Positions 1 to 64,000 of a DNA stretch of 64,000 nt are shown piece by piece; position 1 is the stretch's first letter; each line of letters opens with the position of its first letter. The DNA comes from Thermoanaerobaculia bacterium. Its GTDB lineage: Bacteria > Acidobacteriota > Thermoanaerobaculia > Multivoradales > J023. The notes below the pieces were generated by a model, which did not search any database, had not been told where the DNA came from, and saw only the letters and a list, made by a program, of their open reading frames with translations. Where the stretch lies: NCBI GenBank assembly GCA_030431255.1, contig JAUIJL010000016.1:62001-126000 (forward strand). Reading direction: 5' to 3'. Made by a program: the position numbers and the translations under genes.

Positions 1-1
1 C

Positions 2-928
2 TCGTCCCCCGTCTGGCATCGCCCGGAGCACGTCTGGCCCTTGGAAACCCGATTCCTTCGGAGCTCCCGCGAAGACTCGGACCGGCGCCTCGCTCAGGGT
101 CTCAGCCGATTGAGAGAAGCGGTCACCGAGGCATCCCTGAAAGGCTTCTACCTGAGGTGGCTCACGGACGATCGTCCCGCCGTGCTTGAAGCCCCTGAGC
201 CCTTGCCGCCCGAGGCCCTGCCCGCGCTGCTCCTACCCCTACCCGCCGACCGAGCCGCGACGCTCTCCGTCGCCGGTTGGATACCGTCCAGCCGGGTGGC
301 ACCGGTCGCTCTCGCCGAAAGATGGCCCGTCGTGGTGGCGGATCGGCTCCTGGCCGAGGCGAGAACCCCGGAGCCCGAGCAACTGGAAATCGCCGAGCGG
401 ATGGCCGCGGCCGTCTTCGAAGGAAACCCGGCCCTGCTCGGTCATCCCTCCGAGCCCACCCGGCCCCCCGTCCGACCGATCCCGGCATCGGTCGACGCCG
501 ACACCAAGAGCTGGCTGATGCGGGTCCAAGATTTCGTCGAGAACCCCGAAGCCCGTTGGCTCGACCCCCAAACCTTCCCCGAGCCGCCCGCGCTCAACCC
601 GGTCGAGGCTTCTTTATTGGCGGAATGGAGAGATCGGGTCCAAGCGACCCTGCCCCCGGAAGCCGACGCCTGGCAATGGGCGGCCAAGCTCGACGTCTTG
701 GCTTCCCTAATCGTCGCCGGTGCTCCGGAAGCCCCGGAAGCCCGAGCCATGCCCTTTCTCAGCCACCGGGTGCCACCCCTGCTTTGGGTCGCCCGTTTTT
801 CCGCCGAGAAACGAGCGGCCTGGAGGCGTCGTTGCCCAGACGACCTAGAACGCTCGTGGTCGAAGACATCCACGGAAATCGACAACCGCGGCCTGCCCGA
901 TCCGAGGGTCCAACGCGCTGCTTTTTAG
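2..928 (+). CDS. Unknown protein, 5'-truncated by the window edge
   Basis: The reading frame is open from the first complete codon at position 2 to a TAG at 926-928, so the true start lies outside the window. A TTG at 41 could serve as a start but has no clear Shine-Dalgarno site, so I treat the gene as partial. About 308 residues are visible. They are rich in Ala, Pro, Arg and Glu, mostly helical in character, without a signal peptide or membrane segment, and without a motif I recognise. The C-terminal third is Trp/Arg-rich (around VPPLLWVARF). It lies 12 bp upstream of a lipoprotein gene on the same strand, so the two are probably cotranscribed. Function unknown; it may be the tail of a regulatory component of the neighbouring GTPase/caspase locus, but nothing in the sequence proves this. 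Confidence 0.7.
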   Translation, partial: SSPVWHRPEHVWPLETRFLRSSREDSDRRLAQGLSRLREAVTEASLKGFYLRWLTDDRPAVLEAPEPLPPEALPALLLPLPADRAATLSVAGWIPSSRVAPVALAERWPVVVADRLLAEARTPEPEQLEIAERMAAAVFEGNPALLGHPSEPTRPPVRPIPASVDADTKSWLMRVQDFVENPEARWLDPQTFPEPPALNPVEASLLAEWRDRVQATLPPEADAWQWAAKLDVLASLIVAGAPEAPEARAMPFLSHRVPPLLWVARFSAEKRAAWRRRCPDDLERSWSKTSTEIDNRGLPDPRVQRAAF

Positions 929-940
929 GAAGGAGAGACC

Positions 941-1558
941 ATGCGCCGAATCATCGTCCTCTCGCTCACCTGTCTCGTCGCGGGTTGCGCCGGCGAAGAC
1001 CATTCCGAATGCGAGGAGAAGCTGGAGCACGAAAAGGCCGTGCTCGCCGCGGAGCGAGCGACCTGCAAAAAACTGGAAGACGCGCTCAAGCAGAGAATCG
1101 ACGAGCTCCAAGCAGAGCGTGACCAGCTCGCCGATCGCCTCGACGACTCACAATTCCAGCTCTTCGAAAATGCCCCGGATCCGTTCGAAGAAACCCACGA
1201 GCCGACCGTCACCGGCTCGCAACGTCCGGCAAAAACCAGCATCGTCAAAAGCGAAGAGAATCCCGCCTCCGTCGGGCCGATGAAAGTCCTGCACGCCGGA
1301 GCCCGCGTGGTCAAAACGTCGAAGAATTATCAAACCATCGCCTGGAAGGTGGAGCTGAAGAACCAGAGCCCCGACTCCGTGAAATTCAACTTGGAGGTTC
1401 AATTCCTAGATTCAGACGCCTACATGTTGGATTCCGCGTCCGAGTATGCAGTGATCTTCAGGCCCGGTGAATCCCGCTCGTTGACGGGGACCAGTCTGCT
1501 CGAGCGGGAGGTCGCGCCTCGGATGGACTCAGTGCGTCCGATCATCACCATCAAATAG
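941..1558 (+). CDS. Putative lipoprotein with N-terminal coiled coil
   Basis: A 205-residue protein with a short positively charged start, a hydrophobic stretch and a lipobox ending in Cys16 (LVAGC), so a lipid-anchored envelope protein. Residues about 22-70 are Glu/Lys/Arg/Leu-rich with heptad spacing and should form a coiled coil; residues about 110-205 look like a beta-sandwich of the kind found in DUF4352/FxLYD-type lipoproteins (alternating hydrophobic strands around WKVELKNQSPDSVKF). The ATG is preceded by AGGAAGGAGAG at a good distance. It follows the truncated gene by 12 bp and is closed by a strong hairpin right after the stop. No enzymatic motif; a structural or periplasmic binding role is the most that can be said. 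Confidence 0.85.
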   Translation: MRRIIVLSLTCLVAGCAGEDHSECEEKLEHEKAVLAAERATCKKLEDALKQRIDELQAERDQLADRLDDSQFQLFENAPDPFEETHEPTVTGSQRPAKTSIVKSEENPASVGPMKVLHAGARVVKTSKNYQTIAWKVELKNQSPDSVKFNLEVQFLDSDAYMLDSASEYAVIFRPGESRSLTGTSLLEREVAPRMDSVRPIITIK

Positions 1559-1585
1559 ACCCTTCGGACGACGTCCGAAGGGTCT
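1557..1585. terminator. Perfect 13-bp stem hairpin between convergent genes
   Basis: AGACCCTTCGGAC and its exact reverse complement are separated by a 3-nt loop (GAC). The stem overlaps the TAG stop of the upstream lipoprotein gene. There is no T-tract on either side, so it may stop transcription from both directions without classical intrinsic pausing, or act as an mRNA 3' end stabiliser. The minus-strand gene ends 30 bp away. Confidence 0.6.
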
Positions 1586-1614
1586 AGGGCGAGCAAGACA
1601 AACCAAAGATGTTT

Positions 1615-2361
1615 CTACTCAGAACCTTTTTCCTTGGGATCCAGATCGCTTTCATCGGGTTTCAGGTCCAGCTCCGCGGCCCGCTGGAGCAGCGCTGAAG
1701 TATTCGCGGTCCATCCTTTGCCATCGAGAGTACGCACCCTAGAAACAAAGGCCACCGACGTCAGATAACGGCTGACGTCGTTCTCCCAGGCCTGCCAAGT
1801 ACCGATTTCTTTGATTTCTAGCGAGGTCCCCACCCCCAAGTCTTTGATCTCCGTGGCCGACAACGTCTTCAAGTGCTCCCCCCACACATCGAAAAGCAGA
1901 AAGCGGATCTCAACCGCCGCCACGGGCTCCTCGGCCCGCAGCTCACCCTTAGGGACGAAGGAGTAGTTGCGGTCGTTGTACCGCGTCGAAACCCCGGCAC
2001 CTTGAAGCTGCACGGGGCAACCCGGATCGTTGAACACATAGAACGACCGTTTCAGGGTCGAGCCCTTGTTGATGGCAATGCCGTACCCGAGGTTCGTCAC
2101 CACCGATCCACCGGCAAGCTCTTCGATCTGCAATTCCATGGAGTCGCCGGCATTGGAGTTGGATGGCTGCGGATCGGCTGTTTCCTCAGCGTTTGCGTTG
2201 GTTTCCGGCTCGGTAGGGGCAGAAGCATTCGTTTGCTCGGGTCGCTCGTTGGGCGCCACGGTGTCGCCGATGCTCGAATCGCAGGCCATCAAGGCCAACA
2301 GCGCGACAAAGACCGTCGCGGGTCGAAGTGGACTCTTCGGAGGGAAGAAGTTTTTGTGCAT
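1615..2361 (-). CDS. Putative lipoprotein with acidic linker and beta-rich domain
   Basis: 248 residues: hydrophobic signal with lipobox LALMAC (Cys27), then a low-complexity linker rich in Thr, Glu, Asn, Ala and Pro (about 28-75), then a compact, mostly beta domain (about 78-225) and a charged tail. The domain contains one conserved-looking PGCP turn and alternating strands similar in style to the lipoprotein at 941-1558, which suggests both are envelope beta-sandwich proteins. ATG is preceded by AAGGAG at ideal spacing. It lies 93 bp downstream of the caspase-like gene on the same strand and is probably the last gene of that operon. No catalytic residues seen; function unknown. Confidence 0.85.
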   Translation of the reverse strand: MHKNFFPPKSPLRPATVFVALLALMACDSSIGDTVAPNERPEQTNASAPTEPETNANAEETADPQPSNSNAGDSMELQIEELAGGSVVTNLGYGIAINKGSTLKRSFYVFNDPGCPVQLQGAGVSTRYNDRNYSFVPKGELRAEEPVAAVEIRFLLFDVWGEHLKTLSATEIKDLGVGTSLEIKEIGTWQAWENDVSRYLTSVAFVSRVRTLDGKGWTANTSALLQRAAELDLKPDESDLDPKEKGSE

Positions 2362-2454
2362 GGAAGCTCCTTTTCGGCGGGAAGCCGAATGTTGGTTGAC
2401 GGATGAGTCTCAACGACACCGAGGCCTCGGGAATGTTCAGCTTTTTGGAGAGAT

Positions 2455-4455
2455 TTACCCCACCACCACCCGAAAGCGACACCTCAGAACACCCCAAGAC
2501 GCTTGCTCGGCCAGCAGGTCGATCGATGGCTCATCCCGCTGGACGGGACGATTCAGGGCCCGTTGAAGGATGCCTCGGACGGGGGAGCCGGAGCTGCGCA
2601 CGGGGCCGACTCCCGGCTGCTGCCAGACGTTGAAGTCGGTCCACTGGGTGGTGAGGAGGATGACGAGGGTTTCTTCTTGCTCGCGGAAGGGCGGCTCGCC
2701 GGGGAAGGGTAGCTCGGGTGGCAAGTCGAGGCGCATGGCGTCGTCGGCTCGGAAGCCGATCTTTAGGGTTTCGCTTTGCCAGGGGATGCGACGACCGCGT
2801 CCGGGATAGACGAAGCTGACGGCTCCCGCTAGGCCGAGGTCGAAGACGGCGGCGTAGAGAGTGGGCCAGCCAGCTGGGGAGTGGTTCTCTGGGTTGGATG
2901 CGGGGTCGGTTCGCAGCAGGTGTAGGCCCAAGAAAGACCCCAAGGGCACCGTGTCGCCGTCGATGAGCTCTCCCCATGTTTGGCTACCCGGGGGTTTGGC
3001 TAAGAGCTGGGCTTTGACTCGGGATGCTAGGGACCGCTGCGGGTTGGGGTGGTCGAGCCGGGCTAGGAATCGGTGCCTGGCGAGGGTTTGCAGGTCTCGG
3101 GTGACGGTGCGTGCCGTTCGAGAGCTCTGCCAGGGGCGGGCAGGGGCTTTGCTGAGGCCGGTGCTGTCGACGATCGCCACGTGGGCTTTTTCGAGGGGGC
3201 CGAGGCCTGGCAAAGGGTCGTGGCTCGATGTGGAGGATCTCGGGGGGAGATGGCGGACGACCAAGTCGGCTTCGGCGGCGCTTTCGACGGGTTGTAGCCA
3301 GAGGTCCGCGTTTTCCTGTGGCAGGGTGTACGGGCTTTGGGGATCTACTAGAACGCGCAGACGGGAATCCAGGGGGCGTCGCTCTTCGAAGGCTCGGCAT
3401 CCGACCAGACTTTTTGAAGTCGTTTCGTTTCTTTGCTCCGTGAGACGGGCTTCTGACGTTGAGGCTCCTACGCGGGTGACGGTCAGGCGGCCGAGGATTT
3501 GGGCTCGGGGTTCCGACGCTTTTACGGGAAACAGCCTCCAGGCGGAGCCGGATTCCAATCCGTGCGCGGCTCCGGCGTCGAGCTGAAGCTCGCGGCCCTG
3601 ATGGTGAATCACAGTGGCGTGGGGTTGTGGACGTAGCTCGCGCACGCCGAAGATCTCTCGATATACCGCTCCCTCGAGGTGCAGGGTTTGGCGCGCGTGC
3701 TCGGTTTGGATGGCGGAGCGCAACTCTCGGCACAGCTCAAACCAGCTCACGGGTTCGTGGAGGCTTTGCAGGGCACGGCTGAGGTAGAGGCTGAGCAGGC
3801 CATGTTTGAGGCCGGTTTTGGGATCCGTGGTTTCCCGGCAAAACTCGTCGGATTCGCAGGCGGCCACCAGCACGTAGCGATCGTCGAGCTCCACGCCGGG
3901 GCGCACGGGTGGGTACATCTCCAAGCCGCCGCGAAAGCCTTGGTGGTCGAGGAAGGCGATCTTGTCTTCCAGGATGCCGCCCCGGGAGTCGGGCTCGACA
4001 CCCCGTGGGACGGCTTCTAAATCGCGCACGATGCCGCCCGCTCGGCAGGCGTCGATGATCAGGGTGACGCGTTCCGTCGATCGCGAGAGCTGCATCACCC
4101 ATCCGAAGATCTCCCGATCCGTGATATCTCGATTCGGGCCGTTTGCTCGGAAGCTGTCGCAGGGCACCAAGGTCTCGATGGCTCCGACCCGGCGGGAGAG
4201 GATCCGCGAGCCGTGGCCGCTGAAGAAGAAGACCACCTCGTCGTCGGGCCTTAGGTCGTCGAGTAGGTCGGCCATGGCCGTCAATATGTTCTCTCGGCTC
4301 GCTTCACCGTCGAGCAAGCGCGCGACCTCGAAGTCGAAGCGATGGCTGAGCAGCTCCGCCATGCGAAGGGCGTCGTTGCGGCAGCCCTTGAGGTTGTGGA
4401 GACGGGCACACGCGTAGGTATCGATGCCGACGACGAGGGCTTTGCGACGATTCAT
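2455..4455 (-). CDS. Caspase-like (clan CD, C14) protease with C-terminal DUF4384-like region
   Basis: 666 residues. The N-terminal ~250 residues are a caspase/metacaspase-like domain: first strand KALVVGIDTY, catalytic His81 in FFFSGHGS and catalytic Cys137 in LIIDACRAGG. A beta-rich middle part and a C-terminal region (GAVSFVYPGRG and flanking strands) resemble DUF4384, a partner domain common in bacterial caspase proteins. There is no signal peptide, so the protein is probably cytosolic. Start chosen at ATG 4455: GAGGAG lies just upstream and the ATGA overlaps the stop of the vWA-like gene (4452-4455), giving translational coupling; a longer in-frame extension upstream lies wholly inside that gene and was dropped. 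Family knowledge: such proteases usually cleave after basic residues and act as effectors in bacterial conflict or programmed-death systems. Here it would be the effector of the GTPase/vWA operon (inference). Confidence 0.9.
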   Translation of the reverse strand: MNRRKALVVGIDTYACARLHNLKGCRNDALRMAELLSHRFDFEVARLLDGEASRENILTAMADLLDDLRPDDEVVFFFSGHGSRILSRRVGAIETLVPCDSFRANGPNRDITDREIFGWVMQLSRSTERVTLIIDACRAGGIVRDLEAVPRGVEPDSRGGILEDKIAFLDHQGFRGGLEMYPPVRPGVELDDRYVLVAACESDEFCRETTDPKTGLKHGLLSLYLSRALQSLHEPVSWFELCRELRSAIQTEHARQTLHLEGAVYREIFGVRELRPQPHATVIHHQGRELQLDAGAAHGLESGSAWRLFPVKASEPRAQILGRLTVTRVGASTSEARLTEQRNETTSKSLVGCRAFEERRPLDSRLRVLVDPQSPYTLPQENADLWLQPVESAAEADLVVRHLPPRSSTSSHDPLPGLGPLEKAHVAIVDSTGLSKAPARPWQSSRTARTVTRDLQTLARHRFLARLDHPNPQRSLASRVKAQLLAKPPGSQTWGELIDGDTVPLGSFLGLHLLRTDPASNPENHSPAGWPTLYAAVFDLGLAGAVSFVYPGRGRRIPWQSETLKIGFRADDAMRLDLPPELPFPGEPPFREQEETLVILLTTQWTDFNVWQQPGVGPVRSSGSPVRGILQRALNRPVQRDEPSIDLLAEQASWGVLRCRFRVVVG

Positions 4456-5531
4456 GGCTGCTCCTCGGTCCAAAAAGCCGGGCAGGCCCCTCGGCCCGAC
4501 CAATCCCAACGACGGCTCAGGGCTTGGGCCCAATCCGTGGGATTTAGCGGCCGATCCGGGCTGTGGACGAAGCTGAGGCTCGGCCGGCTCGCCAAGCTTC
4601 GATATTGAGAACGGGTATGTTGGACGAGCCGACGTTGGATGTCCGTGTCGGCTTCCGTGTCGAGAGTGTTGAACACCGTGGCCAGCTCGATGCCTGAATC
4701 GAAGAGCCCGATGGTCACGGAATCCACGTCGAGCCGGCGGGGAAAGGCGGCCGTTCCGGTGGGCCCGGGGTGCAAGAGGGAGTATCCGGGCGAGTCTCCG
4801 ATCAAGATGACGAGCCGCCGGGCGTCCGCGCTCCACGGCAGGGAGACGCAAGCGTGGAGCCCGTCGGCCACGGCGTCGACCGCGTCTCCACCCGGGGACG
4901 GCTCGAGGGAGCTCAGTCGACGAAGAAGAGCCGTCGGCTCGGCCGCTTCGAATCGCAGGCTCGCGATATCGGGGGAGACCACGAAGGTGGGTTGGAGGTC
5001 TTCGGCCACCGGATACGGCGGCGCCTGATCACCGAAGGCGACGATCGAGACGGCAATGCCCTCGGGAAAGACTGGTTTTAGGGCCTGGATGCCTTCGATC
5101 CAGGCGCGAAAGGGCTCGATCCGAAGCTCCGGATCCGACAATAGGCGCAGCCGTTCCGGCGGTGCCGGGTCTTCGCCGGCGGGGCGCGTGGCCCATTGGG
5201 TTGCGTCGATGAGCAGGGCCAATTCCAGACGTTTGGCGGGATTCCACGGCCGGGCGGGACGCACGACGGTCTTGGCCGGCAGGTGAAAGATCGGCCTGCC
5301 GTCGGCCCACAGACGCAGGGGAGATGTTGCTTCCACCTTCAGCTGTGCGGGCTCATGGGATCGAACCGGCAGCTCGAGCACGGCCGCGATGTGCTCATCG
5401 CGCATCCACAGCAGGCGGGCCGCCTCGGCGCCGGCCGCGGGCCGGACCCACACAGAATCGCCCGCTCGGACCGGCCTGGGTTGCCAGGCCCCGGTGGCTG
5501 GATCGGCGGCGGCGAGACGCCACGGGCTCAC
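4452..5531 (-). CDS. vWA-like protein with degenerate MIDAS
   Basis: About 359 residues from a GTG at 5531 that overlaps the stop of the upstream gene (GTGA). The core, residues about 105-320, has the vWA pattern: strand and metal-site position ALLIDATQ (Asp109), a glycine/aspartate turn in SPGGDAVDAVADGL, and the strand RRLVILIGDSPGY near 241-250. The DxSxS metal motif is changed to DATQ, so metal-dependent adhesion is probably weakened or lost. The N-terminal ~100 residues are a beta-rich module with Trp and Arg (RAGDSVWVRPAAG), possibly a recognition domain. No signal peptide. The gene sits between the single-TM protein and the caspase with 4-bp overlaps on both sides, which implies fixed stoichiometry. 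Most likely role: adaptor between the NTPase and the protease. Confidence 0.85.
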   Translation of the reverse strand: MSPWRLAAADPATGAWQPRPVRAGDSVWVRPAAGAEAARLLWMRDEHIAAVLELPVRSHEPAQLKVEATSPLRLWADGRPIFHLPAKTVVRPARPWNPAKRLELALLIDATQWATRPAGEDPAPPERLRLLSDPELRIEPFRAWIEGIQALKPVFPEGIAVSIVAFGDQAPPYPVAEDLQPTFVVSPDIASLRFEAAEPTALLRRLSSLEPSPGGDAVDAVADGLHACVSLPWSADARRLVILIGDSPGYSLLHPGPTGTAAFPRRLDVDSVTIGLFDSGIELATVFNTLDTEADTDIQRRLVQHTRSQYRSLASRPSLSFVHSPDRPLNPTDWAQALSRRWDWSGRGACPAFWTEEQP

Positions 5532-6493
5532 GAGTCGGGCCCCCCGGATTCCAGATCGCGAATGAGCCCGTCGATGGCGGCGAGCGGCGGCCGGGCGTCG
5601 CAGGCGGGATCGTGGCTGGGCGGTATCGGTCCGAGCCATCCGCAGACGACCGCTCGGAAGAGCACGGCCTCGCGAGCCAATCCTTCGTAGGAGAGCCCGG
5701 AGCGGCGGATGGCCAGGGCCAGGACAATCCGGGCCACCTCCGGACGACGTCGTTGATCCGCTGGACCCAGGGTGGCGAGGGCCGGGATATCGGCCAGGAT
5801 GAGCTTCCGCGGCTCGAAATCCGCGCGAGTCTCGGCTGTTCTTTCCAGGACATGGATCAGGCGGGCCACGGCCTGGTCCAGGGCCTCGGATTCTCGAAGC
5901 TCACGCGTCGCGACGGCTGGCTTGGGCTGGATATCTTGGGGGTCGCTCGGCTCGGTGCTTTCGATGGAGCGAATCGCGAGCCACGCGATGAGGGTCAGAA
6001 GCCCGGCGACGCCAAGGGCCGTGGCGAGCCGAGGAAGTCGAGAGAGTGGAGGTCTGTTAGATCGGCGATTCCGAGTTGCCGAGTAGGGCCGGGTGGATGG
6101 GCTCGCCGGCATCGCCGATCGGACCGGACGATTGGTTGGATGCTCACGACTTGGGCGAGTCGGTGTCGAAGTCTCGGCAAGCTTCGGTCGATGGGGCTCC
6201 AGGTCCGCCTTCGCGGCCCGTCGTAAGAGGTCGGCGGCCTCACGACAGCTCCGGGCCGTCAGCTCTTCCACCTGATCGAGCTCAAAGGGTGGAATCCAAG
6301 GCCATTGAGGACGGCCGCCTCGGGTCAGCTCGCGGGCGGTGGCCGTGTCCACGGACCCCAAGCTGAGCAAGTCCGCCATCCAGCTTTCCCGCGTGGGGCG
6401 GGTCCGGTGCCGGGCTTGGGTCGCCCATTTGTCCAAGACGTCTCGTTTGCGGGTTTGCATCGGCTCGGGGGTGTGGTGGGTTTTTAGGGTCAT
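5528..6493 (-). CDS. Single-pass membrane protein of the GTPase/caspase operon
   Basis: About 321 residues. A Trp/Arg-rich N-terminal part of ~150 residues is followed by one clear membrane helix at about 156-176 (LATALGVAGLLTLIAWLAI) and a C-terminal helical domain of ~145 residues (Ala/Arg/Glu/Leu-rich). I chose the ATG at 6493, 4 bp after the stop of the GTPase-like gene; the longer upstream extension would lie inside that gene in another frame. The Shine-Dalgarno site is weak, so translation probably depends on coupling. With no signal peptide, the N-terminal half is probably cytosolic. No motif recognised. Its conserved-looking position suggests a membrane anchor or pore-proximal subunit of the system (inference from context only). 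Confidence 0.8.
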   Translation of the reverse strand: MTLKTHHTPEPMQTRKRDVLDKWATQARHRTRPTRESWMADLLSLGSVDTATARELTRGGRPQWPWIPPFELDQVEELTARSCREAADLLRRAAKADLEPHRPKLAETSTPTRPSREHPTNRPVRSAMPASPSTRPYSATRNRRSNRPPLSRLPRLATALGVAGLLTLIAWLAIRSIESTEPSDPQDIQPKPAVATRELRESEALDQAVARLIHVLERTAETRADFEPRKLILADIPALATLGPADQRRRPEVARIVLALAIRRSGLSYEGLAREAVLFRAVVCGWLGPIPPSHDPACDARPPLAAIDGLIRDLESGGPDS

Positions 6494-6497
6494 GGAT

Positions 6498-7595
6498 TTA
6501 TCGCAAGGCGTCGGTTTGCTCGCAAAGAGCAAGGAGCAGCGGCAGCTCCACGTGGGCGGGAACCGGCTCATCCCAAGGCTCGTTCCAAGGCTTGCGCGGA
6601 TGGGCTTCCAAGCCCTGCCGTCGCATCTGTTCCACTTGCTCCAATTTGTGCCCGTCCACGGCGCTGACCGGCAGAATCCAAGGCCGCTCCGGTGAGATGT
6701 CCAGCAGCTCCAGGATTCGGGCCACCGGTTTGGAGGAGGCGTGGAAGGACCGGTGGAGGTAGTCGGACACGAGCCGGGCGTTTTGCAGGTAGGCCCCCAG
6801 TCGGCGCTCACGACGGAGGGGCTCCAGGTGTCTACGCTCGTTTTCGATCACCCGATGGATCCAGGCATCCTGTAACTCGGCGAGCCCGCAGCGAGCATCG
6901 TCGGCCATGGTCAGAAGCAACATGACCTTCGGCGGAGGAATGTCTTTGCGCAGGGTCTTGACGTGGCGGATCGCGGTTTCGAGGGCTTCGAGGCCATGTC
7001 GTTGCCGCCGGAGCTCAGCAGTGGATACCTGCGTCGGGGAGGGAAAGACTGCCCACATCGGTAGGGTGAAGAGGAGGACGCCGGCGCGGCGTAGTGCCTC
7101 GCCGGTCCGCGGATCCGCGTCGAGACCGTTCCAAAGCTCGACATCGAGGCGGCCGGTGGATCGCCCCAGCCATCCCCGGGAATAGGTGAGGGTCAATCGA
7201 TACCGCTCTGTGCCTTCGGCGGAGCTGACGGCGGCGGAAGTGCCTTCGGCGGAAGTGACGGCGCCGGAGGTGATGGCAGCGGATGAAGCCGTCGATAGAC
7301 GCTCCCAGGCTCGGTAGGCGTCCAAAAGGTCCTCCGTGGTTTCTTGGGCGGCGCCCGAGCCGGTGGTACGCCACACGCGGACGGAGCGGTTTCTTGGAAA
7401 AGGCGCCAGAAAAGGAGCCAGGGCTCCGGCCCATCGCCGCATGTGGCAGCGATAGGCCATGGCATGGAAAAGATAGGACTTGCCGGAACCGGGACCGCCG
7501 ACCAAGGCCACAGTCGCCGTGGAGGAGGTATCGGCCGACCTTGGGTCGGAGCTGAGAGGCCTTGGCTCGGAGCTGGGAGGCTTTGGGTCGTTCAT
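6498..7595 (-). CDS. P-loop GTPase-like NTPase
   Basis: 365 residues. Strand plus Walker A at 28-40 (VALVGGPGSGKS), a Walker-B-like strand at about 150-157 (LDVELWNG) followed by a strand AGVLLFTLPMWAV, and a late strand VMLLLTMADD where small GTPases carry their base-recognition motif. This is the layout of the divergent TRAFAC/double-GTPase-like families of bacterial conflict operons, but the NKxD motif is not clearly preserved, so GTP specificity is not certain. Residues about 101-130 are a low-complexity Ser/Ala/Thr/Gly insert with two SAEGT repeats. Start at ATG 7595, overlapping the upstream stop by 4 bp and preceded by AAAGGAC. Likely the nucleotide-driven switch of the operon that controls the vWA and caspase products. 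Confidence 0.85.
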   Translation of the reverse strand: MNDPKPPSSEPRPLSSDPRSADTSSTATVALVGGPGSGKSYLFHAMAYRCHMRRWAGALAPFLAPFPRNRSVRVWRTTGSGAAQETTEDLLDAYRAWERLSTASSAAITSGAVTSAEGTSAAVSSAEGTERYRLTLTYSRGWLGRSTGRLDVELWNGLDADPRTGEALRRAGVLLFTLPMWAVFPSPTQVSTAELRRQRHGLEALETAIRHVKTLRKDIPPPKVMLLLTMADDARCGLAELQDAWIHRVIENERRHLEPLRRERRLGAYLQNARLVSDYLHRSFHASSKPVARILELLDISPERPWILPVSAVDGHKLEQVEQMRRQGLEAHPRKPWNEPWDEPVPAHVELPLLLALCEQTDALR

Positions 7596-9208
7596 GGGCC
7601 GTCCTTTGGGACCAACAGCAAAAGCAGGGCGTCTCTGCCTTCGGGCAAGGCGGTTTTCGACGCCTTGAATTCGATCCGGCGTCGAGGCAGCTCCACGGTG
7701 AAGCTCCACGCCGAAAGATCGTTCGGATTCGAGCCCGGCATTGCGACGGCCCGTCCGCCGGCCGCGGTCATGGCGTCGACTAGGCGTTGCGACATGCCCA
7801 AATAGGTGTCGAAGAAATCGCTCTCACTTGGAACGGCCAGGAGCATCCGCAAGGTGTCGGGGCGCTGGGTGTCGAAAAGTCTGGGGGTCGGATCCTCGGG
7901 TCGTTTCCGTTTGGCCGAAGAAAAAACCCAAGCCAGCTCGGCCACGATGTGCAGCTTCGGCTCGCCGTTTTCGTTCTCAGTGCCCAGTAAGACGCAATCG
8001 AGGACCCGGCGGCGGCGGTCAAAGCCCTCGTGCTCGTCACGGAGGGCGCAGGCGGGTTGGGCCGTGGCCAGCTCGCGGGCGTCGTTCAAGGCCAGGTCGA
8101 GCCAGAGGTCGGGACGTCCGGCGGGTAAGTCCGGCGGGGCCACCAGACGGGTTTCGAGGGCTAGGGAATGGGTCTCGACGGATTGAAAGCACGGCTCGAG
8201 CCAGCCGTCCAGCCAGTCCGTGCGGAGCCGATCGAGCCAGGCGATTTGGGACGCCTCCAGCTCGTCGACGAAAGGGGTGTCCAGGCGTTCGATCAGGCCC
8301 CGGCTCAAGGTTCCCAAGGCTCGGTGAAAATCACAGGCCGGCTGAGGATTCCGTTGTAAGCCGTCGGCCAGGGTGCCGGCCCGCTGGGGTCGGGCCTCGT
8401 GGTGGAAGGCCGGATCGATCCGCGTCGATGGGGACGGCAAACCGTTTTCGAGAAGGGTTTTCAACGCCTCTGCGCTCTGTGAGCAAGTCGTGGTCAGCTC
8501 CCCGTCGTCGCTCGGCCAAGGGCCGGGCAGCTCCGCCAAAGCCCGGTGGGCGGCTTGCCGGCGTCCGAGCTCGGTCGACCCGGCGAGGCGGGTCACCCTG
8601 GAACACCATTTCAGGCGATCGGCCCTCACATCCTGGAGCCGCCGCTGTTCGATCGCGGCTTGCCACGTCTCCAGCCCCACCACGGCGAGAAGCTGAACCG
8701 CGAGAGCCGTCGCGACGCCGATCCAGGGACCTCTTGTTCCGATCCGAATCAGGTGCCGGTCGAAAGGCCCGAGCCGTCGACGGCCGAGCCGGGGCAAGAG
8801 GCCGCCGGCGGCCGCGAGCATGGCGAAGGCGCCGGCCGATAGGGCCTCGCCCATGGCTGGAGGCCCCCACACTAGACCGGCGGCGATCCCGAGGCTGATG
8901 AAGGTCACCGCCAGGCTCCACAGGCGAGGAAAGAGCGGCCCGGGTCTAAGTCGGCCGGCTCGAGCCACCAGGGCGCCGAGGATCGCGGCCGTGAGCGCGA
9001 GGATCAGGTCTACGGGCGGCTCCGGTCGCCAGCTCGGCTGGTATCGCAAGACGATGAGCAAGATCACGGCGGTGATCATCGAGCCCCGCGACAAAAGTGT
9101 CGCGGGCAGCGCCCACGTGCCCGGATGCCAAGGCGCCACGCCCCCCAGAGGATCGCGCAGCTCCCTAGGCCACGGTGGTAACGGATCGAGCTCGTGATCG
9201 TTTTTCAC
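7592..9208 (-). CDS. Polytopic membrane protein with large soluble C-terminal domain
   Basis: About 538 residues from the GTG at 9208; an alternative in-frame ATC/GTG region up to 9277 would add 23 residues and overlap the divergent CHAT transcript leader. Five hydrophobic segments are seen at about 44-56, 66-84, 96-113, 122-140 and 161-180. The remaining ~355 residues are soluble, with a helical region (Cys/Trp/Arg-rich) and a final alpha/beta part around 430-535 (strands DALLLLLVPK at the very end). No known family recognised. It is the first gene of the GTPase/vWA/caspase operon and overlaps the GTPase gene by 4 bp, so it is probably the membrane sensor or membrane target. Start codon is uncertain. 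Confidence 0.85.
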   Translation of the reverse strand: MKNDHELDPLPPWPRELRDPLGGVAPWHPGTWALPATLLSRGSMITAVILLIVLRYQPSWRPEPPVDLILALTAAILGALVARAGRLRPGPLFPRLWSLAVTFISLGIAAGLVWGPPAMGEALSAGAFAMLAAAGGLLPRLGRRRLGPFDRHLIRIGTRGPWIGVATALAVQLLAVVGLETWQAAIEQRRLQDVRADRLKWCSRVTRLAGSTELGRRQAAHRALAELPGPWPSDDGELTTTCSQSAEALKTLLENGLPSPSTRIDPAFHHEARPQRAGTLADGLQRNPQPACDFHRALGTLSRGLIERLDTPFVDELEASQIAWLDRLRTDWLDGWLEPCFQSVETHSLALETRLVAPPDLPAGRPDLWLDLALNDARELATAQPACALRDEHEGFDRRRRVLDCVLLGTENENGEPKLHIVAELAWVFSSAKRKRPEDPTPRLFDTQRPDTLRMLLAVPSESDFFDTYLGMSQRLVDAMTAAGGRAVAMPGSNPNDLSAWSFTVELPRRRIEFKASKTALPEGRDALLLLLVPKDGP

Positions 9209-9351
9209 AGACTGCCTAGACACGGTGCCGATGATTTCGGGTGAGCAGGCGGCATAGAGCGGATGTCGCACGCTCACCTGAACAAGGTCGGCGTCTTCGT
9301 GTCTATGGGGGCGGCAGACTTCCGCACAGGCTGTTATTCGAGGGGTTGTCC

Positions 9352-12270
9352 ATGTTGATCGTCGTGCTTTTGGGGTTGATTTGGCTTTTGTTGTACACCG
9401 GTCTCTACGGCATTTTCGGATCCTGGCTGGTCCGACTTACCTCGGGATTGAGCCCGACAGCGTTGGGCGTCGTGGGGCTCATTGCGGTGAGCTGTGCTTC
9501 CCCGGCGGAAGCCTGCCAGCTCGACCCCTCCGTTTCGGCGCTCCAGCCTCAGTGTGAAACAGGAGAAATCTCGGCAGAGGCCTGCGCTTGGTATCCGTTC
9601 TTAGAAGCCATCGCCGAAGGCAGGACCGACGATGCCCGACGAGAGCTGGTTACCGTGGTCGGTCTGTCCGAGGAAGGAGCCGACCGAGTGGTCGACGTTT
9701 TCGAGGTGCTCCAGTTGTTTTGGAACGCTCCAGACTGTGAGGACGAGGATTTTTTGCGTCAATTCGGACAGTCTATGAAAGGTCTTCCGAAGATTTCCGA
9801 AGGACCGCTGGGAGCCCTCACCCTGTGGAATCTCTTGGCCTTTGATGCCGAGGTCATGGCGGGAATTGAGGCGACGCACCAGCACATTCCAGATGTTCCG
9901 GTCCTCTTGAAGGGTCTCCACGGTTTGAGAGAGTTGCTGGATCAAGCCGGGGTGTTGGAAGAGTTGCGCCGTCATTTCCCTACAGAGCTTGATCTTGTTG
10001 GATTGGGCAGGTTTCAAGAGTCGAGCGGCGATGAGGCAGGGCGGTTCGCTCCAGTAATTCGGCAAGTCGATGAGGTTTTTCGAGTATCGAACCAGGAATC
10101 CATAGAAGGCGTTCGATCGGCAGTCGATAAGCTGGCCGGCACGTTCCCAGATCCGCTGGAGCAAGGTGTAGTGTGGTCGAGAAGTGCCGCAAACTTCCTA
10201 AGCTTGATGCGAGTCGAAGATGCGCTCCTCTGTTTTGAGAAGGCTGAAGCTGTTCTCAATACCGAAAACAGCATCTTTGGGAAAATGTTGATTCAGCTGG
10301 GCCGTCACTTTCAGATAGGAGCCCTGGAGTTTCTGAGTGCTCAGGAATCAGCTGACGCTGTAAGGCATCGGAGCTTCGAGGTGGATCTTCCATTACCCAT
10401 CGGAGGCGATTTGAGCATCGATTCGCTCCCTAGGATCACCGAAAATCTGGGTTCGCTGGTTGACGACCTGTCTTCTGCGGATTCCTTTCCCAATATGGAC
10501 GTCTTCTTGGAAGTAGGGGAAGTGTTTCTATCGCCTCTGAACATCAGCGAACAGGACCATGTCGGCGCCTCCGACCAGAAATTCTTCGAGGTGTTAAATC
10601 AGACTCTCAGCGGGCAAGATAAGGCTGCATTTAGAGAGCTCAAAGAGCAATTCGATTCGTCGCCGCACTATCTTCAGGTCTTCAAGGGATTGCTGATTGG
10701 TTTTCCAAAGCTGAAGCAAAAGGATTATTTAGGCTATTTGGATACCCTCGATCCGGTCCTTTCGCTGATGGAGCGACAGCTCGGCGCCCAACGAGTTTCC
10801 TCGCTCAATCGATCATTTTTTGGTCGTACTGGCCAGCTTCCATTCTCCATAGCTGCTTCGGTGGCTGCCTGGGCAGATGAGGTTGAGCGTTCCTTTCGCT
10901 ATTCGGAGCGCGGGCGGTCCTTTTCGATGAGGCGATCCCTTGGGAAACCTCCGAAACAAGCGGAGTCGTTCGCGATTTCGGATCCGGAGCGTCTGATCGA
11001 GGCGGAAATAGTTGCGAAAAAGAAGAACGGCTCCCTTGGCGGATTTGAAGATTTATATCGGGATTTTAGATCGGAGCGTCTGAAAAGGCAGCTTCGAGCT
11101 GCCTCTCCGGAAAGCCCCGACGTGGATCCGATCCCTTCGATCCAAGAGCTACAAGAGAGTCTAAAGCCGGATGAGACTTTGATCTCTGTCTATCTCGCTT
11201 CCGAAGAAAGTTTGGCCTGGATGATTTCCCGTAAGGACATCCAGATGAAAAGGAGGCAATGGCCGGATCAGGCGAGCGAGACCATTTCTTGTTTGGCTCG
11301 CTCCTTACGGTGGAATGAAGTTTCTGAGGGGATTCGAGATGCCGTGATCGCCCGAGGATTCGAGCTTCTGACCCCATGTTCCGAAGAGGACATCTCGACA
11401 GCTCCGAGCCGGGCCCTCTATGAGATGGCTCTTGAGGAGATCGCATCCAGCTTGCCGGCGGGCGGTCGGCTGATTTTCGTACCCCATGGCCCGTTGCACG
11501 CGGTTCCGTTCGCGGCTCTCCAAGCCGCGGACGGACGTCGGTTGATCGACGACTTCGAGATTTCGGTGGTGCCCAGCGCCGACGCGTTTTTTAGGTTGCG
11601 AACCCGCCCCGCCGAAAAAGTGTCCGAAGAGCCTTCCGTTAAACCACTGGTGCTCGGGGGACCGATCACCCACCTTTCGCCCCTGCCCGCGGCGAAGAAC
11701 GAAGCCCGGGTCGCCGCCGGTCTTCTGGGGGTGACACCGCGCTTATGCTCCCAAGCCACGGAGGCGTCCCTTTACGAGAGGGCATCCCGAGCGAGTCTCC
11801 TACACATTGCCGCCCACGGCGTTTACGAGCGCGACGCCCCCTTGTTCAGCCGCATTCAGCTGACCCCGGGCGGCGGAGAGGACGGCTTTCTGCACGTCTA
11901 CGAGATCTGGGATCGGCTCGACCTGAGCCGCTCCGGCTTGGTGGTTCTCTCGGCCTGTGACACCGCGGCCGGTGAGCCCACTGGCGGCGACGACATCGTG
12001 GGCCTGACCCAGGCTTTCCTGGTCGCCGGAGCGCCAGCGGTAATCTCCACTCTTTGGCCCGTGGACGACCGGGCGTCGGCCCTTTTGATGGAGGCCTTTT
12101 ATCGTCGCTTCCTGAGCGGTGAGTCGGCGGGCGCGGCCCTGCGTGGAGCCCAGTTGGAGCTGCAAAGCCAAAGCGAGTATGCGGCGCCCTACTTTTGGGC
12201 CGGATATCAGCTCGTCGGCGATCCCGAGACCCGCTGGCCGACGGTTCAAGTCGACGAGGAGACCCACTGA
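9352..12270 (+). CDS. CHAT-domain protease-like protein with N-terminal membrane anchor
   Basis: 972 residues. A membrane segment at 1-22 (MLIVVLLGLIWLLLY) and a second hydrophobic stretch at about 34-55 ending in AVSCASPAEAC could be two TM helices or an unusual lipoprotein signal. The middle (60-560) is helical with no clear repeats. The C-terminal ~400 residues form a CHAT domain with catalytic His822 (LLHIAAHGVY) and Cys869 (VVLSACDTA), plus the typical GxxALxxAFLVAGAPAVISTLW-type helix and strand. I start at ATG 9352, preceded by GAGGGG; an in-frame upstream start at 9241 is less likely because it lacks a good ribosome site and crowds the divergent gene. CHAT proteins are caspase relatives (separase fold) that cut protein partners. 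Its stop overlaps the start of the beta-propeller gene (TGATG), so the two products probably work together. The first two kilobases look poorer in GC than the flanks by eye. Confidence 0.9.
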   Translation: MLIVVLLGLIWLLLYTGLYGIFGSWLVRLTSGLSPTALGVVGLIAVSCASPAEACQLDPSVSALQPQCETGEISAEACAWYPFLEAIAEGRTDDARRELVTVVGLSEEGADRVVDVFEVLQLFWNAPDCEDEDFLRQFGQSMKGLPKISEGPLGALTLWNLLAFDAEVMAGIEATHQHIPDVPVLLKGLHGLRELLDQAGVLEELRRHFPTELDLVGLGRFQESSGDEAGRFAPVIRQVDEVFRVSNQESIEGVRSAVDKLAGTFPDPLEQGVVWSRSAANFLSLMRVEDALLCFEKAEAVLNTENSIFGKMLIQLGRHFQIGALEFLSAQESADAVRHRSFEVDLPLPIGGDLSIDSLPRITENLGSLVDDLSSADSFPNMDVFLEVGEVFLSPLNISEQDHVGASDQKFFEVLNQTLSGQDKAAFRELKEQFDSSPHYLQVFKGLLIGFPKLKQKDYLGYLDTLDPVLSLMERQLGAQRVSSLNRSFFGRTGQLPFSIAASVAAWADEVERSFRYSERGRSFSMRRSLGKPPKQAESFAISDPERLIEAEIVAKKKNGSLGGFEDLYRDFRSERLKRQLRAASPESPDVDPIPSIQELQESLKPDETLISVYLASEESLAWMISRKDIQMKRRQWPDQASETISCLARSLRWNEVSEGIRDAVIARGFELLTPCSEEDISTAPSRALYEMALEEIASSLPAGGRLIFVPHGPLHAVPFAALQAADGRRLIDDFEISVVPSADAFFRLRTRPAEKVSEEPSVKPLVLGGPITHLSPLPAAKNEARVAAGLLGVTPRLCSQATEASLYERASRASLLHIAAHGVYERDAPLFSRIQLTPGGGEDGFLHVYEIWDRLDLSRSGLVVLSACDTAAGEPTGGDDIVGLTQAFLVAGAPAVISTLWPVDDRASALLMEAFYRRFLSGESAGAALRGAQLELQSQSEYAAPYFWAGYQLVGDPETRWPTVQVDEETH

Positions 12271-14387
12271 TGGACGCCCGTGCTCGGCTCTTGATCCGGG
12301 CGTGGAGCTCCACGATTTGCGCATTTTTCTTGTGCTGCTTGCCGCTGTCGGCCCAGCCCTTCCAAGACGGCGAGGTGCTCGCCGGCTTGCCCGGCGGCAC
12401 CGTGGCGCGTTTCGGTCCCACGGGCACCCCAAACGGTCGTTTGTGGGTGCCGTCGGGCGGGCAGATCACCGGCATGTGTTTCGACGCCCAAAACCGGCTC
12501 TACGTAACGGATTTCACGGCCAAGTCCGTGGCCCTCTACAACCCGCGGGGCGAGCTCTTGGAGGCCGAGTGGGCGAGCGGATTCGGCGGTAACCCCGAAT
12601 CTTGTGTGGTCGATCGCGAAGGTCATGTGTTTGTCGGCACGGTGGAGCCGGCCAACAGTATCTACAAATTCGACCCGAGTGGCCGACTGCTCAAGATCTT
12701 CCACCCCCGGCCCGTCGGCGGGAGAGGTATGGATTGGATCGACCTGGCGTCGGATCAATGCACCATGTTCTACACCTCCGAAGGCTCCCAAATCGGCCAA
12801 TACGACGTGTGCTCCGAGCTCCAGCGAGGGGTCTTCGCCCGGCTGTCCGGCGAATGTTACGCCTTGAGGGTCCGGTCCAACGGTGAGGTGATGGTGGCGT
12901 GCGGCGAAAGGGTGTTTCGGCTGTCCGCGAACGGAAGGCTGCTCCAGACCTACGACATGCCCGGGGAGAAGCTCTTCGCCCTCAATCTCGATCGCGATGG
13001 TCGCACGTTCTGGACCGGGGGCATCAACTCCGCCAACGTCTATCGCATCGACATCGCGTCCGGAAAGGGTACCGAGGCGGCTCATTTCAACGCCGCCGGC
13101 GTGAAGCCGAAACAAGAAAAGCGTCGCAATCGACGGAATCGGCGACACCCTAATGGTCTTCTCGATGCCCTTTTACAAGCGGGAGAGGTTTTTCGGGAGG
13201 TCGTCGAGGCCTATTCCGGGGGCGAGCGCATGGGAGGTCTTGCGGTCTACGGTGAGATTTTGGCGGCACTGCCGAAAAATCGGGAGCAGGGCATCGGCTC
13301 CGCGAAGCCTCCTGAGGACATCCCCGGGAACACCTTGGACCCATGGCTGCCGCCGCCGTCGTCTGTGGTGGAGCTCGAAGACGAAGACGCCGACGAGGAC
13401 GGTGGAGCCTCGGCTTCGGTGGATCTCGAGCCGGAGCCGGGCTTTTCGAGTGGCATTGAGCCCGATTCCATGCCCGAAGCCGAGGACCGAGCTTCCCAAG
13501 AGCCCACCGCCGCGGAGCTACCGCCGCCTTCGGTCGAGCCGCCTCCTCCGGTGCTCAAGCCCCCGCCTCTGCCGGACGGCGTCCTGAGCCTGGGCGCTGG
13601 ATCTTTGAGCTCGGAGGAGCTGGAGCTCGGCGGAGAGCAGGTCGGCGAATCGGAGCTTCGGCTTTCCGACCTCAGGGTCCGAGGCGCGGGGCGCCTAAAA
13701 GTGTCTTCCGATCTGAAGGCGAAGCGAGTCGCGTTGGAGATCGAGCATCGAGGACGGTGGTATTCGCTCCGAGATGAACCCGTCGCTCTCGACGTTTCCG
13801 CATCGGAAATCGGGCCTTGGAAGATTCGCGCTCGAGCCGCGGAGTGTGCGCCCGCGTTTGCCGACAGAGTATCTATTTTTGTGGAGTCGGAGGTGCCCGC
13901 GCCGGCGGTGGGCCGGATCGTGATTCCATTGGAGCTGAGGATCCTGCCGGATCCCTGGTGGCATTGTTGGTGGCCCTTGCTCGCGGCGGCTGGATCGTTG
14001 ATCTTCGGGGGATTCTTGCTCTACGGCTTCGTGTCGCCGTCCCGTTTCAGCCCACGGGCGGGTTTGGTGCTATCACCGGAGGAAGATCTTTCGGAAGGTT
14101 TTTTCTACGCCTTTCGGGGGCAAAAGGGCTCCCGTAGCGGCTTCTATCGCGCTGCCCGGCTTTATTTGCACGAAGATTTTCGCTTCAGCACGAAATCCGC
14201 CGGAGCATGGCTGCGCTTGCGGGCCGACGGCCGTCGGGTCCGCATGAAAGCGATCGGTGGGTCTCTCTGGCGCCGCGCGGCCGACGGTGAGTGGGAGGCG
14301 GCCGGTGAGGCCGAGGTGCTCCTACGCCCCGGAACCTGCTATCGGAATGAAATGTCGACCGCCTTTTTCGAGCTTCGTCAGAGCTAG
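12270..14387 (+). CDS. Secreted/membrane protein with NHL-like beta-propeller, Pro/Glu linker and one TM helix
   Basis: 705 residues. Signal peptide at 1-32 (cleavage near LSAQP). Residues about 35-290 are a six-bladed-propeller-like repeat region of the SMP-30/NHL type (recurring pattern such as GMCFDAQNRLYVTDF, SCVVDREGHVFVGT, ALNLDRDGRTFWTGG). Then a basic patch, a helical part, a long Pro/Glu/Ser-rich linker (about 365-430), a beta-rich ectodomain, a TM helix at about 565-588 and a C-terminal beta-rich cytosolic domain of ~115 residues that is FHA-like in strand spacing but lacks the FHA signature residues. The 1-bp overlap TGATG with the CHAT gene implies coupled translation. A sensor that reads an outside ligand through the propeller and signals inward to the CHAT protein is a reasonable model (inference). 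Confidence 0.88.
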   Translation: MDARARLLIRAWSSTICAFFLCCLPLSAQPFQDGEVLAGLPGGTVARFGPTGTPNGRLWVPSGGQITGMCFDAQNRLYVTDFTAKSVALYNPRGELLEAEWASGFGGNPESCVVDREGHVFVGTVEPANSIYKFDPSGRLLKIFHPRPVGGRGMDWIDLASDQCTMFYTSEGSQIGQYDVCSELQRGVFARLSGECYALRVRSNGEVMVACGERVFRLSANGRLLQTYDMPGEKLFALNLDRDGRTFWTGGINSANVYRIDIASGKGTEAAHFNAAGVKPKQEKRRNRRNRRHPNGLLDALLQAGEVFREVVEAYSGGERMGGLAVYGEILAALPKNREQGIGSAKPPEDIPGNTLDPWLPPPSSVVELEDEDADEDGGASASVDLEPEPGFSSGIEPDSMPEAEDRASQEPTAAELPPPSVEPPPPVLKPPPLPDGVLSLGAGSLSSEELELGGEQVGESELRLSDLRVRGAGRLKVSSDLKAKRVALEIEHRGRWYSLRDEPVALDVSASEIGPWKIRARAAECAPAFADRVSIFVESEVPAPAVGRIVIPLELRILPDPWWHCWWPLLAAAGSLIFGGFLLYGFVSPSRFSPRAGLVLSPEEDLSEGFFYAFRGQKGSRSGFYRAARLYLHEDFRFSTKSAGAWLRLRADGRRVRMKAIGGSLWRRAADGEWEAAGEAEVLLRPGTCYRNEMSTAFFELRQS

Positions 14388-14518
14388 CCCGGGTCGGTGG
14401 ACCTGCTCCATGCAAAGCCACTGAACAAAGAGGCCGCTTTGGTGTCTTTTGACCACCGAACGCCGAGAGCTGGGACTCGCGGCGGCAAGAGATGTGTGCT
14501 CAGAATCAAGGAGCCGTT

Positions 14519-14992
14519 ATGCAATGTGAGCTGTGTGGAAAAGAAATTTCAAGAGCGTCGGTCTTTTATCAGGATGACGTCAAATTCTGCAGTAGATGCT
14601 TTGAAAGCGAAGGCGCGAATCGGCTCGTGGCTCAGCGACAAGGCCAGGCCGTTGAGTCGACTTCACCTGCTGAGATCTCACGGAGCTCGCCGACTCCCGC
14701 GCTGCCCGAGACCACGGATGCCGGCCAGAACCTCAACGCGCTCACCACCTACGCCCAGATCCTTTCGGGTCTGGGTTGGGCTACAATGATTGTGACCGCC
14801 TTTTTTGTGCTCGGGACTCCAAATGCCAACAAGATGATGGCCCTGGGGTTCGGCCTCTACGGTGTGTTCATGGGATTCTCGTTGGTGGTGGCGGGCCAAG
14901 CCGTCCAGTGCTTTCTCGCCATCGAGGCCAACACGCGGAAAACGGCCGTGGTGCTGAACCGAATCCTAGAAGGGCGAGGCGAGCTGGATTAG
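14519..14992 (+). CDS. Small zinc-ribbon membrane protein
   Basis: 157 residues. N-terminal zinc ribbon made of two CxxC knuckles (CELC at 3-6 and CSRC at about 23-26), then a polar Ser/Thr/Pro linker, then two membrane helices (about 82-101, LSGLGWATMIVTAFFVLG; about 107-135, MMALGFGLYGVFMGFSLVV) and a short cytosolic helix. Start ATG 14519 is placed 6 bp after AAGGAG; a GTG 27 bp upstream is possible but has no ribosome site. Similar ribbon-plus-TM proteins are common in bacteria and mostly uncharacterised. It follows the propeller gene by 131 bp, so it may have its own promoter. Confidence 0.85.
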   Translation: MQCELCGKEISRASVFYQDDVKFCSRCFESEGANRLVAQRQGQAVESTSPAEISRSSPTPALPETTDAGQNLNALTTYAQILSGLGWATMIVTAFFVLGTPNANKMMALGFGLYGVFMGFSLVVAGQAVQCFLAIEANTRKTAVVLNRILEGRGELD

Positions 14993-15152
14993 TCGTGCCG
15001 CCGGCTCGGCTCAGGGTTCCGGTGCAGAGCGATCCAAAAGTGTTTTGGTTTGCATGCTGTTGCCGGTGCCCACGTCCGACGGCTCGGGACCCAAGTCGAA
15101 AAAGGACAAAGCTCTGCTCCAGAAGTTGGAAGCCCTGTGAATCTTAGGGAGA

Positions 15153-17564
15153 TCAGGGACCTGCCGAGTCGTGATGTTGCTTTTCTGTCGGGACCTTGAG
15201 TTTAGACGAATTGACTCCGTCGCGCGATCCCACTGTGCCATGTGGTTGGGTCGGAGCTCTAGGGGCGATGACCTCCACCGTCAACCTGTGGATCGACCAA
15301 AGGGTCGACAGGGTGTAATCCCCTCGGCGACCCAGCTGGTTCGAGAGGATCAGGCAGGCCAGGGGGTGGTCGTCGTCTCTCGGGGCGCGGACTCCGCCGG
15401 CGTCGAGCACTGACGGGTCCAAAATCGGCTCTTCGGTGGCAAGCAGTATGTAGGTGTCGATACCTGCGGGGAGCTTGATCCTCAGCATGGGTTGCGGACC
15501 GAAAGGGATCCATGCCAGGGATTCCGTCGGAGTCTCTGGTTGTGGGAAAAGGTTCTCGGTCGGCCTCGTGGGATGGGGGAAGATCAGCTTCCGCTCGCCG
15601 GAGGCGGTGATCCCCAGCAGGTAGAGATACCGAGGAAGCACTGAGGTCGAGGGGCTTTGGGCCGAGGCCAAGGCGAAGCCGTATCGCTCACCGGGGCGTA
15701 CGGCGAGAGGTTCCGACGTCGGTAGTCGGGCGGCTCCGTCCGGGTCTTGAGCCAGCGCTAGCTGATAAGGGAAATGGCCGGTTTCCAGGGATTCCACCTT
15801 CAGCCAGAAGCGGATTTGAGCCAGCTTCAAGGCCTGCTCCGTCAGCCGACGACCGGCCCATTCGACATCGCCAAAGGAGATCGGCTGGGTGTGGGTCGGT
15901 AAACCGAGGCTTGATCCGGAATCCGCCGCGGTGGCGGTAGTCAGGACCCAAGAAAAACGAAGAACGTCGCCTTGCACCTTTCCCATCAGCTGGTAGAGGG
16001 CACCCTCGGGGCGTTCTGTGAGGTGGACTCCATCGTGCCGTCGATCCGCGCCCAGGGGCAGCGCGTGGATCGATCCATGGGGAAGAGGTAGCTCGACGGA
16101 AACAGCCGCGTGGGCGGGAAGTCGATTCAAGACCTGGGAGAGCTCATCGTCTTCGGGCCGCGAGGCCAATCGATACCGACTGTCGGCTTGTAGACCCACC
16201 AAGAGCCATCCCTCTCCGGGTTGGTAGTAAACGATATGTGTCGGCTGATCGGCCCAAGGCTCGTCGACGATCCGAATAGACCGCTGAGAGAGATTTTGGG
16301 AAAGGGCGCCAAGAACCCGGCGATGGAAAGCGACCAGCTCTCTGGCGCTGAAAGGGGATTCGGGCATGAATACCCGCAGGTCGGGCTCGTCGAGCTCGCC
16401 GGTCTCGAATCGGGTCAAGACGGTGCCCACCGAGGGCAAGGCGGATCCCAGGAGCCGACCCCGGCTCCTGACCAAGTCGACCTCCTCCAAGCGGGCTCGC
16501 ACGTCGCGGTGGGTCAATAGATCTCCCACTCGAAATCCTCGATCCAAACCGCCTTCCAGATACACGGGGCGCAAAGCCGGCGGCTCGTCATGGCCGATTC
16601 CCAGGACCTCGGCACTCGGGGCCGATCGTCCCCGGGTTTTGGGGGCGCCCGCATCGGAAAAGAGAGGCTCCCGCCATCGCTCCGGGTTCCCGGCCAGCAT
16701 CGGACGTTGGTCTTGGCCATCCGCCACGATCCGCGCTTGGGTCCGTTTCATCAGCTGGGCCGCTGACTCCCAAGGCGGGCTCGTTTGCAAAGCCCGGAGC
16801 AGGGCCGACGTAAAGACCCCGCGGGCCTTTTGCTCGGCATCGTAGATCTCGCGGGCCTGTTGGTGGGCCCGGGCGGCGGCCAAGAAAAGCGCGCCATCGT
16901 GCTCTTGCTCTTTCTCCCAGAACGTCGCCGCAGCCGGCGACGACGAATCTGGCGACGAGCGTTCGACCGGCCCGACATCTCCGTCGGCCCCGCGGACGGC
17001 CCCGGCGCCGAGAAGGCCGGTACGGCTTGCGGCGCCGCTGAAACAGGCATCGAGAATCACGGTCAAGCGGGCACCTTCGGCGGTCGTGTTTTCAATGTGT
17101 CGGTGCAGATCGTCGTCGATCAAATCCGACCCACCCGCCGCCGCGTCGACGGGAACCAGGGTTTCGTCGAGACCGTCGAGCTCCTGAGGATCCGCGCTTC
17201 GGGCTCGGGATCCATGACCAGCGAAGTAGAAGACGAGCTCGTCACCGGGCCGCGCCGGTTTGTGGAGATGAGAGCCCCAGGCGTCGACGATCGCCGCCCG
17301 AGTCGCTTCACCGTTGATCAAGGTGCGGACCTCAAAACCCCGCCCTTCGAGCAGATCCGCGACCGACCGGGCGTCTCGGACCGCCCCGGCGAGATTGCTC
17401 AGCCTTCTCCGTTGCACGATTTCCGGGTCGGCATCCGGACCGCGATACACGTCGATGCCGACCACCAGGGCTCGCTTCGAGCCGGTTGCGGCACCCAAAT
17501 CCGAGCATGCGACCAGCACCAAGAGCCAAGCCGCCATCGAGCAAATCGTAACCATCCGTTTCAT
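15153..17564 (-). CDS. Caspase-like (C14) lipoprotein with DUF4384-like C-terminal region
   Basis: 803 residues. Lipobox LVLVAC (Cys20), so the protein is probably lipid-anchored in the periplasm or outer membrane. Caspase-like domain from about 29 to 300: KRALVVGIDVYRG, catalytic His118 (FYFAGHGS) and Cys174 (VILDACFSG), with an inserted Asp/Ser-rich loop after the Cys. A beta-rich middle domain (around 350-420, GLDRGFRVGDLL) and a DUF4384-like segment at about 650-720 (RYLYLLGITASGERKLIFP) follow; the same order of parts is seen in the caspase-like protein at 2455-4455, so the two are probably paralogues with different locations. ATG 17564 follows GGAGG at good spacing. Divergent from the CHAT/TM/TPR gene with a shared 335-bp regulatory region. 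A periplasmic caspase-like protein is unusual; possible roles are envelope proteolysis or self-activation on envelope damage. Confidence 0.9.
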   Translation of the reverse strand: MKRMVTICSMAAWLLVLVACSDLGAATGSKRALVVGIDVYRGPDADPEIVQRRRLSNLAGAVRDARSVADLLEGRGFEVRTLINGEATRAAIVDAWGSHLHKPARPGDELVFYFAGHGSRARSADPQELDGLDETLVPVDAAAGGSDLIDDDLHRHIENTTAEGARLTVILDACFSGAASRTGLLGAGAVRGADGDVGPVERSSPDSSSPAAATFWEKEQEHDGALFLAAARAHQQAREIYDAEQKARGVFTSALLRALQTSPPWESAAQLMKRTQARIVADGQDQRPMLAGNPERWREPLFSDAGAPKTRGRSAPSAEVLGIGHDEPPALRPVYLEGGLDRGFRVGDLLTHRDVRARLEEVDLVRSRGRLLGSALPSVGTVLTRFETGELDEPDLRVFMPESPFSARELVAFHRRVLGALSQNLSQRSIRIVDEPWADQPTHIVYYQPGEGWLLVGLQADSRYRLASRPEDDELSQVLNRLPAHAAVSVELPLPHGSIHALPLGADRRHDGVHLTERPEGALYQLMGKVQGDVLRFSWVLTTATAADSGSSLGLPTHTQPISFGDVEWAGRRLTEQALKLAQIRFWLKVESLETGHFPYQLALAQDPDGAARLPTSEPLAVRPGERYGFALASAQSPSTSVLPRYLYLLGITASGERKLIFPHPTRPTENLFPQPETPTESLAWIPFGPQPMLRIKLPAGIDTYILLATEEPILDPSVLDAGGVRAPRDDDHPLACLILSNQLGRRGDYTLSTLWSIHRLTVEVIAPRAPTQPHGTVGSRDGVNSSKLKVPTEKQHHDSAGP

Positions 17565-17749
17565 GGCGAAACCTCCGGGGAAATAGGAAAGAGATCGGCC
17601 GAGACGGTCTCTCAGACCCGAAAACCCAGGATTTGGTTGAGGGGATCACCCAAAAATCCGGCAAGCGTGTCGAATAGGGGCAAGCTGGTTAGCCGAGCGG
17701 ATGTCACGTCATCCAGTGATTTTGAGTCTGGGGGCTTGCCCTTGGAATC

Positions 17750-17808
17750 TGGGAGGGATTCTTTTTGAGCTTCGCCGTCCGGGACGGGAGATATGGGAGG
17801 GATTCTTT
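17750..17808. repeat. 15-bp direct repeat pair, 44 bp apart
   Basis: TGGGAGGGATTCTTT occurs at 17750-17764 and again at 17794-17808 without mismatch. The start-to-start distance of 44 bp is close to four helical turns, as expected for a protein that binds the same DNA face twice. An inverted repeat CCGTCC-G-GGACGG lies between the copies. Candidate operator for one of the two divergent genes. Confidence 0.6.
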
Positions 17809-17840
17809 AAAAGGTCTCGACCGTCCCGGGCGGTTCTGTT

Positions 17841-17870
17841 AACGAGTTTTTGTTGAACGAGTTTTTGTTG
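17841..17870. repeat. Tandem 15-bp repeat in the leader of the CHAT/TM/TPR gene
   Basis: AACGAGTTTTTGTTG is present twice back to back, ending 30 bp upstream of the ATG at 17900. It is AT-rich compared with its surroundings. It could be an operator, an mRNA leader element or a simple slippage product; the two copies are identical. Confidence 0.6.
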
Positions 17871-17899
17871 GTGACGATTTTTGGGGAAGGGTTTATCGC

Positions 17900-20689
17900 A
17901 TGTCGGCGCGAGCTCGTTATTTCGAGGTGTCGTTTCAACCAAGAGACGGCGATCAATTCCCCGTTCGGGTAGAGACCGTGGACGGTGGGAGCCTGAGCGA
18001 TCGTTGGACGTGTCCGATTCATTTGGGCCCGATCGCCGATCCACTTGACCTTGATGCCGGGGAATGTGACCCACCGACCCGAGATCTAAGCTCGTCGGCT
18101 TCGTCACTGCCGGATGTATCGTTGTCGGTCCTATCTCAAGAGGACGAGTCCCGAGCGGGTGAGGGTATCGGAGACCTTCTCTTCGAATCGCTGATGACCC
18201 CGGAAATCAGGCAGCTCTACCAGCAAGATATCGGTCGCTATGGTGACGAGCTGGCGCTCCTCCTGACCTTCGACCTAGCCGATCCCGACCATCGGCTGCT
18301 CTACGGCTTGCCTTGGGAAGAGCTGCGAGACCATGGGCAGTCCCTGGAGCTGTGCCATCGGCGTCCCGTGGTGCGGCGGCTGTGGAATCCCCGAGCCCAC
18401 GCGCCCGCGCCTCTAAACATTCGCAGACTACGAATTCTGGCGGTCCCGTTGGACGACGAGCTTTTGGATCTCGGAGCGGAATCGGCGGCGTTGGAGACCC
18501 TCCAGAGAGAAGGCGCGTCCTTCGATTTGGAGATCGTCGAGCCGTCACCGACCGTGGTCCAGCTGCGCCGGCGATTAGAGCTAAAGAAAATCCACGTGCT
18601 GCATCTGATGGGCCACGGCCGTTGGTGCCCGAGCCGAAAAGCTTGGGGTGTGGACCTGGGGGGCGAATTTGTTCCGGCCTCGAAGCTTTCCCGCCAATTG
18701 GCGGGCCATCTCCGTCATCTGCGGCTGATCGTGCTCAACACCTGCCACAGCGGTCGGGCCCAATCACCGGACGGCTCGAGTACGGGCGACTCGGCTGAGC
18801 CGGAGTATTTGGGGTTGGCCCCGAGCCTCCTGGGTGATGGAGCGGTGTCGGTGATCGCCAATCGGGCCGCCATCTCCGACAAGGCCGCCCGCTGCTTGAC
18901 CCGAGGTCTCTACGACCGAATCGGCTTCGGCCGGCACGTAGCCCATGCGTTGACCGCCGCGCGGCTCGATATCGACGGTCAAGAATACGGGATCCTCGAA
19001 AAAGACTGGGCCACGCCGATCCATCTCGTCGCCGCCAAGGTGTCCGAGCCACTCTTCAAGGTGGTCCGTCGCTCGCCCATCGAGATCCGGGCGTGGATCG
19101 TGCTGGTGGTTCTGCTGCTCGGGCTCGCTGGAGTCTTGTTGAATCTCTATCCCTACGTGGCCCATCCTCCGTGGCTGGCTAGGGTCGCCGGCTCGGCAGC
19201 GGCCGGCATGGCAGTGGCCGGGCGGGTCCTGTGGGCCTGGTTGGGCTCACGCTCGGGAGAGCCGTCATTGTCGGCCTGTCTACGGCTCCTGGAGCGATCT
19301 CCCAGATTCACGATACCCCTCGCCTCCGGCGTTGTGGTGGGATCGGTCCTTCTCTGGACCCTATTGGCTCGCCACCGTGCACACGATTTGCCCTGCTTCG
19401 AGATCGTCGATCAGGCACCGAATCGGCTGATCGGTTATTCCTTCGGCTCGAAGCTCATGGAGAAGGACCCCGCCGGGGATTGGAGAAACGGCCTGCTCGG
19501 ACGATGGTTGGAATCTGGCCAAATCCCTGTTTCCGTCGACAGCTCGAAAGGCGGAGCGCTCGCCGACGCCGATTGCCTGGCTTGGCGAGTGGACGTGGAG
19601 GTGATCGAAGAAGCCGGTGGGACGTCGAGCGTGGCCCATCTCCAACCCAGAGGATCCGCGGCCGCCCGCTCCAAGTTACAAATCCCCGGACCGTTCGAAG
19701 CGTCCCGAGAACGGCTTCGCGCCCAGGTGTTGGCACGCCTCGACATGGAAGCAAGCTGGGTGGACACCGGTACCCAGTCGGTCAGCCGCGCTAAACAGAT
19801 GGAGGCGGTGCTGGCCTACAGCGCCGGAGATCTGGGAAAAGCGAGATCGATCCTGGAGCAGGCCTTGGCCCAAGACGCCGACAGCCCGGAGCTCCAACAA
19901 ACCCTGGCGGCGGTTCTTTTCGACTCGGCTCGGGTCGCCATGCTCGAAGTGGAGCGCGCCCCGCTGAAGGAGCCGCCCTCCTCGGAAAAGGTGACCGAGC
20001 TGCTGCTGGCCGCCGAGCAGCGATTAAGAAACGCCCTCGATATAGGTCCCTCGGGCCCTGAAGCGTGCTTCGCCGCTTTTGATTTGAGCCGGGTCTACCG
20101 GCTCCTTGGGGAGTGGCTGGGCGGTCGAAACGGAAGAGGCGACGAAGCGATTTGGATCCGGTACATGGGCCGATCGAAGTCCGCATTGGAGACGGCCCTT
20201 GAGCTTCGTCCGACCTATGCGGAAGCCTTGAACGACCTGGCGGTGCTCGAAATGGACCTGGACGACCGTCGAGCCGAGGAATCCTTGAAGCTGCTGCTGC
20301 GCGCCGCCGACTGGGTCGAGACCTCCGACGACCTGACCCGGGCCACCATCCTCAAAAACCAAGGGCGGGCGCTGACCCGATTGCGGGATTTCTCAGGGGC
20401 CTGGCAAGCCCTGGATCGCGCGGAATGCCTGGCACCGGTCGGCGAGAATGCCTTGCGGGTCGAGATCCTGGGGCTTGCCGCCGAAACGTTGACAGAGCAT
20501 CCGGGGCTGGGTCCGGGGGTCGCCGGCGTCGCGTGGCGTCGCTACGGCGAGCTGCTCATCTACGACGAAGCCGGCGACGATCGAAGACGTCGACAGTTTT
20601 TCGATCATCAATTCCGTTTTCCGACCCGAGGTTGGACGTCGGTCCAATCGAATATTTGGTCGCGACGATGTGATCTGGTTGGCAGATAA
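17900..20689 (+). CDS. CHAT-domain protein with central TM helices and C-terminal TPR region
   Basis: 929 residues. No signal peptide, so the N-terminal CHAT domain is cytosolic: catalytic His239 (VLHLMGHGRW) and Cys282 (LIVLNTCHSG), preceded by a typical CHAT lead-in with LLYGLPWEEL. Three hydrophobic segments follow at about 397-420, 433-450 and 472-491, and the C-terminal ~430 residues contain TPR-like helical pairs (for example AKQMEAVLAYSAGDLGKARS and ATILKNQGRALTRLRD). This order (CHAT first, TPR last, with membrane helices between) is the reverse of the common TPR-CHAT order and would place the TPR part on the other side of the membrane if the helix count is odd. ATG follows GGGGAAGGG at a somewhat long spacing. 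Divergent from the caspase-like lipoprotein. Confidence 0.9.
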   Translation: MSARARYFEVSFQPRDGDQFPVRVETVDGGSLSDRWTCPIHLGPIADPLDLDAGECDPPTRDLSSSASSLPDVSLSVLSQEDESRAGEGIGDLLFESLMTPEIRQLYQQDIGRYGDELALLLTFDLADPDHRLLYGLPWEELRDHGQSLELCHRRPVVRRLWNPRAHAPAPLNIRRLRILAVPLDDELLDLGAESAALETLQREGASFDLEIVEPSPTVVQLRRRLELKKIHVLHLMGHGRWCPSRKAWGVDLGGEFVPASKLSRQLAGHLRHLRLIVLNTCHSGRAQSPDGSSTGDSAEPEYLGLAPSLLGDGAVSVIANRAAISDKAARCLTRGLYDRIGFGRHVAHALTAARLDIDGQEYGILEKDWATPIHLVAAKVSEPLFKVVRRSPIEIRAWIVLVVLLLGLAGVLLNLYPYVAHPPWLARVAGSAAAGMAVAGRVLWAWLGSRSGEPSLSACLRLLERSPRFTIPLASGVVVGSVLLWTLLARHRAHDLPCFEIVDQAPNRLIGYSFGSKLMEKDPAGDWRNGLLGRWLESGQIPVSVDSSKGGALADADCLAWRVDVEVIEEAGGTSSVAHLQPRGSAAARSKLQIPGPFEASRERLRAQVLARLDMEASWVDTGTQSVSRAKQMEAVLAYSAGDLGKARSILEQALAQDADSPELQQTLAAVLFDSARVAMLEVERAPLKEPPSSEKVTELLLAAEQRLRNALDIGPSGPEACFAAFDLSRVYRLLGEWLGGRNGRGDEAIWIRYMGRSKSALETALELRPTYAEALNDLAVLEMDLDDRRAEESLKLLLRAADWVETSDDLTRATILKNQGRALTRLRDFSGAWQALDRAECLAPVGENALRVEILGLAAETLTEHPGLGPGVAGVAWRRYGELLIYDEAGDDRRRRQFFDHQFRFPTRGWTSVQSNIWSRRCDLVGR

Positions 20690-20703
20690 CCTTTTCTGTT
20701 CCG

Positions 20704-21696
20704 TCATCGGCCGATTTTCATGTTCCCCAATGCCGCCGTAAACTCTTCCACCTTCCCGTGCTCGAACCTAAAAAGGCTTGCGCTAAGCGAAAATATGGAC
20801 CCTTCTATATTCGTCCGGGACTCAAAAGTGAGCCCGACGGGGTACGATACCCCGGGCGACAGAACACTGTAATTATCTTGATCGCCAGCTTGGTACGAGG
20901 GTACATATTCAAGGCCTTGGATTGCTCGTATTTTGAGGATATTTCCCTTCTCATCAGCAAGGATGGCGGTGTTTCGCTCAAATGCCACGAACAATGTTCG
21001 GTCAGTTGTGTTTTCGAACGTCAAGGTCAGCTTGATCCTGCGATAGTCTTCTGTGAGCCGGATGGCGGATTCGCTGATTTTGAGGAATGGGCTCTGAAAC
21101 GAAGCGACGGTTTCAGGCACCTTCGAAGCGTTTTTGCCCGTGTGGGCAGACACGGGTTCTGGTTTCTCTCCGACCTGTCCTGCTTGGGTGATCAAATCGG
21201 CAATGGTTTCGTCCTTGGGAGATCTCACAGCAGCGACCGCGAAGACTTTTGTGGACTCGACAGAAATCAGACGGGCGTTGATCTTGATTTCCTTGCCGAG
21301 ATCGGCCACTGATCCGGTCACGATGGCTCCAATGCCCAGAGCTTCACCAATTCTCGCCAGAGAATCCTTAGCGAGTCGGCCGCTGAGCGAGAGACTTTGC
21401 TCGGTGAGCTCCCTTTGCAACTGATGCCGCTCTACGACATCAAATTGTCCAGCACTCGCCATGAAAATCCGAGTCGTCAGCTCTTCCGCGAGAAATTGGC
21501 CTAAGGGGGAGACTTCGCCATCTAAGTCGGTGAAGTCGGCGACTGCTACGCTCGGACGATTTCTACTTTCCAAGCTGTTGAGAATCTGTCGGGAGAGATC
21601 TTCAACGGCCGCTTCGAAGCTTTCTTCGGCGAGTAGCGTGGGAGTTTGAAAAAGAGTGAGGAGGCAACAGAAGGCAAGCTGCATTGCGATTTTCAT
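20704..21696 (-). CDS. FlgO/CsgG-like secreted protein with C-terminal beta-sandwich
   Basis: 330 residues. Signal peptide at 1-23 (LLAEE). Residues about 35-175 match the FlgO/CsgG-like fold pattern: first strand SVAVADFTDLDGEV, the helix FLAEELTTRIF, the FDVVERHQLQREL segment and the strand IGAIVTGSVADLGKEI. Known members of this group sit in the outer-membrane lipoprotein/secretion context and often bind or build envelope assemblies. The C-terminal 130 residues look like a DUF4352-type beta-sandwich (KLTLTFENTTDRTLFVAF). First residues and codon use look less GC-rich than the flanking genes. It ends 14 bp from the convergent CHAT/TM/TPR gene and follows the DUF4878-like lipoprotein by 9 bp, so these three minus-strand genes form one operon. 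Confidence 0.88.
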   Translation of the reverse strand: MKIAMQLAFCCLLTLFQTPTLLAEESFEAAVEDLSRQILNSLESRNRPSVAVADFTDLDGEVSPLGQFLAEELTTRIFMASAGQFDVVERHQLQRELTEQSLSLSGRLAKDSLARIGEALGIGAIVTGSVADLGKEIKINARLISVESTKVFAVAAVRSPKDETIADLITQAGQVGEKPEPVSAHTGKNASKVPETVASFQSPFLKISESAIRLTEDYRRIKLTLTFENTTDRTLFVAFERNTAILADEKGNILKIRAIQGLEYVPSYQAGDQDNYSVLSPGVSYPVGLTFESRTNIEGSIFSLSASLFRFEHGKVEEFTAALGNMKIGR

Positions 21697-21705
21697 GGGA
21701 GCACC

Positions 21706-22092
21706 TTACTTTCCACGGCTCACCGAGATTTGGATACGCCATTTGCCGTCTTCTTGGATCAATGAGATCTGATCCACCTGCTCAGTGTCGTCGGCAAAGA
21801 GAATCTTGACCGCAACGGTGGCTGTTTCGCCGATAACTTTCTCTTCGGTCACGACGATTTTCTCGATGCCGCCCTTTGCGTCGATTTGCCGGGTTCCTTC
21901 TTGCAAGCTCAGCTTCAATTTGTCCGCCGAAAGCTGAGATCGAGTGCTATTCGATAACAGCTCGGTGGCCGATTCGAGCTTCCCAGACTCAACTTCTTTA
22001 TAAAAACTCTTAACCGTTCCAGCAGGCCCGCCTCCGAAGCACGAGGCGATCATTATTGTTGTCAACAGCATCAAATAGAGCCGAATCTTCAT
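21706..22092 (-). CDS. DUF4878-like small lipoprotein
   Basis: 128 residues with lipobox MIASCF (Cys18). The mature part has the DUF4878/SnoaL-like cone pattern: a helix GTVKSFYKEVESGKLESATELL followed in pieces by strands with KIVVTEEKVIGETATV, a final GKWRI strand and a basic tail. (The helix is quoted only as a description of its start GTVKSFYKEV.) Proteins of this type bind small ligands or act as envelope assembly factors; no catalytic residue is obvious. The start overlaps the stop of the YiiX-like gene by 4 bp (22089-22092), so they are translationally coupled. Confidence 0.85.
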   Translation of the reverse strand: MKIRLYLMLLTTIMIASCFGGGPAGTVKSFYKEVESGKLESATELLSNSTRSQLSADKLKLSLQEGTRQIDAKGGIEKIVVTEEKVIGETATVAVKILFADDTEQVDQISLIQEDGKWRIQISVSRGK

Positions 22093-22778
22093 CGGTTTTC
22101 TCCTAGATCCTGTGGATACAGGACCTGATAAAAGTGGTGGCTGTGCTCGAGGCGACTGGGGAGAATCGCTAGGTCTGTGCCCAACATCGGGATTTGGACT
22201 TCATCAAACTTTCCGTCGACGATGTCGATTCCAGCGGCTAGGTAAGCCCGCCAAACCAATTCGGTACAGTAAAGCTCGGTTCCATCCATGAGCTTGAAGT
22301 CCGCATCGAATTTGACGGCCTGCTTAGCGACATTCCTCGCATACTCTGCTGCTTTTTCGCCGTATGAGATGCCGTTCTCCCTGACCAATCTATAGATTCC
22401 CCAGGTGACAGCGTTCTCCTGAGACAGGAATCTCTCAATCGGCTCGGTTCTTACTCCTCCTCGGTTTTCTTGTGCGGCTGGAACGGTATGCACCACCGAG
22501 ATCTCCTGCCCTTTGGTCGCGACCACCATGCCGACATGAGAGAAACGAGCATCTCGGTCGGCGAGCAGGACCGCCCGGCTGTTTAGGCTCCAACCCCTGC
22601 GAAAAATTACGTCTCCCACGTGGACGGGTAGTTTGGATGGGCTGACACCTGTGTCCGCAAAAGCTTGTTGCTTGTTCGAATCCTGAGGGCTCTGACATGA
22701 AGTCAGCAGGATCAGCGCAGTCGTCAAGCTCCAAGGTCGAAGGCGTCTCGACATCGCCCTCGCCATCCTTCTTCTCAT
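22089..22778 (-). CDS. YiiX/YebB-like permuted NlpC/P60 lipoprotein
   Basis: About 229 residues from ATG 22778; in-frame alternatives at 22841 (GTG, no ribosome site), 22766 and 22754 exist. Basic start plus hydrophobic stretch ending in ILLTSC (Cys28) marks a lipoprotein. The catalytic layout is the permuted papain-like one: GDVIFRRG, then His81 in FSHVGMVV, then Cys171 in ELYCTELVWRAY, the reverse of classical NlpC/P60 order. Members of this YiiX-like group are thought to hydrolyse peptide, amide or lipid-linked bonds in the envelope. Operon partner of the DUF4878-like and FlgO-like proteins. Divergent from the permease gene with about 187 bp between starts. Confidence 0.85.
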   Translation of the reverse strand: MRRRMARAMSRRLRPWSLTTALILLTSCQSPQDSNKQQAFADTGVSPSKLPVHVGDVIFRRGWSLNSRAVLLADRDARFSHVGMVVATKGQEISVVHTVPAAQENRGGVRTEPIERFLSQENAVTWGIYRLVRENGISYGEKAAEYARNVAKQAVKFDADFKLMDGTELYCTELVWRAYLAAGIDIVDGKFDEVQIPMLGTDLAILPSRLEHSHHFYQVLYPQDLGENR

Positions 22779-22965
22779 CCACGACCTGGTGGATATCTGA
22801 AGTCGGCTTGACACCTCTGGAATCATGGGATCCACAGACACCAGTCACCGAGAATTGTTTAGCCGCAATCTGGGATCCATAGCGCTGCGGCTCGGCTCGG
22901 TCGATCACTGAACATTTTGCCGACAGCCGTTTCTGATGGGTGCACATGTCCTTGGAGGAGGAGTT

Positions 22966-24570
22966 GTGACCTTATCGGCTCGATTCAGGTTGTTCGGCTA
23001 CGTGTTGTTGTTCGCGATTCGCGACATCTTTCCGGTTTCTTGGTACGGACGGGATCTGCGGGAGCGGGCTCGGACGTTTTTGAAGTCTTTGCGGGCTTGT
23101 GTGTCGACCATGCTCAACCTCACGACCCTGGCGATTTTGGTGATCACGACGTCGTTGGTGGCGGCGCTTTATTTGGGCACGGTCGGCTGGCTGCGGGATT
23201 ACGTGGAGTCGAATCCCTTGGCGCGGACCGTGGAGGTCGGAGCCGTTTTCGGGACTCAATCCAGGGTGTTCAAACCCCGGGATTTGGCGGAGCTGGCTCT
23301 GTTGGAAATCGAGGGTGAGACGGAGCCGGTGCAAGGGATTTTCGGTTGGAACGACGTGACGTTTTGGCTGTTCGACGCCGAAGGAGGAAAGGACGACACC
23401 TTGACCCACGGGCGGACCGTGGATGTGGAGGATCCCGTGTTGGATCGCTTGGACTACCTGGCGGGTCGCGGTCGTTTTACCGGCGACGGAGTGGGGCAGG
23501 TGATCGTCAGCGGGTCTTTGTTGGAGGGCTTGGGATACGCCCCGGGCCGGCTGCCGGAGCGGTTTCAGCTCGACTATTCCGATTTGGCGGCGCCGCTTCA
23601 GGTGATCGGAGTCGTGACGGACGTGCCTTCCGGGGAGCTGATGATCAGTGAGTCGTTTTACCGGGCGATCCTCGATCGGCAATGGGATCCGCTGCCCCGA
23701 ATTCCGGGCTTTTATCTGGGCCCGGTGGAGCCCACGGCCCAGCTGGAAAAGATGCTGGGGGAGATTGAGCCCTACCTGGAGCGGCGCTCCGCCACCGGCG
23801 AGCTGGTGCGACGCAACGGCATGGAGCAGTGGTTGCTTTTCAGCCGCGATGAGCCTTGGACCCGAGAGCGTTGGAGGCAGCTCTTTTTGCCGAGCATTCG
23901 TCGACGCCTGGAGAACCTGGGACAGGGCTGGGAGACGTTGCGTCTCGAATGGCGCGAGCCCCTGGCATCGCAGGTCGAGACCCGGCAGAACCTGGAGCCG
24001 GAATATACCCGGGCCTCGATTTACGTTCGACACCTGGGCCAGGTGCCGGCGGTGGCGGACGCGGTGGCCGCCAAGGGTTTGCACATCACCTCGAATACCC
24101 GTGAGATCGCCTTGCTTTTCATGCAGATCTCTTCTTTGGGACACGGAATTTTGCTGGCGGTGATTCTGGTGGTCGGGGGCCTGGCGGCGGTGAGCCTGGT
24201 GCTTTCTTTTAGTCAGGACATTCGAAGAAAAACACCCGAGATCGCCATTCTCAAGGCGTACGGCGCGTCGGATCGCCTGGTGTTGGGGGCGTACACCCTG
24301 GAAGCGATGGTCCTTTGGGCGGTGGCGACGGTCTTCGGGCTGACCGCGGCTGGTCAGCTGGCCGGTGCGGTGAACCGGCGGCTCGTGGCGTTGCTGCAGT
24401 GGCAAGGGGACATGCCCATGCTGGCCGAGCGCGGCCTGATCACCATGCCCATGGAGCTGAAGCTGACCGTGGCTTTGGGAGCGCTCGCGCTTTGTATAGG
24501 TGCCACGTGGATAGCCGCCTCGGTGGCGGCCAGGCTTCAGCCGGCCCAAGCGCTTAACTTGCATCGTTGA
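22966..24570 (+). CDS. MacB/FtsX-type ABC transporter permease
   Basis: About 534 residues from a GTG at 22966 placed after a very strong GGAGGAGGAG; an ATG 30 bp upstream is in frame but would put the ribosome site inside the gene. Topology fits FtsX/MacB/LolC: one TM helix near 45-68, a large extracytoplasmic domain (about 70-385) and three C-terminal TM helices at about 391-415, 445-470 and 500-522, with the typical coupling segment RKTPEIAILKAYGAS after the second helix. Such permeases do mechanotransmission with a LolD/MacB-type ATPase rather than classical import. The matching ATPase is encoded 4.9 kb downstream in the same direction (29451-30416), with two envelope proteins between. 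Confidence 0.92.
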   Translation: MTLSARFRLFGYVLLFAIRDIFPVSWYGRDLRERARTFLKSLRACVSTMLNLTTLAILVITTSLVAALYLGTVGWLRDYVESNPLARTVEVGAVFGTQSRVFKPRDLAELALLEIEGETEPVQGIFGWNDVTFWLFDAEGGKDDTLTHGRTVDVEDPVLDRLDYLAGRGRFTGDGVGQVIVSGSLLEGLGYAPGRLPERFQLDYSDLAAPLQVIGVVTDVPSGELMISESFYRAILDRQWDPLPRIPGFYLGPVEPTAQLEKMLGEIEPYLERRSATGELVRRNGMEQWLLFSRDEPWTRERWRQLFLPSIRRRLENLGQGWETLRLEWREPLASQVETRQNLEPEYTRASIYVRHLGQVPAVADAVAAKGLHITSNTREIALLFMQISSLGHGILLAVILVVGGLAAVSLVLSFSQDIRRKTPEIAILKAYGASDRLVLGAYTLEAMVLWAVATVFGLTAAGQLAGAVNRRLVALLQWQGDMPMLAERGLITMPMELKLTVALGALALCIGATWIAASVAARLQPAQALNLHR

Positions 24571-24591
24571 TTTCAAAGAGGGAGCAGAGAA

Positions 24592-27072
24592 GTGAATCGA
24601 TTCATATGTCATCGGCTGGCGAAGCTTTGCGTGATCGTTGGAATGGTGGGTTGGACCGCCTGCCGCGCCCAAGCGGAGCCACCGGACTATCGCTTCGACG
24701 TGAAGGTCCAATTTCCAAATCCGGAATACGTGTCTGGGGGTGATCCGAAAGCTTCGATCCAGCTTGGGGTCATTCGGCATGAAGACGAATTTCGCCTGCG
24801 ACCCAAGGTGAGGGTGGAGCTGGTGCCCTGCTCGCGATCCCTATTCTTGGATATCCCGGGCGGCGAAAACGGGATCTGGACGAATACCTTGGAGCTCGAC
24901 TGTGCATCGAAGACCGAGCATCCGGCCGAGGGCGCTCAGTGGCGTTTGGTGTTTGAAGATCACGAAGGCAAGGTGTGGCTGCCTCGGGACGTTCAGGTGG
25001 AATTCAAGCCGAAGCGAGTCTTGATCACCGATCGGAGTGGGTCGTATGTGCGTTTGCAAGGTGGATTCCGCGCCGATGCTTTCGAGATCGTCGCCGACGG
25101 CAAACCCGCCGAGCAGATTCGTTGGGTGCCGGATCCGAGCCCTCTAGGGACCCATAGGTTGGTGGCGAAAATCGGCCGCGGGGCCGGTAGCCGCGGCACG
25201 GATTCCCCCAGCACGGATTCCCCCAGACCAGCTGAGTCGGTCGCCTCTCGAAATCGTCCTACGAATTCAGCTCCGATCGTTCAAGCCCAAACAACGGCAC
25301 GGAGACTGCTCTTCCGTCTGCAAGGTCCGCGTCGACCCGATGCTTGGCCGGATCTGCGGGTCTGGCTGAAGAGCGTTGAGACGGAAGCATGGCTTGAGCT
25401 ACCGGTGAGCGGTGACGGCATCGACACGGAACGCCCGTTACCGGTGGACGTTCCCGAGGCATTGGAAGGCAAGACCCTCGAGGTTCAGGTGATCGTAAAC
25501 CGTGGCCAGGAGTCCGCGGTGTTGCCGATCGTCGGTCGCGATGGCAAAACATGGCCCCTAGCCCGGATCTCGCCGTCTCAGCCCCTGTGGTCGATTCCAC
25601 TTCAGTGGCAACCTTTGCCCACGCATCGGCTCGAGGTGAACGTGCTCGACAGCTCGAATCACCCTGTTGAAGGGGCGGTTTTGGCCGCCTGGCTCTATCG
25701 TGGTCATGAGGTGATCGAGAGGATCACGCTTGTCACAGACCGGCAAGGCATTGGGAGTCTCGGGCTGGAGAAAACGGGAAGCACCCTCCAAATTGTTTGT
25801 ACGAAGCCCGGATACTCTGCCGGTGGACGTTTATTTTCTGTTCGACAAGGGCTTCCGGAATCCACCCATTGTCCCATGCAGCTCCAGGAGCCACATAGCG
25901 CCGAGCCGGCCCCGGTGATCGGCGGCCGCGTCATCGATCCACAGAACAAGGTGCCGATTGAGGGCGCCGAGGTCCGCGTGACCTGGAGCCCATCGGCTCC
26001 TCCCATGCGGACCACCTCAGGGCAAAGTGGCTATTGGTGGATGCCGGCTCCCGGACCGCCGCCCCTGCGAGCGCGAGTGGAGGTCGACGCCCCGTGTTAT
26101 CGCTCGTTCGTCTCCGAGCTGGAGCTGACCATCGCGCGGTCGATCCCCTTGGAGCACCTCTGCAAAGAAGTCTCCCTCTCGTTTCAAGCGGTCCAGGCCG
26201 GAACAGGGACGGTGATCCGGCAGCCGCGCCGAGCGACGGCTCGGATCCGCCAAGGGGGGAAGACGCTGGCCGACGGAATTCGCTTCGACGGCACCGGCTT
26301 CAACGACAGCCAGGCATCGACGGTTTTTATCGATCCCGACCGAGGCCCGATCGATATCGAGGTGAGCGCGCTCGGATATGCGCCGTTCGTGTTTCGGGCT
26401 CGCCCGGACGACCTGATCACCGACACGGGATTCGCCCCGGACCTGACCTTTCGTCTACGTCCCGCGGGTGGCGGCTTGGCGGTATTGATCAACGCGGCGG
26501 AGGCTTGGAACGACTATCCCAGAGCCTTGGAGGCGACGGTCCATGCCCTGTCGCGGCAGGGTCGAGAGGCTGGGTTTCCGGAGCATGTGCTGTTGGGCTC
26601 GTTCCAGCAGCCGCGCTTCTGGACCGAGACCGAGATGTCGAGCGTGGCCGGCATTCAGAACGCGTTGGCTTGGCTGGGAGGGCTGGGAGCGGCCGGCAGT
26701 CAGCTCACTCCGGATCGGCTGGCCACCGAGCTCAGCGGGCTGAGCTCCCACTGGCCGCGGGCGGGCGATTGGGATCTGGTGGTGATCCTGCCCCATGTTC
26801 CCTGGGCCTCGAAAAATGCCGTGCTCGACCACGAGCTTCAGGATCTCGTTCGGGAGCTGGGGGAAGGCAAGGTGACGGTCCACATCCTGGAAGTCGGAGG
26901 CTCCCTCAAAGCCCTCAGAGCGTTGGCCGATTCCCTTGGGGGACGCTATACGTCGCTCGAGAGCCCTCAGGAGGTCGAGGCCGCGCTGGGCAAAACACTT
27001 GAACAAACCTTGGGACAAACCTTTGGAAAAAACGTGGGGCGGCACGTCGGCGAAAGAGGAGCTTCAAAATGA
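24592..27072 (+). CDS. Large envelope protein with carboxypeptidase-regulatory-like repeats and degenerate vWA-like end
   Basis: 826 residues from GTG 24592 (GGGAG upstream). Signal region with a possible lipobox (GWTAC, near 24). The N-terminal third is beta-rich; residues about 345-425 and 440-520 look like two CarboxypepD_reg/transthyretin-like modules (HPVEGAVLAAWLY; VPIEGAEVRVTW). The C-terminal ~200 residues follow vWA topology (GGGLAVLINAAEAWNDY, DWDLVVILPHVPW, GKVTVHILEVGGS), but the DxSxS metal motif is absent. A 15-bp tandem duplication at 25196-25225 encodes GTDSPSTDSP. The tail contains Thr/Gly/Gln repeats (LGQTFGKNVG). Its stop overlaps the next start by 4 bp. Probably a substrate-binding or scaffolding partner of the permease on the outside of the inner membrane. 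Confidence 0.85.
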   Translation: MNRFICHRLAKLCVIVGMVGWTACRAQAEPPDYRFDVKVQFPNPEYVSGGDPKASIQLGVIRHEDEFRLRPKVRVELVPCSRSLFLDIPGGENGIWTNTLELDCASKTEHPAEGAQWRLVFEDHEGKVWLPRDVQVEFKPKRVLITDRSGSYVRLQGGFRADAFEIVADGKPAEQIRWVPDPSPLGTHRLVAKIGRGAGSRGTDSPSTDSPRPAESVASRNRPTNSAPIVQAQTTARRLLFRLQGPRRPDAWPDLRVWLKSVETEAWLELPVSGDGIDTERPLPVDVPEALEGKTLEVQVIVNRGQESAVLPIVGRDGKTWPLARISPSQPLWSIPLQWQPLPTHRLEVNVLDSSNHPVEGAVLAAWLYRGHEVIERITLVTDRQGIGSLGLEKTGSTLQIVCTKPGYSAGGRLFSVRQGLPESTHCPMQLQEPHSAEPAPVIGGRVIDPQNKVPIEGAEVRVTWSPSAPPMRTTSGQSGYWWMPAPGPPPLRARVEVDAPCYRSFVSELELTIARSIPLEHLCKEVSLSFQAVQAGTGTVIRQPRRATARIRQGGKTLADGIRFDGTGFNDSQASTVFIDPDRGPIDIEVSALGYAPFVFRARPDDLITDTGFAPDLTFRLRPAGGGLAVLINAAEAWNDYPRALEATVHALSRQGREAGFPEHVLLGSFQQPRFWTETEMSSVAGIQNALAWLGGLGAAGSQLTPDRLATELSGLSSHWPRAGDWDLVVILPHVPWASKNAVLDHELQDLVRELGEGKVTVHILEVGGSLKALRALADSLGGRYTSLESPQEVEAALGKTLEQTLGQTFGKNVGRHVGERGASK
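25196..25225. repeat. In-frame 15-bp tandem duplication
   Basis: GCACGGATTCCCCCA is repeated twice with no mismatch inside the envelope-protein gene, adding one extra TDSPS unit to a Ser/Pro linker. It keeps the frame and is a likely slippage site. Confidence 0.7.
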
Positions 27073-29441
27073 ATCGGTTGTCTTTGATCTTTCTGGCGGT
27101 CTCGATCCTGCTTTTGGGCACGTCGCCATCGGCGGCGCAGGTAGAAATCCGTGAAAAGCCGCCCACCTTTAAAAGAGCTCCGAAAGACGAAGAGCCGATT
27201 CCGGTCATTGTGGTCGCGGATCGAGCGAAGATGCGTAAAAGCCCTTCGAGGACCGCCGGCCATGTGGGTCGAGCGTCTTTTTTGGACTCTTATTATTTGC
27301 TCGACACGGTCGCCGTTGGGGGAACGAAATATCACCTCGCCGGGGCCACGGACGGGTCTTGGGGTGCTCCCTCAAAGGTGGTGGGCTGGTTCGATGAAAA
27401 AGATGTGCTGATCGAGCGCCGCGCCATGCAAGAACAGCAGGGCATTTACCTCAAGGGTTTGGTGGTCAACCAATGGCAAGACGCCGGTGCCGGAGTGTCG
27501 ATCGAGGGGGCGAGCCTGCTCGCCGGTCCCGGCAAGGACCCGAGCGGCAACGCCTACGACCAACGGGGCGAGATCGGGCTGTTCAGCTTCTATTTCATCT
27601 TTAAAAAAGTGAGGGACGTTCGCGGCACCGAGTTTTATCTCTTGGGCGAAACTCCGGTCTTGCGGCACGTCTTAGAACCCGGGCGGACTCTGGTCGGTTG
27701 GGTTGAGGGATCCCAGTTACGGGAGTGGTCTACCCGCCAAGCGGTGCAATTCGACAAAGCGACGTTGGCGCTCCGCAAGCGGGAAGGCTCCGACGACGGG
27801 GCCCAGATCTTTGCCGAAGAGCGGGAGCTCGTCGCCCATATTCGCGGTGAGGAAATCCCCGGTGGAGAGCCCCTCGAGCCGGTGGCGGTCGAAGATACGA
27901 GTGTCGAGCGGTGGAACCACAATTGGCCGCGATTCCCCCTCTTTGAGGAGAAAAAGAACCCACAGGTCTCCGTGGCCGGCGACCTCTACCGGGTGGGTTT
28001 CATCGGCGATCAAATCTATGTTGATGGCGCTTCCGGCGCTTCGAGCGGTCAGATCGCCGACAATCTCGAGCGGGTGGAGAAGCTGCACGGGGATATCAAA
28101 GATATCGATTTGCTTTTTGTGATCGATTCCACGGGCAGCATGCGGAAGCATTTTTCCACAGCCGCCGACGCCGTCTTGGAGATTGCGGGCAAGGTGCGAA
28201 AAGAATTTCCCGTCGGCGACTCCGGACCCAATATCCGGTTTTCCGTAGTTTTCTATCGCGACTACGTGGACGAGGACGGCAAGCCGAATCCCACCGATAC
28301 CTATTTGGTCAAGCGCCTGCCGTTCACCGGCAACCCAGCGAATGTGGCCAAGTTTCTACGCGATGAGGAAAACATGCTCTGCGACGGCTGCGGCGGCGAC
28401 GAGCCGGAAGCGGTGTTTTACGGCTTGGAATACGGCATCAACACCGGAGCCAAGGAATCCACGGACACCGTGGGCTTGCGGGCGGTGGTGCTGATGGGTG
28501 ACAAAGGAAACCATGCTCGAGATCCCAAAGGTCGAAGCTCCGACCGGGTCGCCAAAGCCATTCGAGATCAGCGTTACGACTTTTTTTGTTTTCACATGGT
28601 CGACGAGAGCTGGATCCGCAGGGATCCCGAGTATCGGGCCTTTCGCGACCAGTGTACGGAGATCGACCGCAAGGTGGAGCTCAGCGCCCAAACCCGGCAG
28701 GTGACCTCCAAGGATCCCGCCGCGGTGGCGGCCAATATTCTCGAAGCGGCGCGCAGCGTGGCCAAGGACCTGGAAAAAACGCGGGAAGCGATGCGCAAGG
28801 TCAGCCGTGGGGAAGCGGGGCTGGTGGACATTCGTCGCCAATACGGCGTGCGGCTGACCCAGCGCCTATCGGACATGATGAGCGATCGGGGTATCGACCC
28901 CACGGTGTTCGTCAAGAAGAGCGTTCAGATTTTCGAAGAGGGTTGGGTGAGCCGGCTGGATCCCCTCTCCGGCGAGCGTCAAATCGAAACGGTGTTGTTG
29001 ATCGATCGAGCGACCCTCGAGCAACTGATGGCGCTTCTCGCCCGTCTCACCCAAGATCCACCGAGCAAGAAAAGCCTCGAAGGGCTTTGGACCAAGGCCC
29101 TCAAGGATATGACTCAGGGGGAGCATGACGTGGATAAGACGGTCGAAGAGCTGATTGAGAATCACCTGGGAATCCCCGTGCGCAAGAAGCTCTTGGCCAA
29201 AACGGTGACCGAGATCGGTAACTTACAGCCCAGGGAGCTCGATCTCTTGTACAGCCAACTGAATTTGGATCTTCACAAGATCAGAGGATTGCATTCCGAA
29301 AAGCAATTGGAGATCAAACAGAGACCCAACGGCCGTGGAGGATTCGACATCGAGGTCCGAGAGGTGGGCTCACGCCCGGTGTGGTGGCAAGGCAAGGCCG
29401 GCCGGGAATACGCGTGGATTTCTTTGGACGACCTACCGTAG
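27069..29441 (+). CDS. Secreted vWA protein with N-terminal SH3-like modules
   Basis: 790 residues. Signal peptide 1-23 (PSAAQ). Two SH3b-like beta modules at about 45-115 and 125-225 (KMRKSPSRTAGHVGR; LVGWVEGSQL). A full vWA domain at about 345-560 with intact metal site DSTGS starting at Asp353 (LLFVIDSTGSM), and strands RAVVLMGDKGNH and YDFFCFHMVD. A Cys pair CDGCGG lies inside the vWA at about 440. The C-terminal 230 residues are helical, with a Lys/Glu-rich stretch, and end in an aromatic strand. ATGA overlap with the previous gene. Together with the degenerate vWA-like partner, it may form the extracytoplasmic part of the ABC complex; vWA metal-dependent binding to an envelope ligand is the likely activity. 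Confidence 0.88.
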   Translation: MNRLSLIFLAVSILLLGTSPSAAQVEIREKPPTFKRAPKDEEPIPVIVVADRAKMRKSPSRTAGHVGRASFLDSYYLLDTVAVGGTKYHLAGATDGSWGAPSKVVGWFDEKDVLIERRAMQEQQGIYLKGLVVNQWQDAGAGVSIEGASLLAGPGKDPSGNAYDQRGEIGLFSFYFIFKKVRDVRGTEFYLLGETPVLRHVLEPGRTLVGWVEGSQLREWSTRQAVQFDKATLALRKREGSDDGAQIFAEERELVAHIRGEEIPGGEPLEPVAVEDTSVERWNHNWPRFPLFEEKKNPQVSVAGDLYRVGFIGDQIYVDGASGASSGQIADNLERVEKLHGDIKDIDLLFVIDSTGSMRKHFSTAADAVLEIAGKVRKEFPVGDSGPNIRFSVVFYRDYVDEDGKPNPTDTYLVKRLPFTGNPANVAKFLRDEENMLCDGCGGDEPEAVFYGLEYGINTGAKESTDTVGLRAVVLMGDKGNHARDPKGRSSDRVAKAIRDQRYDFFCFHMVDESWIRRDPEYRAFRDQCTEIDRKVELSAQTRQVTSKDPAAVAANILEAARSVAKDLEKTREAMRKVSRGEAGLVDIRRQYGVRLTQRLSDMMSDRGIDPTVFVKKSVQIFEEGWVSRLDPLSGERQIETVLLIDRATLEQLMALLARLTQDPPSKKSLEGLWTKALKDMTQGEHDVDKTVEELIENHLGIPVRKKLLAKTVTEIGNLQPRELDLLYSQLNLDLHKIRGLHSEKQLEIKQRPNGRGGFDIEVREVGSRPVWWQGKAGREYAWISLDDLP

Positions 29442-29450
29442 GAGAGGAAC

Positions 29451-30416
29451 ATGGTGCTGCATTCCCTGAAAGATGCCACGGAAGACGAGCTCGCCGGTCC
29501 GTCGGCCCAGCCACTTTTTAGGCTCCGGCGAGCCCGCAAGACCTACGGGGTTCGAAGGATCCCCGAGGGGCTTTTTCGCGAGTGCCGGTTGCCGGAGGAG
29601 CTGCGGCCACAAGGGAACGGGTGGCGGCTGGCCTGTGGCGGACACCCCAAGTGCCGGCAGAGCTGTCCGCGGTGTTGGTCACTGTCGGTAGACGCCCTCG
29701 AGATTCGGCGGGGCAGGACCACCGCCGTGCTGGGTCACAGCGGATCGGGCAAGACCACTCTGCTTTACGCGTTGGCGCTCCTGCATCCCTTGGATTCGGA
29801 TACCGAAATGTTCGAGCTCACCCCGCAAAAAGATCGTCATTTCCGGTTTCAGACCGGACGTTGGCTGGGGCCCCAAGGGCTCGTGGGGGCCGACGCGCTT
29901 CGATTGCGCCATTTCGGCTTCGTTTTTCAGTCGGGTTATTTGAGCTCCCACATGACCGCGCTCCAAAACGTCGGACTGGGGCCGGGCCTGGCCGGGCACC
30001 CGTCGCGCGCCATCAGACAACGGGCCTTGGAGCTGCTTCGCCGGATCGATTTTCCGGAAGACCGGTTCGACGCTTTGCCCAAACACCTTTCCGGAGGTGA
30101 GTACCAACGGGTCGCCGTGGCCCGCGCCCTGGCCGCGGATCCGGATGTGCTCTTCGCCGACGAGCCCACGGGCAACTTGGACCCGGTCACCGGACGGGCG
30201 GTGATGCAATCCTTGGGGGATTGGAAGCAGGAAGCTCCCGAGCGCAGCCTAATCTTGGTCACCCACAACCTGGACCACGCGATCGAATTTGCAGACGAGA
30301 TTTTCGTGTTGAACGGCGGCAGGATCGTGCTCCAAGGGCAAACCGATGTGCTCGAGCGGTCATCCATCGAGAAGGCCCTCCACCGTCAAACGGCTCCCCG
30401 GGCCCTCTCTGCGTGA
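29451..30416 (+). CDS. LolD/MacB-type ABC ATPase with a four-cysteine insertion
   Basis: 321 residues, longer than the usual ~230 of the family. ATP-binding motifs are all present: aromatic Y-loop RKTYG (29-33), Walker A GHSGSGKT (95-102), Q-loop VFQSGYL, signature LSGGEYQR, Walker B VLFADEPTGNLD and H-loop VTHN. Between Y-loop and Walker A is an insertion of ~40 residues with Cys62, Cys68, Cys72 and Cys75 (CGGHPKCRQSCPRC), spaced like a zinc or iron-sulfur site; Cys45 is nearby. ATP hydrolysis drives the permease at 22966-24570. Start ATG 29451 follows AGGAGAGG. It closes the operon; the convergent gene ends 46 bp away. Confidence 0.92.
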   Translation: MVLHSLKDATEDELAGPSAQPLFRLRRARKTYGVRRIPEGLFRECRLPEELRPQGNGWRLACGGHPKCRQSCPRCWSLSVDALEIRRGRTTAVLGHSGSGKTTLLYALALLHPLDSDTEMFELTPQKDRHFRFQTGRWLGPQGLVGADALRLRHFGFVFQSGYLSSHMTALQNVGLGPGLAGHPSRAIRQRALELLRRIDFPEDRFDALPKHLSGGEYQRVAVARALAADPDVLFADEPTGNLDPVTGRAVMQSLGDWKQEAPERSLILVTHNLDHAIEFADEIFVLNGGRIVLQGQTDVLERSSIEKALHRQTAPRALSA

Positions 30417-30462
30417 GCCGGGGGGCGACGGCGCCTAGAGCTCATCGGTTGGCTTAGCGGTT

Positions 30463-31701
30463 TTATCCGTCGAGGTGGGATCGCAGGTATTGGATCAACT
30501 CTTGGATCGTCCGATTTCGGGAGATCGAAGGTACGCTCAGGTATCGGTGTCGAAAACCTTCTTCATAGTCGCGAGCGAGCTTGAGCTCATCGAGCTCGAC
30601 CGCGCAGAGAGCGGCCCCCAATTGCGCCGTGGCTCGCATTTCGTCCGTCGTCATCCCGTTCGACTTGCCGTTTCCAATCCCGGCGACGCGCTCGAAATAG
30701 AATTTCGCCGGACGGACCAAGTCGAGCTCGAAGAGGGTTTGGGCCAGCAGGAGCTCTTGAGGAGCGGTGAGGTTGGGCTCGTCCAACAGGGCTTCGAGCA
30801 GCTCTTGCCTGAGACCGGCGTGATGCAACCTCAAGAGATGTTGGTGCTTTGAAAGCCCCGGCTCCGGGGACGCCTCTATCGTTTGAGCGGACGGAGGAGC
30901 GGACGGACGAACCGTCTGGAGCGCGAGATTCGATGCGTTTTCCGAGGAAGTCGTACCGCTCGCCGTGTCCACGGTCATGCGCAGCCTGGTAGCGCGTCCG
31001 TTGGACGGCAGTGTCCAGGTCTTCGGCCACGGCACCCGGCACAACGGGGTGTCGTCGAAAGCAGGATGAGCAAGGCATTCGGAGATCTCTTGCGGCGAGA
31101 GGGTAAGAGATTGGTAGCGCGAGGGGCCGCTCAGCTCGAAGACATATCGGCGCGCGTCCTCCACCCGCAAGAAGATCAGCTCGTCAGGCTCGGCAAGCCG
31201 CCGGCAAAAAGACCCCGATGCGAAGCAGCGGGGTGAAACCAAGACCGGATCCTCTCCCCAGACTTCCTCTGGACCTCTGGCTTTGCCCGTCAACACGAAA
31301 GGCTTTAGGCGACCGAGCCATCCACTGAGCAGATCTGCCAACTCTTTTGGGCTTAAGAGTTTCGAGATTTGGGGGCTAGAAGGGTCTCCTAGCCCTCGAA
31401 CGACATTGGATCGGGTCGTCGCCCGGCGGCAAGTGGTCGCCGGGGCATCCCGACACAGCGAATCCGTGACCTTAAACGGCGCGGACAGCTCTCGGCATCC
31501 ACCGTCGGGACACATCACGAGCGCCGGCTGTTCTGGATCCACGGGAATTTCGGTCCCAGGGTACAAGGGCCGCCAGCCGGACGTCTCCGAGCTCGGATTC
31601 TGTACGTATAGGAGCGCGAGCGGTGTGTCGGCGAAAGGGGTCGATACCATCGCGCTGAGGAGAATGGGGACACACAACGCACTGGTGAATGCTCCCGACA
31701 T
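30463..31701 (-). CDS. Secreted protein with Cys-rich beta domain and C-terminal helical (TPR-like) region
   Basis: About 412 residues from ATG 31701, preceded by AAGGGAG at 7-nt spacing; a 55-residue upstream extension in the ORF lacks a ribosome site and overlaps the small-peptide gene. Signal peptide 1-24 (VSTPFA). Mature N-terminal part has several Cys (CPDGGC, SLC, TTC, SFC) that could form disulfides in the periplasm. Residues about 290-400 form helical pairs (LLRLHHAGLRQELLEALL; LLLAQTLFELDL), TPR-like but few. The domain around 40-70 (LYVQNPSSETSGWRPLYPGTEIPV) resembles the beta fold seen in DUF4384 partners of caspases. Sits in the same direction as a 45-residue acidic peptide gene, and divergent from the ECF sigma operon. 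Function unknown. Confidence 0.83.
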   Translation of the reverse strand: MSGAFTSALCVPILLSAMVSTPFADTPLALLYVQNPSSETSGWRPLYPGTEIPVDPEQPALVMCPDGGCRELSAPFKVTDSLCRDAPATTCRRATTRSNVVRGLGDPSSPQISKLLSPKELADLLSGWLGRLKPFVLTGKARGPEEVWGEDPVLVSPRCFASGSFCRRLAEPDELIFLRVEDARRYVFELSGPSRYQSLTLSPQEISECLAHPAFDDTPLCRVPWPKTWTLPSNGRATRLRMTVDTASGTTSSENASNLALQTVRPSAPPSAQTIEASPEPGLSKHQHLLRLHHAGLRQELLEALLDEPNLTAPQELLLAQTLFELDLVRPAKFYFERVAGIGNGKSNGMTTDEMRATAQLGAALCAVELDELKLARDYEEGFRHRYLSVPSISRNRTIQELIQYLRSHLDG

Positions 31702-31759
31702 CTTGGGCTCCCTTGGTGAAAATACCGGGGAAGGAAAGCCTTCCCCGGTCGAGCCGAAA

Positions 31760-31897
31760 TCAGTCGTCGGCCGGAACGTCATCTCCTGGACGGTCCAGGG
31801 TGGTTTTTGTTTGGCCGCCACCGCCGGTGCCCGGATCGTCCGGATCGGGTCCGGGGTCGTTGGCAACGGGCATGACGGCGCTCAAAAGGTCTTTCAT
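31760..31897 (-). CDS. 45-residue acidic Asp/Pro/Gly-rich peptide
   Basis: Starts MKDLLSAVMPVAND and then becomes Pro/Asp/Gly-rich with a GTGGGG stretch, ending in VPADD. ATG 31897 is preceded by GAGGAGAGATCC, one of the best ribosome sites in the window, which is the main reason to accept so short a gene. No Cys, no signal peptide, strongly acidic. It ends 58 bp before the secreted protein at 30463-31701 and probably shares its transcript. It may be a small regulatory peptide, a leader-like peptide or a precursor; no GG or NHLP-type leader motif is visible. Confidence 0.6.
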   Translation of the reverse strand: MKDLLSAVMPVANDPGPDPDDPGTGGGGQTKTTLDRPGDDVPADD

Positions 31898-32480
31898 GGA
31901 TCTCTCCTCGTGGTTTAAGGCCGCGGTTGGCCTTTGTGAATCTCCCGAGCCGGAAAGCACATTTCCATGGCCGGGAGCGGGTTGCCCACAATCGACACCG
32001 AAGTGCGAGTTTTGTTCAGATCGAAAGATCCGATGAGGGAATCATCGTTTTTGTCGAGCTTTGTCTCGATCAACTCACGGTGATCCGTGTCTATTGGACT
32101 GTCAGCTGTTTTGCCCTCTTCTGGCCTCAGACGCCCAACTATTCGTCGACGAAACCGGCGCCGCCCTCTGTGATTCCACGGGAATGATCTGCAGTGTCCG
32201 GATTCGACAGCAGAAAACGGTTCCGACGTGACGAAATATTGCGGAGGCCACCATGATTCTTTGCGCTTTGCTCTGCTCCTTGGACTTATCGGCTACGCCT
32301 TTAGACCTATCCGCTATAGTCGAGCCATCGTTGTCGAGCCGATTGATCTCGCAGGCCGGCGTCACCGGGTTTGCGACGCTCAAGCACCACGGGGGGCGGA
32401 GATGGGGAAGGATTCCGAAGGGTTGCGGGAGCCATCGATCGGGGAGCTTTGAAACGCGAGAGCTCATCGAGGTGATCCGC
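31898..32480. other. Divergent intergenic region (583 bp)
   Basis: It separates the small-peptide gene (minus strand) from the ECF sigma gene (plus strand). Two short plus-strand frames (32228-32452 and the upstream extension of the sigma frame from 32253) have no ribosome site and no recognisable protein content. Near 32280-32318 there is an imperfect direct repeat listed separately; GATC-GAAA-GATC forms a small inverted repeat near 32021-32032. No clear sigma-70 promoter was found; an ECF-type promoter cannot be recognised without knowing this sigma factor's target. Confidence 0.5.
32280..32318. repeat. Imperfect 18-bp direct repeat with 21-bp period
   Basis: TTGGACTTATCGGCTACG (32280-32297) and TTAGACCTATCCGCTATA (32301-32318) match at 13 of 18 positions. 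The 21-bp period equals two helical turns, so one protein dimer or two adjacent monomers could bind the same face. It lies about 160 bp upstream of the chosen ECF sigma start. Could be an operator or tandem promoter elements of the sigma factor itself. Confidence 0.45.
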
Positions 32481-33038
32481 GTGGCCGACCAGCCCGAGTC
32501 AAGAGATTTCCAAATTTTCCACCGGCATTACGACGCGGTTTACTATTGGTTTATTCGCCAAGGCCTACCTGTAGAAACCTGTCGCGATCTCACCCAGGAC
32601 GTCTTTTGTGCGGCATTTAAGGGTCTCGACCAGTTCAAGGAAAACGCCGGCCCCAAAACTTGGTTGCTGCGAATCGCGAGAAATACCTATCTGAATCACC
32701 TGAGAGATCGCCGGGCTCAGAAGCGGGCCGCACAGGAAGTCTCGTTGTCGGGCTCCGATGACGAGTCGAGACCCCTGGATCCCGCAGAGCCTGGAGAGGG
32801 TCCAGATAAGGTCCTCGAGGTGAAGGAACGGGATGAGAGTCTCCACGGCGCCCTGGCGCACTTGCCTCAGCAAATGCGCCAATGCCTGGAGCTTAGGCTT
32901 GAGGACCTCAAGTACCGGGAAATCGCCGACATCATGGGTCTTTCTATCGACACGGTGAAGTCCCACCTTCATCAAGCCCGATTGAAGCTTCGAAAACGTC
33001 TTGGGCCGGAGCCCGAGGGCGAAGGAGGTGCATCATGA
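32481..33038 (+). CDS. ECF-type RNA polymerase sigma factor
   Basis: About 185 residues from a GTG at 32481 that follows GAGGTGATCC; this length fits ECF sigma factors, and an upstream ATG at 32253 would add 76 residues of unrelated content. Sigma2 region: FQIFHRHYDAVYYWF, DLTQDVFCAAFK and TWLLRIARNTYLNHLRD. Sigma4 region near the C-terminus: LRLEDLKYREIADIMGLS followed by TVKSHLHQARLKLRKRL, a helix-turn-helix for -35 recognition. An acidic linker lies between them. The stop overlaps the anti-sigma-like gene by 4 bp (ATGA), the usual pairing for controlled release of sigma. The target promoters probably include this locus (inference). Confidence 0.93.
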   Translation: MADQPESRDFQIFHRHYDAVYYWFIRQGLPVETCRDLTQDVFCAAFKGLDQFKENAGPKTWLLRIARNTYLNHLRDRRAQKRAAQEVSLSGSDDESRPLDPAEPGEGPDKVLEVKERDESLHGALAHLPQQMRQCLELRLEDLKYREIADIMGLSIDTVKSHLHQARLKLRKRLGPEPEGEGGAS

Positions 33039-33778
33039 GCCGCCATCCCTCCACGGAAAAGTTATTGGAGCTTTCCCTTGAGGCTCTGCCCGACCAAGAA
33101 GCTTTTGAGCTCCGGGAGCATCTCCTGGACTGCCCGGAGTGTATGAGCCGAATGAGGCTCCTATTGGACGACGACGAAGATCCGCCGAGTGAGGAGCTGA
33201 AAGTAACCGCCGAGCAGCGGGCGGAAGATTGGGCACGCCTGAGCGATCGGTTGGCCACGGAAGCCGGCGATGGCAAGGTCACCGCTTTCCCGGTCGGACC
33301 CGAGCGTCACGAATCGTCGACCGAGGACATGGGCAAGAGCGCGGGCTGGGTGAAATACGGTTCCATGCAAGTGGCCGCATTCTTGTTGTTGGGGGTCGGT
33401 GTGGGAACCTTGGTTGGAAATCGGCTCGACTTCGGCCCCGTTACCCTAAGTCCGCTGGTCTCGCCGCTCCTGTTCGGGGATCAGTCCACCCGCAAAGGGC
33501 CGGAAGCCGCCGATCCGCTCGTCTGCGACAGGGACTTTTACCTTTGGAGACTGTTGGTAGAGCGGACCCTTAAGCCCGGAACCCGGCTCTCGGCCGAAAT
33601 CGAGGATCCCGAGGGACGAAAAGAAACCGTAGCCGTTCAAGCCGACGGCTCGAATCAGATTTTCTTGATCCGGAAGGCCGCCAAAACGCCGAACGGTAAA
33701 TACCTCATTCGCCTCAAAAAAAGCTCTGAGCCAAGTCGAGTCATCGAAACCTTCGAGCTGACGGTATCGTGCGACTAA
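33035..33778 (+). CDS. Zinc-finger (zf-HC2-like) membrane anti-sigma-like protein
   Basis: 247 residues. His29, Cys33 and Cys36 in LREHLLDCPEC form the anti-sigma zinc-finger pattern (HxxxCxxC). An acidic stretch follows, then one TM helix at about 111-129 (VAAFLLLGVGVGTLVGN) and an extracytoplasmic beta-rich domain (about 160-245). This layout, cytosolic sigma-binding end and external sensor end, is typical for membrane anti-sigma factors of ECF sigmas. The ATG overlaps the sigma stop and its own stop overlaps the next gene by 10 bp, so the three products are made together. Signal-induced proteolysis is the usual release mechanism; here the neighbouring CHAT lipoprotein is an obvious candidate protease (inference). 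Confidence 0.88.
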   Translation: MSRHPSTEKLLELSLEALPDQEAFELREHLLDCPECMSRMRLLLDDDEDPPSEELKVTAEQRAEDWARLSDRLATEAGDGKVTAFPVGPERHESSTEDMGKSAGWVKYGSMQVAAFLLLGVGVGTLVGNRLDFGPVTLSPLVSPLLFGDQSTRKGPEAADPLVCDRDFYLWRLLVERTLKPGTRLSAEIEDPEGRKETVAVQADGSNQIFLIRKAAKTPNGKYLIRLKKSSEPSRVIETFELTVSCD

Positions 33779-36700
33779 AGCGTTTCGGCGCCTGCTCACT
33801 TTGGCTCGGGCTCCTGTTTATCGGGTGCGGTCAAGAAAAGCAGGAGGCTAAACGGAAGACGTCCGAGCCTTCCCTCGCCGGATCATCGGCTTCACCCGCT
33901 GAAGCCGAAACTGTGGCCGCGGCGACGGTGGATCTAGGACCGCTCGCGGCGGGACCTTCTGATGAACAGAAGCTGTATCCCGGGCAAACCCATTCCTATC
34001 GGCTGGAGCGAATTCCAAGCACGTGGTTGTCGATCAAGTTGGAGCCAAGAACAGGCGATCCTCATCTAGTGCTCGCGGACCTTCAAGGCAAGGAAATCTT
34101 GAGAGTCTCCGAGGTGAGGGGAGCGCAAAGCGAATGGCTCGTTGCCCCTCCGGTTCTCAGTGCGAAGCAGGGGTCCAGGGTGGAGCAGCAGCTCAGGGTG
34201 GTGTCGTCCTCCATCGAGACACACTATCGGCTTGAGATCGAACAAGTTTCGGATCCGGCGGAGCCGCTTCGACAGAGAGCGGAAGCTCAGCGATTGACCC
34301 AGCTGGCGCACGAGCTTTTTGTCGTCACAGGAAATCCCGAGGCGATCAGCTCACATTCCCGCGACGCAGCGGAGCTTTGGTTGCGTCTCGGAGAGAAAGG
34401 TCGGGCCGCGGGTGTGTTGGAGGTGCTTGGACGATACCTAGCTCAGACAGAGCAACAGGAAGAAACCATTTCGGTATTTCGCCGAGCCGTGGAGCTCCGG
34501 TCTGAATTGCGCCATGAGAGAGCCGCTGCTGCCGATCGCAACTATTTGGGGCTGGCACTGCGCCGTTTGGGGCGCAGCTCGCAAGCTCGTGAGCAATTCG
34601 AGCGAGCCCTCGATACTTTCGAATCGGTACCGCACCTTTCCGGCATCGCCGCCTCCCTAAACAACTTGGGCCTGCTTCATTGGGACGAGGGTGCCTTCGA
34701 CGCCGCGTTGCAGAAATACGAAGAAGCTTTGAAGGTGCTGCAGGCCAAGGAGCCCACGACGCCGGGAACACTGAGTCAGAGAGCTCGGATCCTCGAAAAT
34801 CAAGCAAGGGTTCATCTCATTCAAGGGTCGACAAGCTTGGCTCGGAACCTGCTGAGGAGCGCGGAGGCCTTGAGAAAAAGCGCCAAGGATGTGCGCGGCC
34901 TAGCAGAGACTCGCCTGGAATTGGTCTGGGCCGATATTTTGCAGGAAGACTTCGAAGCCGCTTTGTCGGTTCTCGAAGAGCTTCGCTCTGCTGAGATGGA
35001 TTCTTTGCAGAGGCTAATTTTTTTCGATCGGCTGGCCACGACCTACGAAGGTCTAGGGAGGGCCCAAGAAGCCGGAAGGGCCTATCAGAGAGCAAACGAG
35101 ATCATTCATCGCGACAAGCTCTGGACCGCGGGGATCGGGGTGTTGGTCAACTTGTGTCGGAGGAGTGTAGAGGCAGCAGACGAGAACCGGCTCGAGATTT
35201 GCCGGCAAAGCGTCGAGAAAGCGCGCTCTTTCGCCGACCCGAACCGCCGGGTCAGCGCCAGCTACTGGTGGGCCCGTGCCTTGGAATCCGAGAATCGGCC
35301 CAAAGAAGCTCTAGCAGCCGTTCGAGAGGCGGCAGCACAGCTGGAAACCTTGAGGGTGGGTATTTTGGGTCTGCACACCAGAGCGGATTTCTGGGAACAC
35401 AGAATTCGTATTCTGAGAGACTCCATCGCGCTCTTGATGCGACTCGAGGTAGCCGATCCCACCCAAGGGCACGCTCTTCAGGCGTTTATCATGAGCGAGC
35501 AGATTCGCGCCCGGGCCACCATGGATCGTTTGCGCGCGACTACCGGCGCCTCTTTCGGCGAAGCGGACCCTTTCCTCAAAGAAGAATATCTAGGGCTCGT
35601 CCGAGACATCGATCGTCTCACCGAGTTGCTGCGCTCGAGGGATGAGGTGGGCTCGGAGCATCCACTCAATCGAGCACCGCCGGACAAGCTTCATGAGCAA
35701 TTGGAGCTCAAGCTCAGCCGGCTGGACCATCTAGAGTCAAAAATTCGGGGCGACAGCCGAGCGTCGGCATGGCTCTTTCCCAGCACCCAGTTGACGCTCG
35801 ATGATTTCAGATCGGTTCTGGATCCTGATACCGCCGTGCTCAGCCTGTTGCTGGGGCCGTCGGAATCGATTGTTTGGGTGCTGACCCGCGACTCCTTTGA
35901 CAGTCGCATCCTTTCTTCGGCCGAGACCCTTTCAAACCGTGCGAAGCCCTGGCTGAATGCCATTGAAAGCGGGGAAAGCGACACCACGACCCTTCACCTC
36001 GGACGCTCCTTGGCAAATGAGCTTTTCGGCGCGGAGGATCAGCTCCTCAGCTCAATCCGCGACAAAAAAAGGATTCTCTTCGTAGCCGACGGCCTTTTTC
36101 ATCGGCTTCCCGTATCGGCGCTTCCATTGGAGTCTTCAACCGTAGAGTCTCCTCGCTATGTCGTGCATCAATTTGAAATCGTGCATGTACCGTCCTTGAT
36201 GGTGGCCCTGGAGATCAGGGGGAGAGCCGAGAATCCACTGCAAGATCACCTGGCGTTTTTCGGGGACACTTTCTACGATGAGGCCTCCGAATCCGCATTC
36301 AAAGGAGAGGCCGTTCCCGAGAAAGACCTCCAAGCCCACTTTCCGCTCAGCCGTCCGTCAGAACAAGTGCTGCGTATGCCTTACGGGCTTGAAGAGGTTC
36401 GAAACGTTTCTCGGCATTTCGATCCAGAACGTTCTCTCATTGCAACCGGCCCTCTGGCCAATAGAAACCATCTCCTTTCTACGGATCTCTCATCCTACGC
36501 GGTGATCCACCTTTCGTCGCACGGCCTCTCGAACCTCGATCATCCCGAGCTGTCCGCATTGTTGCTTTCAGAATTCGAACCCGGAGGCCGAAGGCTCAAG
36601 CGTTCTCGCTTGAGGCTCTTTGATCTCTTCAGGCTTCAATGGCCGGTCGAGCTGGTGGTGGTCAGCGCCTGTGAAAGTGGGAAAGGCAGGCTGAGTCTCG

Positions 36701-37011
36701 AAGGGACAGCCGGAATGGCATCAGGTTTCCTCTTTGCCGGGGCCAAAAGAGTGGTTGCCACACTTTGGAAAGTCGACAATCAAACGACAGCTATCCTCAT
36801 GGATCGTTTTTACTTTGAGCTCGTCCAGTCTCAAAAAACACCAGGCGAAGCTCTACGCGAAGCAAAGCTCAGCTTGATCGAATCCGGGAGCCCCTCCAAA
36901 TGGCGCGATTCGAGAAGTCGCTGGAGCTCACCACGGTATTGGGCAGCCTTCGTGTCGATCGGTGATTGGCAAAAACTCGGGGGTTTGGGCTCGGAATCAG
37001 AGATGAGTTGA
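33769..37011 (+). CDS. TPR-CHAT lipoprotein
   Basis: 1080 residues from a GTG (GTGCGACTAAAG), overlapping the anti-sigma gene end. Lipobox FIGC (Cys20), so lipid-anchored. Residues about 50-150 are a beta domain of the PPC type (DEQKLYPGQTHSYRLERI); residues about 180-560 hold TPR repeats (GNPEAISSHSRDAAELWLRL; ASLNNLGLLHWDEGAFDAAL); CHAT domain from about 660, catalytic His918 (IHLSSHGLS) and Cys968 (VVVSACESGKG), then the LFAGAKRVVATLWKV helix-strand typical of the family. Being placed outside the cytoplasm with ECF/anti-sigma partners, it may cleave the external domain of the anti-sigma factor or another envelope protein. The region is poorer in GC than its left flank by eye. Confidence 0.92.
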   Translation: MRLKRFGACSLWLGLLFIGCGQEKQEAKRKTSEPSLAGSSASPAEAETVAAATVDLGPLAAGPSDEQKLYPGQTHSYRLERIPSTWLSIKLEPRTGDPHLVLADLQGKEILRVSEVRGAQSEWLVAPPVLSAKQGSRVEQQLRVVSSSIETHYRLEIEQVSDPAEPLRQRAEAQRLTQLAHELFVVTGNPEAISSHSRDAAELWLRLGEKGRAAGVLEVLGRYLAQTEQQEETISVFRRAVELRSELRHERAAAADRNYLGLALRRLGRSSQAREQFERALDTFESVPHLSGIAASLNNLGLLHWDEGAFDAALQKYEEALKVLQAKEPTTPGTLSQRARILENQARVHLIQGSTSLARNLLRSAEALRKSAKDVRGLAETRLELVWADILQEDFEAALSVLEELRSAEMDSLQRLIFFDRLATTYEGLGRAQEAGRAYQRANEIIHRDKLWTAGIGVLVNLCRRSVEAADENRLEICRQSVEKARSFADPNRRVSASYWWARALESENRPKEALAAVREAAAQLETLRVGILGLHTRADFWEHRIRILRDSIALLMRLEVADPTQGHALQAFIMSEQIRARATMDRLRATTGASFGEADPFLKEEYLGLVRDIDRLTELLRSRDEVGSEHPLNRAPPDKLHEQLELKLSRLDHLESKIRGDSRASAWLFPSTQLTLDDFRSVLDPDTAVLSLLLGPSESIVWVLTRDSFDSRILSSAETLSNRAKPWLNAIESGESDTTTLHLGRSLANELFGAEDQLLSSIRDKKRILFVADGLFHRLPVSALPLESSTVESPRYVVHQFEIVHVPSLMVALEIRGRAENPLQDHLAFFGDTFYDEASESAFKGEAVPEKDLQAHFPLSRPSEQVLRMPYGLEEVRNVSRHFDPERSLIATGPLANRNHLLSTDLSSYAVIHLSSHGLSNLDHPELSALLLSEFEPGGRRLKRSRLRLFDLFRLQWPVELVVVSACESGKGRLSLEGTAGMASGFLFAGAKRVVATLWKVDNQTTAILMDRFYFELVQSQKTPGEALREAKLSLIESGSPSKWRDSRSRWSSPRYWAAFVSIGDWQKLGGLGSESEMS

Positions 37012-37110
37012 TCGGGGGGCAGATCAGACCCACCGCTTCTCTTCAAGATCGTGTCTATTTGCCTTAACCGGCCCCAGACTTTTTGTCTTGGGTCGAGCTA
37101 AGGAGAAGAT

Positions 37111-38361
37111 ATGCTCAAAACGGGCCTGAGGATAAGCTCGTTGGCCGTCTTGTGCTGTTTGCTTCCGATCCTCGCGACTCGAGGGCAAAGGGTCTGCCAA
37201 GACGATGTTCAAGAGTGTTGCCTTAAGATGGACGGTAAAGTGGATTCCGAATGTCTGGCCGCTCTATCTATCGTCCTTCAGGATACTAAGATTCACAACT
37301 TCAAAACGGATGGGGATCCCGATGAGCTGGCGGAGCTTTGGCTTCAGCAAGCGGTCTACCTCGCCCGAGCCGGCGAGATCGGCAGGGTTCGGCCGGCTTT
37401 GGAGATGGCCCTCACCCATTCGTGGACGGATCCGGCCCGCTCCGACGGAGAACCCTTCGTCTGGGAGCTTAAAATCTTCTTGGCAGGCAGCGAGCTATTC
37501 AAAAATAAGGCCTTTGAGGAGAATATATTTCTTTTCAGCAGTCTCGAAGAAAGCTTGAGGCCATGGTTGAACGGGCACGAAAACGCACGGCGGCTCAGCT
37601 CCGCTTCGAAGTTGGGTATGGCGATGGCCTACGACTCCCTGGGTTTGAGAAGGCAGGCGCTCCGGTTGGCCGAAGAGCTCATTCCCCTCGCCTCCCGATG
37701 GGGCCAGAAGCCAATCGTAGATGCAGGGCAGAAACTGCTTAATGCCCTGAGAATCCCGGAAGACGACAAGGATCCCTTGCTCGATCTTGCGACGACGGTT
37801 TCGCCATCCCTCAGCCCGGAGGCGGCCTCTACGTTCGATCTGATCTCGAGAGTCCTGCGGGCGGTGAAAGACGCTGATCGGACCCAGCCCGCCCCGGAGT
37901 CATTCAGCGAGCTCCTCGGGGATACGTCTGATTTGAAGGGCCCGGCTCTCTCTTTGTTGAAGTCCCTGGATGATTCGTTGCGGGCAAGTCTTGCAGGGGA
38001 AGAGGGGTGGCTCGACAACCTCGATAAGACCCTGAAAGGGTTGGTGCCACCTTCCATCCTATTTGAGGCCGAGACTCGCCACGCTCTCCTTTCGATCGAT
38101 GGCGGTCGAGAGCCACAAGGAATCGAAGGTCTCCACCGGGCCTTGAGACGGCTGCAGACTCGATTGGCACACTTGGCCTCTCGACCGGGTCTACGCGGCG
38201 GAATTCGGAAGGTGGATTCCAACCTCTTCGCCGAAGCCGTAGATGCGCTCGGCCGGAGTGACGGCAGGACCTTCGACTACGCCGAACAGGCCAAAGCCTT
38301 CAAACTGAGGTGGCAGCTCGGTGGGGAAGGAATGGCTCAGCGCTGTCGGCGAACGCTGTAA
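37111..38361 (+). CDS. Secreted helical protein of unknown function
   Basis: 416 residues. Signal peptide 1-27 (LATRG). A short Cys-rich N-terminal part (VCQDDVQECCLK, then SECL) could hold two disulfides. The rest is helical with TPR-like pairs (AELWLQQAVYLARAGEIGRV; YDSLGLRRQALRLAEEL) and a Ser/Asp-rich middle. ATG follows AAGGAGAAG. It lies 99 bp after the CHAT lipoprotein gene in the same direction and could be its cofactor or substrate. Its 3' end overlaps the 3' end of the convergent kinase gene by 25 bp. Confidence 0.83.
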   Translation: MLKTGLRISSLAVLCCLLPILATRGQRVCQDDVQECCLKMDGKVDSECLAALSIVLQDTKIHNFKTDGDPDELAELWLQQAVYLARAGEIGRVRPALEMALTHSWTDPARSDGEPFVWELKIFLAGSELFKNKAFEENIFLFSSLEESLRPWLNGHENARRLSSASKLGMAMAYDSLGLRRQALRLAEELIPLASRWGQKPIVDAGQKLLNALRIPEDDKDPLLDLATTVSPSLSPEAASTFDLISRVLRAVKDADRTQPAPESFSELLGDTSDLKGPALSLLKSLDDSLRASLAGEEGWLDNLDKTLKGLVPPSILFEAETRHALLSIDGGREPQGIEGLHRALRRLQTRLAHLASRPGLRGGIRKVDSNLFAEAVDALGRSDGRTFDYAEQAKAFKLRWQLGGEGMAQRCRRTL

Positions 38362-41309
38362 GGTTCTCGTCGACTGTAGAAGTTGCCGGAATTTCCCTTC
38401 GAATCCACGGCTTCAACGAAGAAATAGATCCATTTGACGTCGTCGTGGCTTCGAGGACTGATTTCGAGCTGGAAATCTCCATCGCGAGTTTCACTCAATC
38501 TCATCTTTTTGAAGTCCCCTCGCTTACCGAGCTTGACCCAAGCATGGGCGGTCGCAATGGGCGATGCGTCCTCAATCAAAACACGGAGCTCAAAGCTCGC
38601 TCCGCGAGTGTGTTGCACGCTTCGCAAAGCGATGACCGGGCCTTCTCGATCTCGACGCTCTTCCATGTCTTGCAGCTCGGATTTCAAGGCCTCAAACTCG
38701 GCCTCGAGCTGGGGAAGAGGCTTGGCACGCTCCAGCAGCCGCAGACCTTCCAGGGGACTTTCTTCACCGATCCTTTGGGCCCTTAGGAGCAAATCCTGCT
38801 GCCGCGTCAGCTCGGCGCGGAAGTCTTTGAGACTGCTGATGCGTTGGGTGACCTCGGGTGCCTCGGGGTAGATATTTCTGAGCCTTTCCAAAGTATCTAG
38901 AGCTTTGTCGGGATCTCCAGCGTGGCTTTGCAGGGACGCACGATTGAGAATCTCGGAAACAGCTGTTTCTCGGCGCTTTTGGGCTTGTCGATAATTCGGC
39001 AAGGTCTGAAGCAGCGCTAGGCTGGTTTTCAGCTGAAGGAAGAGATCGTCGCCGTCGGCCGCAGACCACATTGCATGGTAACGGCTCTTGATCTCCTTGG
39101 CCCTTTTCAGCTCATCGGCGATGCTGTCGAATATGCCCGGATCGCTCGCTTGGGCTTTCTCGATGGCTTCTACGAGCTGAGAGACTCGTTTGCCTCGGCC
39201 CTTAGCAAGGGCTTCGCGAAGTTGATCGGGAAGCTCCTCCAGCTCTTGTTTCTCTAGGGCTGCTTGCCATTCCGACTCTAGCTCAAGCTGAAGCTCGGTC
39301 CACAGAGCTCGCTCTTCAGGGCCCATGGAGAAGTCTTCTTTCAAGGCCTCAAGAAGCTCGGACGCCAACTCGTAATCCTGTTCATCTAGTGCGTTTTCGG
39401 CTTCTGTCAGCTCGTCTCGAATGGCCGGCTCTGGAGGTGGGGCCGGCTGGGGTGGTGCAACTTGCGGCGGAGGAGGAGGTTCCGGCTCGGGAGGAGGTTG
39501 AGAATGGTCGGGAATCACGGCCGACAACAGAAGGACCGATCCGATGCCTGAGATCACGAGACCTATCATCCACGAGCGCTGTTTCTTAGGAGAAAGCGAT
39601 CCCCAACGCCGTGATCCAATGCGGATGTTCTCCGCCAGTCGATCGAGCTGTAGTCTTGCGGTGCTCGCTAAAGGTGCCAAGCGCTGATTCCATTGGCGCT
39701 GAGACCAGGCCCTTGTCTTCTTCATCATTCGTGTGAATTGAAGGCCCGCCTCAGTCGCAAGTGACTGAAGCTCCGAGGCCATGTCACGGCTTCGGCGCGC
39801 GCCGACATTTCGATCCGGTAAAGGTGGGCTCCGCGCTAACTCAGGCTCGGGGGCCTCGACCCGTGGCTCGGGTATTGGAATCGGCGGAGCTTGGGCTGGA
39901 AGAGGTGGAACTAGGCCTGCGCTGTTCTCGAGCGTCGAAGTATTCGCTTTTTCGAGCGGTCGAGTGATGCCTTCGGTTTGATCTTCGGTCCCGGCAGGGG
40001 GTGTCGAGGCCGACGCGGTGGCCGGGAATGGAAGCGGCGTTTTTGTGGGGTCGGATCCGGCGGGCGGCGTAGGAGCGTCGGGTCGAAAGCCGGCAAGAAG
40101 GCTCTTCGTGGGCAGTCTTGCCGTCGTTTCGATCTCGTTGCGAATGGGAAGGGGTGCCGTCGCTTCGGGAGGATCAGCGTTGGGCTCCGCTCCGCCTCGG
40201 GTCGGTAGGACGGCGGTGACCTCGATCTCACTCTGCTTCGGCAGGATGGCGGTGGTGTCGCTCTCGTTTCGAAGGATCGGTAAGGGGGCCGTCGTCTCTG
40301 CGTCGTCTACGGGAAGCGCTCGCGCCGTCGGAGTGATCCCGAGACCGAATTGGGCGTCCAACCGGAATTGAGTGCTGCCCGTTTTCATGGGGACAGTGGT
40401 GGCGAGAAGATCAGGGGCTCGGGTGAAAGACTGCTGCCAGCCCGCGACGTCGAGAGGGTGATGGGCCTTGAGGGGAAGAATCGCTTCAAGGAATTGGGAG
40501 GCTGAATGGAAGCGGTCGTTGGGATCCTTTTCAAGTGCCTTCAAGGTGGCCTCACGGAGACCGCCCGGAATGCGCCGCTTCGGATCGAGCCGGTCGAAGG
40601 GAATCGGAGCCTTCGCGATGTGACCGTGCATGAGGTCCGGCATTGTCCTGCCGGGAATGGCGAGCTCACCCGTCAAGAGCTCGTAGAGCATGACGCCGAA
40701 TGAATAGAGGTCGCTTCTTGCGTCCAGCTTCGAAGCACCGTCGGTAAAGTGCTCTGGAGACGCATAGTAGAATTTGCCGAGAAACACACCTCCTGCCGTC
40801 ATCCGAGCTTCTGCGCCTCCTTTGACCACCCCTAGGTCCAAGAGCTTGGTTTCGGGCCGACCGTTGCCGTCTTTTACCAACATGAAGTTGTCGGGAGATA
40901 TGTCTCGGTGCACGAATCCTTGGGTATGCAAGAAGCTCAGGGCACCGAGAGCCTGGTCGGTGACCTCCAACGCCAAACCGATCGGCAGTGGGCCGTGGGC
41001 ATCCAACCATGCTCTCAGGGTGAAGCCATCGAGAAACTCCATTACAATATAGGCGGATCCCACGTCGTCCAGGGTCAGGTCGAAAACCCGCACGATGTTG
41101 GGATGGTAGAGACGAGTCGCGGCCTGGGCTTCCCGCTGCAGGCGAATTTGAGAATCTTTGTCGTTGGAAAGTCGGGCGTTCAGCGTCTTGATGACCCGGG
41201 TTTCGCCGAGCAAACGATGGCGGACTTTGTAGACAGCCCCCATGCCGCCTTCATGAAGCTTTTCGAGAATTTCATATTTTCCTTCAATTGTTTTTGACGG
41301 GGGTGTCAC
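38337..41309 (-). CDS. Transmembrane Ser/Thr kinase (PknB/HipA-unrelated, Hanks type)
   Basis: 990 residues from GTG 41309 (GGAGGAGG upstream). Kinase domain about 9-285 with all catalytic parts: Gly-rich loop LHEGGMGAVYKV, Lys41 (VIKTL), Glu60, HRD at 134-136 (VHRDISPDN), Asn141 and DLG (158-160) in place of DFG. Then a long Pro/Thr/Glu-rich juxtamembrane stretch with TAPLPI-like repeats, one TM helix at about 577-600, a Pro-rich spacer, a helical/coiled external region and a C-terminal beta domain (residues ~890-990, RGASFELRVLIEDASP). The external part resembles envelope-stress sensors. It shares the kinase layout of its divergent neighbour (same HRDISPDN and DLG). A sigma-70 promoter lies upstream (41414-41442). 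Substrates may include FHA-bearing partners downstream (inference). Confidence 0.92.
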   Translation of the reverse strand: MTPPSKTIEGKYEILEKLHEGGMGAVYKVRHRLLGETRVIKTLNARLSNDKDSQIRLQREAQAATRLYHPNIVRVFDLTLDDVGSAYIVMEFLDGFTLRAWLDAHGPLPIGLALEVTDQALGALSFLHTQGFVHRDISPDNFMLVKDGNGRPETKLLDLGVVKGGAEARMTAGGVFLGKFYYASPEHFTDGASKLDARSDLYSFGVMLYELLTGELAIPGRTMPDLMHGHIAKAPIPFDRLDPKRRIPGGLREATLKALEKDPNDRFHSASQFLEAILPLKAHHPLDVAGWQQSFTRAPDLLATTVPMKTGSTQFRLDAQFGLGITPTARALPVDDAETTAPLPILRNESDTTAILPKQSEIEVTAVLPTRGGAEPNADPPEATAPLPIRNEIETTARLPTKSLLAGFRPDAPTPPAGSDPTKTPLPFPATASASTPPAGTEDQTEGITRPLEKANTSTLENSAGLVPPLPAQAPPIPIPEPRVEAPEPELARSPPLPDRNVGARRSRDMASELQSLATEAGLQFTRMMKKTRAWSQRQWNQRLAPLASTARLQLDRLAENIRIGSRRWGSLSPKKQRSWMIGLVISGIGSVLLLSAVIPDHSQPPPEPEPPPPPQVAPPQPAPPPEPAIRDELTEAENALDEQDYELASELLEALKEDFSMGPEERALWTELQLELESEWQAALEKQELEELPDQLREALAKGRGKRVSQLVEAIEKAQASDPGIFDSIADELKRAKEIKSRYHAMWSAADGDDLFLQLKTSLALLQTLPNYRQAQKRRETAVSEILNRASLQSHAGDPDKALDTLERLRNIYPEAPEVTQRISSLKDFRAELTRQQDLLLRAQRIGEESPLEGLRLLERAKPLPQLEAEFEALKSELQDMEERRDREGPVIALRSVQHTRGASFELRVLIEDASPIATAHAWVKLGKRGDFKKMRLSETRDGDFQLEISPRSHDDVKWIYFFVEAVDSKGNSGNFYSRREPYSVRRQR

Positions 41310-41413
41310 CCGGGCCTCCTCCCAGATATTCGGAGTGCTCGAATAAAGTGAAATATGCAGAATACCCGATAGCTCGGGGGTGGCGGACGGATAGATTGAA
41401 CCGACTCATTTAA

Positions 41414-41442
41414 AACATACTGACTCTGTGTCGGACTGTCAA
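41414..41442 (-). promoter_or_regulatory. Sigma-70-like promoter for the minus-strand kinase
   Basis: On the minus strand, TTGACA (41442-41437) and TATGTT (41419-41414) are separated by exactly 17 bp. TTGACA is a perfect -35 and TATGTT matches 4 of 6 positions of the -10. Predicted start is near 41407, giving a leader of about 98 nt before GTG 41309. Confidence 0.6.
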
Positions 41443-41506
41443 CAGCACTTGTGGAGCTCGGTCGGTGGCCGGTCGAGCGGACCTGGGATGAGAGCTTAGC
41501 GCCGAG

Positions 41507-44500
41507 ATGTCTCTGACTAAAGATTTTTTGGGAGATAACTACGAGGTCGTCCGCCGTCTCAGTGAAGGCGGAATGGGTATCGTTTACCTGGTTCGCCACC
41601 GGCATCTCGAAACCCTTCGGGTCGTCAAAGTTATCCGAGAGCAATATGCTCACAATCCGGAGCTTCAGGAGAGATTTTTAAGGGAAGCTCGGACGGCGAT
41701 TCGGCTCAGGCATCCGAAGATTGCCCAGATCTACGATTTTTCCATGACGGATGACGGTAGCGCCTTCATCGTCATGGAATATATCGAGGGCAGGACGTTG
41801 CAGCAGCTGTTGCGGGACGAGGGGCCGCCTCCTCTCGATCTGGCATTGGAGATCGGCCGCCAAGTCCTGGAAGCGCTCGACTATCTGCATGGGCAGGGGT
41901 ACGTGCATCGAGATATTTCCCCCGACAATCTCATGCTGACGAAGGATTTCGAGGATCGGCGCCTCGTCAAGCTGATCGACCTGGGTATCGCCAAACGCAC
42001 CGGCCAGGAAGCCGGAACCCAGCTGACTGGCCACGGAATGTTTCTCGGAAAAGCGAAATACTCGGCGCCGGAGGCTATTGAAGGTAAAGAGGTCGGAGCG
42101 GCCAGCGATGTCTACTCCTTCGGGGCTGTGTTGTACGAGCTTCTGACCGGTCTTGCTCCCTTTGATGGGCAGACGTTCTCGCAGTTGCTCGCTGCGCAGC
42201 TGTTCAAAGAGCCCAAACCGTTCTCCGAGTCCGATCCACAGGGACGAATTCCCGACATCCTACGCCGGTTCGTGTTGAAGACTCTTGCCAAAGATGCGTC
42301 CGAGCGGGGCGGCAGTGCCTCGGAGCTCGCCTTGCGCCTCGAAGAGATTAGGCGTCACAAAATCACGGTGGCCTCGCTATCAGAGACTGAGAAAACGCAC
42401 CACCTTTCGCCATCCGAGCTGGGGGTGGTGCCGCCCCCGGCCACGGAGCACGTGAAAGTCTCAGCGGGCTCGGAGCTCGAGGCATTGGCGGCGGCACACG
42501 TCTTGGTGGGTAAGGGGCAATTTCGAGAAGCTCGCGCCGAGCTCCGGCGGGTGTTGGACGACGATCCCGACCACACGGCTGCTCAACGCGAGCTGAAAGT
42601 GGTGGAGGAGATTCTGGAGCACCAGGCCACGGCTCGACGGCAGGGAGAAATTACCCGAGCCGCCGAGCGCATCGAGCGGCACCTGGACGGGGGTGAGCTG
42701 GAAGCAGCTCATGCCGAGCTCGATCAGGCCATTGCCTCCTTCGGCCTCGGGACCCGCCTCCAGGAGGTGCGAGATCGTTTGGATCAGGCCTTGGCCGAAC
42801 GCGACCGTCGGCGTCGTCGAAGCCGGATCGCTTCTCTGGTATCCGAAGCGGAATCCCTTCTGAAGGCAGGGCAGTGGGAGTCGGCGACCAAGACCCTGGA
42901 AGAAGTCGAAGCGATGCAGGAAGCCGATACCGAGATCGGTCGTCGTGTTGCCGGGCTCTTGGAGGCGATTCAAGCGAGAAAGGCGGAGGAAGCGGAGAGG
43001 GCATCCTCGATCCGTCGCCGGATTGCCAGCGGACATTTCGACGCCGTTCTGGATGCTCTGACCGAAGCCGAGTCACGGCTGGGGCATTCACCCTTGTGGG
43101 CGGAGCTACGGCACGAGCTGGAGGATGCCCGTCGACTCGAAGCCGAGCAAAGGCGGCAAGAGCTGGAGGCCAAAGTCGCTCAGGCTCAGCGATGGCTGGA
43201 ACAGGGTGATCTGACCTCAGCCGCCAATCTCATCGACACGGTGCTCGAATCCCGTCCGGACGATGTCGATGCGAATCGCCTGAAGGATCGAATCGCAGCC
43301 GAGCACCTAGAGCGCGAAGGCCTCCTGATCGCGGAGCAGGCCGAGGTCGAAATTCGAAACGGGGATCTCGAAGAAGCCCGCAAAATCCTGGAGCAGGGCG
43401 AGGCTCTACTCGGCGACCACCCCGCGTTGATCCGGGCTCTCGGCCGGTTGGCATCCGCGGAGCAAGAGGCACATCATCGTCGGACCGAGGAAGTTTTGAC
43501 CGCGGCCGCGCGATGCCTGGAAGCGGGGGCTCTCGACGCCGTCGACGAGCATTTGGTGGCAGTCCAACATCTCGGCCCTCTGGGAGAAAAGCAAGCTGCA
43601 CAATTTGACGTCATCACCCGGGAGCTGCGCGCGATTCGGGCAAGGCGCGAGGAAAAGGCGGTCGTCGAGCAAGTGCGGGAGCTTCTCGACTCGGGAGACA
43701 CGGTCACTGCCAGGCGTGAAGTGGAGAATCGACGTCCCGAAGCCCCTGGGGAGGCCTGGCTGGCCACGGAGCGTCGACTCGCGCAGGCCGAACGTGACGC
43801 TCGGATCGGTGACTTGCTCGACGAAGCTCACCGTCTTCGGAACTCTGAGCGATGGCGAGCGGCCTTGGCCAAAGTTGAGGAAGCCCTCGGGCTCGATGCT
43901 GAGCATTTCGCCGCGGGACGCTTGCAGCAGGAGCTGGAGGCGGAGCTTCGTCGCCGCGAGGAAGAGCGCCGTGAACGGGAGCTCGCGGACGTCGTCGAGA
44001 TCCTGACGAATCTGTTGGCAAAGGGTGATGTCCGGTCCGTCGGTAGGGGTCTTGAAACCGCCCGTCGCACTTTCGGTGAATCTGCGGAGTTGCTTCGGTT
44101 GAAGCAAAGTTATGAAGAGGCTGACGCGGCCCTGCGGGCTAGACGGGCGGAGCGCCTCCGGCAAGTCGTCGCGCGGGTCTGGAAGCTCGCTCCGGTGATC
44201 GCGGTTTTCAGTCTTTTGGTCATCGGTCTTTGGTGGTGGGCCGGCAGTGATCGACCGGTGACCGGTAACGCAGCGACACGACCGGATCCCTCAGCTGCTG
44301 GAAAGGTGGCCGCCTCGGTAGAGGAGCCTAAGATGCCTTCGGTGCCAACCGTGGTTTCCGATCAAGCGGGTTCCAGGGATCCGACCGAGAGAGTCGAAGC
44401 TCCTTCGAGGGCCGATCTTGCAACAGAGATACCGCAAGAGCCGTCCGTTCCCGTCGGTACGCAGACCGCGGAGACATCAGGGGCTGCGACGTCCGATCCA

Positions 44501-45337
44501 CCAGAGCCGAGTCTGACGACGACCTCGAGCTCCGGCACCGACGGCCCAACGGTAGTGGAGAGCGAGGGAGAACCCATCGCGATGACATCCCCGGGCATCA
44601 CGGTGCCGCCGACCGAGGTTTCGAGGCAGGCGGAACGCCCTCAAAACGAAAGCCGGCCGATGGAGATAGAGCCACCAGAATCCCGCCCGGACGTCGTCCC
44701 GGCTCCATCCCCTTCACCGAAGCTGCCCGCACCCGAGCCGGCAATGCTCGAGATCCAGGCTTCTCCTCGACCCGGCGCCACGGTCGCGATCGACGGCGGG
44801 GCACGCGAAACGCTCGATCGACGGCGCCGCTTCGAGTTGGAGCCGGGACGGCACCGATTGGTATTCCGTCTCGGACCGGAAGAGCACCGCGAGGAGCTGG
44901 AGCTCTCGGAGGGTCAGAGGCGACGAGTCCCGTTGCCCGACTGGATGCTGCGCGCTCCAGAGCCGCCCCCGGAAACCCCTGAGATCACACAAGCTCCGTC
45001 GGTCGACGAGCCACCGCCCTTCCGTCGCGGCGATACCATCACCGAGGTCGGCCCCGGAGTGGTGCCTCCTGAGCGAATGCGGCTTGCGCAGCCCGAATAT
45101 CCGCAACGGGCTCGGCAACGCCGGATCCGCCGCCCCGTGCGGGTGGAGCTGGCGGTTTTGGTCGACGAGAACGGTAGGGTGACTCGAAGTGTCGTCAAGT
45201 CGGTCGGGAAGAAAGAGCTGGGTTTTGAAGAAGCCGCCAAGGACGCGGCGAGCCGGTCGCTCTATCGTCCCGCCACCCGAGACGGTGTGGCTGGCAAGAT
45301 GTGGACTGATTTGGTGATTGAGTTCCGGCCTCGATGA
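41507..45337 (+). CDS. Transmembrane Ser/Thr kinase fused to a TonB C-terminal domain
   Basis: 1276 residues. Kinase domain about 10-285: LSEGGMGIVYLV, Lys41, Glu60, HRD 134-136, Asn141, DLG 158-160. Residues about 310-880 form a very long helical region rich in Glu, Arg, Leu and Ala with repeated units (AREELRR-like), likely TPR/coiled coil. TM helix about 890-912 (APVIAVFSLLVIGLWWW). External part: Pro/Thr/Glu linker, a PEGA-like beta module (about 1080-1145) and a C-terminal TonB_C-like domain (about 1188-1276, YPQRARQRRIRRPVRVEL). The TM helix lacks the His seen in genuine TonB, so energy coupling with ExbB is unlikely; the end may instead bind the TonB box of a receptor. Weak ribosome site. 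Convergent with a TonB-dependent receptor gene. Confidence 0.92.
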   Translation: MSLTKDFLGDNYEVVRRLSEGGMGIVYLVRHRHLETLRVVKVIREQYAHNPELQERFLREARTAIRLRHPKIAQIYDFSMTDDGSAFIVMEYIEGRTLQQLLRDEGPPPLDLALEIGRQVLEALDYLHGQGYVHRDISPDNLMLTKDFEDRRLVKLIDLGIAKRTGQEAGTQLTGHGMFLGKAKYSAPEAIEGKEVGAASDVYSFGAVLYELLTGLAPFDGQTFSQLLAAQLFKEPKPFSESDPQGRIPDILRRFVLKTLAKDASERGGSASELALRLEEIRRHKITVASLSETEKTHHLSPSELGVVPPPATEHVKVSAGSELEALAAAHVLVGKGQFREARAELRRVLDDDPDHTAAQRELKVVEEILEHQATARRQGEITRAAERIERHLDGGELEAAHAELDQAIASFGLGTRLQEVRDRLDQALAERDRRRRRSRIASLVSEAESLLKAGQWESATKTLEEVEAMQEADTEIGRRVAGLLEAIQARKAEEAERASSIRRRIASGHFDAVLDALTEAESRLGHSPLWAELRHELEDARRLEAEQRRQELEAKVAQAQRWLEQGDLTSAANLIDTVLESRPDDVDANRLKDRIAAEHLEREGLLIAEQAEVEIRNGDLEEARKILEQGEALLGDHPALIRALGRLASAEQEAHHRRTEEVLTAAARCLEAGALDAVDEHLVAVQHLGPLGEKQAAQFDVITRELRAIRARREEKAVVEQVRELLDSGDTVTARREVENRRPEAPGEAWLATERRLAQAERDARIGDLLDEAHRLRNSERWRAALAKVEEALGLDAEHFAAGRLQQELEAELRRREEERRERELADVVEILTNLLAKGDVRSVGRGLETARRTFGESAELLRLKQSYEEADAALRARRAERLRQVVARVWKLAPVIAVFSLLVIGLWWWAGSDRPVTGNAATRPDPSAAGKVAASVEEPKMPSVPTVVSDQAGSRDPTERVEAPSRADLATEIPQEPSVPVGTQTAETSGAATSDPPEPSLTTTSSSGTDGPTVVESEGEPIAMTSPGITVPPTEVSRQAERPQNESRPMEIEPPESRPDVVPAPSPSPKLPAPEPAMLEIQASPRPGATVAIDGGARETLDRRRRFELEPGRHRLVFRLGPEEHREELELSEGQRRRVPLPDWMLRAPEPPPETPEITQAPSVDEPPPFRRGDTITEVGPGVVPPERMRLAQPEYPQRARQRRIRRPVRVELAVLVDENGRVTRSVVKSVGKKELGFEEAAKDAASRSLYRPATRDGVAGKMWTDLVIEFRPR

Positions 45338-45372
45338 CCCGGACGATTCTGCGACAAGTGCAAAAGGGGAAC

Positions 45373-45402
45373 AAAAACGGGAGCCGAAGGGCTCCCGTTT
45401 TT
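45373..45402. terminator. Bidirectional intrinsic terminator
   Basis: AAAAACGGGAGCC, loop GAAG, and the exact reverse complement ending in TTTTT. The stem is GC-rich at its tip and has an A-run on one side and a T-run on the other, so it can stop both the kinase (+) and the receptor (-) transcripts. It lies 36 bp after the kinase stop and 27 bp from the receptor stop. Confidence 0.9.
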
Positions 45403-45428
45403 GCCGAGTTGTGAATCGGAGCAGGGAC

Positions 45429-48380
45429 TTAGAAACGCAATCCCAGGGTCAGGCGGAAGTTTCTGGGGCTTTGAAGGTCAAATAGGGAGCGAGGCAGGCC
45501 GAAGCCGGCTCCTTCGAACGTCTCGGCACCGATCTGCTCCTGCTCGTCGGTCAAGTTGAAGATTTCGGCCTTGATCTCCACATCGCGGTCTCTGTTTTGA
45601 CCGTAGAGGAAGGCTAGAGCAAGGCTGAGGTCGAGCTGGAAGACATCCGGCAGCTGGTGCGCGTCCCGAGCGGTGGCGAAGCGTCTGATGGTGAAGTTGC
45701 CATCGGTAATCATGGGATAGGGAGTGCCGCTTTCAAATCGCGCGCTCGAGCCGACCGTGAAGTGCATCCGATCGGTGCTGAACCGATAGCTGCCGAAGAG
45801 CTTCAGCTGGTGCTCCCGCTCCCAGGATGCCGGACCCAGCCGGTTGGCAAGATCTGCCTGTAGGAACGCTTGAAAACCGGGATCCTGGACACCGGTCAAG
45901 TCGGAGAAGTCGGCAAAATCGTCGATGGCTTCGTTGGTGAAAAGATTGCCTTCGGTGTCACTCCAGGTGTAGGAGCCCAGAAATTGCCACCCATCTGAGA
46001 AGCGTCTCTTGATCATCAATTGAGCGGCCCGATACTCACGCTCTGCTGCTTCGATATTGGCGATGGTGTTTTCAAAACCGTTGGCGAGGAAGGCTCCGTT
46101 GTTGGGATCCCTGGCTACGGTCCCGTCGGGATTGAGAATCAGGTCGGCAGTGTAGACGTCATCCCAAAGGTCACCCCACTCGCGATGGACTAGATGAAAG
46201 CTGATTGAGGACTGGGAGCTCAGCTGATGCTCGAGCCCAAGCACGATCTCGTCTACATAGCTGGGGTCGAGCTCGGTGTTTGGAGGGGCGAATTGGAATT
46301 GGCCGAGTGGGCGCTCTAGGCCATCAATCCAGCACGGTGAGGTTGAGTCGGTTGGATCCTGGCTTGAGCATAGGACTCCATCGACGGAGCTCTCACCCAA
46401 AAACGGGGCCCAGATATAGTCGGTATAACCGGAAAAGAGCGAGCTGCGATCGAAGTTGTCGGTGTAGTTTTGTAGAAACGGTTCGTAGAAGCGGCCGAAC
46501 GACCCTCGGGCTAGGGTAGTTCCTTGCCCGCCGAGATCATAAGTAAACCCTAGACGAGGCGCGATCGTCCGAGCGTCCAGAAGTGCACTGCCCCCATCGT
46601 CTTGTGCCTGAATATCCTCAAAGCGCAGACCGAAATGGAAATGCCACTGCCCCAAAGTGAGCTGTTCGTCGATGAAGAGGCCGACGACTTCTTCTGTCGT
46701 TGTCCGAGCAGGGCGCTCCCAGAAATTCCACATCAAATAAGGCAGAGTCTGAAAGCCTCCGCTGGGAGTTGCGTTGGCGATGATATCGAGGAAGAGCTGG
46801 CCTTGTGTCGGTTGACCTGTCGTCGGATCGATTCCCTGCACCCCGGGAAATCTGAGATCGCGAAAGGATTCAGTGCTTTGATAGTCAACTCCGAGCTTCA
46901 GCTGATGACTTCGAGCTTCGGTTTCAAGAAACCAGTCGACCAGTAGATTCCCCTGCTCTCGTCGTCGCTCTTCGCGACCTTCCTGAGTGATGCCGTTAAA
47001 TAGGTGATTCCTGATGAGATCGTAGTGAGGAGCGCCGCCGGAAACACCTCGTGCGCGATCATTTAGGCGCTCCAAGTCACGGTCTTGATGCGCTGCCGTC
47101 ACTTGAAGCGATAAATTGGAACTCAGGATCGAGCTCCATTGGAGCTTGGAAAATGTGCCGTCCTGGTACCGGGATCCAGCTGCATGAGGGTCTCCAGGGA
47201 AAAGAAGGCCGTCAGCTCTGGACTCGTCGGATTGCTGGTCAGGGCGGTCGACCACGTTGGCTGAAGGATTGTCGTCAAAAGGGGAGAAATCGCCGAGCTC
47301 GGCTTCATCCGTGGTGAGCTGTCCTACGACGGTGTTGCTTTCACCGATCTGCCAAGTCAGCTTATAAGCTCCGCTGTCGCCCTCGATCCCTTGATCCCAA
47401 TAGGGTTCCGGGCCTTCGAACACTGGGCGAAAGAGGGAAGTTTCATTCTCTTCATAGGCGGCAGAGAACCATAGGTTTCCAGGAAAGATCGGTCCACCGA
47501 TAGAAAGCGCGGCATTGCCGAAGAGTTGGTCTTCGGTGGCGTTGGCGGCGTTGATCTCTTTGACCAAGGCATCTCCCGCGTTGCTAGGGGTTTCGTAGTC
47601 GCCGTTCCATTCAGGATTCGTCGCCACCCACCGGGCCAGGCCTGAAAAATCATTGCCGCCGGAGCGCGTCACTACATTGATGACCGCACCCGAAACCCTG
47701 CCGTATTCCGCGGAATAGCCTCCCGTAGCGACCTCCACTTCCTGCACGGCTTCGTGGCTCAAGTTGAGGCCGAAAAGACCGGTCGTGGGATCGGTGGTGT
47801 CGACGCCGTCCACCAGGTAAATATTGTGACTATTTAGAGAACCGCCGACATTGGGATTGCCGTCTTCACCTCCCGCGACCCCCGGTAGCAGCAGCGCCAC
47901 ACTTTGGTAGAAGCGCTCCACGGGCAAGCGGTCGAGAAATTCGAAATCGACCGTCGCTCCCAGGCTGGTGTCGTAGCGATCGACCAGGGGAGTCTGCGCG
48001 ACCACATCGACTTCCTCAGAAACGGATCGAGCGGTCGAGGAAGTCAAGGTGAGCTCGAGGCGATTGGTCTTCGCGATAGAGATCCTGGCTCGGCCTGCGG
48101 CGCTGAGACCGGCGGCGCCGAGCTCGGCGCGGACGGAGTAGTCGCCGATCGCCAAGGCTGGGAATCGGTATTTGCCTGCGGAATCGGTCACCACCGTTTT
48201 ATCGAGTCGTTCGCCTTCCAATTTGACGGTGGCGTCGGCGACCCCTTGGCCCTCACCATCGACGACGGTCACGATCAAGGTTCCGGTCTGTGTGCCGTCG
48301 GCGAGCATGGGCCCGGCTCCCAACAGAAGGAGCAGCACCAAAAGAATCAACGGGTCTTTGGAAAAGTGTTTCCCTCGCAT
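45429..48380 (-). CDS. Oar-like TonB-dependent receptor
   Basis: 983 residues from ATG 48380 (GGAGGA 8 nt upstream); the ORF's longer 53-residue extension has no ribosome site. Signal peptide 1-29. Residues about 34-115 are a carboxypeptidase-regulatory-like module (GTLIVTVVDGEGQGVADATV). Plug domain about 125-250 with DRLPVERFYQS and VDGVDTTDPTTG segments; the rest is a beta-barrel of many amphipathic strands ending in LTLGLRF, with a terminal Phe as required for BAM insertion. Such receptors of Acidobacteriota/Myxococcota take up or export large substrates using TonB energy. Neighbour to a kinase with a TonB C-terminal domain, a possible partner. Upstream region is AT-rich. Confidence 0.95.
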   Translation of the reverse strand: MRGKHFSKDPLILLVLLLLLGAGPMLADGTQTGTLIVTVVDGEGQGVADATVKLEGERLDKTVVTDSAGKYRFPALAIGDYSVRAELGAAGLSAAGRARISIAKTNRLELTLTSSTARSVSEEVDVVAQTPLVDRYDTSLGATVDFEFLDRLPVERFYQSVALLLPGVAGGEDGNPNVGGSLNSHNIYLVDGVDTTDPTTGLFGLNLSHEAVQEVEVATGGYSAEYGRVSGAVINVVTRSGGNDFSGLARWVATNPEWNGDYETPSNAGDALVKEINAANATEDQLFGNAALSIGGPIFPGNLWFSAAYEENETSLFRPVFEGPEPYWDQGIEGDSGAYKLTWQIGESNTVVGQLTTDEAELGDFSPFDDNPSANVVDRPDQQSDESRADGLLFPGDPHAAGSRYQDGTFSKLQWSSILSSNLSLQVTAAHQDRDLERLNDRARGVSGGAPHYDLIRNHLFNGITQEGREERRREQGNLLVDWFLETEARSHQLKLGVDYQSTESFRDLRFPGVQGIDPTTGQPTQGQLFLDIIANATPSGGFQTLPYLMWNFWERPARTTTEEVVGLFIDEQLTLGQWHFHFGLRFEDIQAQDDGGSALLDARTIAPRLGFTYDLGGQGTTLARGSFGRFYEPFLQNYTDNFDRSSLFSGYTDYIWAPFLGESSVDGVLCSSQDPTDSTSPCWIDGLERPLGQFQFAPPNTELDPSYVDEIVLGLEHQLSSQSSISFHLVHREWGDLWDDVYTADLILNPDGTVARDPNNGAFLANGFENTIANIEAAEREYRAAQLMIKRRFSDGWQFLGSYTWSDTEGNLFTNEAIDDFADFSDLTGVQDPGFQAFLQADLANRLGPASWEREHQLKLFGSYRFSTDRMHFTVGSSARFESGTPYPMITDGNFTIRRFATARDAHQLPDVFQLDLSLALAFLYGQNRDRDVEIKAEIFNLTDEQEQIGAETFEGAGFGLPRSLFDLQSPRNFRLTLGLRF

Positions 48381-48743
48381 ACGATAATTCCTCCATCGTG
48401 ATCGATTGAAGGGGAGATCCCCTCTAGCTCTTTTGAAACCTTTTTTCGAAAAAACGAGCTGAAAAACACGAGCTACAGACCACTCGCCGCGATCAGGCCG
48501 GCAAAGTGTCTGGATGGCTCTGTTCGACGAAAAAATCAATAAATCATCAATTGTGGATGTCTAGACCGACAACCGATCCCGTCGACGTATCGGTGACGTC
48601 CATGGGACCGATCCACAGGAGATGCAACGTTCAGGCGTTTGCCCGAATCATACCATGAATCACGCCTTCTGGGCTCTCGGGTGGTAAACTTCGAGAGCCG
48701 GACACAATCGAATTCGATACACTCAATTCAGGGAGCGCATTCT
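48381..48743. other. Divergent intergenic region (363 bp)
   Basis: Between the receptor gene (-) and FHA gene (+). Holds an AT-rich perfect palindrome TTTTTTCGAAAAAA at 48441-48454 (receptor side), an inverted repeat GGCTCTCG-N12-CGAGAGCC at 48672-48699 and a 12-bp palindrome ATCGAATTCGAT at 48707-48718 (FHA side). An in-frame extension of the FHA frame (48639-48743) has no ribosome site. No convincing sigma-70 pair was found. Confidence 0.55.
48672..48718. promoter_or_regulatory. Inverted repeats upstream of the FHA gene
   Basis: GGCTCTCG and CGAGAGCC at 48672-48679 and 48692-48699 (12-nt spacer), followed 8 bp later by the palindrome ATCGAATTCGAT (48707-48718). They end 25 bp before the ATG at 48744, so they lie in the promoter or mRNA leader; operator or attenuator both possible. 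The palindrome half-site ATCGAAT also occurs upstream of the NHLM operon. Confidence 0.5.
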
Positions 48744-49946
48744 ATGGCGCAAACGGTTCAGGAAATCGATATCTCTACCCTAGAGCGTCTGACGGAGCTT
48801 CAGCAAGATCGAGTCGTTTTGGTCGATCGAATCGGCCAGCTGAATACAGAGAAAGAGAATGTTTCGACCGTGGTCTATGGGCGAGTGCTCACCGACTACG
48901 AGCATCGTCTGCAGGCTATCGACGATGAAGCGATGCCACTGAGGCAACAGGCCGCGGAACCTTACGGTCTGTTGATGCATGGCGTCCGAAAGCTCGAGGC
49001 CGACTTAGACGAGCTGCGTTTGGAGCTCGAAGAGTTGGAGCTGAGACATCGGATCGGTGAGCTCGATGAAGAGACGGTCGCGGAGCATCGACAGAATCTT
49101 GGGGAGCGGGAGACCGACGTGCAGCAGCGTTTGCAGGAGATGCAGGAGCTGAGGCAGCGTTTTCTCGCCGCGGTAGACGGCCAGGAAGAGACGTTGATGC
49201 CCAAGCCGGCCGACGATTCGTCCGAGGAGGGGGTAGCGCTTGGCGAAGTCCCTGCCCCGGACGTTACCGAGGTCGAAGTAATGGACGTCGGCGAAACCGC
49301 CGATCCCATCGTCTCCGCCGAGGAGGAGGAAGGCGATCTCGCGGCCGACGAATCGGCGCAGACGGACGAGTCGCCGATTCTGGATCAAGAGGCTCTCCCA
49401 TCACCTGCCTTGGAGGAATCGATAGAGCCTGCCGCAGCTCCTTCGCCCGGCGAAGAGGAGCAGTCGTCCGATCGAGAGCAAGAACACGAGCATCGACCGA
49501 CGCTTCCCATTCAGTATCCCGAGTCTTTCGCTCAAGATGTCGCACCGTTTAGCGGCGATTCGGAGCTCGGTCGCACCCGTTTGGTGACCCAGCCCGTCTC
49601 TCCTCTTGCGGCCACCTCAATGATGCCCCTGGCCAGTCTCACTCGGGAGCCTGAAGGGGACAACGAGCATGCCGAAATCGAAGTTTTCCCTGTGGAGCCG
49701 TTTACGGCCATCGGTCGAACGGCGGACAATCAAATTCAAGTGGACGAGATTTCAGTGTCTCGACATCATGCCGAAATTCAGCTGAGCCATGGTGGGCTCT
49801 ACACTGTTCGTGATCTGGGATCGGCCAACGGAACGTTCGTCAACGGCAATACCATCACTTCACAAGATCTCCTACATGGAGACGTGCTGCAAATCGGCAC
49901 GGTCCGGTTCCGCTTCCGGATGGCCGGTGAGGAAGAGGATTCATAG
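48744..49946 (+). CDS. FHA-domain protein with N-terminal coiled coil
   Basis: 400 residues from ATG 48744 (GGGAG upstream). N-terminal ~150 residues are coiled coil (Glu/Leu/Arg heptads, KLEADLDELRLELEELELR). A long acidic Glu/Asp/Ser/Pro-rich linker follows (about 155-280), with several Thr-containing stretches that could be phosphorylated. C-terminal FHA domain about 310-395: IGRTADNQIQV, SVSRHHAEI and DLGSANGTFVNG carry the Gly-Arg, Ser-x-x-His and Asn residues needed for phosphothreonine binding. Cytosolic. It ends 3 bp from the convergent end of the FHA-fused ABC transporter gene. Likely a phospho-dependent adaptor for the kinases or the exporter. Confidence 0.92.
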   Translation: MAQTVQEIDISTLERLTELQQDRVVLVDRIGQLNTEKENVSTVVYGRVLTDYEHRLQAIDDEAMPLRQQAAEPYGLLMHGVRKLEADLDELRLELEELELRHRIGELDEETVAEHRQNLGERETDVQQRLQEMQELRQRFLAAVDGQEETLMPKPADDSSEEGVALGEVPAPDVTEVEVMDVGETADPIVSAEEEEGDLAADESAQTDESPILDQEALPSPALEESIEPAAAPSPGEEEQSSDREQEHEHRPTLPIQYPESFAQDVAPFSGDSELGRTRLVTQPVSPLAATSMMPLASLTREPEGDNEHAEIEVFPVEPFTAIGRTADNQIQVDEISVSRHHAEIQLSHGGLYTVRDLGSANGTFVNGNTITSQDLLHGDVLQIGTVRFRFRMAGEEEDS

Positions 49947-49949
49947 CCC

Positions 49950-52900
49950 TCAGCTGAGCTGACGGCGGGCTAGTCGGGCGAAGGCACCGTCTTTGGCCAT
50001 GAGCTCGTCGAACGAGCCTTGCTCGCGGATGACGCCGTGCTCCAAATAGCAGATGCGATCCGCATCGCGAATGGTGGACAAGCGATGGGCGATGACGATA
50101 CGAGTCGCCGCCAACTGGTTCATGCTTTCGGTGACGATCGCTTGGGCTCGGTTGTCGAGGGCGCTGGTGGCTTCGTCGAGAAGCAGAATCTTCGGCGCGT
50201 TGACCAGCGCGCGGGCGATCAACAAGCGCTGCCTCTGACCCCCTGAGAGACCCCCGCCGCCCTCACTGAGGTAGGTGTGCATCTGCATCGGCATGCTGCG
50301 GATATCGCGATCCAAACCGGCTTTATGAGCGGCCGCCCAAGCCTCTTCGACCGTGCGCGAGCTGGATCCGACGATATTGCGATAGATGTCGGCGGGTAGC
50401 ACCCGGCTGTCTTGAAGCACTACCCCCAGCTGTTGACGGACCTGGCGCAAGTCCAGCGAGGCGAGATCCTGACCGTCGTAGGTGACCCGCCCAGTTTCCG
50501 GGGCTTCGAATCCCAGAAGCAGGCGTAGAAGTGTGGACTTTCCGGACCCGGAGCCCCCCACGATGGCGACGAATTCTCCGGGTTCGATCTCGAGGCTCAA
50601 ATCGTCGATCACCCAAGGACCGTCCGCATATCGGAAGCGCACATTGTGAAGAGCGATGGCGCCGCGTAAGCGACCCGGTGCCGCTTTTTGGTCGTCCACC
50701 TCCGGCAAGGCCTCGAGAATGGGTTTCATCCGCTCGAATAGGGGGATGATTTTCAGCAGGCTGACACAGGCGTCGCTCAGTGCTTGTATGGCGGCGAGAA
50801 AAATTCCGAAAGCGGCGTTAAAGGCGAGAAATTCGCCGGTGCTGAGATTGAAATCACTATCCGCGGATTCTTTGAGATAGTACATCGTGCAGAATAAGGT
50901 GATGCTGGAAAAAATCGGAAATCCGGCGTTCAGCACCACGACCAGGTTGCTCATTCTCCCGACTTTGAAGCTGAATTTCCGTTGCCGCGCGAACCGTTGG
51001 CTCCACTCGCTGACAGCGTAAGGCTCGGCGCCGGTGACGCGCAGCTTGGCGACACCTGTGATCAGCTGAAGCACTAGGCCGCGCAGCTTGCCCAGCTCCA
51101 GAAGCTCTTTGCGCTGCAACCGCACCTGCAAGATGATCAGAACCGTATTCAGCAAGAAATAGAGCAGCGTCAGCAGGACAGCGACCAGCGCCAGTGTACG
51201 GCTGTAGTAGGCCATCTGCGCCACATTCAGCAGCGAGGCGGCAAATCCGAGAATCGATGCGACGCCCGCGCCGGCCACGAGCTGGCGCATTTGAGTCACC
51301 CCAGAGGCGCGATCGGCCAAGTCTCCGGCCGTAAATTCCCGAAAGAATGTCGTCGGCAAATTGAGCAGGCGATCCCAGATCGCCGCCTGGGCACGATAGT
51401 CCACCTTACCTTGGATCCGAAGCACAGCTACCTTTTGGGTCACCTGGAAGGCCGCGGTCATGAAAGCGATGAGGAACAAACCGATGGCGAACTGATTGAG
51501 CAAACCGTGCTCGGCTTGGGGGATGGCGTCGTCGAAGATCTTGCCCGTGAGCCACGGTGTCGCCACACTCATCAGGCCGAGGAGCAGACCCGAAAGGAGA
51601 ATCGTCGGGACCTCACTCTTGATGTCACCGAAGGCAAAACGGAAGAATTCCTTGCGTTCGACCTTTTCGTTGGGCAGCGGGGCGTAAAACGCGTAACCGA
51701 AACCCGACATCGAGAGGGCCGTCTCCGCATCGACCGATTCTCGGCTGCCGGCGACGGGATCGATGCATTCGTAGGCTCCGGGGCCCGTGGGCAACATGGC
51801 CACCGGCGATTCCGACTCTTCGTACCAGGTCAGGAACGGGCCTTGATCGTGGAGCCACCACTCGTCGCCGAGACGAATCCGCCGGACCCGGAATCCCGAC
51901 ACACAGGCGATGTCGATCAGGGCTTCCTCGAAATCGCGTTTCGGTCTCGGATTTGGATGGGCCTTGACCTCCAGCCCCAAATGTCGGCCTACCAGCTCGG
52001 CGGCGCGCAGAATCGGCGCCGCGTCGGATTCGAGCAGCGCGAGGTTCTTCCACACCTCGGCCCCGCCGAGCACCGAGCCGATGGCGGCTTGAGCAGCTCG
52101 CTGAGCTCGTTCTTCCTGTTGCACCTGCAAGTTGCGACGTTGAAATCCTTCGGCTTCTTCGAATTTGCCGGCGATTTTGGCGTATTCGCCGACAACGCGA
52201 TGAAACGCGTGGAGGCCGGCGGAAAAGTTGCCGCTGGGTAGTGTGTCGTAGGTGGAACCGGGCTCCAAGGTGAGGGATTGCTCGCCCAGGACTTCGATGC
52301 GGCTACCCGGGACCAGGGGAAAGGGCAGGCCCTCTACCTCTTTTGAAAGGCTGATGAGGTGGTTGAAGAGAAGCTCCGCCGACGGCATGGTGATCCACAC
52401 GGTTTCCTTGGCCTGGAGCACGGTTCCAGGGGAGACCTCGGTCGACTCGCCGGCGACGAGCTGGGCACGGTGTCCCGATTCCGTCGGGGCGTCTTGCCTC
52501 AATCCCGAAGCAAGGCCCTGAACCCATGCATCGACCAATTTCGAGAGCCGGTGACGGTGAGCCGAGACCAGCGTCAGTAGTCTCAATTCGTCGAGCTCGA
52601 ATCGAGCGAGCTTCGTTCCGGGTCTGCCGTCGGCGATGAAATCGAAGTCGAAATCGTAACCGTGTGCATCGATGCCGAAGAAACCTTGACCCTGTCCGAC
52701 TTCCAGCACCGGGCTTCGAGCACCGTCCTCGGATCGGGCGTAAACGTAGATCTTGCCGGACACGACCAGCCACATTTCTTCGGGATCGCCGAGCTCGATG
52801 GGGACGGCGGCCGCCATGACGACGCTTTCTCCGAGATCTTCCAGGGGCCTGAGCTCCTGAACCAGCTCCATCACCCGGTGCATTCCAGTGGTCGAAACCG

Positions 52901-53291
52901 CGAAAGTCTGAGCCGGCGGCACGAGGGTAGGGGAGGGCTGGGTCTTCGGCGACGGTAGGAGGCGGAGTGTGATGCCTCCCAAGGTAAAGGTCGTGCCGGG
53001 TTGAACGAGACCTCGCTCGACTCGACGCCCACCCATGAAAACACCGTTGGCGCTGCCGAGGTCGAAGACCTCTACAGCACCGTTTTCACGTATCTCGATC
53101 CTCGCGTGGCGTCTCGAGATGCTGGGTGCCGGCAGGGTGACGTCGCATTCCGGCTCACGGCCCACGGAGGAGTCTTGTCTCAAAACGAGCTCCAAGCCAC
53201 TGAGGTTGTGGACCTCCGCGGCTTCGATTCGCAAACGGACCTCCGACGGTGAATCGGGATCTGCAGCAGGGTCGGAGTCGATGGGTCGCAA
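49950..53291 (-). CDS. NHLM-type ABC transporter (second type) with N-terminal FHA domain
   Basis: 1113 residues from a TTG at 53291 (an in-frame stop lies two codons upstream). FHA domain about 20-112: SVGREPECDVTL, SISRRHARI, DLGSANGVFMGG, all key residues present. Next, a cyclic-nucleotide-binding-like beta-barrel region (about 150-330, WLVVSGKIYVYA), a linker domain, then six TM helices (about 575-850) and an ABC domain: Walker A GGSGSGKST, signature LSGGQRQR, Walker B ILLLDEATSALD. No C39 peptidase. This is the NHLM 'ABC2' type with sensory-like N-terminus; the FHA at the very start is an extra part. Works with the C39-ABC encoded just upstream; phospho-Thr binding by the FHA could gate export (inference). 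Confidence 0.93.
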   Translation of the reverse strand: MRPIDSDPAADPDSPSEVRLRIEAAEVHNLSGLELVLRQDSSVGREPECDVTLPAPSISRRHARIEIRENGAVEVFDLGSANGVFMGGRRVERGLVQPGTTFTLGGITLRLLPSPKTQPSPTLVPPAQTFAVSTTGMHRVMELVQELRPLEDLGESVVMAAAVPIELGDPEEMWLVVSGKIYVYARSEDGARSPVLEVGQGQGFFGIDAHGYDFDFDFIADGRPGTKLARFELDELRLLTLVSAHRHRLSKLVDAWVQGLASGLRQDAPTESGHRAQLVAGESTEVSPGTVLQAKETVWITMPSAELLFNHLISLSKEVEGLPFPLVPGSRIEVLGEQSLTLEPGSTYDTLPSGNFSAGLHAFHRVVGEYAKIAGKFEEAEGFQRRNLQVQQEERAQRAAQAAIGSVLGGAEVWKNLALLESDAAPILRAAELVGRHLGLEVKAHPNPRPKRDFEEALIDIACVSGFRVRRIRLGDEWWLHDQGPFLTWYEESESPVAMLPTGPGAYECIDPVAGSRESVDAETALSMSGFGYAFYAPLPNEKVERKEFFRFAFGDIKSEVPTILLSGLLLGLMSVATPWLTGKIFDDAIPQAEHGLLNQFAIGLFLIAFMTAAFQVTQKVAVLRIQGKVDYRAQAAIWDRLLNLPTTFFREFTAGDLADRASGVTQMRQLVAGAGVASILGFAASLLNVAQMAYYSRTLALVAVLLTLLYFLLNTVLIILQVRLQRKELLELGKLRGLVLQLITGVAKLRVTGAEPYAVSEWSQRFARQRKFSFKVGRMSNLVVVLNAGFPIFSSITLFCTMYYLKESADSDFNLSTGEFLAFNAAFGIFLAAIQALSDACVSLLKIIPLFERMKPILEALPEVDDQKAAPGRLRGAIALHNVRFRYADGPWVIDDLSLEIEPGEFVAIVGGSGSGKSTLLRLLLGFEAPETGRVTYDGQDLASLDLRQVRQQLGVVLQDSRVLPADIYRNIVGSSSRTVEEAWAAAHKAGLDRDIRSMPMQMHTYLSEGGGGLSGGQRQRLLIARALVNAPKILLLDEATSALDNRAQAIVTESMNQLAATRIVIAHRLSTIRDADRICYLEHGVIREQGSFDELMAKDGAFARLARRQLS

Positions 53292-53305
53292 GATCTAGAC
53301 CTGTC

Positions 53306-55498
53306 TCAGTGAAGCCCGACGAAACGGCGATACGCCGGTTCCGAGCTGTCGAGCATTTGCTGATGGGTGCCTTGTTGCACGATCTTCCCGCCTTGCAACA
53401 GCACGATGTGATCGCAGTCTCGAAACGTCGACAGGCGGTGGGCGATCACGATGCAAGTGCAGCCTCGCCGCTTCAGATGCTCGTCGATTTGCTCTTCGGT
53501 GGTCGGATCGAGCGCGCTCGTGGCCTCGTCGAGGATCAAGACCGACGGCTCGCGGGCCAAGGCTCGCGCTATTTCCAAGCGTTGGCGCTGGCCGCCGCTG
53601 AAATTTCCTCCGTTCTCGAGAACCGGCCCCAGATATTTGCCTTCGCGCTCCCGGATCACATCGGAAATGGCGGCATCTCGGCAAGCAGCTTCCAACTGCT
53701 GCAGGGAGAGGGAGCGATCCCACATCGCCACGTTGTCGCGGATCGAGCCGGCGAAAAGAAAAATCTCTTGGTCGACCACGCTGACCGAGTTGGTGAACAA
53801 GCGGCGCGGGATCTCTCGCCGCGGAAGACCGTCGAAAAGGATCTCGCCGGACTCGGGCTCGTAGAGCCCCGCAACCAGGCGCGCGATGGTCGACTTACCG
53901 CTACCCGAGGCACCGATCATCGCCACCCGCTGTCCGGGCTCAATGCTGAGGGAGAAATTCTGAATCAGCGGTTTGGCCAAAGGGCTGTAGCCGAAAGTGA
54001 CGTCTCGAAGCTCCACCCGACCGTTCAGCTTGAGCCGCCGGTCGCTCGCGGATTGCTCGAGGGGGCCCTCGAAGACCGGGTCTTTTTCATAGCGCAGCAC
54101 GTCGTCGAGCCGGTTCATATCCGCCTCCAGCTCTTGCACCGCCGAGCCGAAACCCACCAGGTTGGTGAGGGGTTTGGTAAAGAATCCGGTCAAGGACTGA
54201 TAGGCCACCAACAACCCGACGGTCAGCTCACCCGACATCGCTTTATATCCACCGACGAAGAGCACGGTGGCGGTGATCAATGCATTGACCAAGACCGGCA
54301 CAACGGAGACCAAATCGCCCGACAATTGGAGTCGTTGCTCGGAGCGAAGGGTTTTCGCTTGATATCCGGCCCATCGCGAGAAGAAATCCGCCTCTCCTCC
54401 GGTGGCTTTCAACGTTTCGATCATATTCAGCCCACCGGCGGAGGTGCCTTCGAGCTTGCCGCGGTCGACGGCCAATCGGCGGCTGGCGTCGACCCGTAAA
54501 CGTGTCGCCAGCTTCAGGGCGACGATGTTGCACATGCTCAGAAGGATGACCAAGAGCGTCAACTCGACGTCGTAGAAGAACATCAAGACGCCGTAGAAGA
54601 CGACCATCAAACAGTCGATGGTGGTGGTAGCCAATCGACCGGTGATCATCTTGGAGACTTTTTCGTTGATCATCACGCGGGAGCCGATTTCTCCGGCGAA
54701 ACGCTGGCCGAAATACATCATCGGCAGCCGCAGAATGTGCTCGAAAAAGTGACTGGAGCTGGTGTTGGCCAAGCGCATCTCGAGCTTCAGCAGATAGTGT
54801 TCCTGAAGCCAGCGAAGCGCCATGGTGATAAACGCGGTCAGCACCATTCCCAAAATCAGAGGTATGACGATTGCCGAGCGATCGGCGACCAGATACTCGT
54901 CGATAAAAACACGGGTAAATGCCGGGGTGATGAGCCCGGGAACAACCAAGAAGAGGCCGCATATGAGAGCGAACGCCATCGCCCAAAATGAGCCTCGGAG
55001 TCGTTTGCGAAGCGCGTTCGTCCGGCTGCGTTTTGCACCGTCCGCGGCAAAATCCGGCCCCGGCTCGAAGGTTAGGATGACCCCCGAGTAAGCGAGATCG
55101 AATTCCTCCAAAGACACCGTGCGAGGGCCCTGTGCTGGGTCGCTCAGCATGACTTTGCCGTTTTTGAAACCGGCGAGGACGAGAAAGTGATTTTGGTTCC
55201 AGAACAGAATGATCGGCAGGTCGAGGTCGTAGAGGTTCTCGATATTGCCGAATTTTCGCCCTTTCGCCACCATGCCGAATCGCTCGGCCGCCTTCACCAC
55301 GTTGATCGCCTTCGAGCCGTCGCGGGACACCCCGCAAGCGACTCTCAGCTCTTCTAGAGGTACGATCTTGCCGTGATATTCGAGGATGATGGCCAAAGCG
55401 GCGGCGCCGCATTCCACATTCTCCATCTGCAGAACCGTCGGCACCCGCACGTAGCGATTCGGCGGAGGTTTGAGCCCGGTTTCCGATTCGGCGTTCAT
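53306..55498 (-). CDS. NHLM-type ABC transporter with C39 leader peptidase
   Basis: 730 residues. C39 peptidase domain 1-145: Gln and catalytic Cys in QMENVECGAAAL (Cys31), catalytic His in NQNHFLVLAG (His104) and Asp in LSDPAQG (Asp120). It cuts leader peptides, normally after Gly-Gly. Six TM helices (about 170-455) and ABC domain: Walker A GASGSGKST, signature FSGGQRQR, Walker B VLILDEATSALD, H-loop IAHRLST. Start ATG 55498 has only a weak ribosome site; it follows the HlyD gene by 19 bp. In the family, it exports RiPP precursors of the NHLP/Nif11 leader class; with the LanM upstream, the cargo here should be a lanthipeptide (inference). Confidence 0.95.
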   Translation of the reverse strand: MNAESETGLKPPPNRYVRVPTVLQMENVECGAAALAIILEYHGKIVPLEELRVACGVSRDGSKAINVVKAAERFGMVAKGRKFGNIENLYDLDLPIILFWNQNHFLVLAGFKNGKVMLSDPAQGPRTVSLEEFDLAYSGVILTFEPGPDFAADGAKRSRTNALRKRLRGSFWAMAFALICGLFLVVPGLITPAFTRVFIDEYLVADRSAIVIPLILGMVLTAFITMALRWLQEHYLLKLEMRLANTSSSHFFEHILRLPMMYFGQRFAGEIGSRVMINEKVSKMITGRLATTTIDCLMVVFYGVLMFFYDVELTLLVILLSMCNIVALKLATRLRVDASRRLAVDRGKLEGTSAGGLNMIETLKATGGEADFFSRWAGYQAKTLRSEQRLQLSGDLVSVVPVLVNALITATVLFVGGYKAMSGELTVGLLVAYQSLTGFFTKPLTNLVGFGSAVQELEADMNRLDDVLRYEKDPVFEGPLEQSASDRRLKLNGRVELRDVTFGYSPLAKPLIQNFSLSIEPGQRVAMIGASGSGKSTIARLVAGLYEPESGEILFDGLPRREIPRRLFTNSVSVVDQEIFLFAGSIRDNVAMWDRSLSLQQLEAACRDAAISDVIREREGKYLGPVLENGGNFSGGQRQRLEIARALAREPSVLILDEATSALDPTTEEQIDEHLKRRGCTCIVIAHRLSTFRDCDHIVLLQGGKIVQQGTHQQMLDSSEPAYRRFVGLH

Positions 55499-55517
55499 CG
55501 GTCTGTAGCCCGGCCGT

Positions 55518-56681
55518 CTAGGAGAGGCCGAGCACTTCCTTCAATTTCGGGATGATGAGAGTGATCGGGCGCCTTTGCTCGACGATGACTTGAGCCGAGC
55601 ACGGTCGGTTGCCGTCGAGGCGTACCCCTCGTCCCTTCGCGGATGTCCATTCAAAAAGGGGCTCTGCCGGATCCGCCCCATCCGCCATTCTCGGGGCGAT
55701 ATCCACACGATAGGGATTCTCCTCGGTAAATCGCTCCGCCAGGGCGTCGTTGTTGAAGGTTCGTTTGACTTCTTCATGGGTCACGGGCGAGGCCGAGACT
55801 TCGACCACGTCGCCACGGATCACGCCGTATTCTTCGGGCGGGTGGGTGGTGGGGGAGATTTGCACCTCGAAGCCCGGCTCGACCTTCCTGCCTTCCGCCA
55901 GCTTGACGAAGAGAATCAACCGAAAAGGCTGATCGTCTCCACCTTGCAGATTGAGGATTCGATCCCCTGGAGCCACGAGGTCGTTTTGCGAGACCATGAG
56001 CGCTGCCACACGGCCTTCGGCGGTGCTCAGGATGATGGAGTTGTCCTGGAGATTCCTGAGCAGCTTCTTCAGATTGCGCTTTTCGTCGGCCAGCTCCTGT
56101 GCGGCCGTGCTCTCGCGCATCTCGGATTCCAGGATTTTCGCCTCGGTGGCGGCGATCTCCTCTTCGACTTCCATGACTTGAGGTCTCGAAACGTCACCCG
56201 AGTCTTTGAGGGATTTCATCCGTTGCAGCCGGCTTCGCATACCTCGGAGCACCGAATCGTAGGTTTGGCGCATACGCTGCATGTCCCGTGTGTGCTTTTC
56301 GAGGGTGCGTTCGAGATCCGTGATGCGGCTACGACTCGTGGCGATCTCCGCTTCGAGCTCGGTCAGCCGCAACGTGGCCACCTCATCACCGACCGCAACC
56401 ACATCGCCCTTCTTTACGGAAAGGGTCTCGACCTTCCCGGCCACTTTGCTTTGCACGGTTCGGATGTCCTCGCCTTGCATCAGCATGCCGAAGCCGTCGA
56501 CCTTGACCGGCAGACGACCGACCACCAGCCAGATCACGGCGGCGATGATTCCCACACCCAGGAAACCCAGCATCACCCAAGCGGCTGGAGTGGTGACACG
56601 CATCGGCGTATCCAGCTCTTCCGGAGAAGACAGCCGCTCGATCTGCGCCTTTCGGACCAGATGGGCTTGGTCGCCGATCAC
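55518..56681 (-). CDS. HlyD-type NHLM secretion adaptor
   Basis: 387 residues. One N-terminal TM helix at about 31-53 (AAWVMLGFLGVGIIAAVIWLVV), then a lipoyl-like half (VQSKVAGKVETLSVKKGDVV), a coiled-coil hairpin (about 105-215, Arg/Glu/Met-rich), the second lipoyl half (AEGRVAALMVSQNDLVAPGD) and a beta-barrel domain. This is the membrane fusion protein that links the ABC exporter to an outer-membrane TolC. ATG overlaps the stop of the TolC-like gene (56678-56681). Confidence 0.93.
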   Translation of the reverse strand: MIGDQAHLVRKAQIERLSSPEELDTPMRVTTPAAWVMLGFLGVGIIAAVIWLVVGRLPVKVDGFGMLMQGEDIRTVQSKVAGKVETLSVKKGDVVAVGDEVATLRLTELEAEIATSRSRITDLERTLEKHTRDMQRMRQTYDSVLRGMRSRLQRMKSLKDSGDVSRPQVMEVEEEIAATEAKILESEMRESTAAQELADEKRNLKKLLRNLQDNSIILSTAEGRVAALMVSQNDLVAPGDRILNLQGGDDQPFRLILFVKLAEGRKVEPGFEVQISPTTHPPEEYGVIRGDVVEVSASPVTHEEVKRTFNNDALAERFTEENPYRVDIAPRMADGADPAEPLFEWTSAKGRGVRLDGNRPCSAQVIVEQRRPITLIIPKLKEVLGLS

Positions 56682-58687
56682 GGCGCGGAGATCCGTTCAT
56701 GGGAGACCGTTCCGGCAGCCTGTTTGGGAGCCGACATTTCGTCGCCGATCGGATTTGAAATCAAACGTCCGGACTCGAATTGAAGCTCAGCCTGGAGCTC
56801 TGCGGCGCGTAGGCGCACCGCCACCCGTGCCAGCTGCAAATCTACCCACTGCTCTTCGGTCTGAAGCAGATCGATCAGACTGCTCAGGCCGTTTCGATAC
56901 AGCCTGCGACTCGATTCCAGGGCACGACCTTGGTCAGCCACCGCGGAGTCGAGAAAAGCCGCTTCTTGGCGTATCTCAGCGAGATTGGCGTGGACGTCCA
57001 GAATCCGGCGCCGGGCCTGGCGCTCCAAGTCGGCTCCAAGGATCCGGCTGCGGCTTTCGTTGGCCTGGGCCTGAAGATGGCGTCCACGGGCTGCGCGATT
57101 CTTGAAAGGGACTTTCCAACGCAAGCCGAACGAGAAGCTCGGTCCGGCAATGAGCCCGTCGACGGCGTCTCTGAATCCTGCGGGTTCGTAGAGGCGTTCC
57201 TCGAAGCTCTCGCCGAAGGCGTTGTAGGAAAGGCTCAACGAAAGGTCCACTTGGTGCCGTAAATTCGCCGAGGTGCCTTCGGCGATCAGCGCGGCGGCGC
57301 GTTCACTGTCGGCGGCGGCGAGCACGTCACGGCGGCGTGTTTGGAGGTCCGTCAACCAGCTATCGGCCGGGGGCAGCTCGGCAATTCCCTTGGGCAGGGG
57401 ATCTTTGGCCAAGGGTGTGTGAGCCATGTGACCGGCGGTCAATCCCATGGCCTGTACCAAGTCGAAGCGGGCCTCCACCAGATCTTGTCGGGCATTGGCC
57501 AAGCGCTCGGCGATCTCTCCCCGGCGAGACTCGGTACGTGCGACGTCGGCGGGGGTCGCTTCTTCTTTTTCCGCTCGCCGAGCCGTGCTGTCTCGGATAC
57601 CCGAGCGCAGCTCTAGGGAGCTCGCCAATAGGCCGTATCGCTCCTGGGCGGCCGCGAGGCGCCAATAGGCCAGGGTCGTGGAGAGGGCCGTTTCGGCCCG
57701 TCCGTGCTCCCAGAGATGCTGCTGGGCGGAAAGATCCGCCTCGGCCGCCATTTCAGGAGCGGCGACCGCCTCCCGCCCGCGCCCTTTTCCCAAAGGAAAG
57801 AAAAAATCCACTCCGGCCGTGACCGAAAAAGTGTTAGGGTCCTGGGCATCTCCGAAGCTCGGGCGCAGCTCCTTGCCCGCAAAGTTACGCTCGGTGCTCT
57901 GCAAAGAGAAAAAGGGAGACACGCTGATGCCCGTACGAAAGCGGAATTGATGGGTCAGGGTCAGATCCCATTGTAAGAGCTGCTCCTCTTCGGGAAGGTC
58001 GCCGAGTCGAGTCCGCTGAAGAGCCAGGGATTCGGAAATGCCGTGCAATAGGCGCGCGATATCGCGCAATTGATCGGCGAAGGCCGCGGCGACGTCTCTC
58101 CTCAGATCCTCGTTGAGATTCCCGTTGTTGTTCAACAGACTCTGGATTTCTCCATGGGCATCCCGAAGATCGCCGTCGCCGACGGTAGAGATCCCTGTGA
58201 TGCTGCCGGAAAAATTGCGACAAAGGATGATCCGAGAACCGTCGGGTCGAGTGATCACGATGCGAGTTTGATTTCGTCGGCAGTCGTTTTGAAATACGAG
58301 GCTCAGCCGATCCAAACCCTTCTCACTCAGCCCGTCGATGATCGAGTCGGCGACCAGATCGAGGGCCTGCGCGAAGATCTCCAAACGCAGCCTGCGTTCT
58401 CTCTCTTCTTCCAAACGGCTTCCGATCAGCTCCTGGCTCGAAAACCGGAATCTGCTTTCAGCCATGAAGCGACTGTCGAAGAGGCCCGAGATAGCCCTGA
58501 AGTCACCTTCGCTTTCCTTGACCCGTTCCGCGGCGATGAGCAGCTCCGGAGATTGCTCCAAAGAGATTTCGACGACCTCGGCCAGGCGAAGCGCTCCTCC
58601 CTTCAACACCTGGGGTTGTGACTGTGCCGGTGCGGCTAGGGTGAGCAAGAGCAGGCTGAGAGCCATCCAGGCTGCCCCGGCCCTCAT
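56678..58687 (-). CDS. TolC-like outer-membrane efflux protein 1
   Basis: 669 residues, clearly longer than the usual ~450-500 of TolC. Signal peptide 1-23. Residues about 30-260 form an extra N-terminal module with Asn- and Arg-rich helices (DLRDAHGEIQSLLNNNGNL), then two TolC repeats of long amphipathic helices and beta-hairpins (SVTAGVDFFFPLGKGRG; GPSFSFGLRWKVPFKNRAARGR). ATG 58687 overlaps the stop of the second TolC-like gene by 4 bp. Acts as the outer-membrane channel with the HlyD adaptor. Confidence 0.9.
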   Translation of the reverse strand: MRAGAAWMALSLLLLTLAAPAQSQPQVLKGGALRLAEVVEISLEQSPELLIAAERVKESEGDFRAISGLFDSRFMAESRFRFSSQELIGSRLEEERERRLRLEIFAQALDLVADSIIDGLSEKGLDRLSLVFQNDCRRNQTRIVITRPDGSRIILCRNFSGSITGISTVGDGDLRDAHGEIQSLLNNNGNLNEDLRRDVAAAFADQLRDIARLLHGISESLALQRTRLGDLPEEEQLLQWDLTLTHQFRFRTGISVSPFFSLQSTERNFAGKELRPSFGDAQDPNTFSVTAGVDFFFPLGKGRGREAVAAPEMAAEADLSAQQHLWEHGRAETALSTTLAYWRLAAAQERYGLLASSLELRSGIRDSTARRAEKEEATPADVARTESRRGEIAERLANARQDLVEARFDLVQAMGLTAGHMAHTPLAKDPLPKGIAELPPADSWLTDLQTRRRDVLAAADSERAAALIAEGTSANLRHQVDLSLSLSYNAFGESFEERLYEPAGFRDAVDGLIAGPSFSFGLRWKVPFKNRAARGRHLQAQANESRSRILGADLERQARRRILDVHANLAEIRQEAAFLDSAVADQGRALESSRRLYRNGLSSLIDLLQTEEQWVDLQLARVAVRLRAAELQAELQFESGRLISNPIGDEMSAPKQAAGTVSHERISAP

Positions 58688-60708
58688 CGTTCACCTTCCG
58701 ATCGCGGCAAGGTGCTCACGGTTTCGTAGGTCACCGAGGGGGCCCCCGCATCGGCGATCAAGGTGCCGCTGGCGAAGCGAAGACGGGCCAAGAGCATCGC
58801 AAGCTCCCGCTGGGCCTCCAGCTTGGCTAGGCGGGTTTGCAAGTACTGCTGCTCTGTGGACAGGGAATCGATGAGGTCGACCTGGCCTTCTTTATAGAGA
58901 CGCAGCTGACTGTCCTTGACTCGTTGAGCATCCGTTTCGGCGGCCTCGGCTTGAGTCAAGCGGTCCGAAGCTTCGCGCAAAGCATGCAATGTCGAGACGA
59001 CCGCCAAATGAATGCCGCGCTGGGCGTCCGCAGCCCGGATTCGATTCTGTTCCGCCAGCGCCGCCGCCTGAATGGACCGACCCTGGCGCTCGTTGTTGCC
59101 GAACGGTTTCTCGAACACCATCGCCACCTCGAAGCTCGGAGTGACGAAACGGTCGACGGCTTCGGAAAGCTCGTCCTCGCCCACTGCAGTGGCCCAAGTG
59201 CCCGCCGAAAGGTCGAGCAAAGGTCGTAGATCGAGTCGGGCCGCCTCGGCGCGGACCTCTCCGGACTCGACCAACGTCCGCGCTGCGACCAAATCGTCGC
59301 GACGCTCAACGGACTTCGCCAGGAGCTCTCGGTTTGCGATCAGACGATTCAGGTCTTCGTCGGAAGGAATCGGCGGAAACGGGCTTTCCGCGGAGGGCAT
59401 ATCGCGAATCGAAGCCACATCGGTTCCCAGAGCTTCGAGCAGAGCCGCTTGCGACGAGATCAGCTCTCGACGAGCTGCGCTCAGCCTGGCACGAATATCG
59501 GCTTCACCGGCGCGCGCCCGCGCCAGCTCTGCCTCGGACACCTCCTCGGCTTTGAAGAGCTTTTCCGTGCCGTTGGTGATTCTTCCTCGATCTTCCGCCG
59601 ACGCTTTTAGATAGTCAACTCTCTGCTGAGCAGCCAAGAGATCCCAAAACGCTTCGAGTGTCGCCAAAACCGTTTCCGCGACGCTGTGACGGACGAGCGC
59701 AACAGCGGCCTGATGATCGAGCTGGGCGGCCTTTTCCTCTGCACCGGCGGATGCTCGGCCTCGGCCCCGAAGCAGCGGAATATCGACATCGAATCCGATC
59801 CGGAAGGTGTAGAGCGGTGGCTGGTTGGTGCCGCCAAAATCGATGAATTGCTCTCGCTCCACCCCGAATTCGACGATTTGTCGGCCGTTCTCGTCGAGGA
59901 CCGGCTCGAAGAATCCGTTTCGTTTGCCTTGATATTGAGTTTCCTCATAGGAACCCTCGAGAAAAGGCTCGATGGTCAAACCGTTGCGGAAAAGCTTGCT
60001 CAATCGCAGGTCGAGGCGTCCCGTGTCGGTCTCCTCGATTTCCGGGACCTCACCGAGGCGGGCGAGCTGGTTTCCTGTTTCTCTGCACGTCTCTCGATTG
60101 GCCTCGAGAGTCTCTCTCGTTTCGAAGAGCTCGTTTTGCAGCGTGATCTCGCGCTGGGTGATCAGGCTGGGCAGGGCTTCCGGTCCGGCTTGGTCGATGG
60201 CCTTTTCGATAATTCTCAGGAGCTCCTGAAAGTCGGCGTCGGCATTGATGGGAACCCCGCCATCGGCTTGAATGGCGGCTTCGAGCTCTTGGACCTTTTG
60301 CTCTTGATTGGGAATGGCGGTGCAGCTCTCACCGTTCAACACGGTGAGGTCGTCGCGCCGGTCTTGCTCCCGCCTCTTGACACTTTCCGGTAGCTCTTTT
60401 TCTTCGTGGTTATAAGACAGCTCTCCGCTGAGGACCCAATCGAACTCGCCGCTCAGCTCGAGCTCGACCCCGGCTGAGCGCTCGGTGTCCACCATCTGCA
60501 AGCAAACATTCGGATTGATGGCAATCGTCACGCGGAGGGCTTCTTCGAGACCGATTTTTCCGTCTTCGAAGCTGTAGATTCGAGATTCGAACCCGTCGGG
60601 ACAAGGGCCCCGGTTCCCTTCCCATGCTTGGACGGGCATGGCGCTGAGCAGCGAGACCCCCACTGGAATACTCAAATAATAAAGATTTCTTTTCAGAAGC
60701 CGAACCAT
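58684..60708 (-). CDS. TolC-like outer-membrane efflux protein 2
   Basis: 674 residues from ATG 60708 (AAGGAGACATC upstream; a 48-residue extension has no ribosome site). Signal peptide ending near PVQAWEG. Same plan as its neighbour: an extra N-terminal part (about 40-230) with Cys pair (CPDG, NVCLQM, SCTAI) followed by TolC repeats (FDVDIPLLRGRGRASAGAEE; FEVAMVFEKPFGNNERQGRS). Shares sequence style with TolC-like 1, so the two are tandem paralogues. They might form hetero-oligomeric channels or serve different adaptor partners. First gene of the export operon. Confidence 0.9.
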   Translation of the reverse strand: MVRLLKRNLYYLSIPVGVSLLSAMPVQAWEGNRGPCPDGFESRIYSFEDGKIGLEEALRVTIAINPNVCLQMVDTERSAGVELELSGEFDWVLSGELSYNHEEKELPESVKRREQDRRDDLTVLNGESCTAIPNQEQKVQELEAAIQADGGVPINADADFQELLRIIEKAIDQAGPEALPSLITQREITLQNELFETRETLEANRETCRETGNQLARLGEVPEIEETDTGRLDLRLSKLFRNGLTIEPFLEGSYEETQYQGKRNGFFEPVLDENGRQIVEFGVEREQFIDFGGTNQPPLYTFRIGFDVDIPLLRGRGRASAGAEEKAAQLDHQAAVALVRHSVAETVLATLEAFWDLLAAQQRVDYLKASAEDRGRITNGTEKLFKAEEVSEAELARARAGEADIRARLSAARRELISSQAALLEALGTDVASIRDMPSAESPFPPIPSDEDLNRLIANRELLAKSVERRDDLVAARTLVESGEVRAEAARLDLRPLLDLSAGTWATAVGEDELSEAVDRFVTPSFEVAMVFEKPFGNNERQGRSIQAAALAEQNRIRAADAQRGIHLAVVSTLHALREASDRLTQAEAAETDAQRVKDSQLRLYKEGQVDLIDSLSTEQQYLQTRLAKLEAQRELAMLLARLRFASGTLIADAGAPSVTYETVSTLPRSEGER

Positions 60709-60753
60709 GATGTCTCCTTCCCAAACGATCGAACGAATAGGCTCAGTCGTCGA

Positions 60754-60776
60754 CATCGAATGGGTTTTATTCGATG
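60754..60776. promoter_or_regulatory. Inverted repeat operator candidate upstream of the export operon
   Basis: CATCGAAT-N7-ATTCGATG is perfect over 8 bp. On the minus strand a TTGACG (60782-60777) lies at its upstream edge, followed 16 bp later by TTCGAT, a weak -10 that overlaps the repeat. A regulator bound here would block or control RNA polymerase for the TolC/HlyD/ABC operon. Confidence 0.5.
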
Positions 60777-60840
60777 CGTCAAGAACGACGAAGCGAACCG
60801 GCCCGGAAAAGCTCGGTGCAATACGTGCGCATCCTCGCCG

Positions 60841-60854
60841 CGATGTAGACATCG
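60841..60854. repeat. Second inverted repeat in the same intergenic region
   Basis: CGATGT-AG-ACATCG is perfect over 6 bp each side. It shares the CATCG core of the inverted repeat at 60754-60776 and sits 65 bp upstream of it relative to the operon start, so it may be an auxiliary operator. Confidence 0.4.
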
Positions 60855-60921
60855 CCGACGGTTACGGTTTATGAGGCTGAGATCGAAACCAGTTTTATGA
60901 TACGCCGAGACATGATCTTCG

Positions 60922-61857
60922 TCAAGCTTCTGGAAGCTCGAAGTGTACCTCTCGGGTCTCCCCGACGAATTCGGAGACCGGAGCAAGGCGTCGACGAATG
61001 AATCCGATCATCTCTGGATAGCAGAAAGGAGTGACGAACGTGACGTGACTGCATGGGGTCGGTTTGAGAGCCTGGAGCACCGCATAATAGAGTGGCATGA
61101 GCCGGCCTCGACGGCTCAAATCTCTGCGGATGAAGCCACAGGTGAAGCGCACCTCGTCGAAAGAAATTCGATGGGTAATAATCCAGCCGACGATATCGCC
61201 ACGAAAACGAGCTGCGACGCTTGAAGGATCGAATCCGTTGCGGTCGAATCGCCATGGGGCCAAAAACGGTGCAATCCAAGGCGCCTCTTCGTCGGATCGG
61301 CGAAGGGCTGCGATATCCTCCGCTGTCACCTCCGACCACGGGATGATCTCCAGACCACGCCGTTGGGCTCGCAAGCGTCGCTCAAGCATGATGTCGGATT
61401 CGAGAATGGCTTCGGGGGTAAATCGTACCGACAGAGTGCGGCCCTGGGGTGGATCCCAACCGCGACGGGCCAAGAGACGCTCAAGACAAGCGACGCCGGG
61501 CTTGCCGGTGGTGTAGATCGCGGACAAGTGCCGACGTTTCGTAGGCTTGAAATGCTCTTCGGTTTCTCGAATGAGCGCCTCCGCAATGCCTCGACGTCGA
61601 TGGTCGGGTTGCACAAAGACCGACAGCAGGTGGACATTTTCGGGATCATCGACGGGTAGCTCGGCCAAGAGCAAGCCGACCGGCTCGTCGCCGTGCCAAG
61701 CTCCCAAAGCCCAAGGATCGATCTGTTTTTGATCCCCGTCCGTGGGATGACGGGAAGTGCGCTGCATTTCCAAGAGATGGCGATAGGCGGAGAAGGTCAT
61801 GGTCGAAAGCTCGGGGGGAACCGGTGCTTTCAAGCGCTGTATTTGAATCGATTTCAT
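60922..61857 (-). CDS. GNAT-family N-acetyltransferase
   Basis: 311 residues. Acetyl-CoA motif A in VHLLSVFVQPDHRRRGIAEAL (quoted in part: QPDHRRRGIAEA), at about 80-100, after the substrate-binding start helix; a second, weaker GNAT-like half (about 165-300, PFCYPEMIGF) suggests a tandem fold. Such proteins in RiPP clusters may acetylate the modified peptide's N-terminus or a Lys, or confer self-protection. ATG overlaps the stop of the LanM by 4 bp, so it is part of the lanthipeptide operon; followed by a 213-bp gap before TolC-like 2. Confidence 0.9.
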   Translation of the reverse strand: MKSIQIQRLKAPVPPELSTMTFSAYRHLLEMQRTSRHPTDGDQKQIDPWALGAWHGDEPVGLLLAELPVDDPENVHLLSVFVQPDHRRRGIAEALIRETEEHFKPTKRRHLSAIYTTGKPGVACLERLLARRGWDPPQGRTLSVRFTPEAILESDIMLERRLRAQRRGLEIIPWSEVTAEDIAALRRSDEEAPWIAPFLAPWRFDRNGFDPSSVAARFRGDIVGWIITHRISFDEVRFTCGFIRRDLSRRGRLMPLYYAVLQALKPTPCSHVTFVTPFCYPEMIGFIRRRLAPVSEFVGETREVHFELPEA

Positions 61858-64000
61858 GACGCTGAGCCCGAAGTTTGAGGTCTGCGATTCCGGGCCTCTG
61901 ACAGAGACTCGAGGGCGAGCACGTCCGGCAGACCACGGTCGCCGGCCAGGCGCAGGAGGTAGTATCCGATGCCCGGGAGACCTTTGAGGAATCCGAGCTG
62001 CAGCTCACGGCTTTGCAGTGGGTCGAGGCCGAGTCGAAAAGATTCGGCGGCCAGGGCACGGTCCATGACCCGAGCCGTCATCCGGCGGGCCAGATCTTTG
62101 AGGTGAGGTAAGCCGAGGCGCTCGCCGGCAACGTCGAGAATGGCGGCACGACCGAGCTCACCGCAGCAGAGGTGGTCGAGGCCGTTTTGTGGCGCGGAGG
62201 CGGTCGTGGTGATGGCGGTTTCCAGCTCTTCGCGCAGCCGGTCGTCGCGGAGAGCCGGAGGTGTGTACAACCTGGCCAAGGCGATGCCGGGGGCACCATG
62301 GCACCATCCGGTTCGCCACAGGCGAGTGGTGGCATCGCCTCCCTTCTCTTCGGCTAGGAGAACCGGCCAATTTCCACGCCGGCCATGGAGCATGGCCCGC
62401 TCGTAAGCCACGCAGGCAGCCGCCGCCACCCGATACCTTTCATGTCCCGTAGCTTCGCCCAGAGCAAATAGGGCACGAGCGATCCCGGCTTGGCCGTGGG
62501 CCCAACCGGCAAGGAGAAGACCGGTGGGAGCCGCCCAACCCGCGCCGCCAGATGCGGCGGCCCGTTGATGCTCCAGGAGGTGATCGCCGCAACAGCGAGC
62601 CAGGTCGAGGAAATCCTCCTCACCGACGGAGGAGCACAGGGTCAAGAGACCGAGGATCAGCCCAGCCGTTCCCTTTTCAACGTCGAATCGACGGTCTCGG
62701 CAAACGGCTTTTGCGCTCAGCTCGCGGTTCAAAGTCACGGCCACGTCGAGCGGTGTTTTCACCTGGGTGAGCTCCGCCAGCCAAGTCAAACCGAAGAGCA
62801 CGGAGCCGACGCCGCTGAATCCACCCAACCCGAAATCCTCGACGAGCTGATCGGCTCCGACCTTCACCTCGGCGAGCCGGGTGGCCGCCTCGCGGTAGCT
62901 CGACTCGTCGGGTCGATGGCGGCTCACCGCAGCAAAGAAGAGAGCCAACCCCAGACGTCCCCGTTGAATCGACAGATTTCCAGTGTCGATGCGAGTTTCG
63001 GGGTGAGCCTCGAGAAGGCGGTCCGCGATGGTGCAGCTCCAAGCTTGGAAATGGTGGCTCAAGGTCTCGGCGTCCATCTCCTCAAAACTGGCCTGCTCGG
63101 GAGCCCTCAGTCGGGAAAAGGGCAAGGACTCGGCGGGTCGCAGGGCCCTTTGGATCAAATTCGTCTGGTGGACGAGATCTTCTTCACAGAGCCCGGCGAT
63201 TCGGCGGCGAACGGCATCGAGCCCCGACAGCTCGACGGCGCCTTCGACGTGGTGCCGAGCCGTCTCGTCGGAGTAGATGTCATCGGTGCCTTCGACATCT
63301 AGGGTGAAGTGAGGAATGTCGCGATCGATCAAAGCGTGGCGCTCGACAGCAGCCAAGGACCAAAGCTTGGGAGCGCTATCGGACTCGGGAAGCCCACTTT
63401 GCAGCGCCTCGCACAACAAGCTCTGCCGCAATCCCAACTTTTGATTGCGGGGTACCGCCAACAACGACAACGTCGTGGCGTAATCCTGACTCGGGCGCAA
63501 GAGCAGGCGTGCCCGAGCTCCACGGAAGCAGTCGAGAGGTCCCAAAGCGCTCGACAGCAGCTCCCGGTGATCCAGAAAGAACCGATAAGCCTCGTCGAAT
63601 CCCCGAACGATCGCTTCGACATGATCTTCCGGTCGGGTCGGCCGTCCCTCGAGTTGAAAAACATTGGCGCCGAGCACCCCTTGAAGCTCTCCGGCCTCAA
63701 CTTTGATCCTATCGGTCCCTAGGTGGGTCCAGGCCCTGCCGGAACCGGCGGTGCGGCGCTGCGGCTCGGCGCGCAGGCCTCCCCATTCACGGATTTTTCC
63801 CCCGTCGCCCACGCCCACTTGAATCAATAAGCCGGATTCCAAACAATCCGTCTCCGGTGAGGGTTCTAGGTGGGAGCCGAGGCGTGCAAAGACGGGTTGA
63901 AGAAACATTTCCGCATCGACGACCGCCGGCCCCCGGGCCGTCGCGACCAGGTTTTCAGCATGCAGATCACGGGCTCGCAGCACGTAGGCCAGAGCGACTA
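61854..64000 (-). CDS. LanM-type class II lanthipeptide synthetase, N-terminus cut by window edge
   Basis: About 715 residues visible, open to the right edge (reading VALAYVLRARDLHAEN at the edge), so roughly the N-terminal third is missing from the usual ~1000. The dehydratase/kinase-like motif DLHAEN is at the edge; the rest of the dehydratase domain follows. C-terminal LanC-like cyclase domain from about 63000 down: HGQAGIARAL, zinc-ligand Cys in GWCHG (codon 62301-62303) and HLCCGELG (Cys codons 62163-62168). The double Cys (CCG) in place of Cys-His is the signature of ProcM-like substrate-tolerant cyclases. It would phosphorylate and eliminate Ser/Thr, then form (methyl)lanthionines on a leader-bearing precursor. 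First visible gene of the RiPP operon; precursor probably beyond 64000. Confidence 0.93.
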   Translation of the reverse strand, partial: VALAYVLRARDLHAENLVATARGPAVVDAEMFLQPVFARLGSHLEPSPETDCLESGLLIQVGVGDGGKIREWGGLRAEPQRRTAGSGRAWTHLGTDRIKVEAGELQGVLGANVFQLEGRPTRPEDHVEAIVRGFDEAYRFFLDHRELLSSALGPLDCFRGARARLLLRPSQDYATTLSLLAVPRNQKLGLRQSLLCEALQSGLPESDSAPKLWSLAAVERHALIDRDIPHFTLDVEGTDDIYSDETARHHVEGAVELSGLDAVRRRIAGLCEEDLVHQTNLIQRALRPAESLPFSRLRAPEQASFEEMDAETLSHHFQAWSCTIADRLLEAHPETRIDTGNLSIQRGRLGLALFFAAVSRHRPDESSYREAATRLAEVKVGADQLVEDFGLGGFSGVGSVLFGLTWLAELTQVKTPLDVAVTLNRELSAKAVCRDRRFDVEKGTAGLILGLLTLCSSVGEEDFLDLARCCGDHLLEHQRAAASGGAGWAAPTGLLLAGWAHGQAGIARALFALGEATGHERYRVAAAACVAYERAMLHGRRGNWPVLLAEEKGGDATTRLWRTGWCHGAPGIALARLYTPPALRDDRLREELETAITTTASAPQNGLDHLCCGELGRAAILDVAGERLGLPHLKDLARRMTARVMDRALAAESFRLGLDPLQSRELQLGFLKGLPGIGYYLLRLAGDRGLPDVLALESLSEARNRRPQTSGSAS

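Follow-up and report, generated by a model that had tools for sequence, protein, structure and literature searches.

A transmembrane Ser/Thr kinase with a TonB C-terminal domain paired with a clade of TonB-dependent receptors in Acidobacteriota

We analyzed a 64,000-nt stretch of a Thermoanaerobaculia genome (contig JAUIJL010000016.1), hereafter the window, in which an ORF at 41507-45337 (+) encodes a 1276-aa protein that combines a Ser/Thr kinase domain with a TonB C-terminal domain (TonB_C) and lies beside the gene of a TonB-dependent receptor. We propose, with a probability of roughly 0.55, that this protein is a transmembrane Ser/Thr kinase coupled to the receptor, whose TonB box it reads once the receptor is loaded. 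The pairing is conserved in related genomes, which suggests a route for an outer-membrane signal to pass directly to a kinase.

Domain architecture of the kinase and its neighboring receptor

The features of the two genes are collected in Table 1. The catalytic residues K41, D136, N141 and D158 are all retained in the window kinase, as in kinases of the Hanks type. The stalk that follows was modeled with single-sequence AF2 (mean pLDDT 81, pTM 0.44) as about 20 helices in which short and long ones alternate, a TPR-like arrangement rather than a single coiled coil. The Pro content is 18% across residues 913-1094, N-terminal to TonB_C, and the first 40 residues of the model from residue 1094 onward average a pLDDT in the 50s. 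The topology is presumably N-in/C-out.

TonB_C was matched by PF03544 with 36.7 bits (cut-off 24.6, E 5.7e-9) and by NCBIfam tonB_Cterm with 35.0 bits (cut-off 27.1; residues 1196-1275). Every ten-residue block of the TonB_C model from model residue 91 onward has a mean pLDDT of at least 90, and the top fold matches of the model (Foldseek, VIA; Z about 10) are solved structures of the TonB C-terminal domain, of which several are receptor-bound, including the complexes 9dc4, 6i97 and 2gsk. The earlier note, made from the letters of the DNA, had described a kinase, a long helical stalk, a transmembrane (TM) helix without the coupling His of TonB and a TonB_C-like end at about residues 1188-1276 within one protein, and Pfam, AF2 and hydrophobicity agree with that architecture, the TM segment containing no His. 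The note had let its reading depend on a TonB_C profile match, and both profile and fold match clearly.

Table 1. Features of the window kinase and the neighboring receptor
Feature	Residues	Window coordinates	Strand	Basis
Ser/Thr kinase domain	12-269	41540..42313	+	Pfam Pkinase, 152.7 bits
Cytoplasmic TPR-like helical repeat stalk (predicted)	~322-890	42470..44176	+	Pfam TPR matches; AF2
Single TM helix, no His	894-912	44186..44242	+	Hydrophobicity
Periplasmic Pro-rich linker and low-confidence stretch (predicted)	913-1194	44243..45088	+	Composition, model pLDDT
TonB_C domain	1195-1274	45089..45328	+	Pfam, NCBIfam, predicted model, fold matches
TonB-dependent receptor (CarboxypepD_reg, Plug, OMP_b-brl_4)		45429..48539	-	Pfam
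TonB-box-like segment SEEVDVVAQ	174-182 of the receptor	47994..48020	-	Alignment, 11 clade receptors

The receptor gene is directly convergent with the kinase gene, as the note had also claimed, with 91 nt between the stop codons (97 nt from last sense codon to last sense codon). Its probable start is M54, near 48380, from where a signal peptide was judged by eye. The TonB-box-like segment is located between CarboxypepD_reg and Plug and occupies one alignment position in all 11 rows by eye and in 10 of 11 by pattern. In the FoxA-TonB complex, residues 332-337 of TonB pair with the TonB box, which is freed by the ligand, and the last edge strand of TonB_C in our predicted model is the equivalent of the strand that pairs with the box in solved TonB complexes (PMC6699858, accessible part). 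Two clade receptors, that of the window (E up to 1) and that of locus L044 (E up to 0.001), were scanned with Pfam, and neither gave a hit to the STN signaling domain.

Conservation of the kinase-receptor pairing

The survey of kinase-TonB fusions called for by the earlier note covered 40 Acidobacteriota genomes, comprising the genome of the window and 39 relatives. The relatives were searched with the C-terminal 381 residues of the kinase protein, and up to 48 candidates per genome were scored. We took 72 regions, mostly leaving out short-frame matches (stand-alone TonBs and contig ends), and identified 49 kinase+TonB_C genes in these regions and the window with our own ORF caller and profiles. 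The window's own genome (10.2 Mb) contains 12 TonB_C places and 34 Plug-domain places; four of the former belong to proteins that also have a kinase domain, and one of these four scores slightly below the Pfam cut-off.

The clade that includes the window receptor comprises 14 loci from nine of the 40 genomes, with matches of at least 508 bits and at least 42% identity and the next match at 199 bits. Two intermediate receptors, from genomes G041 (486 bits) and G045 (441 bits), which have no kinase+TonB_C neighbor on their short contigs, were left out of this count. Twelve of the 14 receptors adjoin a kinase+TonB_C gene, a 13th has very likely had its kinase partner split off by a contig end, and for the 14th a kinase+TonB_C gene is found about 17.5 kb away. 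On G002:C54, a receptor has no kinase within 10 kb. Because 12 or 13 of the 14 clade receptors are paired, the adjacency is not due to chance; a conserved receptor neighbor, which the earlier note had made essential to its reading, was thus found. Near the 49 genes, a wider profile built from 30 receptors detected no additional receptor apart from a weak 87-bit match within a 2929-aa ORF beside L100.

Ten of the 12 pairs are co-oriented in an operon-like arrangement with the receptor upstream. Five of these have no intervening gene and a gap of 5-54 nt, and four have an ECF sigma factor gene between receptor and kinase. The two convergent pairs, those of the window and of L101, are both from the window's own genome.

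Sigma factors and other neighbors

An ECF sigma gene is located beside five of the 12 pairs and also beside the contig-split pair. The three linked sigma factors scanned with Pfam belong to PF07638, and all six carry QPTA in region 2.2, replacing the acidic DxxD of ordinary ECFs. ECF43 sigma factors, which are activated by kinases, likewise have a Thr-bearing non-acidic motif instead of DxxD (PMC13147305, accessible part). A QPTA-type ECF sigma was not recognized in the window, where a different ECF sigma is encoded about 8.5 kb from the kinase, and Pfam gave no hit to a FecR-like anti-sigma factor in the 15 window proteins scanned, the kinase protein included. FHA-domain proteins adjoin the window pair, one of them an FHA-bearing exporter of the lanthipeptide type.

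Phylogeny of TonB_C, kinase and receptor

The TonB_C tree places all 12 receptor-linked domains in a 15-row clade (support 96/88), which is nested in a kinase-type TonB_C group; a split with 100/100 support separates this group from 13 of the 16 rows in which no kinase was detected. A receptor lies beside the kinase in 12 of 15 cases within the clade versus 0 of 34 outside it; L062 is inside the clade, yet its locus has no recognized receptor. The catalytic residues are kept in all 15 kinases of the clade. Since 34 of the 49 kinase+TonB_C genes have no such receptor, TonB_C on a kinase by itself implies no receptor partner and has at least one other use. In one class, 16 of the 23 members have an MltG-like (YceG) gene no more than two genes away, versus 0 of 26 for the other kinase+TonB_C genes, and 21 of the 23 kinases have lost catalytic residues.

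The distances between receptors correlate with those between TonB_C domains (r 0.79 for 13 pairs; r 0.55, p 0.007 for 11 with near-copies removed); receptor-kinase distances correlate equally well, and correlated distances are also expected from plain co-inheritance of linked genes. The kinase domain of the window lies outside the receptor-linked kinase clade, with an AU p of 0.0002 against its joining and of 0.0025 when L084, a kinase without TonB_C placed inside that clade, is allowed in the group. Its TonB_C is nevertheless inside the receptor-linked TonB_C clade. Joining it with the TonB_C domains of its kinase relatives (WIN, L062, L073, L088) was not rejected (AU p 0.051), and in the receptor tree the window receptor stands outside the other 13 (97/97). 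Given these two results, early-branching co-divergence accounts for the window protein as well as a domain swap does, and we claim neither.

These trees bear on a less probable, though serious, alternative to a receptor-reading kinase, namely that TonB_C is a general envelope-sensing or dimerizing module for peptidoglycan or another partner, and that the receptor is a co-regulated output of the pathway that the kinase never touches. The kinase-type TonB_C of receptor-free classes such as the MltG-associated one would fit this explanation; co-divergence of linked regulators and targets needs no contact, and a regulated transporter would suit the operon order with an ECF sigma. Against it, the receptor-linked TonB_C domains form one clade that corresponds nearly one-to-one to one receptor clade. 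The position of the window TonB_C in this clade despite a kinase of another lineage would be odd if TonB_C were irrelevant to the pairing, although co-divergence explains it equally well.

Discussion

TonB-dependent receptors are known to signal from the outer membrane to the cytoplasm through STN domains and anti-sigma factors. In the receptor-coupled model that we favor, the periplasmic TonB_C end would bind the TonB box of the partner receptor, which would become accessible once the receptor holds its ligand. Without the TM His of energizing TonBs, the kinase would read the receptor rather than power transport. Binding of the box may act through linker, TM helix and stalk to alter the clustering or conformation of the kinase, which would then phosphorylate cytoplasmic targets. 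In the sister loci the target is probably the co-encoded ECF sigma; in the window the targets are more likely to be others, with FHA-domain proteins as candidates next door. We infer the physical contact, its ligand dependence, the direction of the signal and the substrate.

The overall scheme would be one of cell-surface signaling in which a kinase substitutes for FecR. As in FecA-FecR-FecI and FoxA-FoxR, a TonB-dependent receptor is co-encoded with a single-pass inner-membrane protein whose C-terminal reader is periplasmic; some loci also include an ECF sigma. Here, in contrast, the reader is a kinase with TonB_C instead of an anti-sigma factor, the two scanned receptors have no STN and the scanned neighbors include no FecR. 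The sister loci also resemble PknS-EcfK of Xanthomonas citri, PknT-EcfP of Vibrio parahaemolyticus and the ECF43 systems, which join a transmembrane Hanks-type kinase to an ECF sigma with a replaced DxxD (PMC13147305, accessible part), but they differ in having TonB_C as the periplasmic part and a receptor gene in the unit, and the window pair has no adjoining sigma of that type. PknB-type Hanks kinases that have TPR or PASTA parts share the kinase domain and single TM; they differ from the window protein, which has TonB_C as its likely sensor and a long, cytoplasmic TPR-like stalk. The literature searched, with most subscription journals outside it, yielded no description of a kinase+TonB_C fusion or of its pairing with receptors, and a survey of ECF43-kinase periplasmic domains cited in PMC13147305 may mention TonB_C. 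We tentatively suggest a further kind of TonB-dependent signaling, in which an energy-uncoupled, TonB-derived domain reads the exposure of the box and the kinase signals to an ECF sigma in the sister loci or to FHA proteins in the window.

The same anatomy, and the catalytic integrity of all receptor-linked kinases, would serve equally if the signal ran from the cytoplasm to the receptor, with the fusion occupying the TonB box and shutting or releasing the receptor according to phosphorylation state. We regard such control of transport as improbable, given that the ECF sigma in some operons points to an inward signal; this is the sole evidence that separates the two directions. That kinase and receptor are chance neighbors, the former being an ordinary multi-domain kinase, is very improbable: of the 12 pairs, only one other shares the convergent layout of the window, but the clade receptors are almost all paired and, for all the Plug places in the window's own genome, three of its four kinase+TonB_C genes directly adjoin a clade receptor.

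A coupling His in the TM helix is a feature of TonB energy transducers. The window protein shares with them the order of TM helix, Pro-rich stretch and TonB_C fold and the presumed N-in/C-out topology; it is nonetheless hardly credible as an alternative transducer with an attached kinase, since the His occurs in none of the 49 kinase+TonB_C proteins, as against seven of the 17 TonB_C proteins in which no kinase was detected. These seven are TonB-sized (238-288 aa), and three of them (L004, L007 and L010) come from the window's own genome. The window protein also differs from energy transducers in its N-terminal kinase and stalk and its separate TonB_C clade.

If the receptor-coupled model is true, a kinase that plugs into the TonB box would convert the loading of a transporter into phosphorylation. 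This would explain signaling by receptors without STN domains, and one class of bacterial kinases that lacks known inputs would gain a defined sensor. The receptor-kinase pairs are modular and amenable to in vitro tests.

Domain structure of the kinase-TonB_C protein

Searches of the fusion protein against Pfam and NCBIfam identified a Pkinase domain, TPR-type matches and a TonB_C domain at residues 1195-1274, the last exceeding the curated cut-offs of both databases. When the last 90 residues were compared by sequence with solved structures, seven distinct sequences were retrieved, all of them TonB (best E 0.0023). The C-terminal part was modelled from an alignment of 45 rows. The TonB_C region of the predicted model was confident, and its top structural matches were TonB C-terminal domains, including those bound to TbpA (Z 10.2), FoxA (Z 10.1) and BtuB (Z 9.4). 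Curated profiles and predicted fold thus bear out the TonB-like end proposed in the earlier note. In the FoxA-TonB complex, as described in the available text of PMC6699858, residues 332-337 of TonB form the partner segment of the TonB box, and siderophore binding frees the box. The VIA alignment maps residues 251-339 of 6i97_D to residues 92-183 of our model, so that the box-pairing strand corresponds to the C-terminal strand of the fusion protein. The same note had described a transmembrane helix lacking the coupling His, and the protein indeed has one such helix, with no His. Its helical stalk was upheld as helical, but the predicted helices, short and long ones alternating in a single-sequence prediction, resemble TPR-type repeats.

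Features of the window considered in this part
Feature	Position	Strand	Details
Same-strand gene run preceding both kinases	32253-38361		ECF sigma, unassigned protein, TPR-CHAT protein, secreted-looking protein
Second kinase, divergent to the fusion gene	38337-41309	-	TM segment near residue 581
Kinase-TonB_C fusion ORF	41507-45337	+	1276 aa
Second FHA protein, beside the NHLP-type exporter subunit	48639-49946	+	Profile matches
NHLP-type ABC exporter subunit, N-terminal FHA domain	49950-53291	-	TIGR03797, 886 bits
NHLP peptidase/ABC subunit, HlyD-type adaptor, two TolC-type (OEP) proteins, GNAT protein, LanM-like synthetase in a row	53306-63983

Distribution and classes of TonB_C kinases

The window's genome (10.2 Mb) contains 34 Plug-domain places and 12 TonB_C places, four of the latter in kinase-domain proteins, one of these at 31.5 bits, slightly below the cut-off. 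With the last 381 residues of the fusion protein as query, matches were obtained in 38 of 40 genomes (its own and 39 relatives). We called genes and profiles by our own procedure in 72 regions from those matches and in the window, and 49 genes combine kinase and TonB_C. By our threshold a hydrophobic segment lies between the two domains in 48 of them, locus L101 being a borderline exception, and none of the 49 has a His in that segment. Among 17 TonB_C proteins with no detected kinase, seven, of 238-288 aa, have a transmembrane His.

The fusion is broadly distributed. In the class, 147 of 148 genomes have a TonB_C of this profile at E 1e-8, stand-alone TonBs counted too, and a kinase was present in 17 of 19 hand-picked long-frame matches. 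In a sample of the phylum, a match at E 1e-15 was present in 240 of 297 genomes, every kind of TonB_C counted; inspection of 29 loci led to the recognition of 21 TonB_C genes, 14 with a kinase, and four of these 14 come from outside the class.

The four catalytic residues are intact in all 15 kinases of the receptor-linked clade and in 10 of 11 kinase-TonB_C proteins with long N-terminal extensions, whereas in our alignment three or more are missing from 21 of the 23 proteins in the remaining class. Judged from these residues, catalysis appears to be retained where the receptor is present. An MltG-like gene (Pfam identifies the query as YceG) lies at most two genes away in 16 of the 23, compared with 0 of the 26 other kinase-TonB_C genes; members of this MltG-linked class (L099, L068 and others) are probably pseudokinases bearing a TonB_C end.

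Pairing with a receptor clade

With the window receptor as query, 14 loci scored at least 508 bits, spread over nine of the 40 genomes, and the next best match fell to 199 bits. Among the 148 class genomes, clade receptors are confined to the same nine, with intermediate matches in two more. Named records carrying close relatives of the receptor are metagenome-assembled genomes (MAGs) labelled Acidobacteriota/Acidobacteria, Thermoanaerobaculia, uncultured bacterium and, in one MAG, Deltaproteobacteria; we regard the window as acidobacterial. For 12 of the 14 receptors, a kinase-TonB_C gene directly adjoins or lies one ORF away, a conserved neighbourhood that the proposal of the earlier note required. 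In ten of the 12 pairs the two genes share a strand, with the receptor upstream; the two convergent pairs are both from the window's genome. The G021 receptor is itself broken across two contigs. The thirteenth receptor (G006:C396) stops 182 nt short of its contig end, and those 182 nt encode a kinase-type N-terminus whose final six residues are the first six of the truncated kinase-TonB_C protein on G006:C146; it is therefore very likely, from sequence, that one pair was split by assembly. Within 10 kb of the fourteenth receptor (G002:C54) no kinase-TonB_C gene was found; one, L067, lies about 17.5 kb away. The L067 TonB_C is closest to that of L100, as is the G002:C54 receptor to the L100 receptor; the L067 kinase is most identical to L100 (57%, next 56%), yet groups with L101 in the tree. 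As a control, flanks of equal short length (about 1.5 kb) were compared: six of nine clade loci contain a kinase or TonB_C gene, as against none of 21 other receptor loci (L114-L134).

In the TonB_C tree (101 columns), all 12 receptor-linked domains form a single clade with L033, L062 and L067 (96/88), and kinase-type domains are set off (100/100) from 13 of 16 rows with no detected kinase, the other three falling inside. A receptor of the window receptor's clade stands beside 12 of 15 members of that TonB_C clade versus 0 of 34 outside (Fisher 4.9e-9, the rows not being independent). In the kinase tree, receptor-linked kinases except the window's sit in a 14-row clade (100/98) of 11 receptor-linked kinases, L033, L067 and L084, a kinase with no TonB_C. 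The fusion protein's kinase joins L062, L073, L088 and the neighbouring second kinase of the window (100/99), whose C-terminal part gave TPR-type matches and otherwise no significant Pfam match. We do not claim a domain swap from these differing placements. Over 13 pairs, receptor distances correlate with both TonB_C and kinase distances (r 0.79 each); with near-copies removed (11 pairs), r is 0.55 (p 0.007) and 0.69 (p 0.0016), respectively, and with the window removed (12 pairs), the TonB_C correlation stays at 0.80 and the kinase correlation increases to 0.93.

ECF sigma factors at sister loci

An ECF sigma gene lies between receptor and kinase in four pairs and downstream of the kinase in one; the split G006 pair has a convergent one. 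PF07638 was found in all three of the six sigmas scanned by Pfam. All six carry HTLQPTALVHEA, in which QPTA replaces the acidic DxxD stretch of ordinary ECFs. In ECF43 factors, in the available text of PMC13147305, DxxD has given way to uncharged residues that include a conserved Thr (QTTA), and in Xanthomonas and Vibrio relatives kinases phosphorylate this Thr. The QPTA motif may be general to PF07638; all six sigmas compared have kinase neighbours. No ECF sigma with a QPTA-type motif was recognised in the 64-kb window, and the ECF sigma of the run preceding the kinases has acidic residues in region 2.2. DUF1501 and DUF1800 genes occur at four of the six sigma loci (L044, L039, L076 and L033) and were recognised at none of the others (73 loci, phmmer 1e-5).

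Proposed signalling from the loaded receptor

Classical cell-surface signalling, in the available text of PMC11637429, involves a receptor signalling domain and an anti-sigma factor. In the receptors scanned here, by contrast, no STN was seen, and their membrane partner combines TonB_C with a kinase. Most simply, the TonB box of the loaded receptor would be the docking site for the kinase's TonB_C, and docking would cause the kinase to signal inward. Beyond the window receptor come a protein with an FHA domain and an NHLP-type exporter that also carries one, which would put phosphothreonine readers within reach; any link to the kinase is one of position. The row that follows, whose LanM-like synthetase has DUF4135 and LANC_like domains, resembles a lanthipeptide-type cluster for production and export. 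Phosphothreonine control over a lanthipeptide-type export system is possible.
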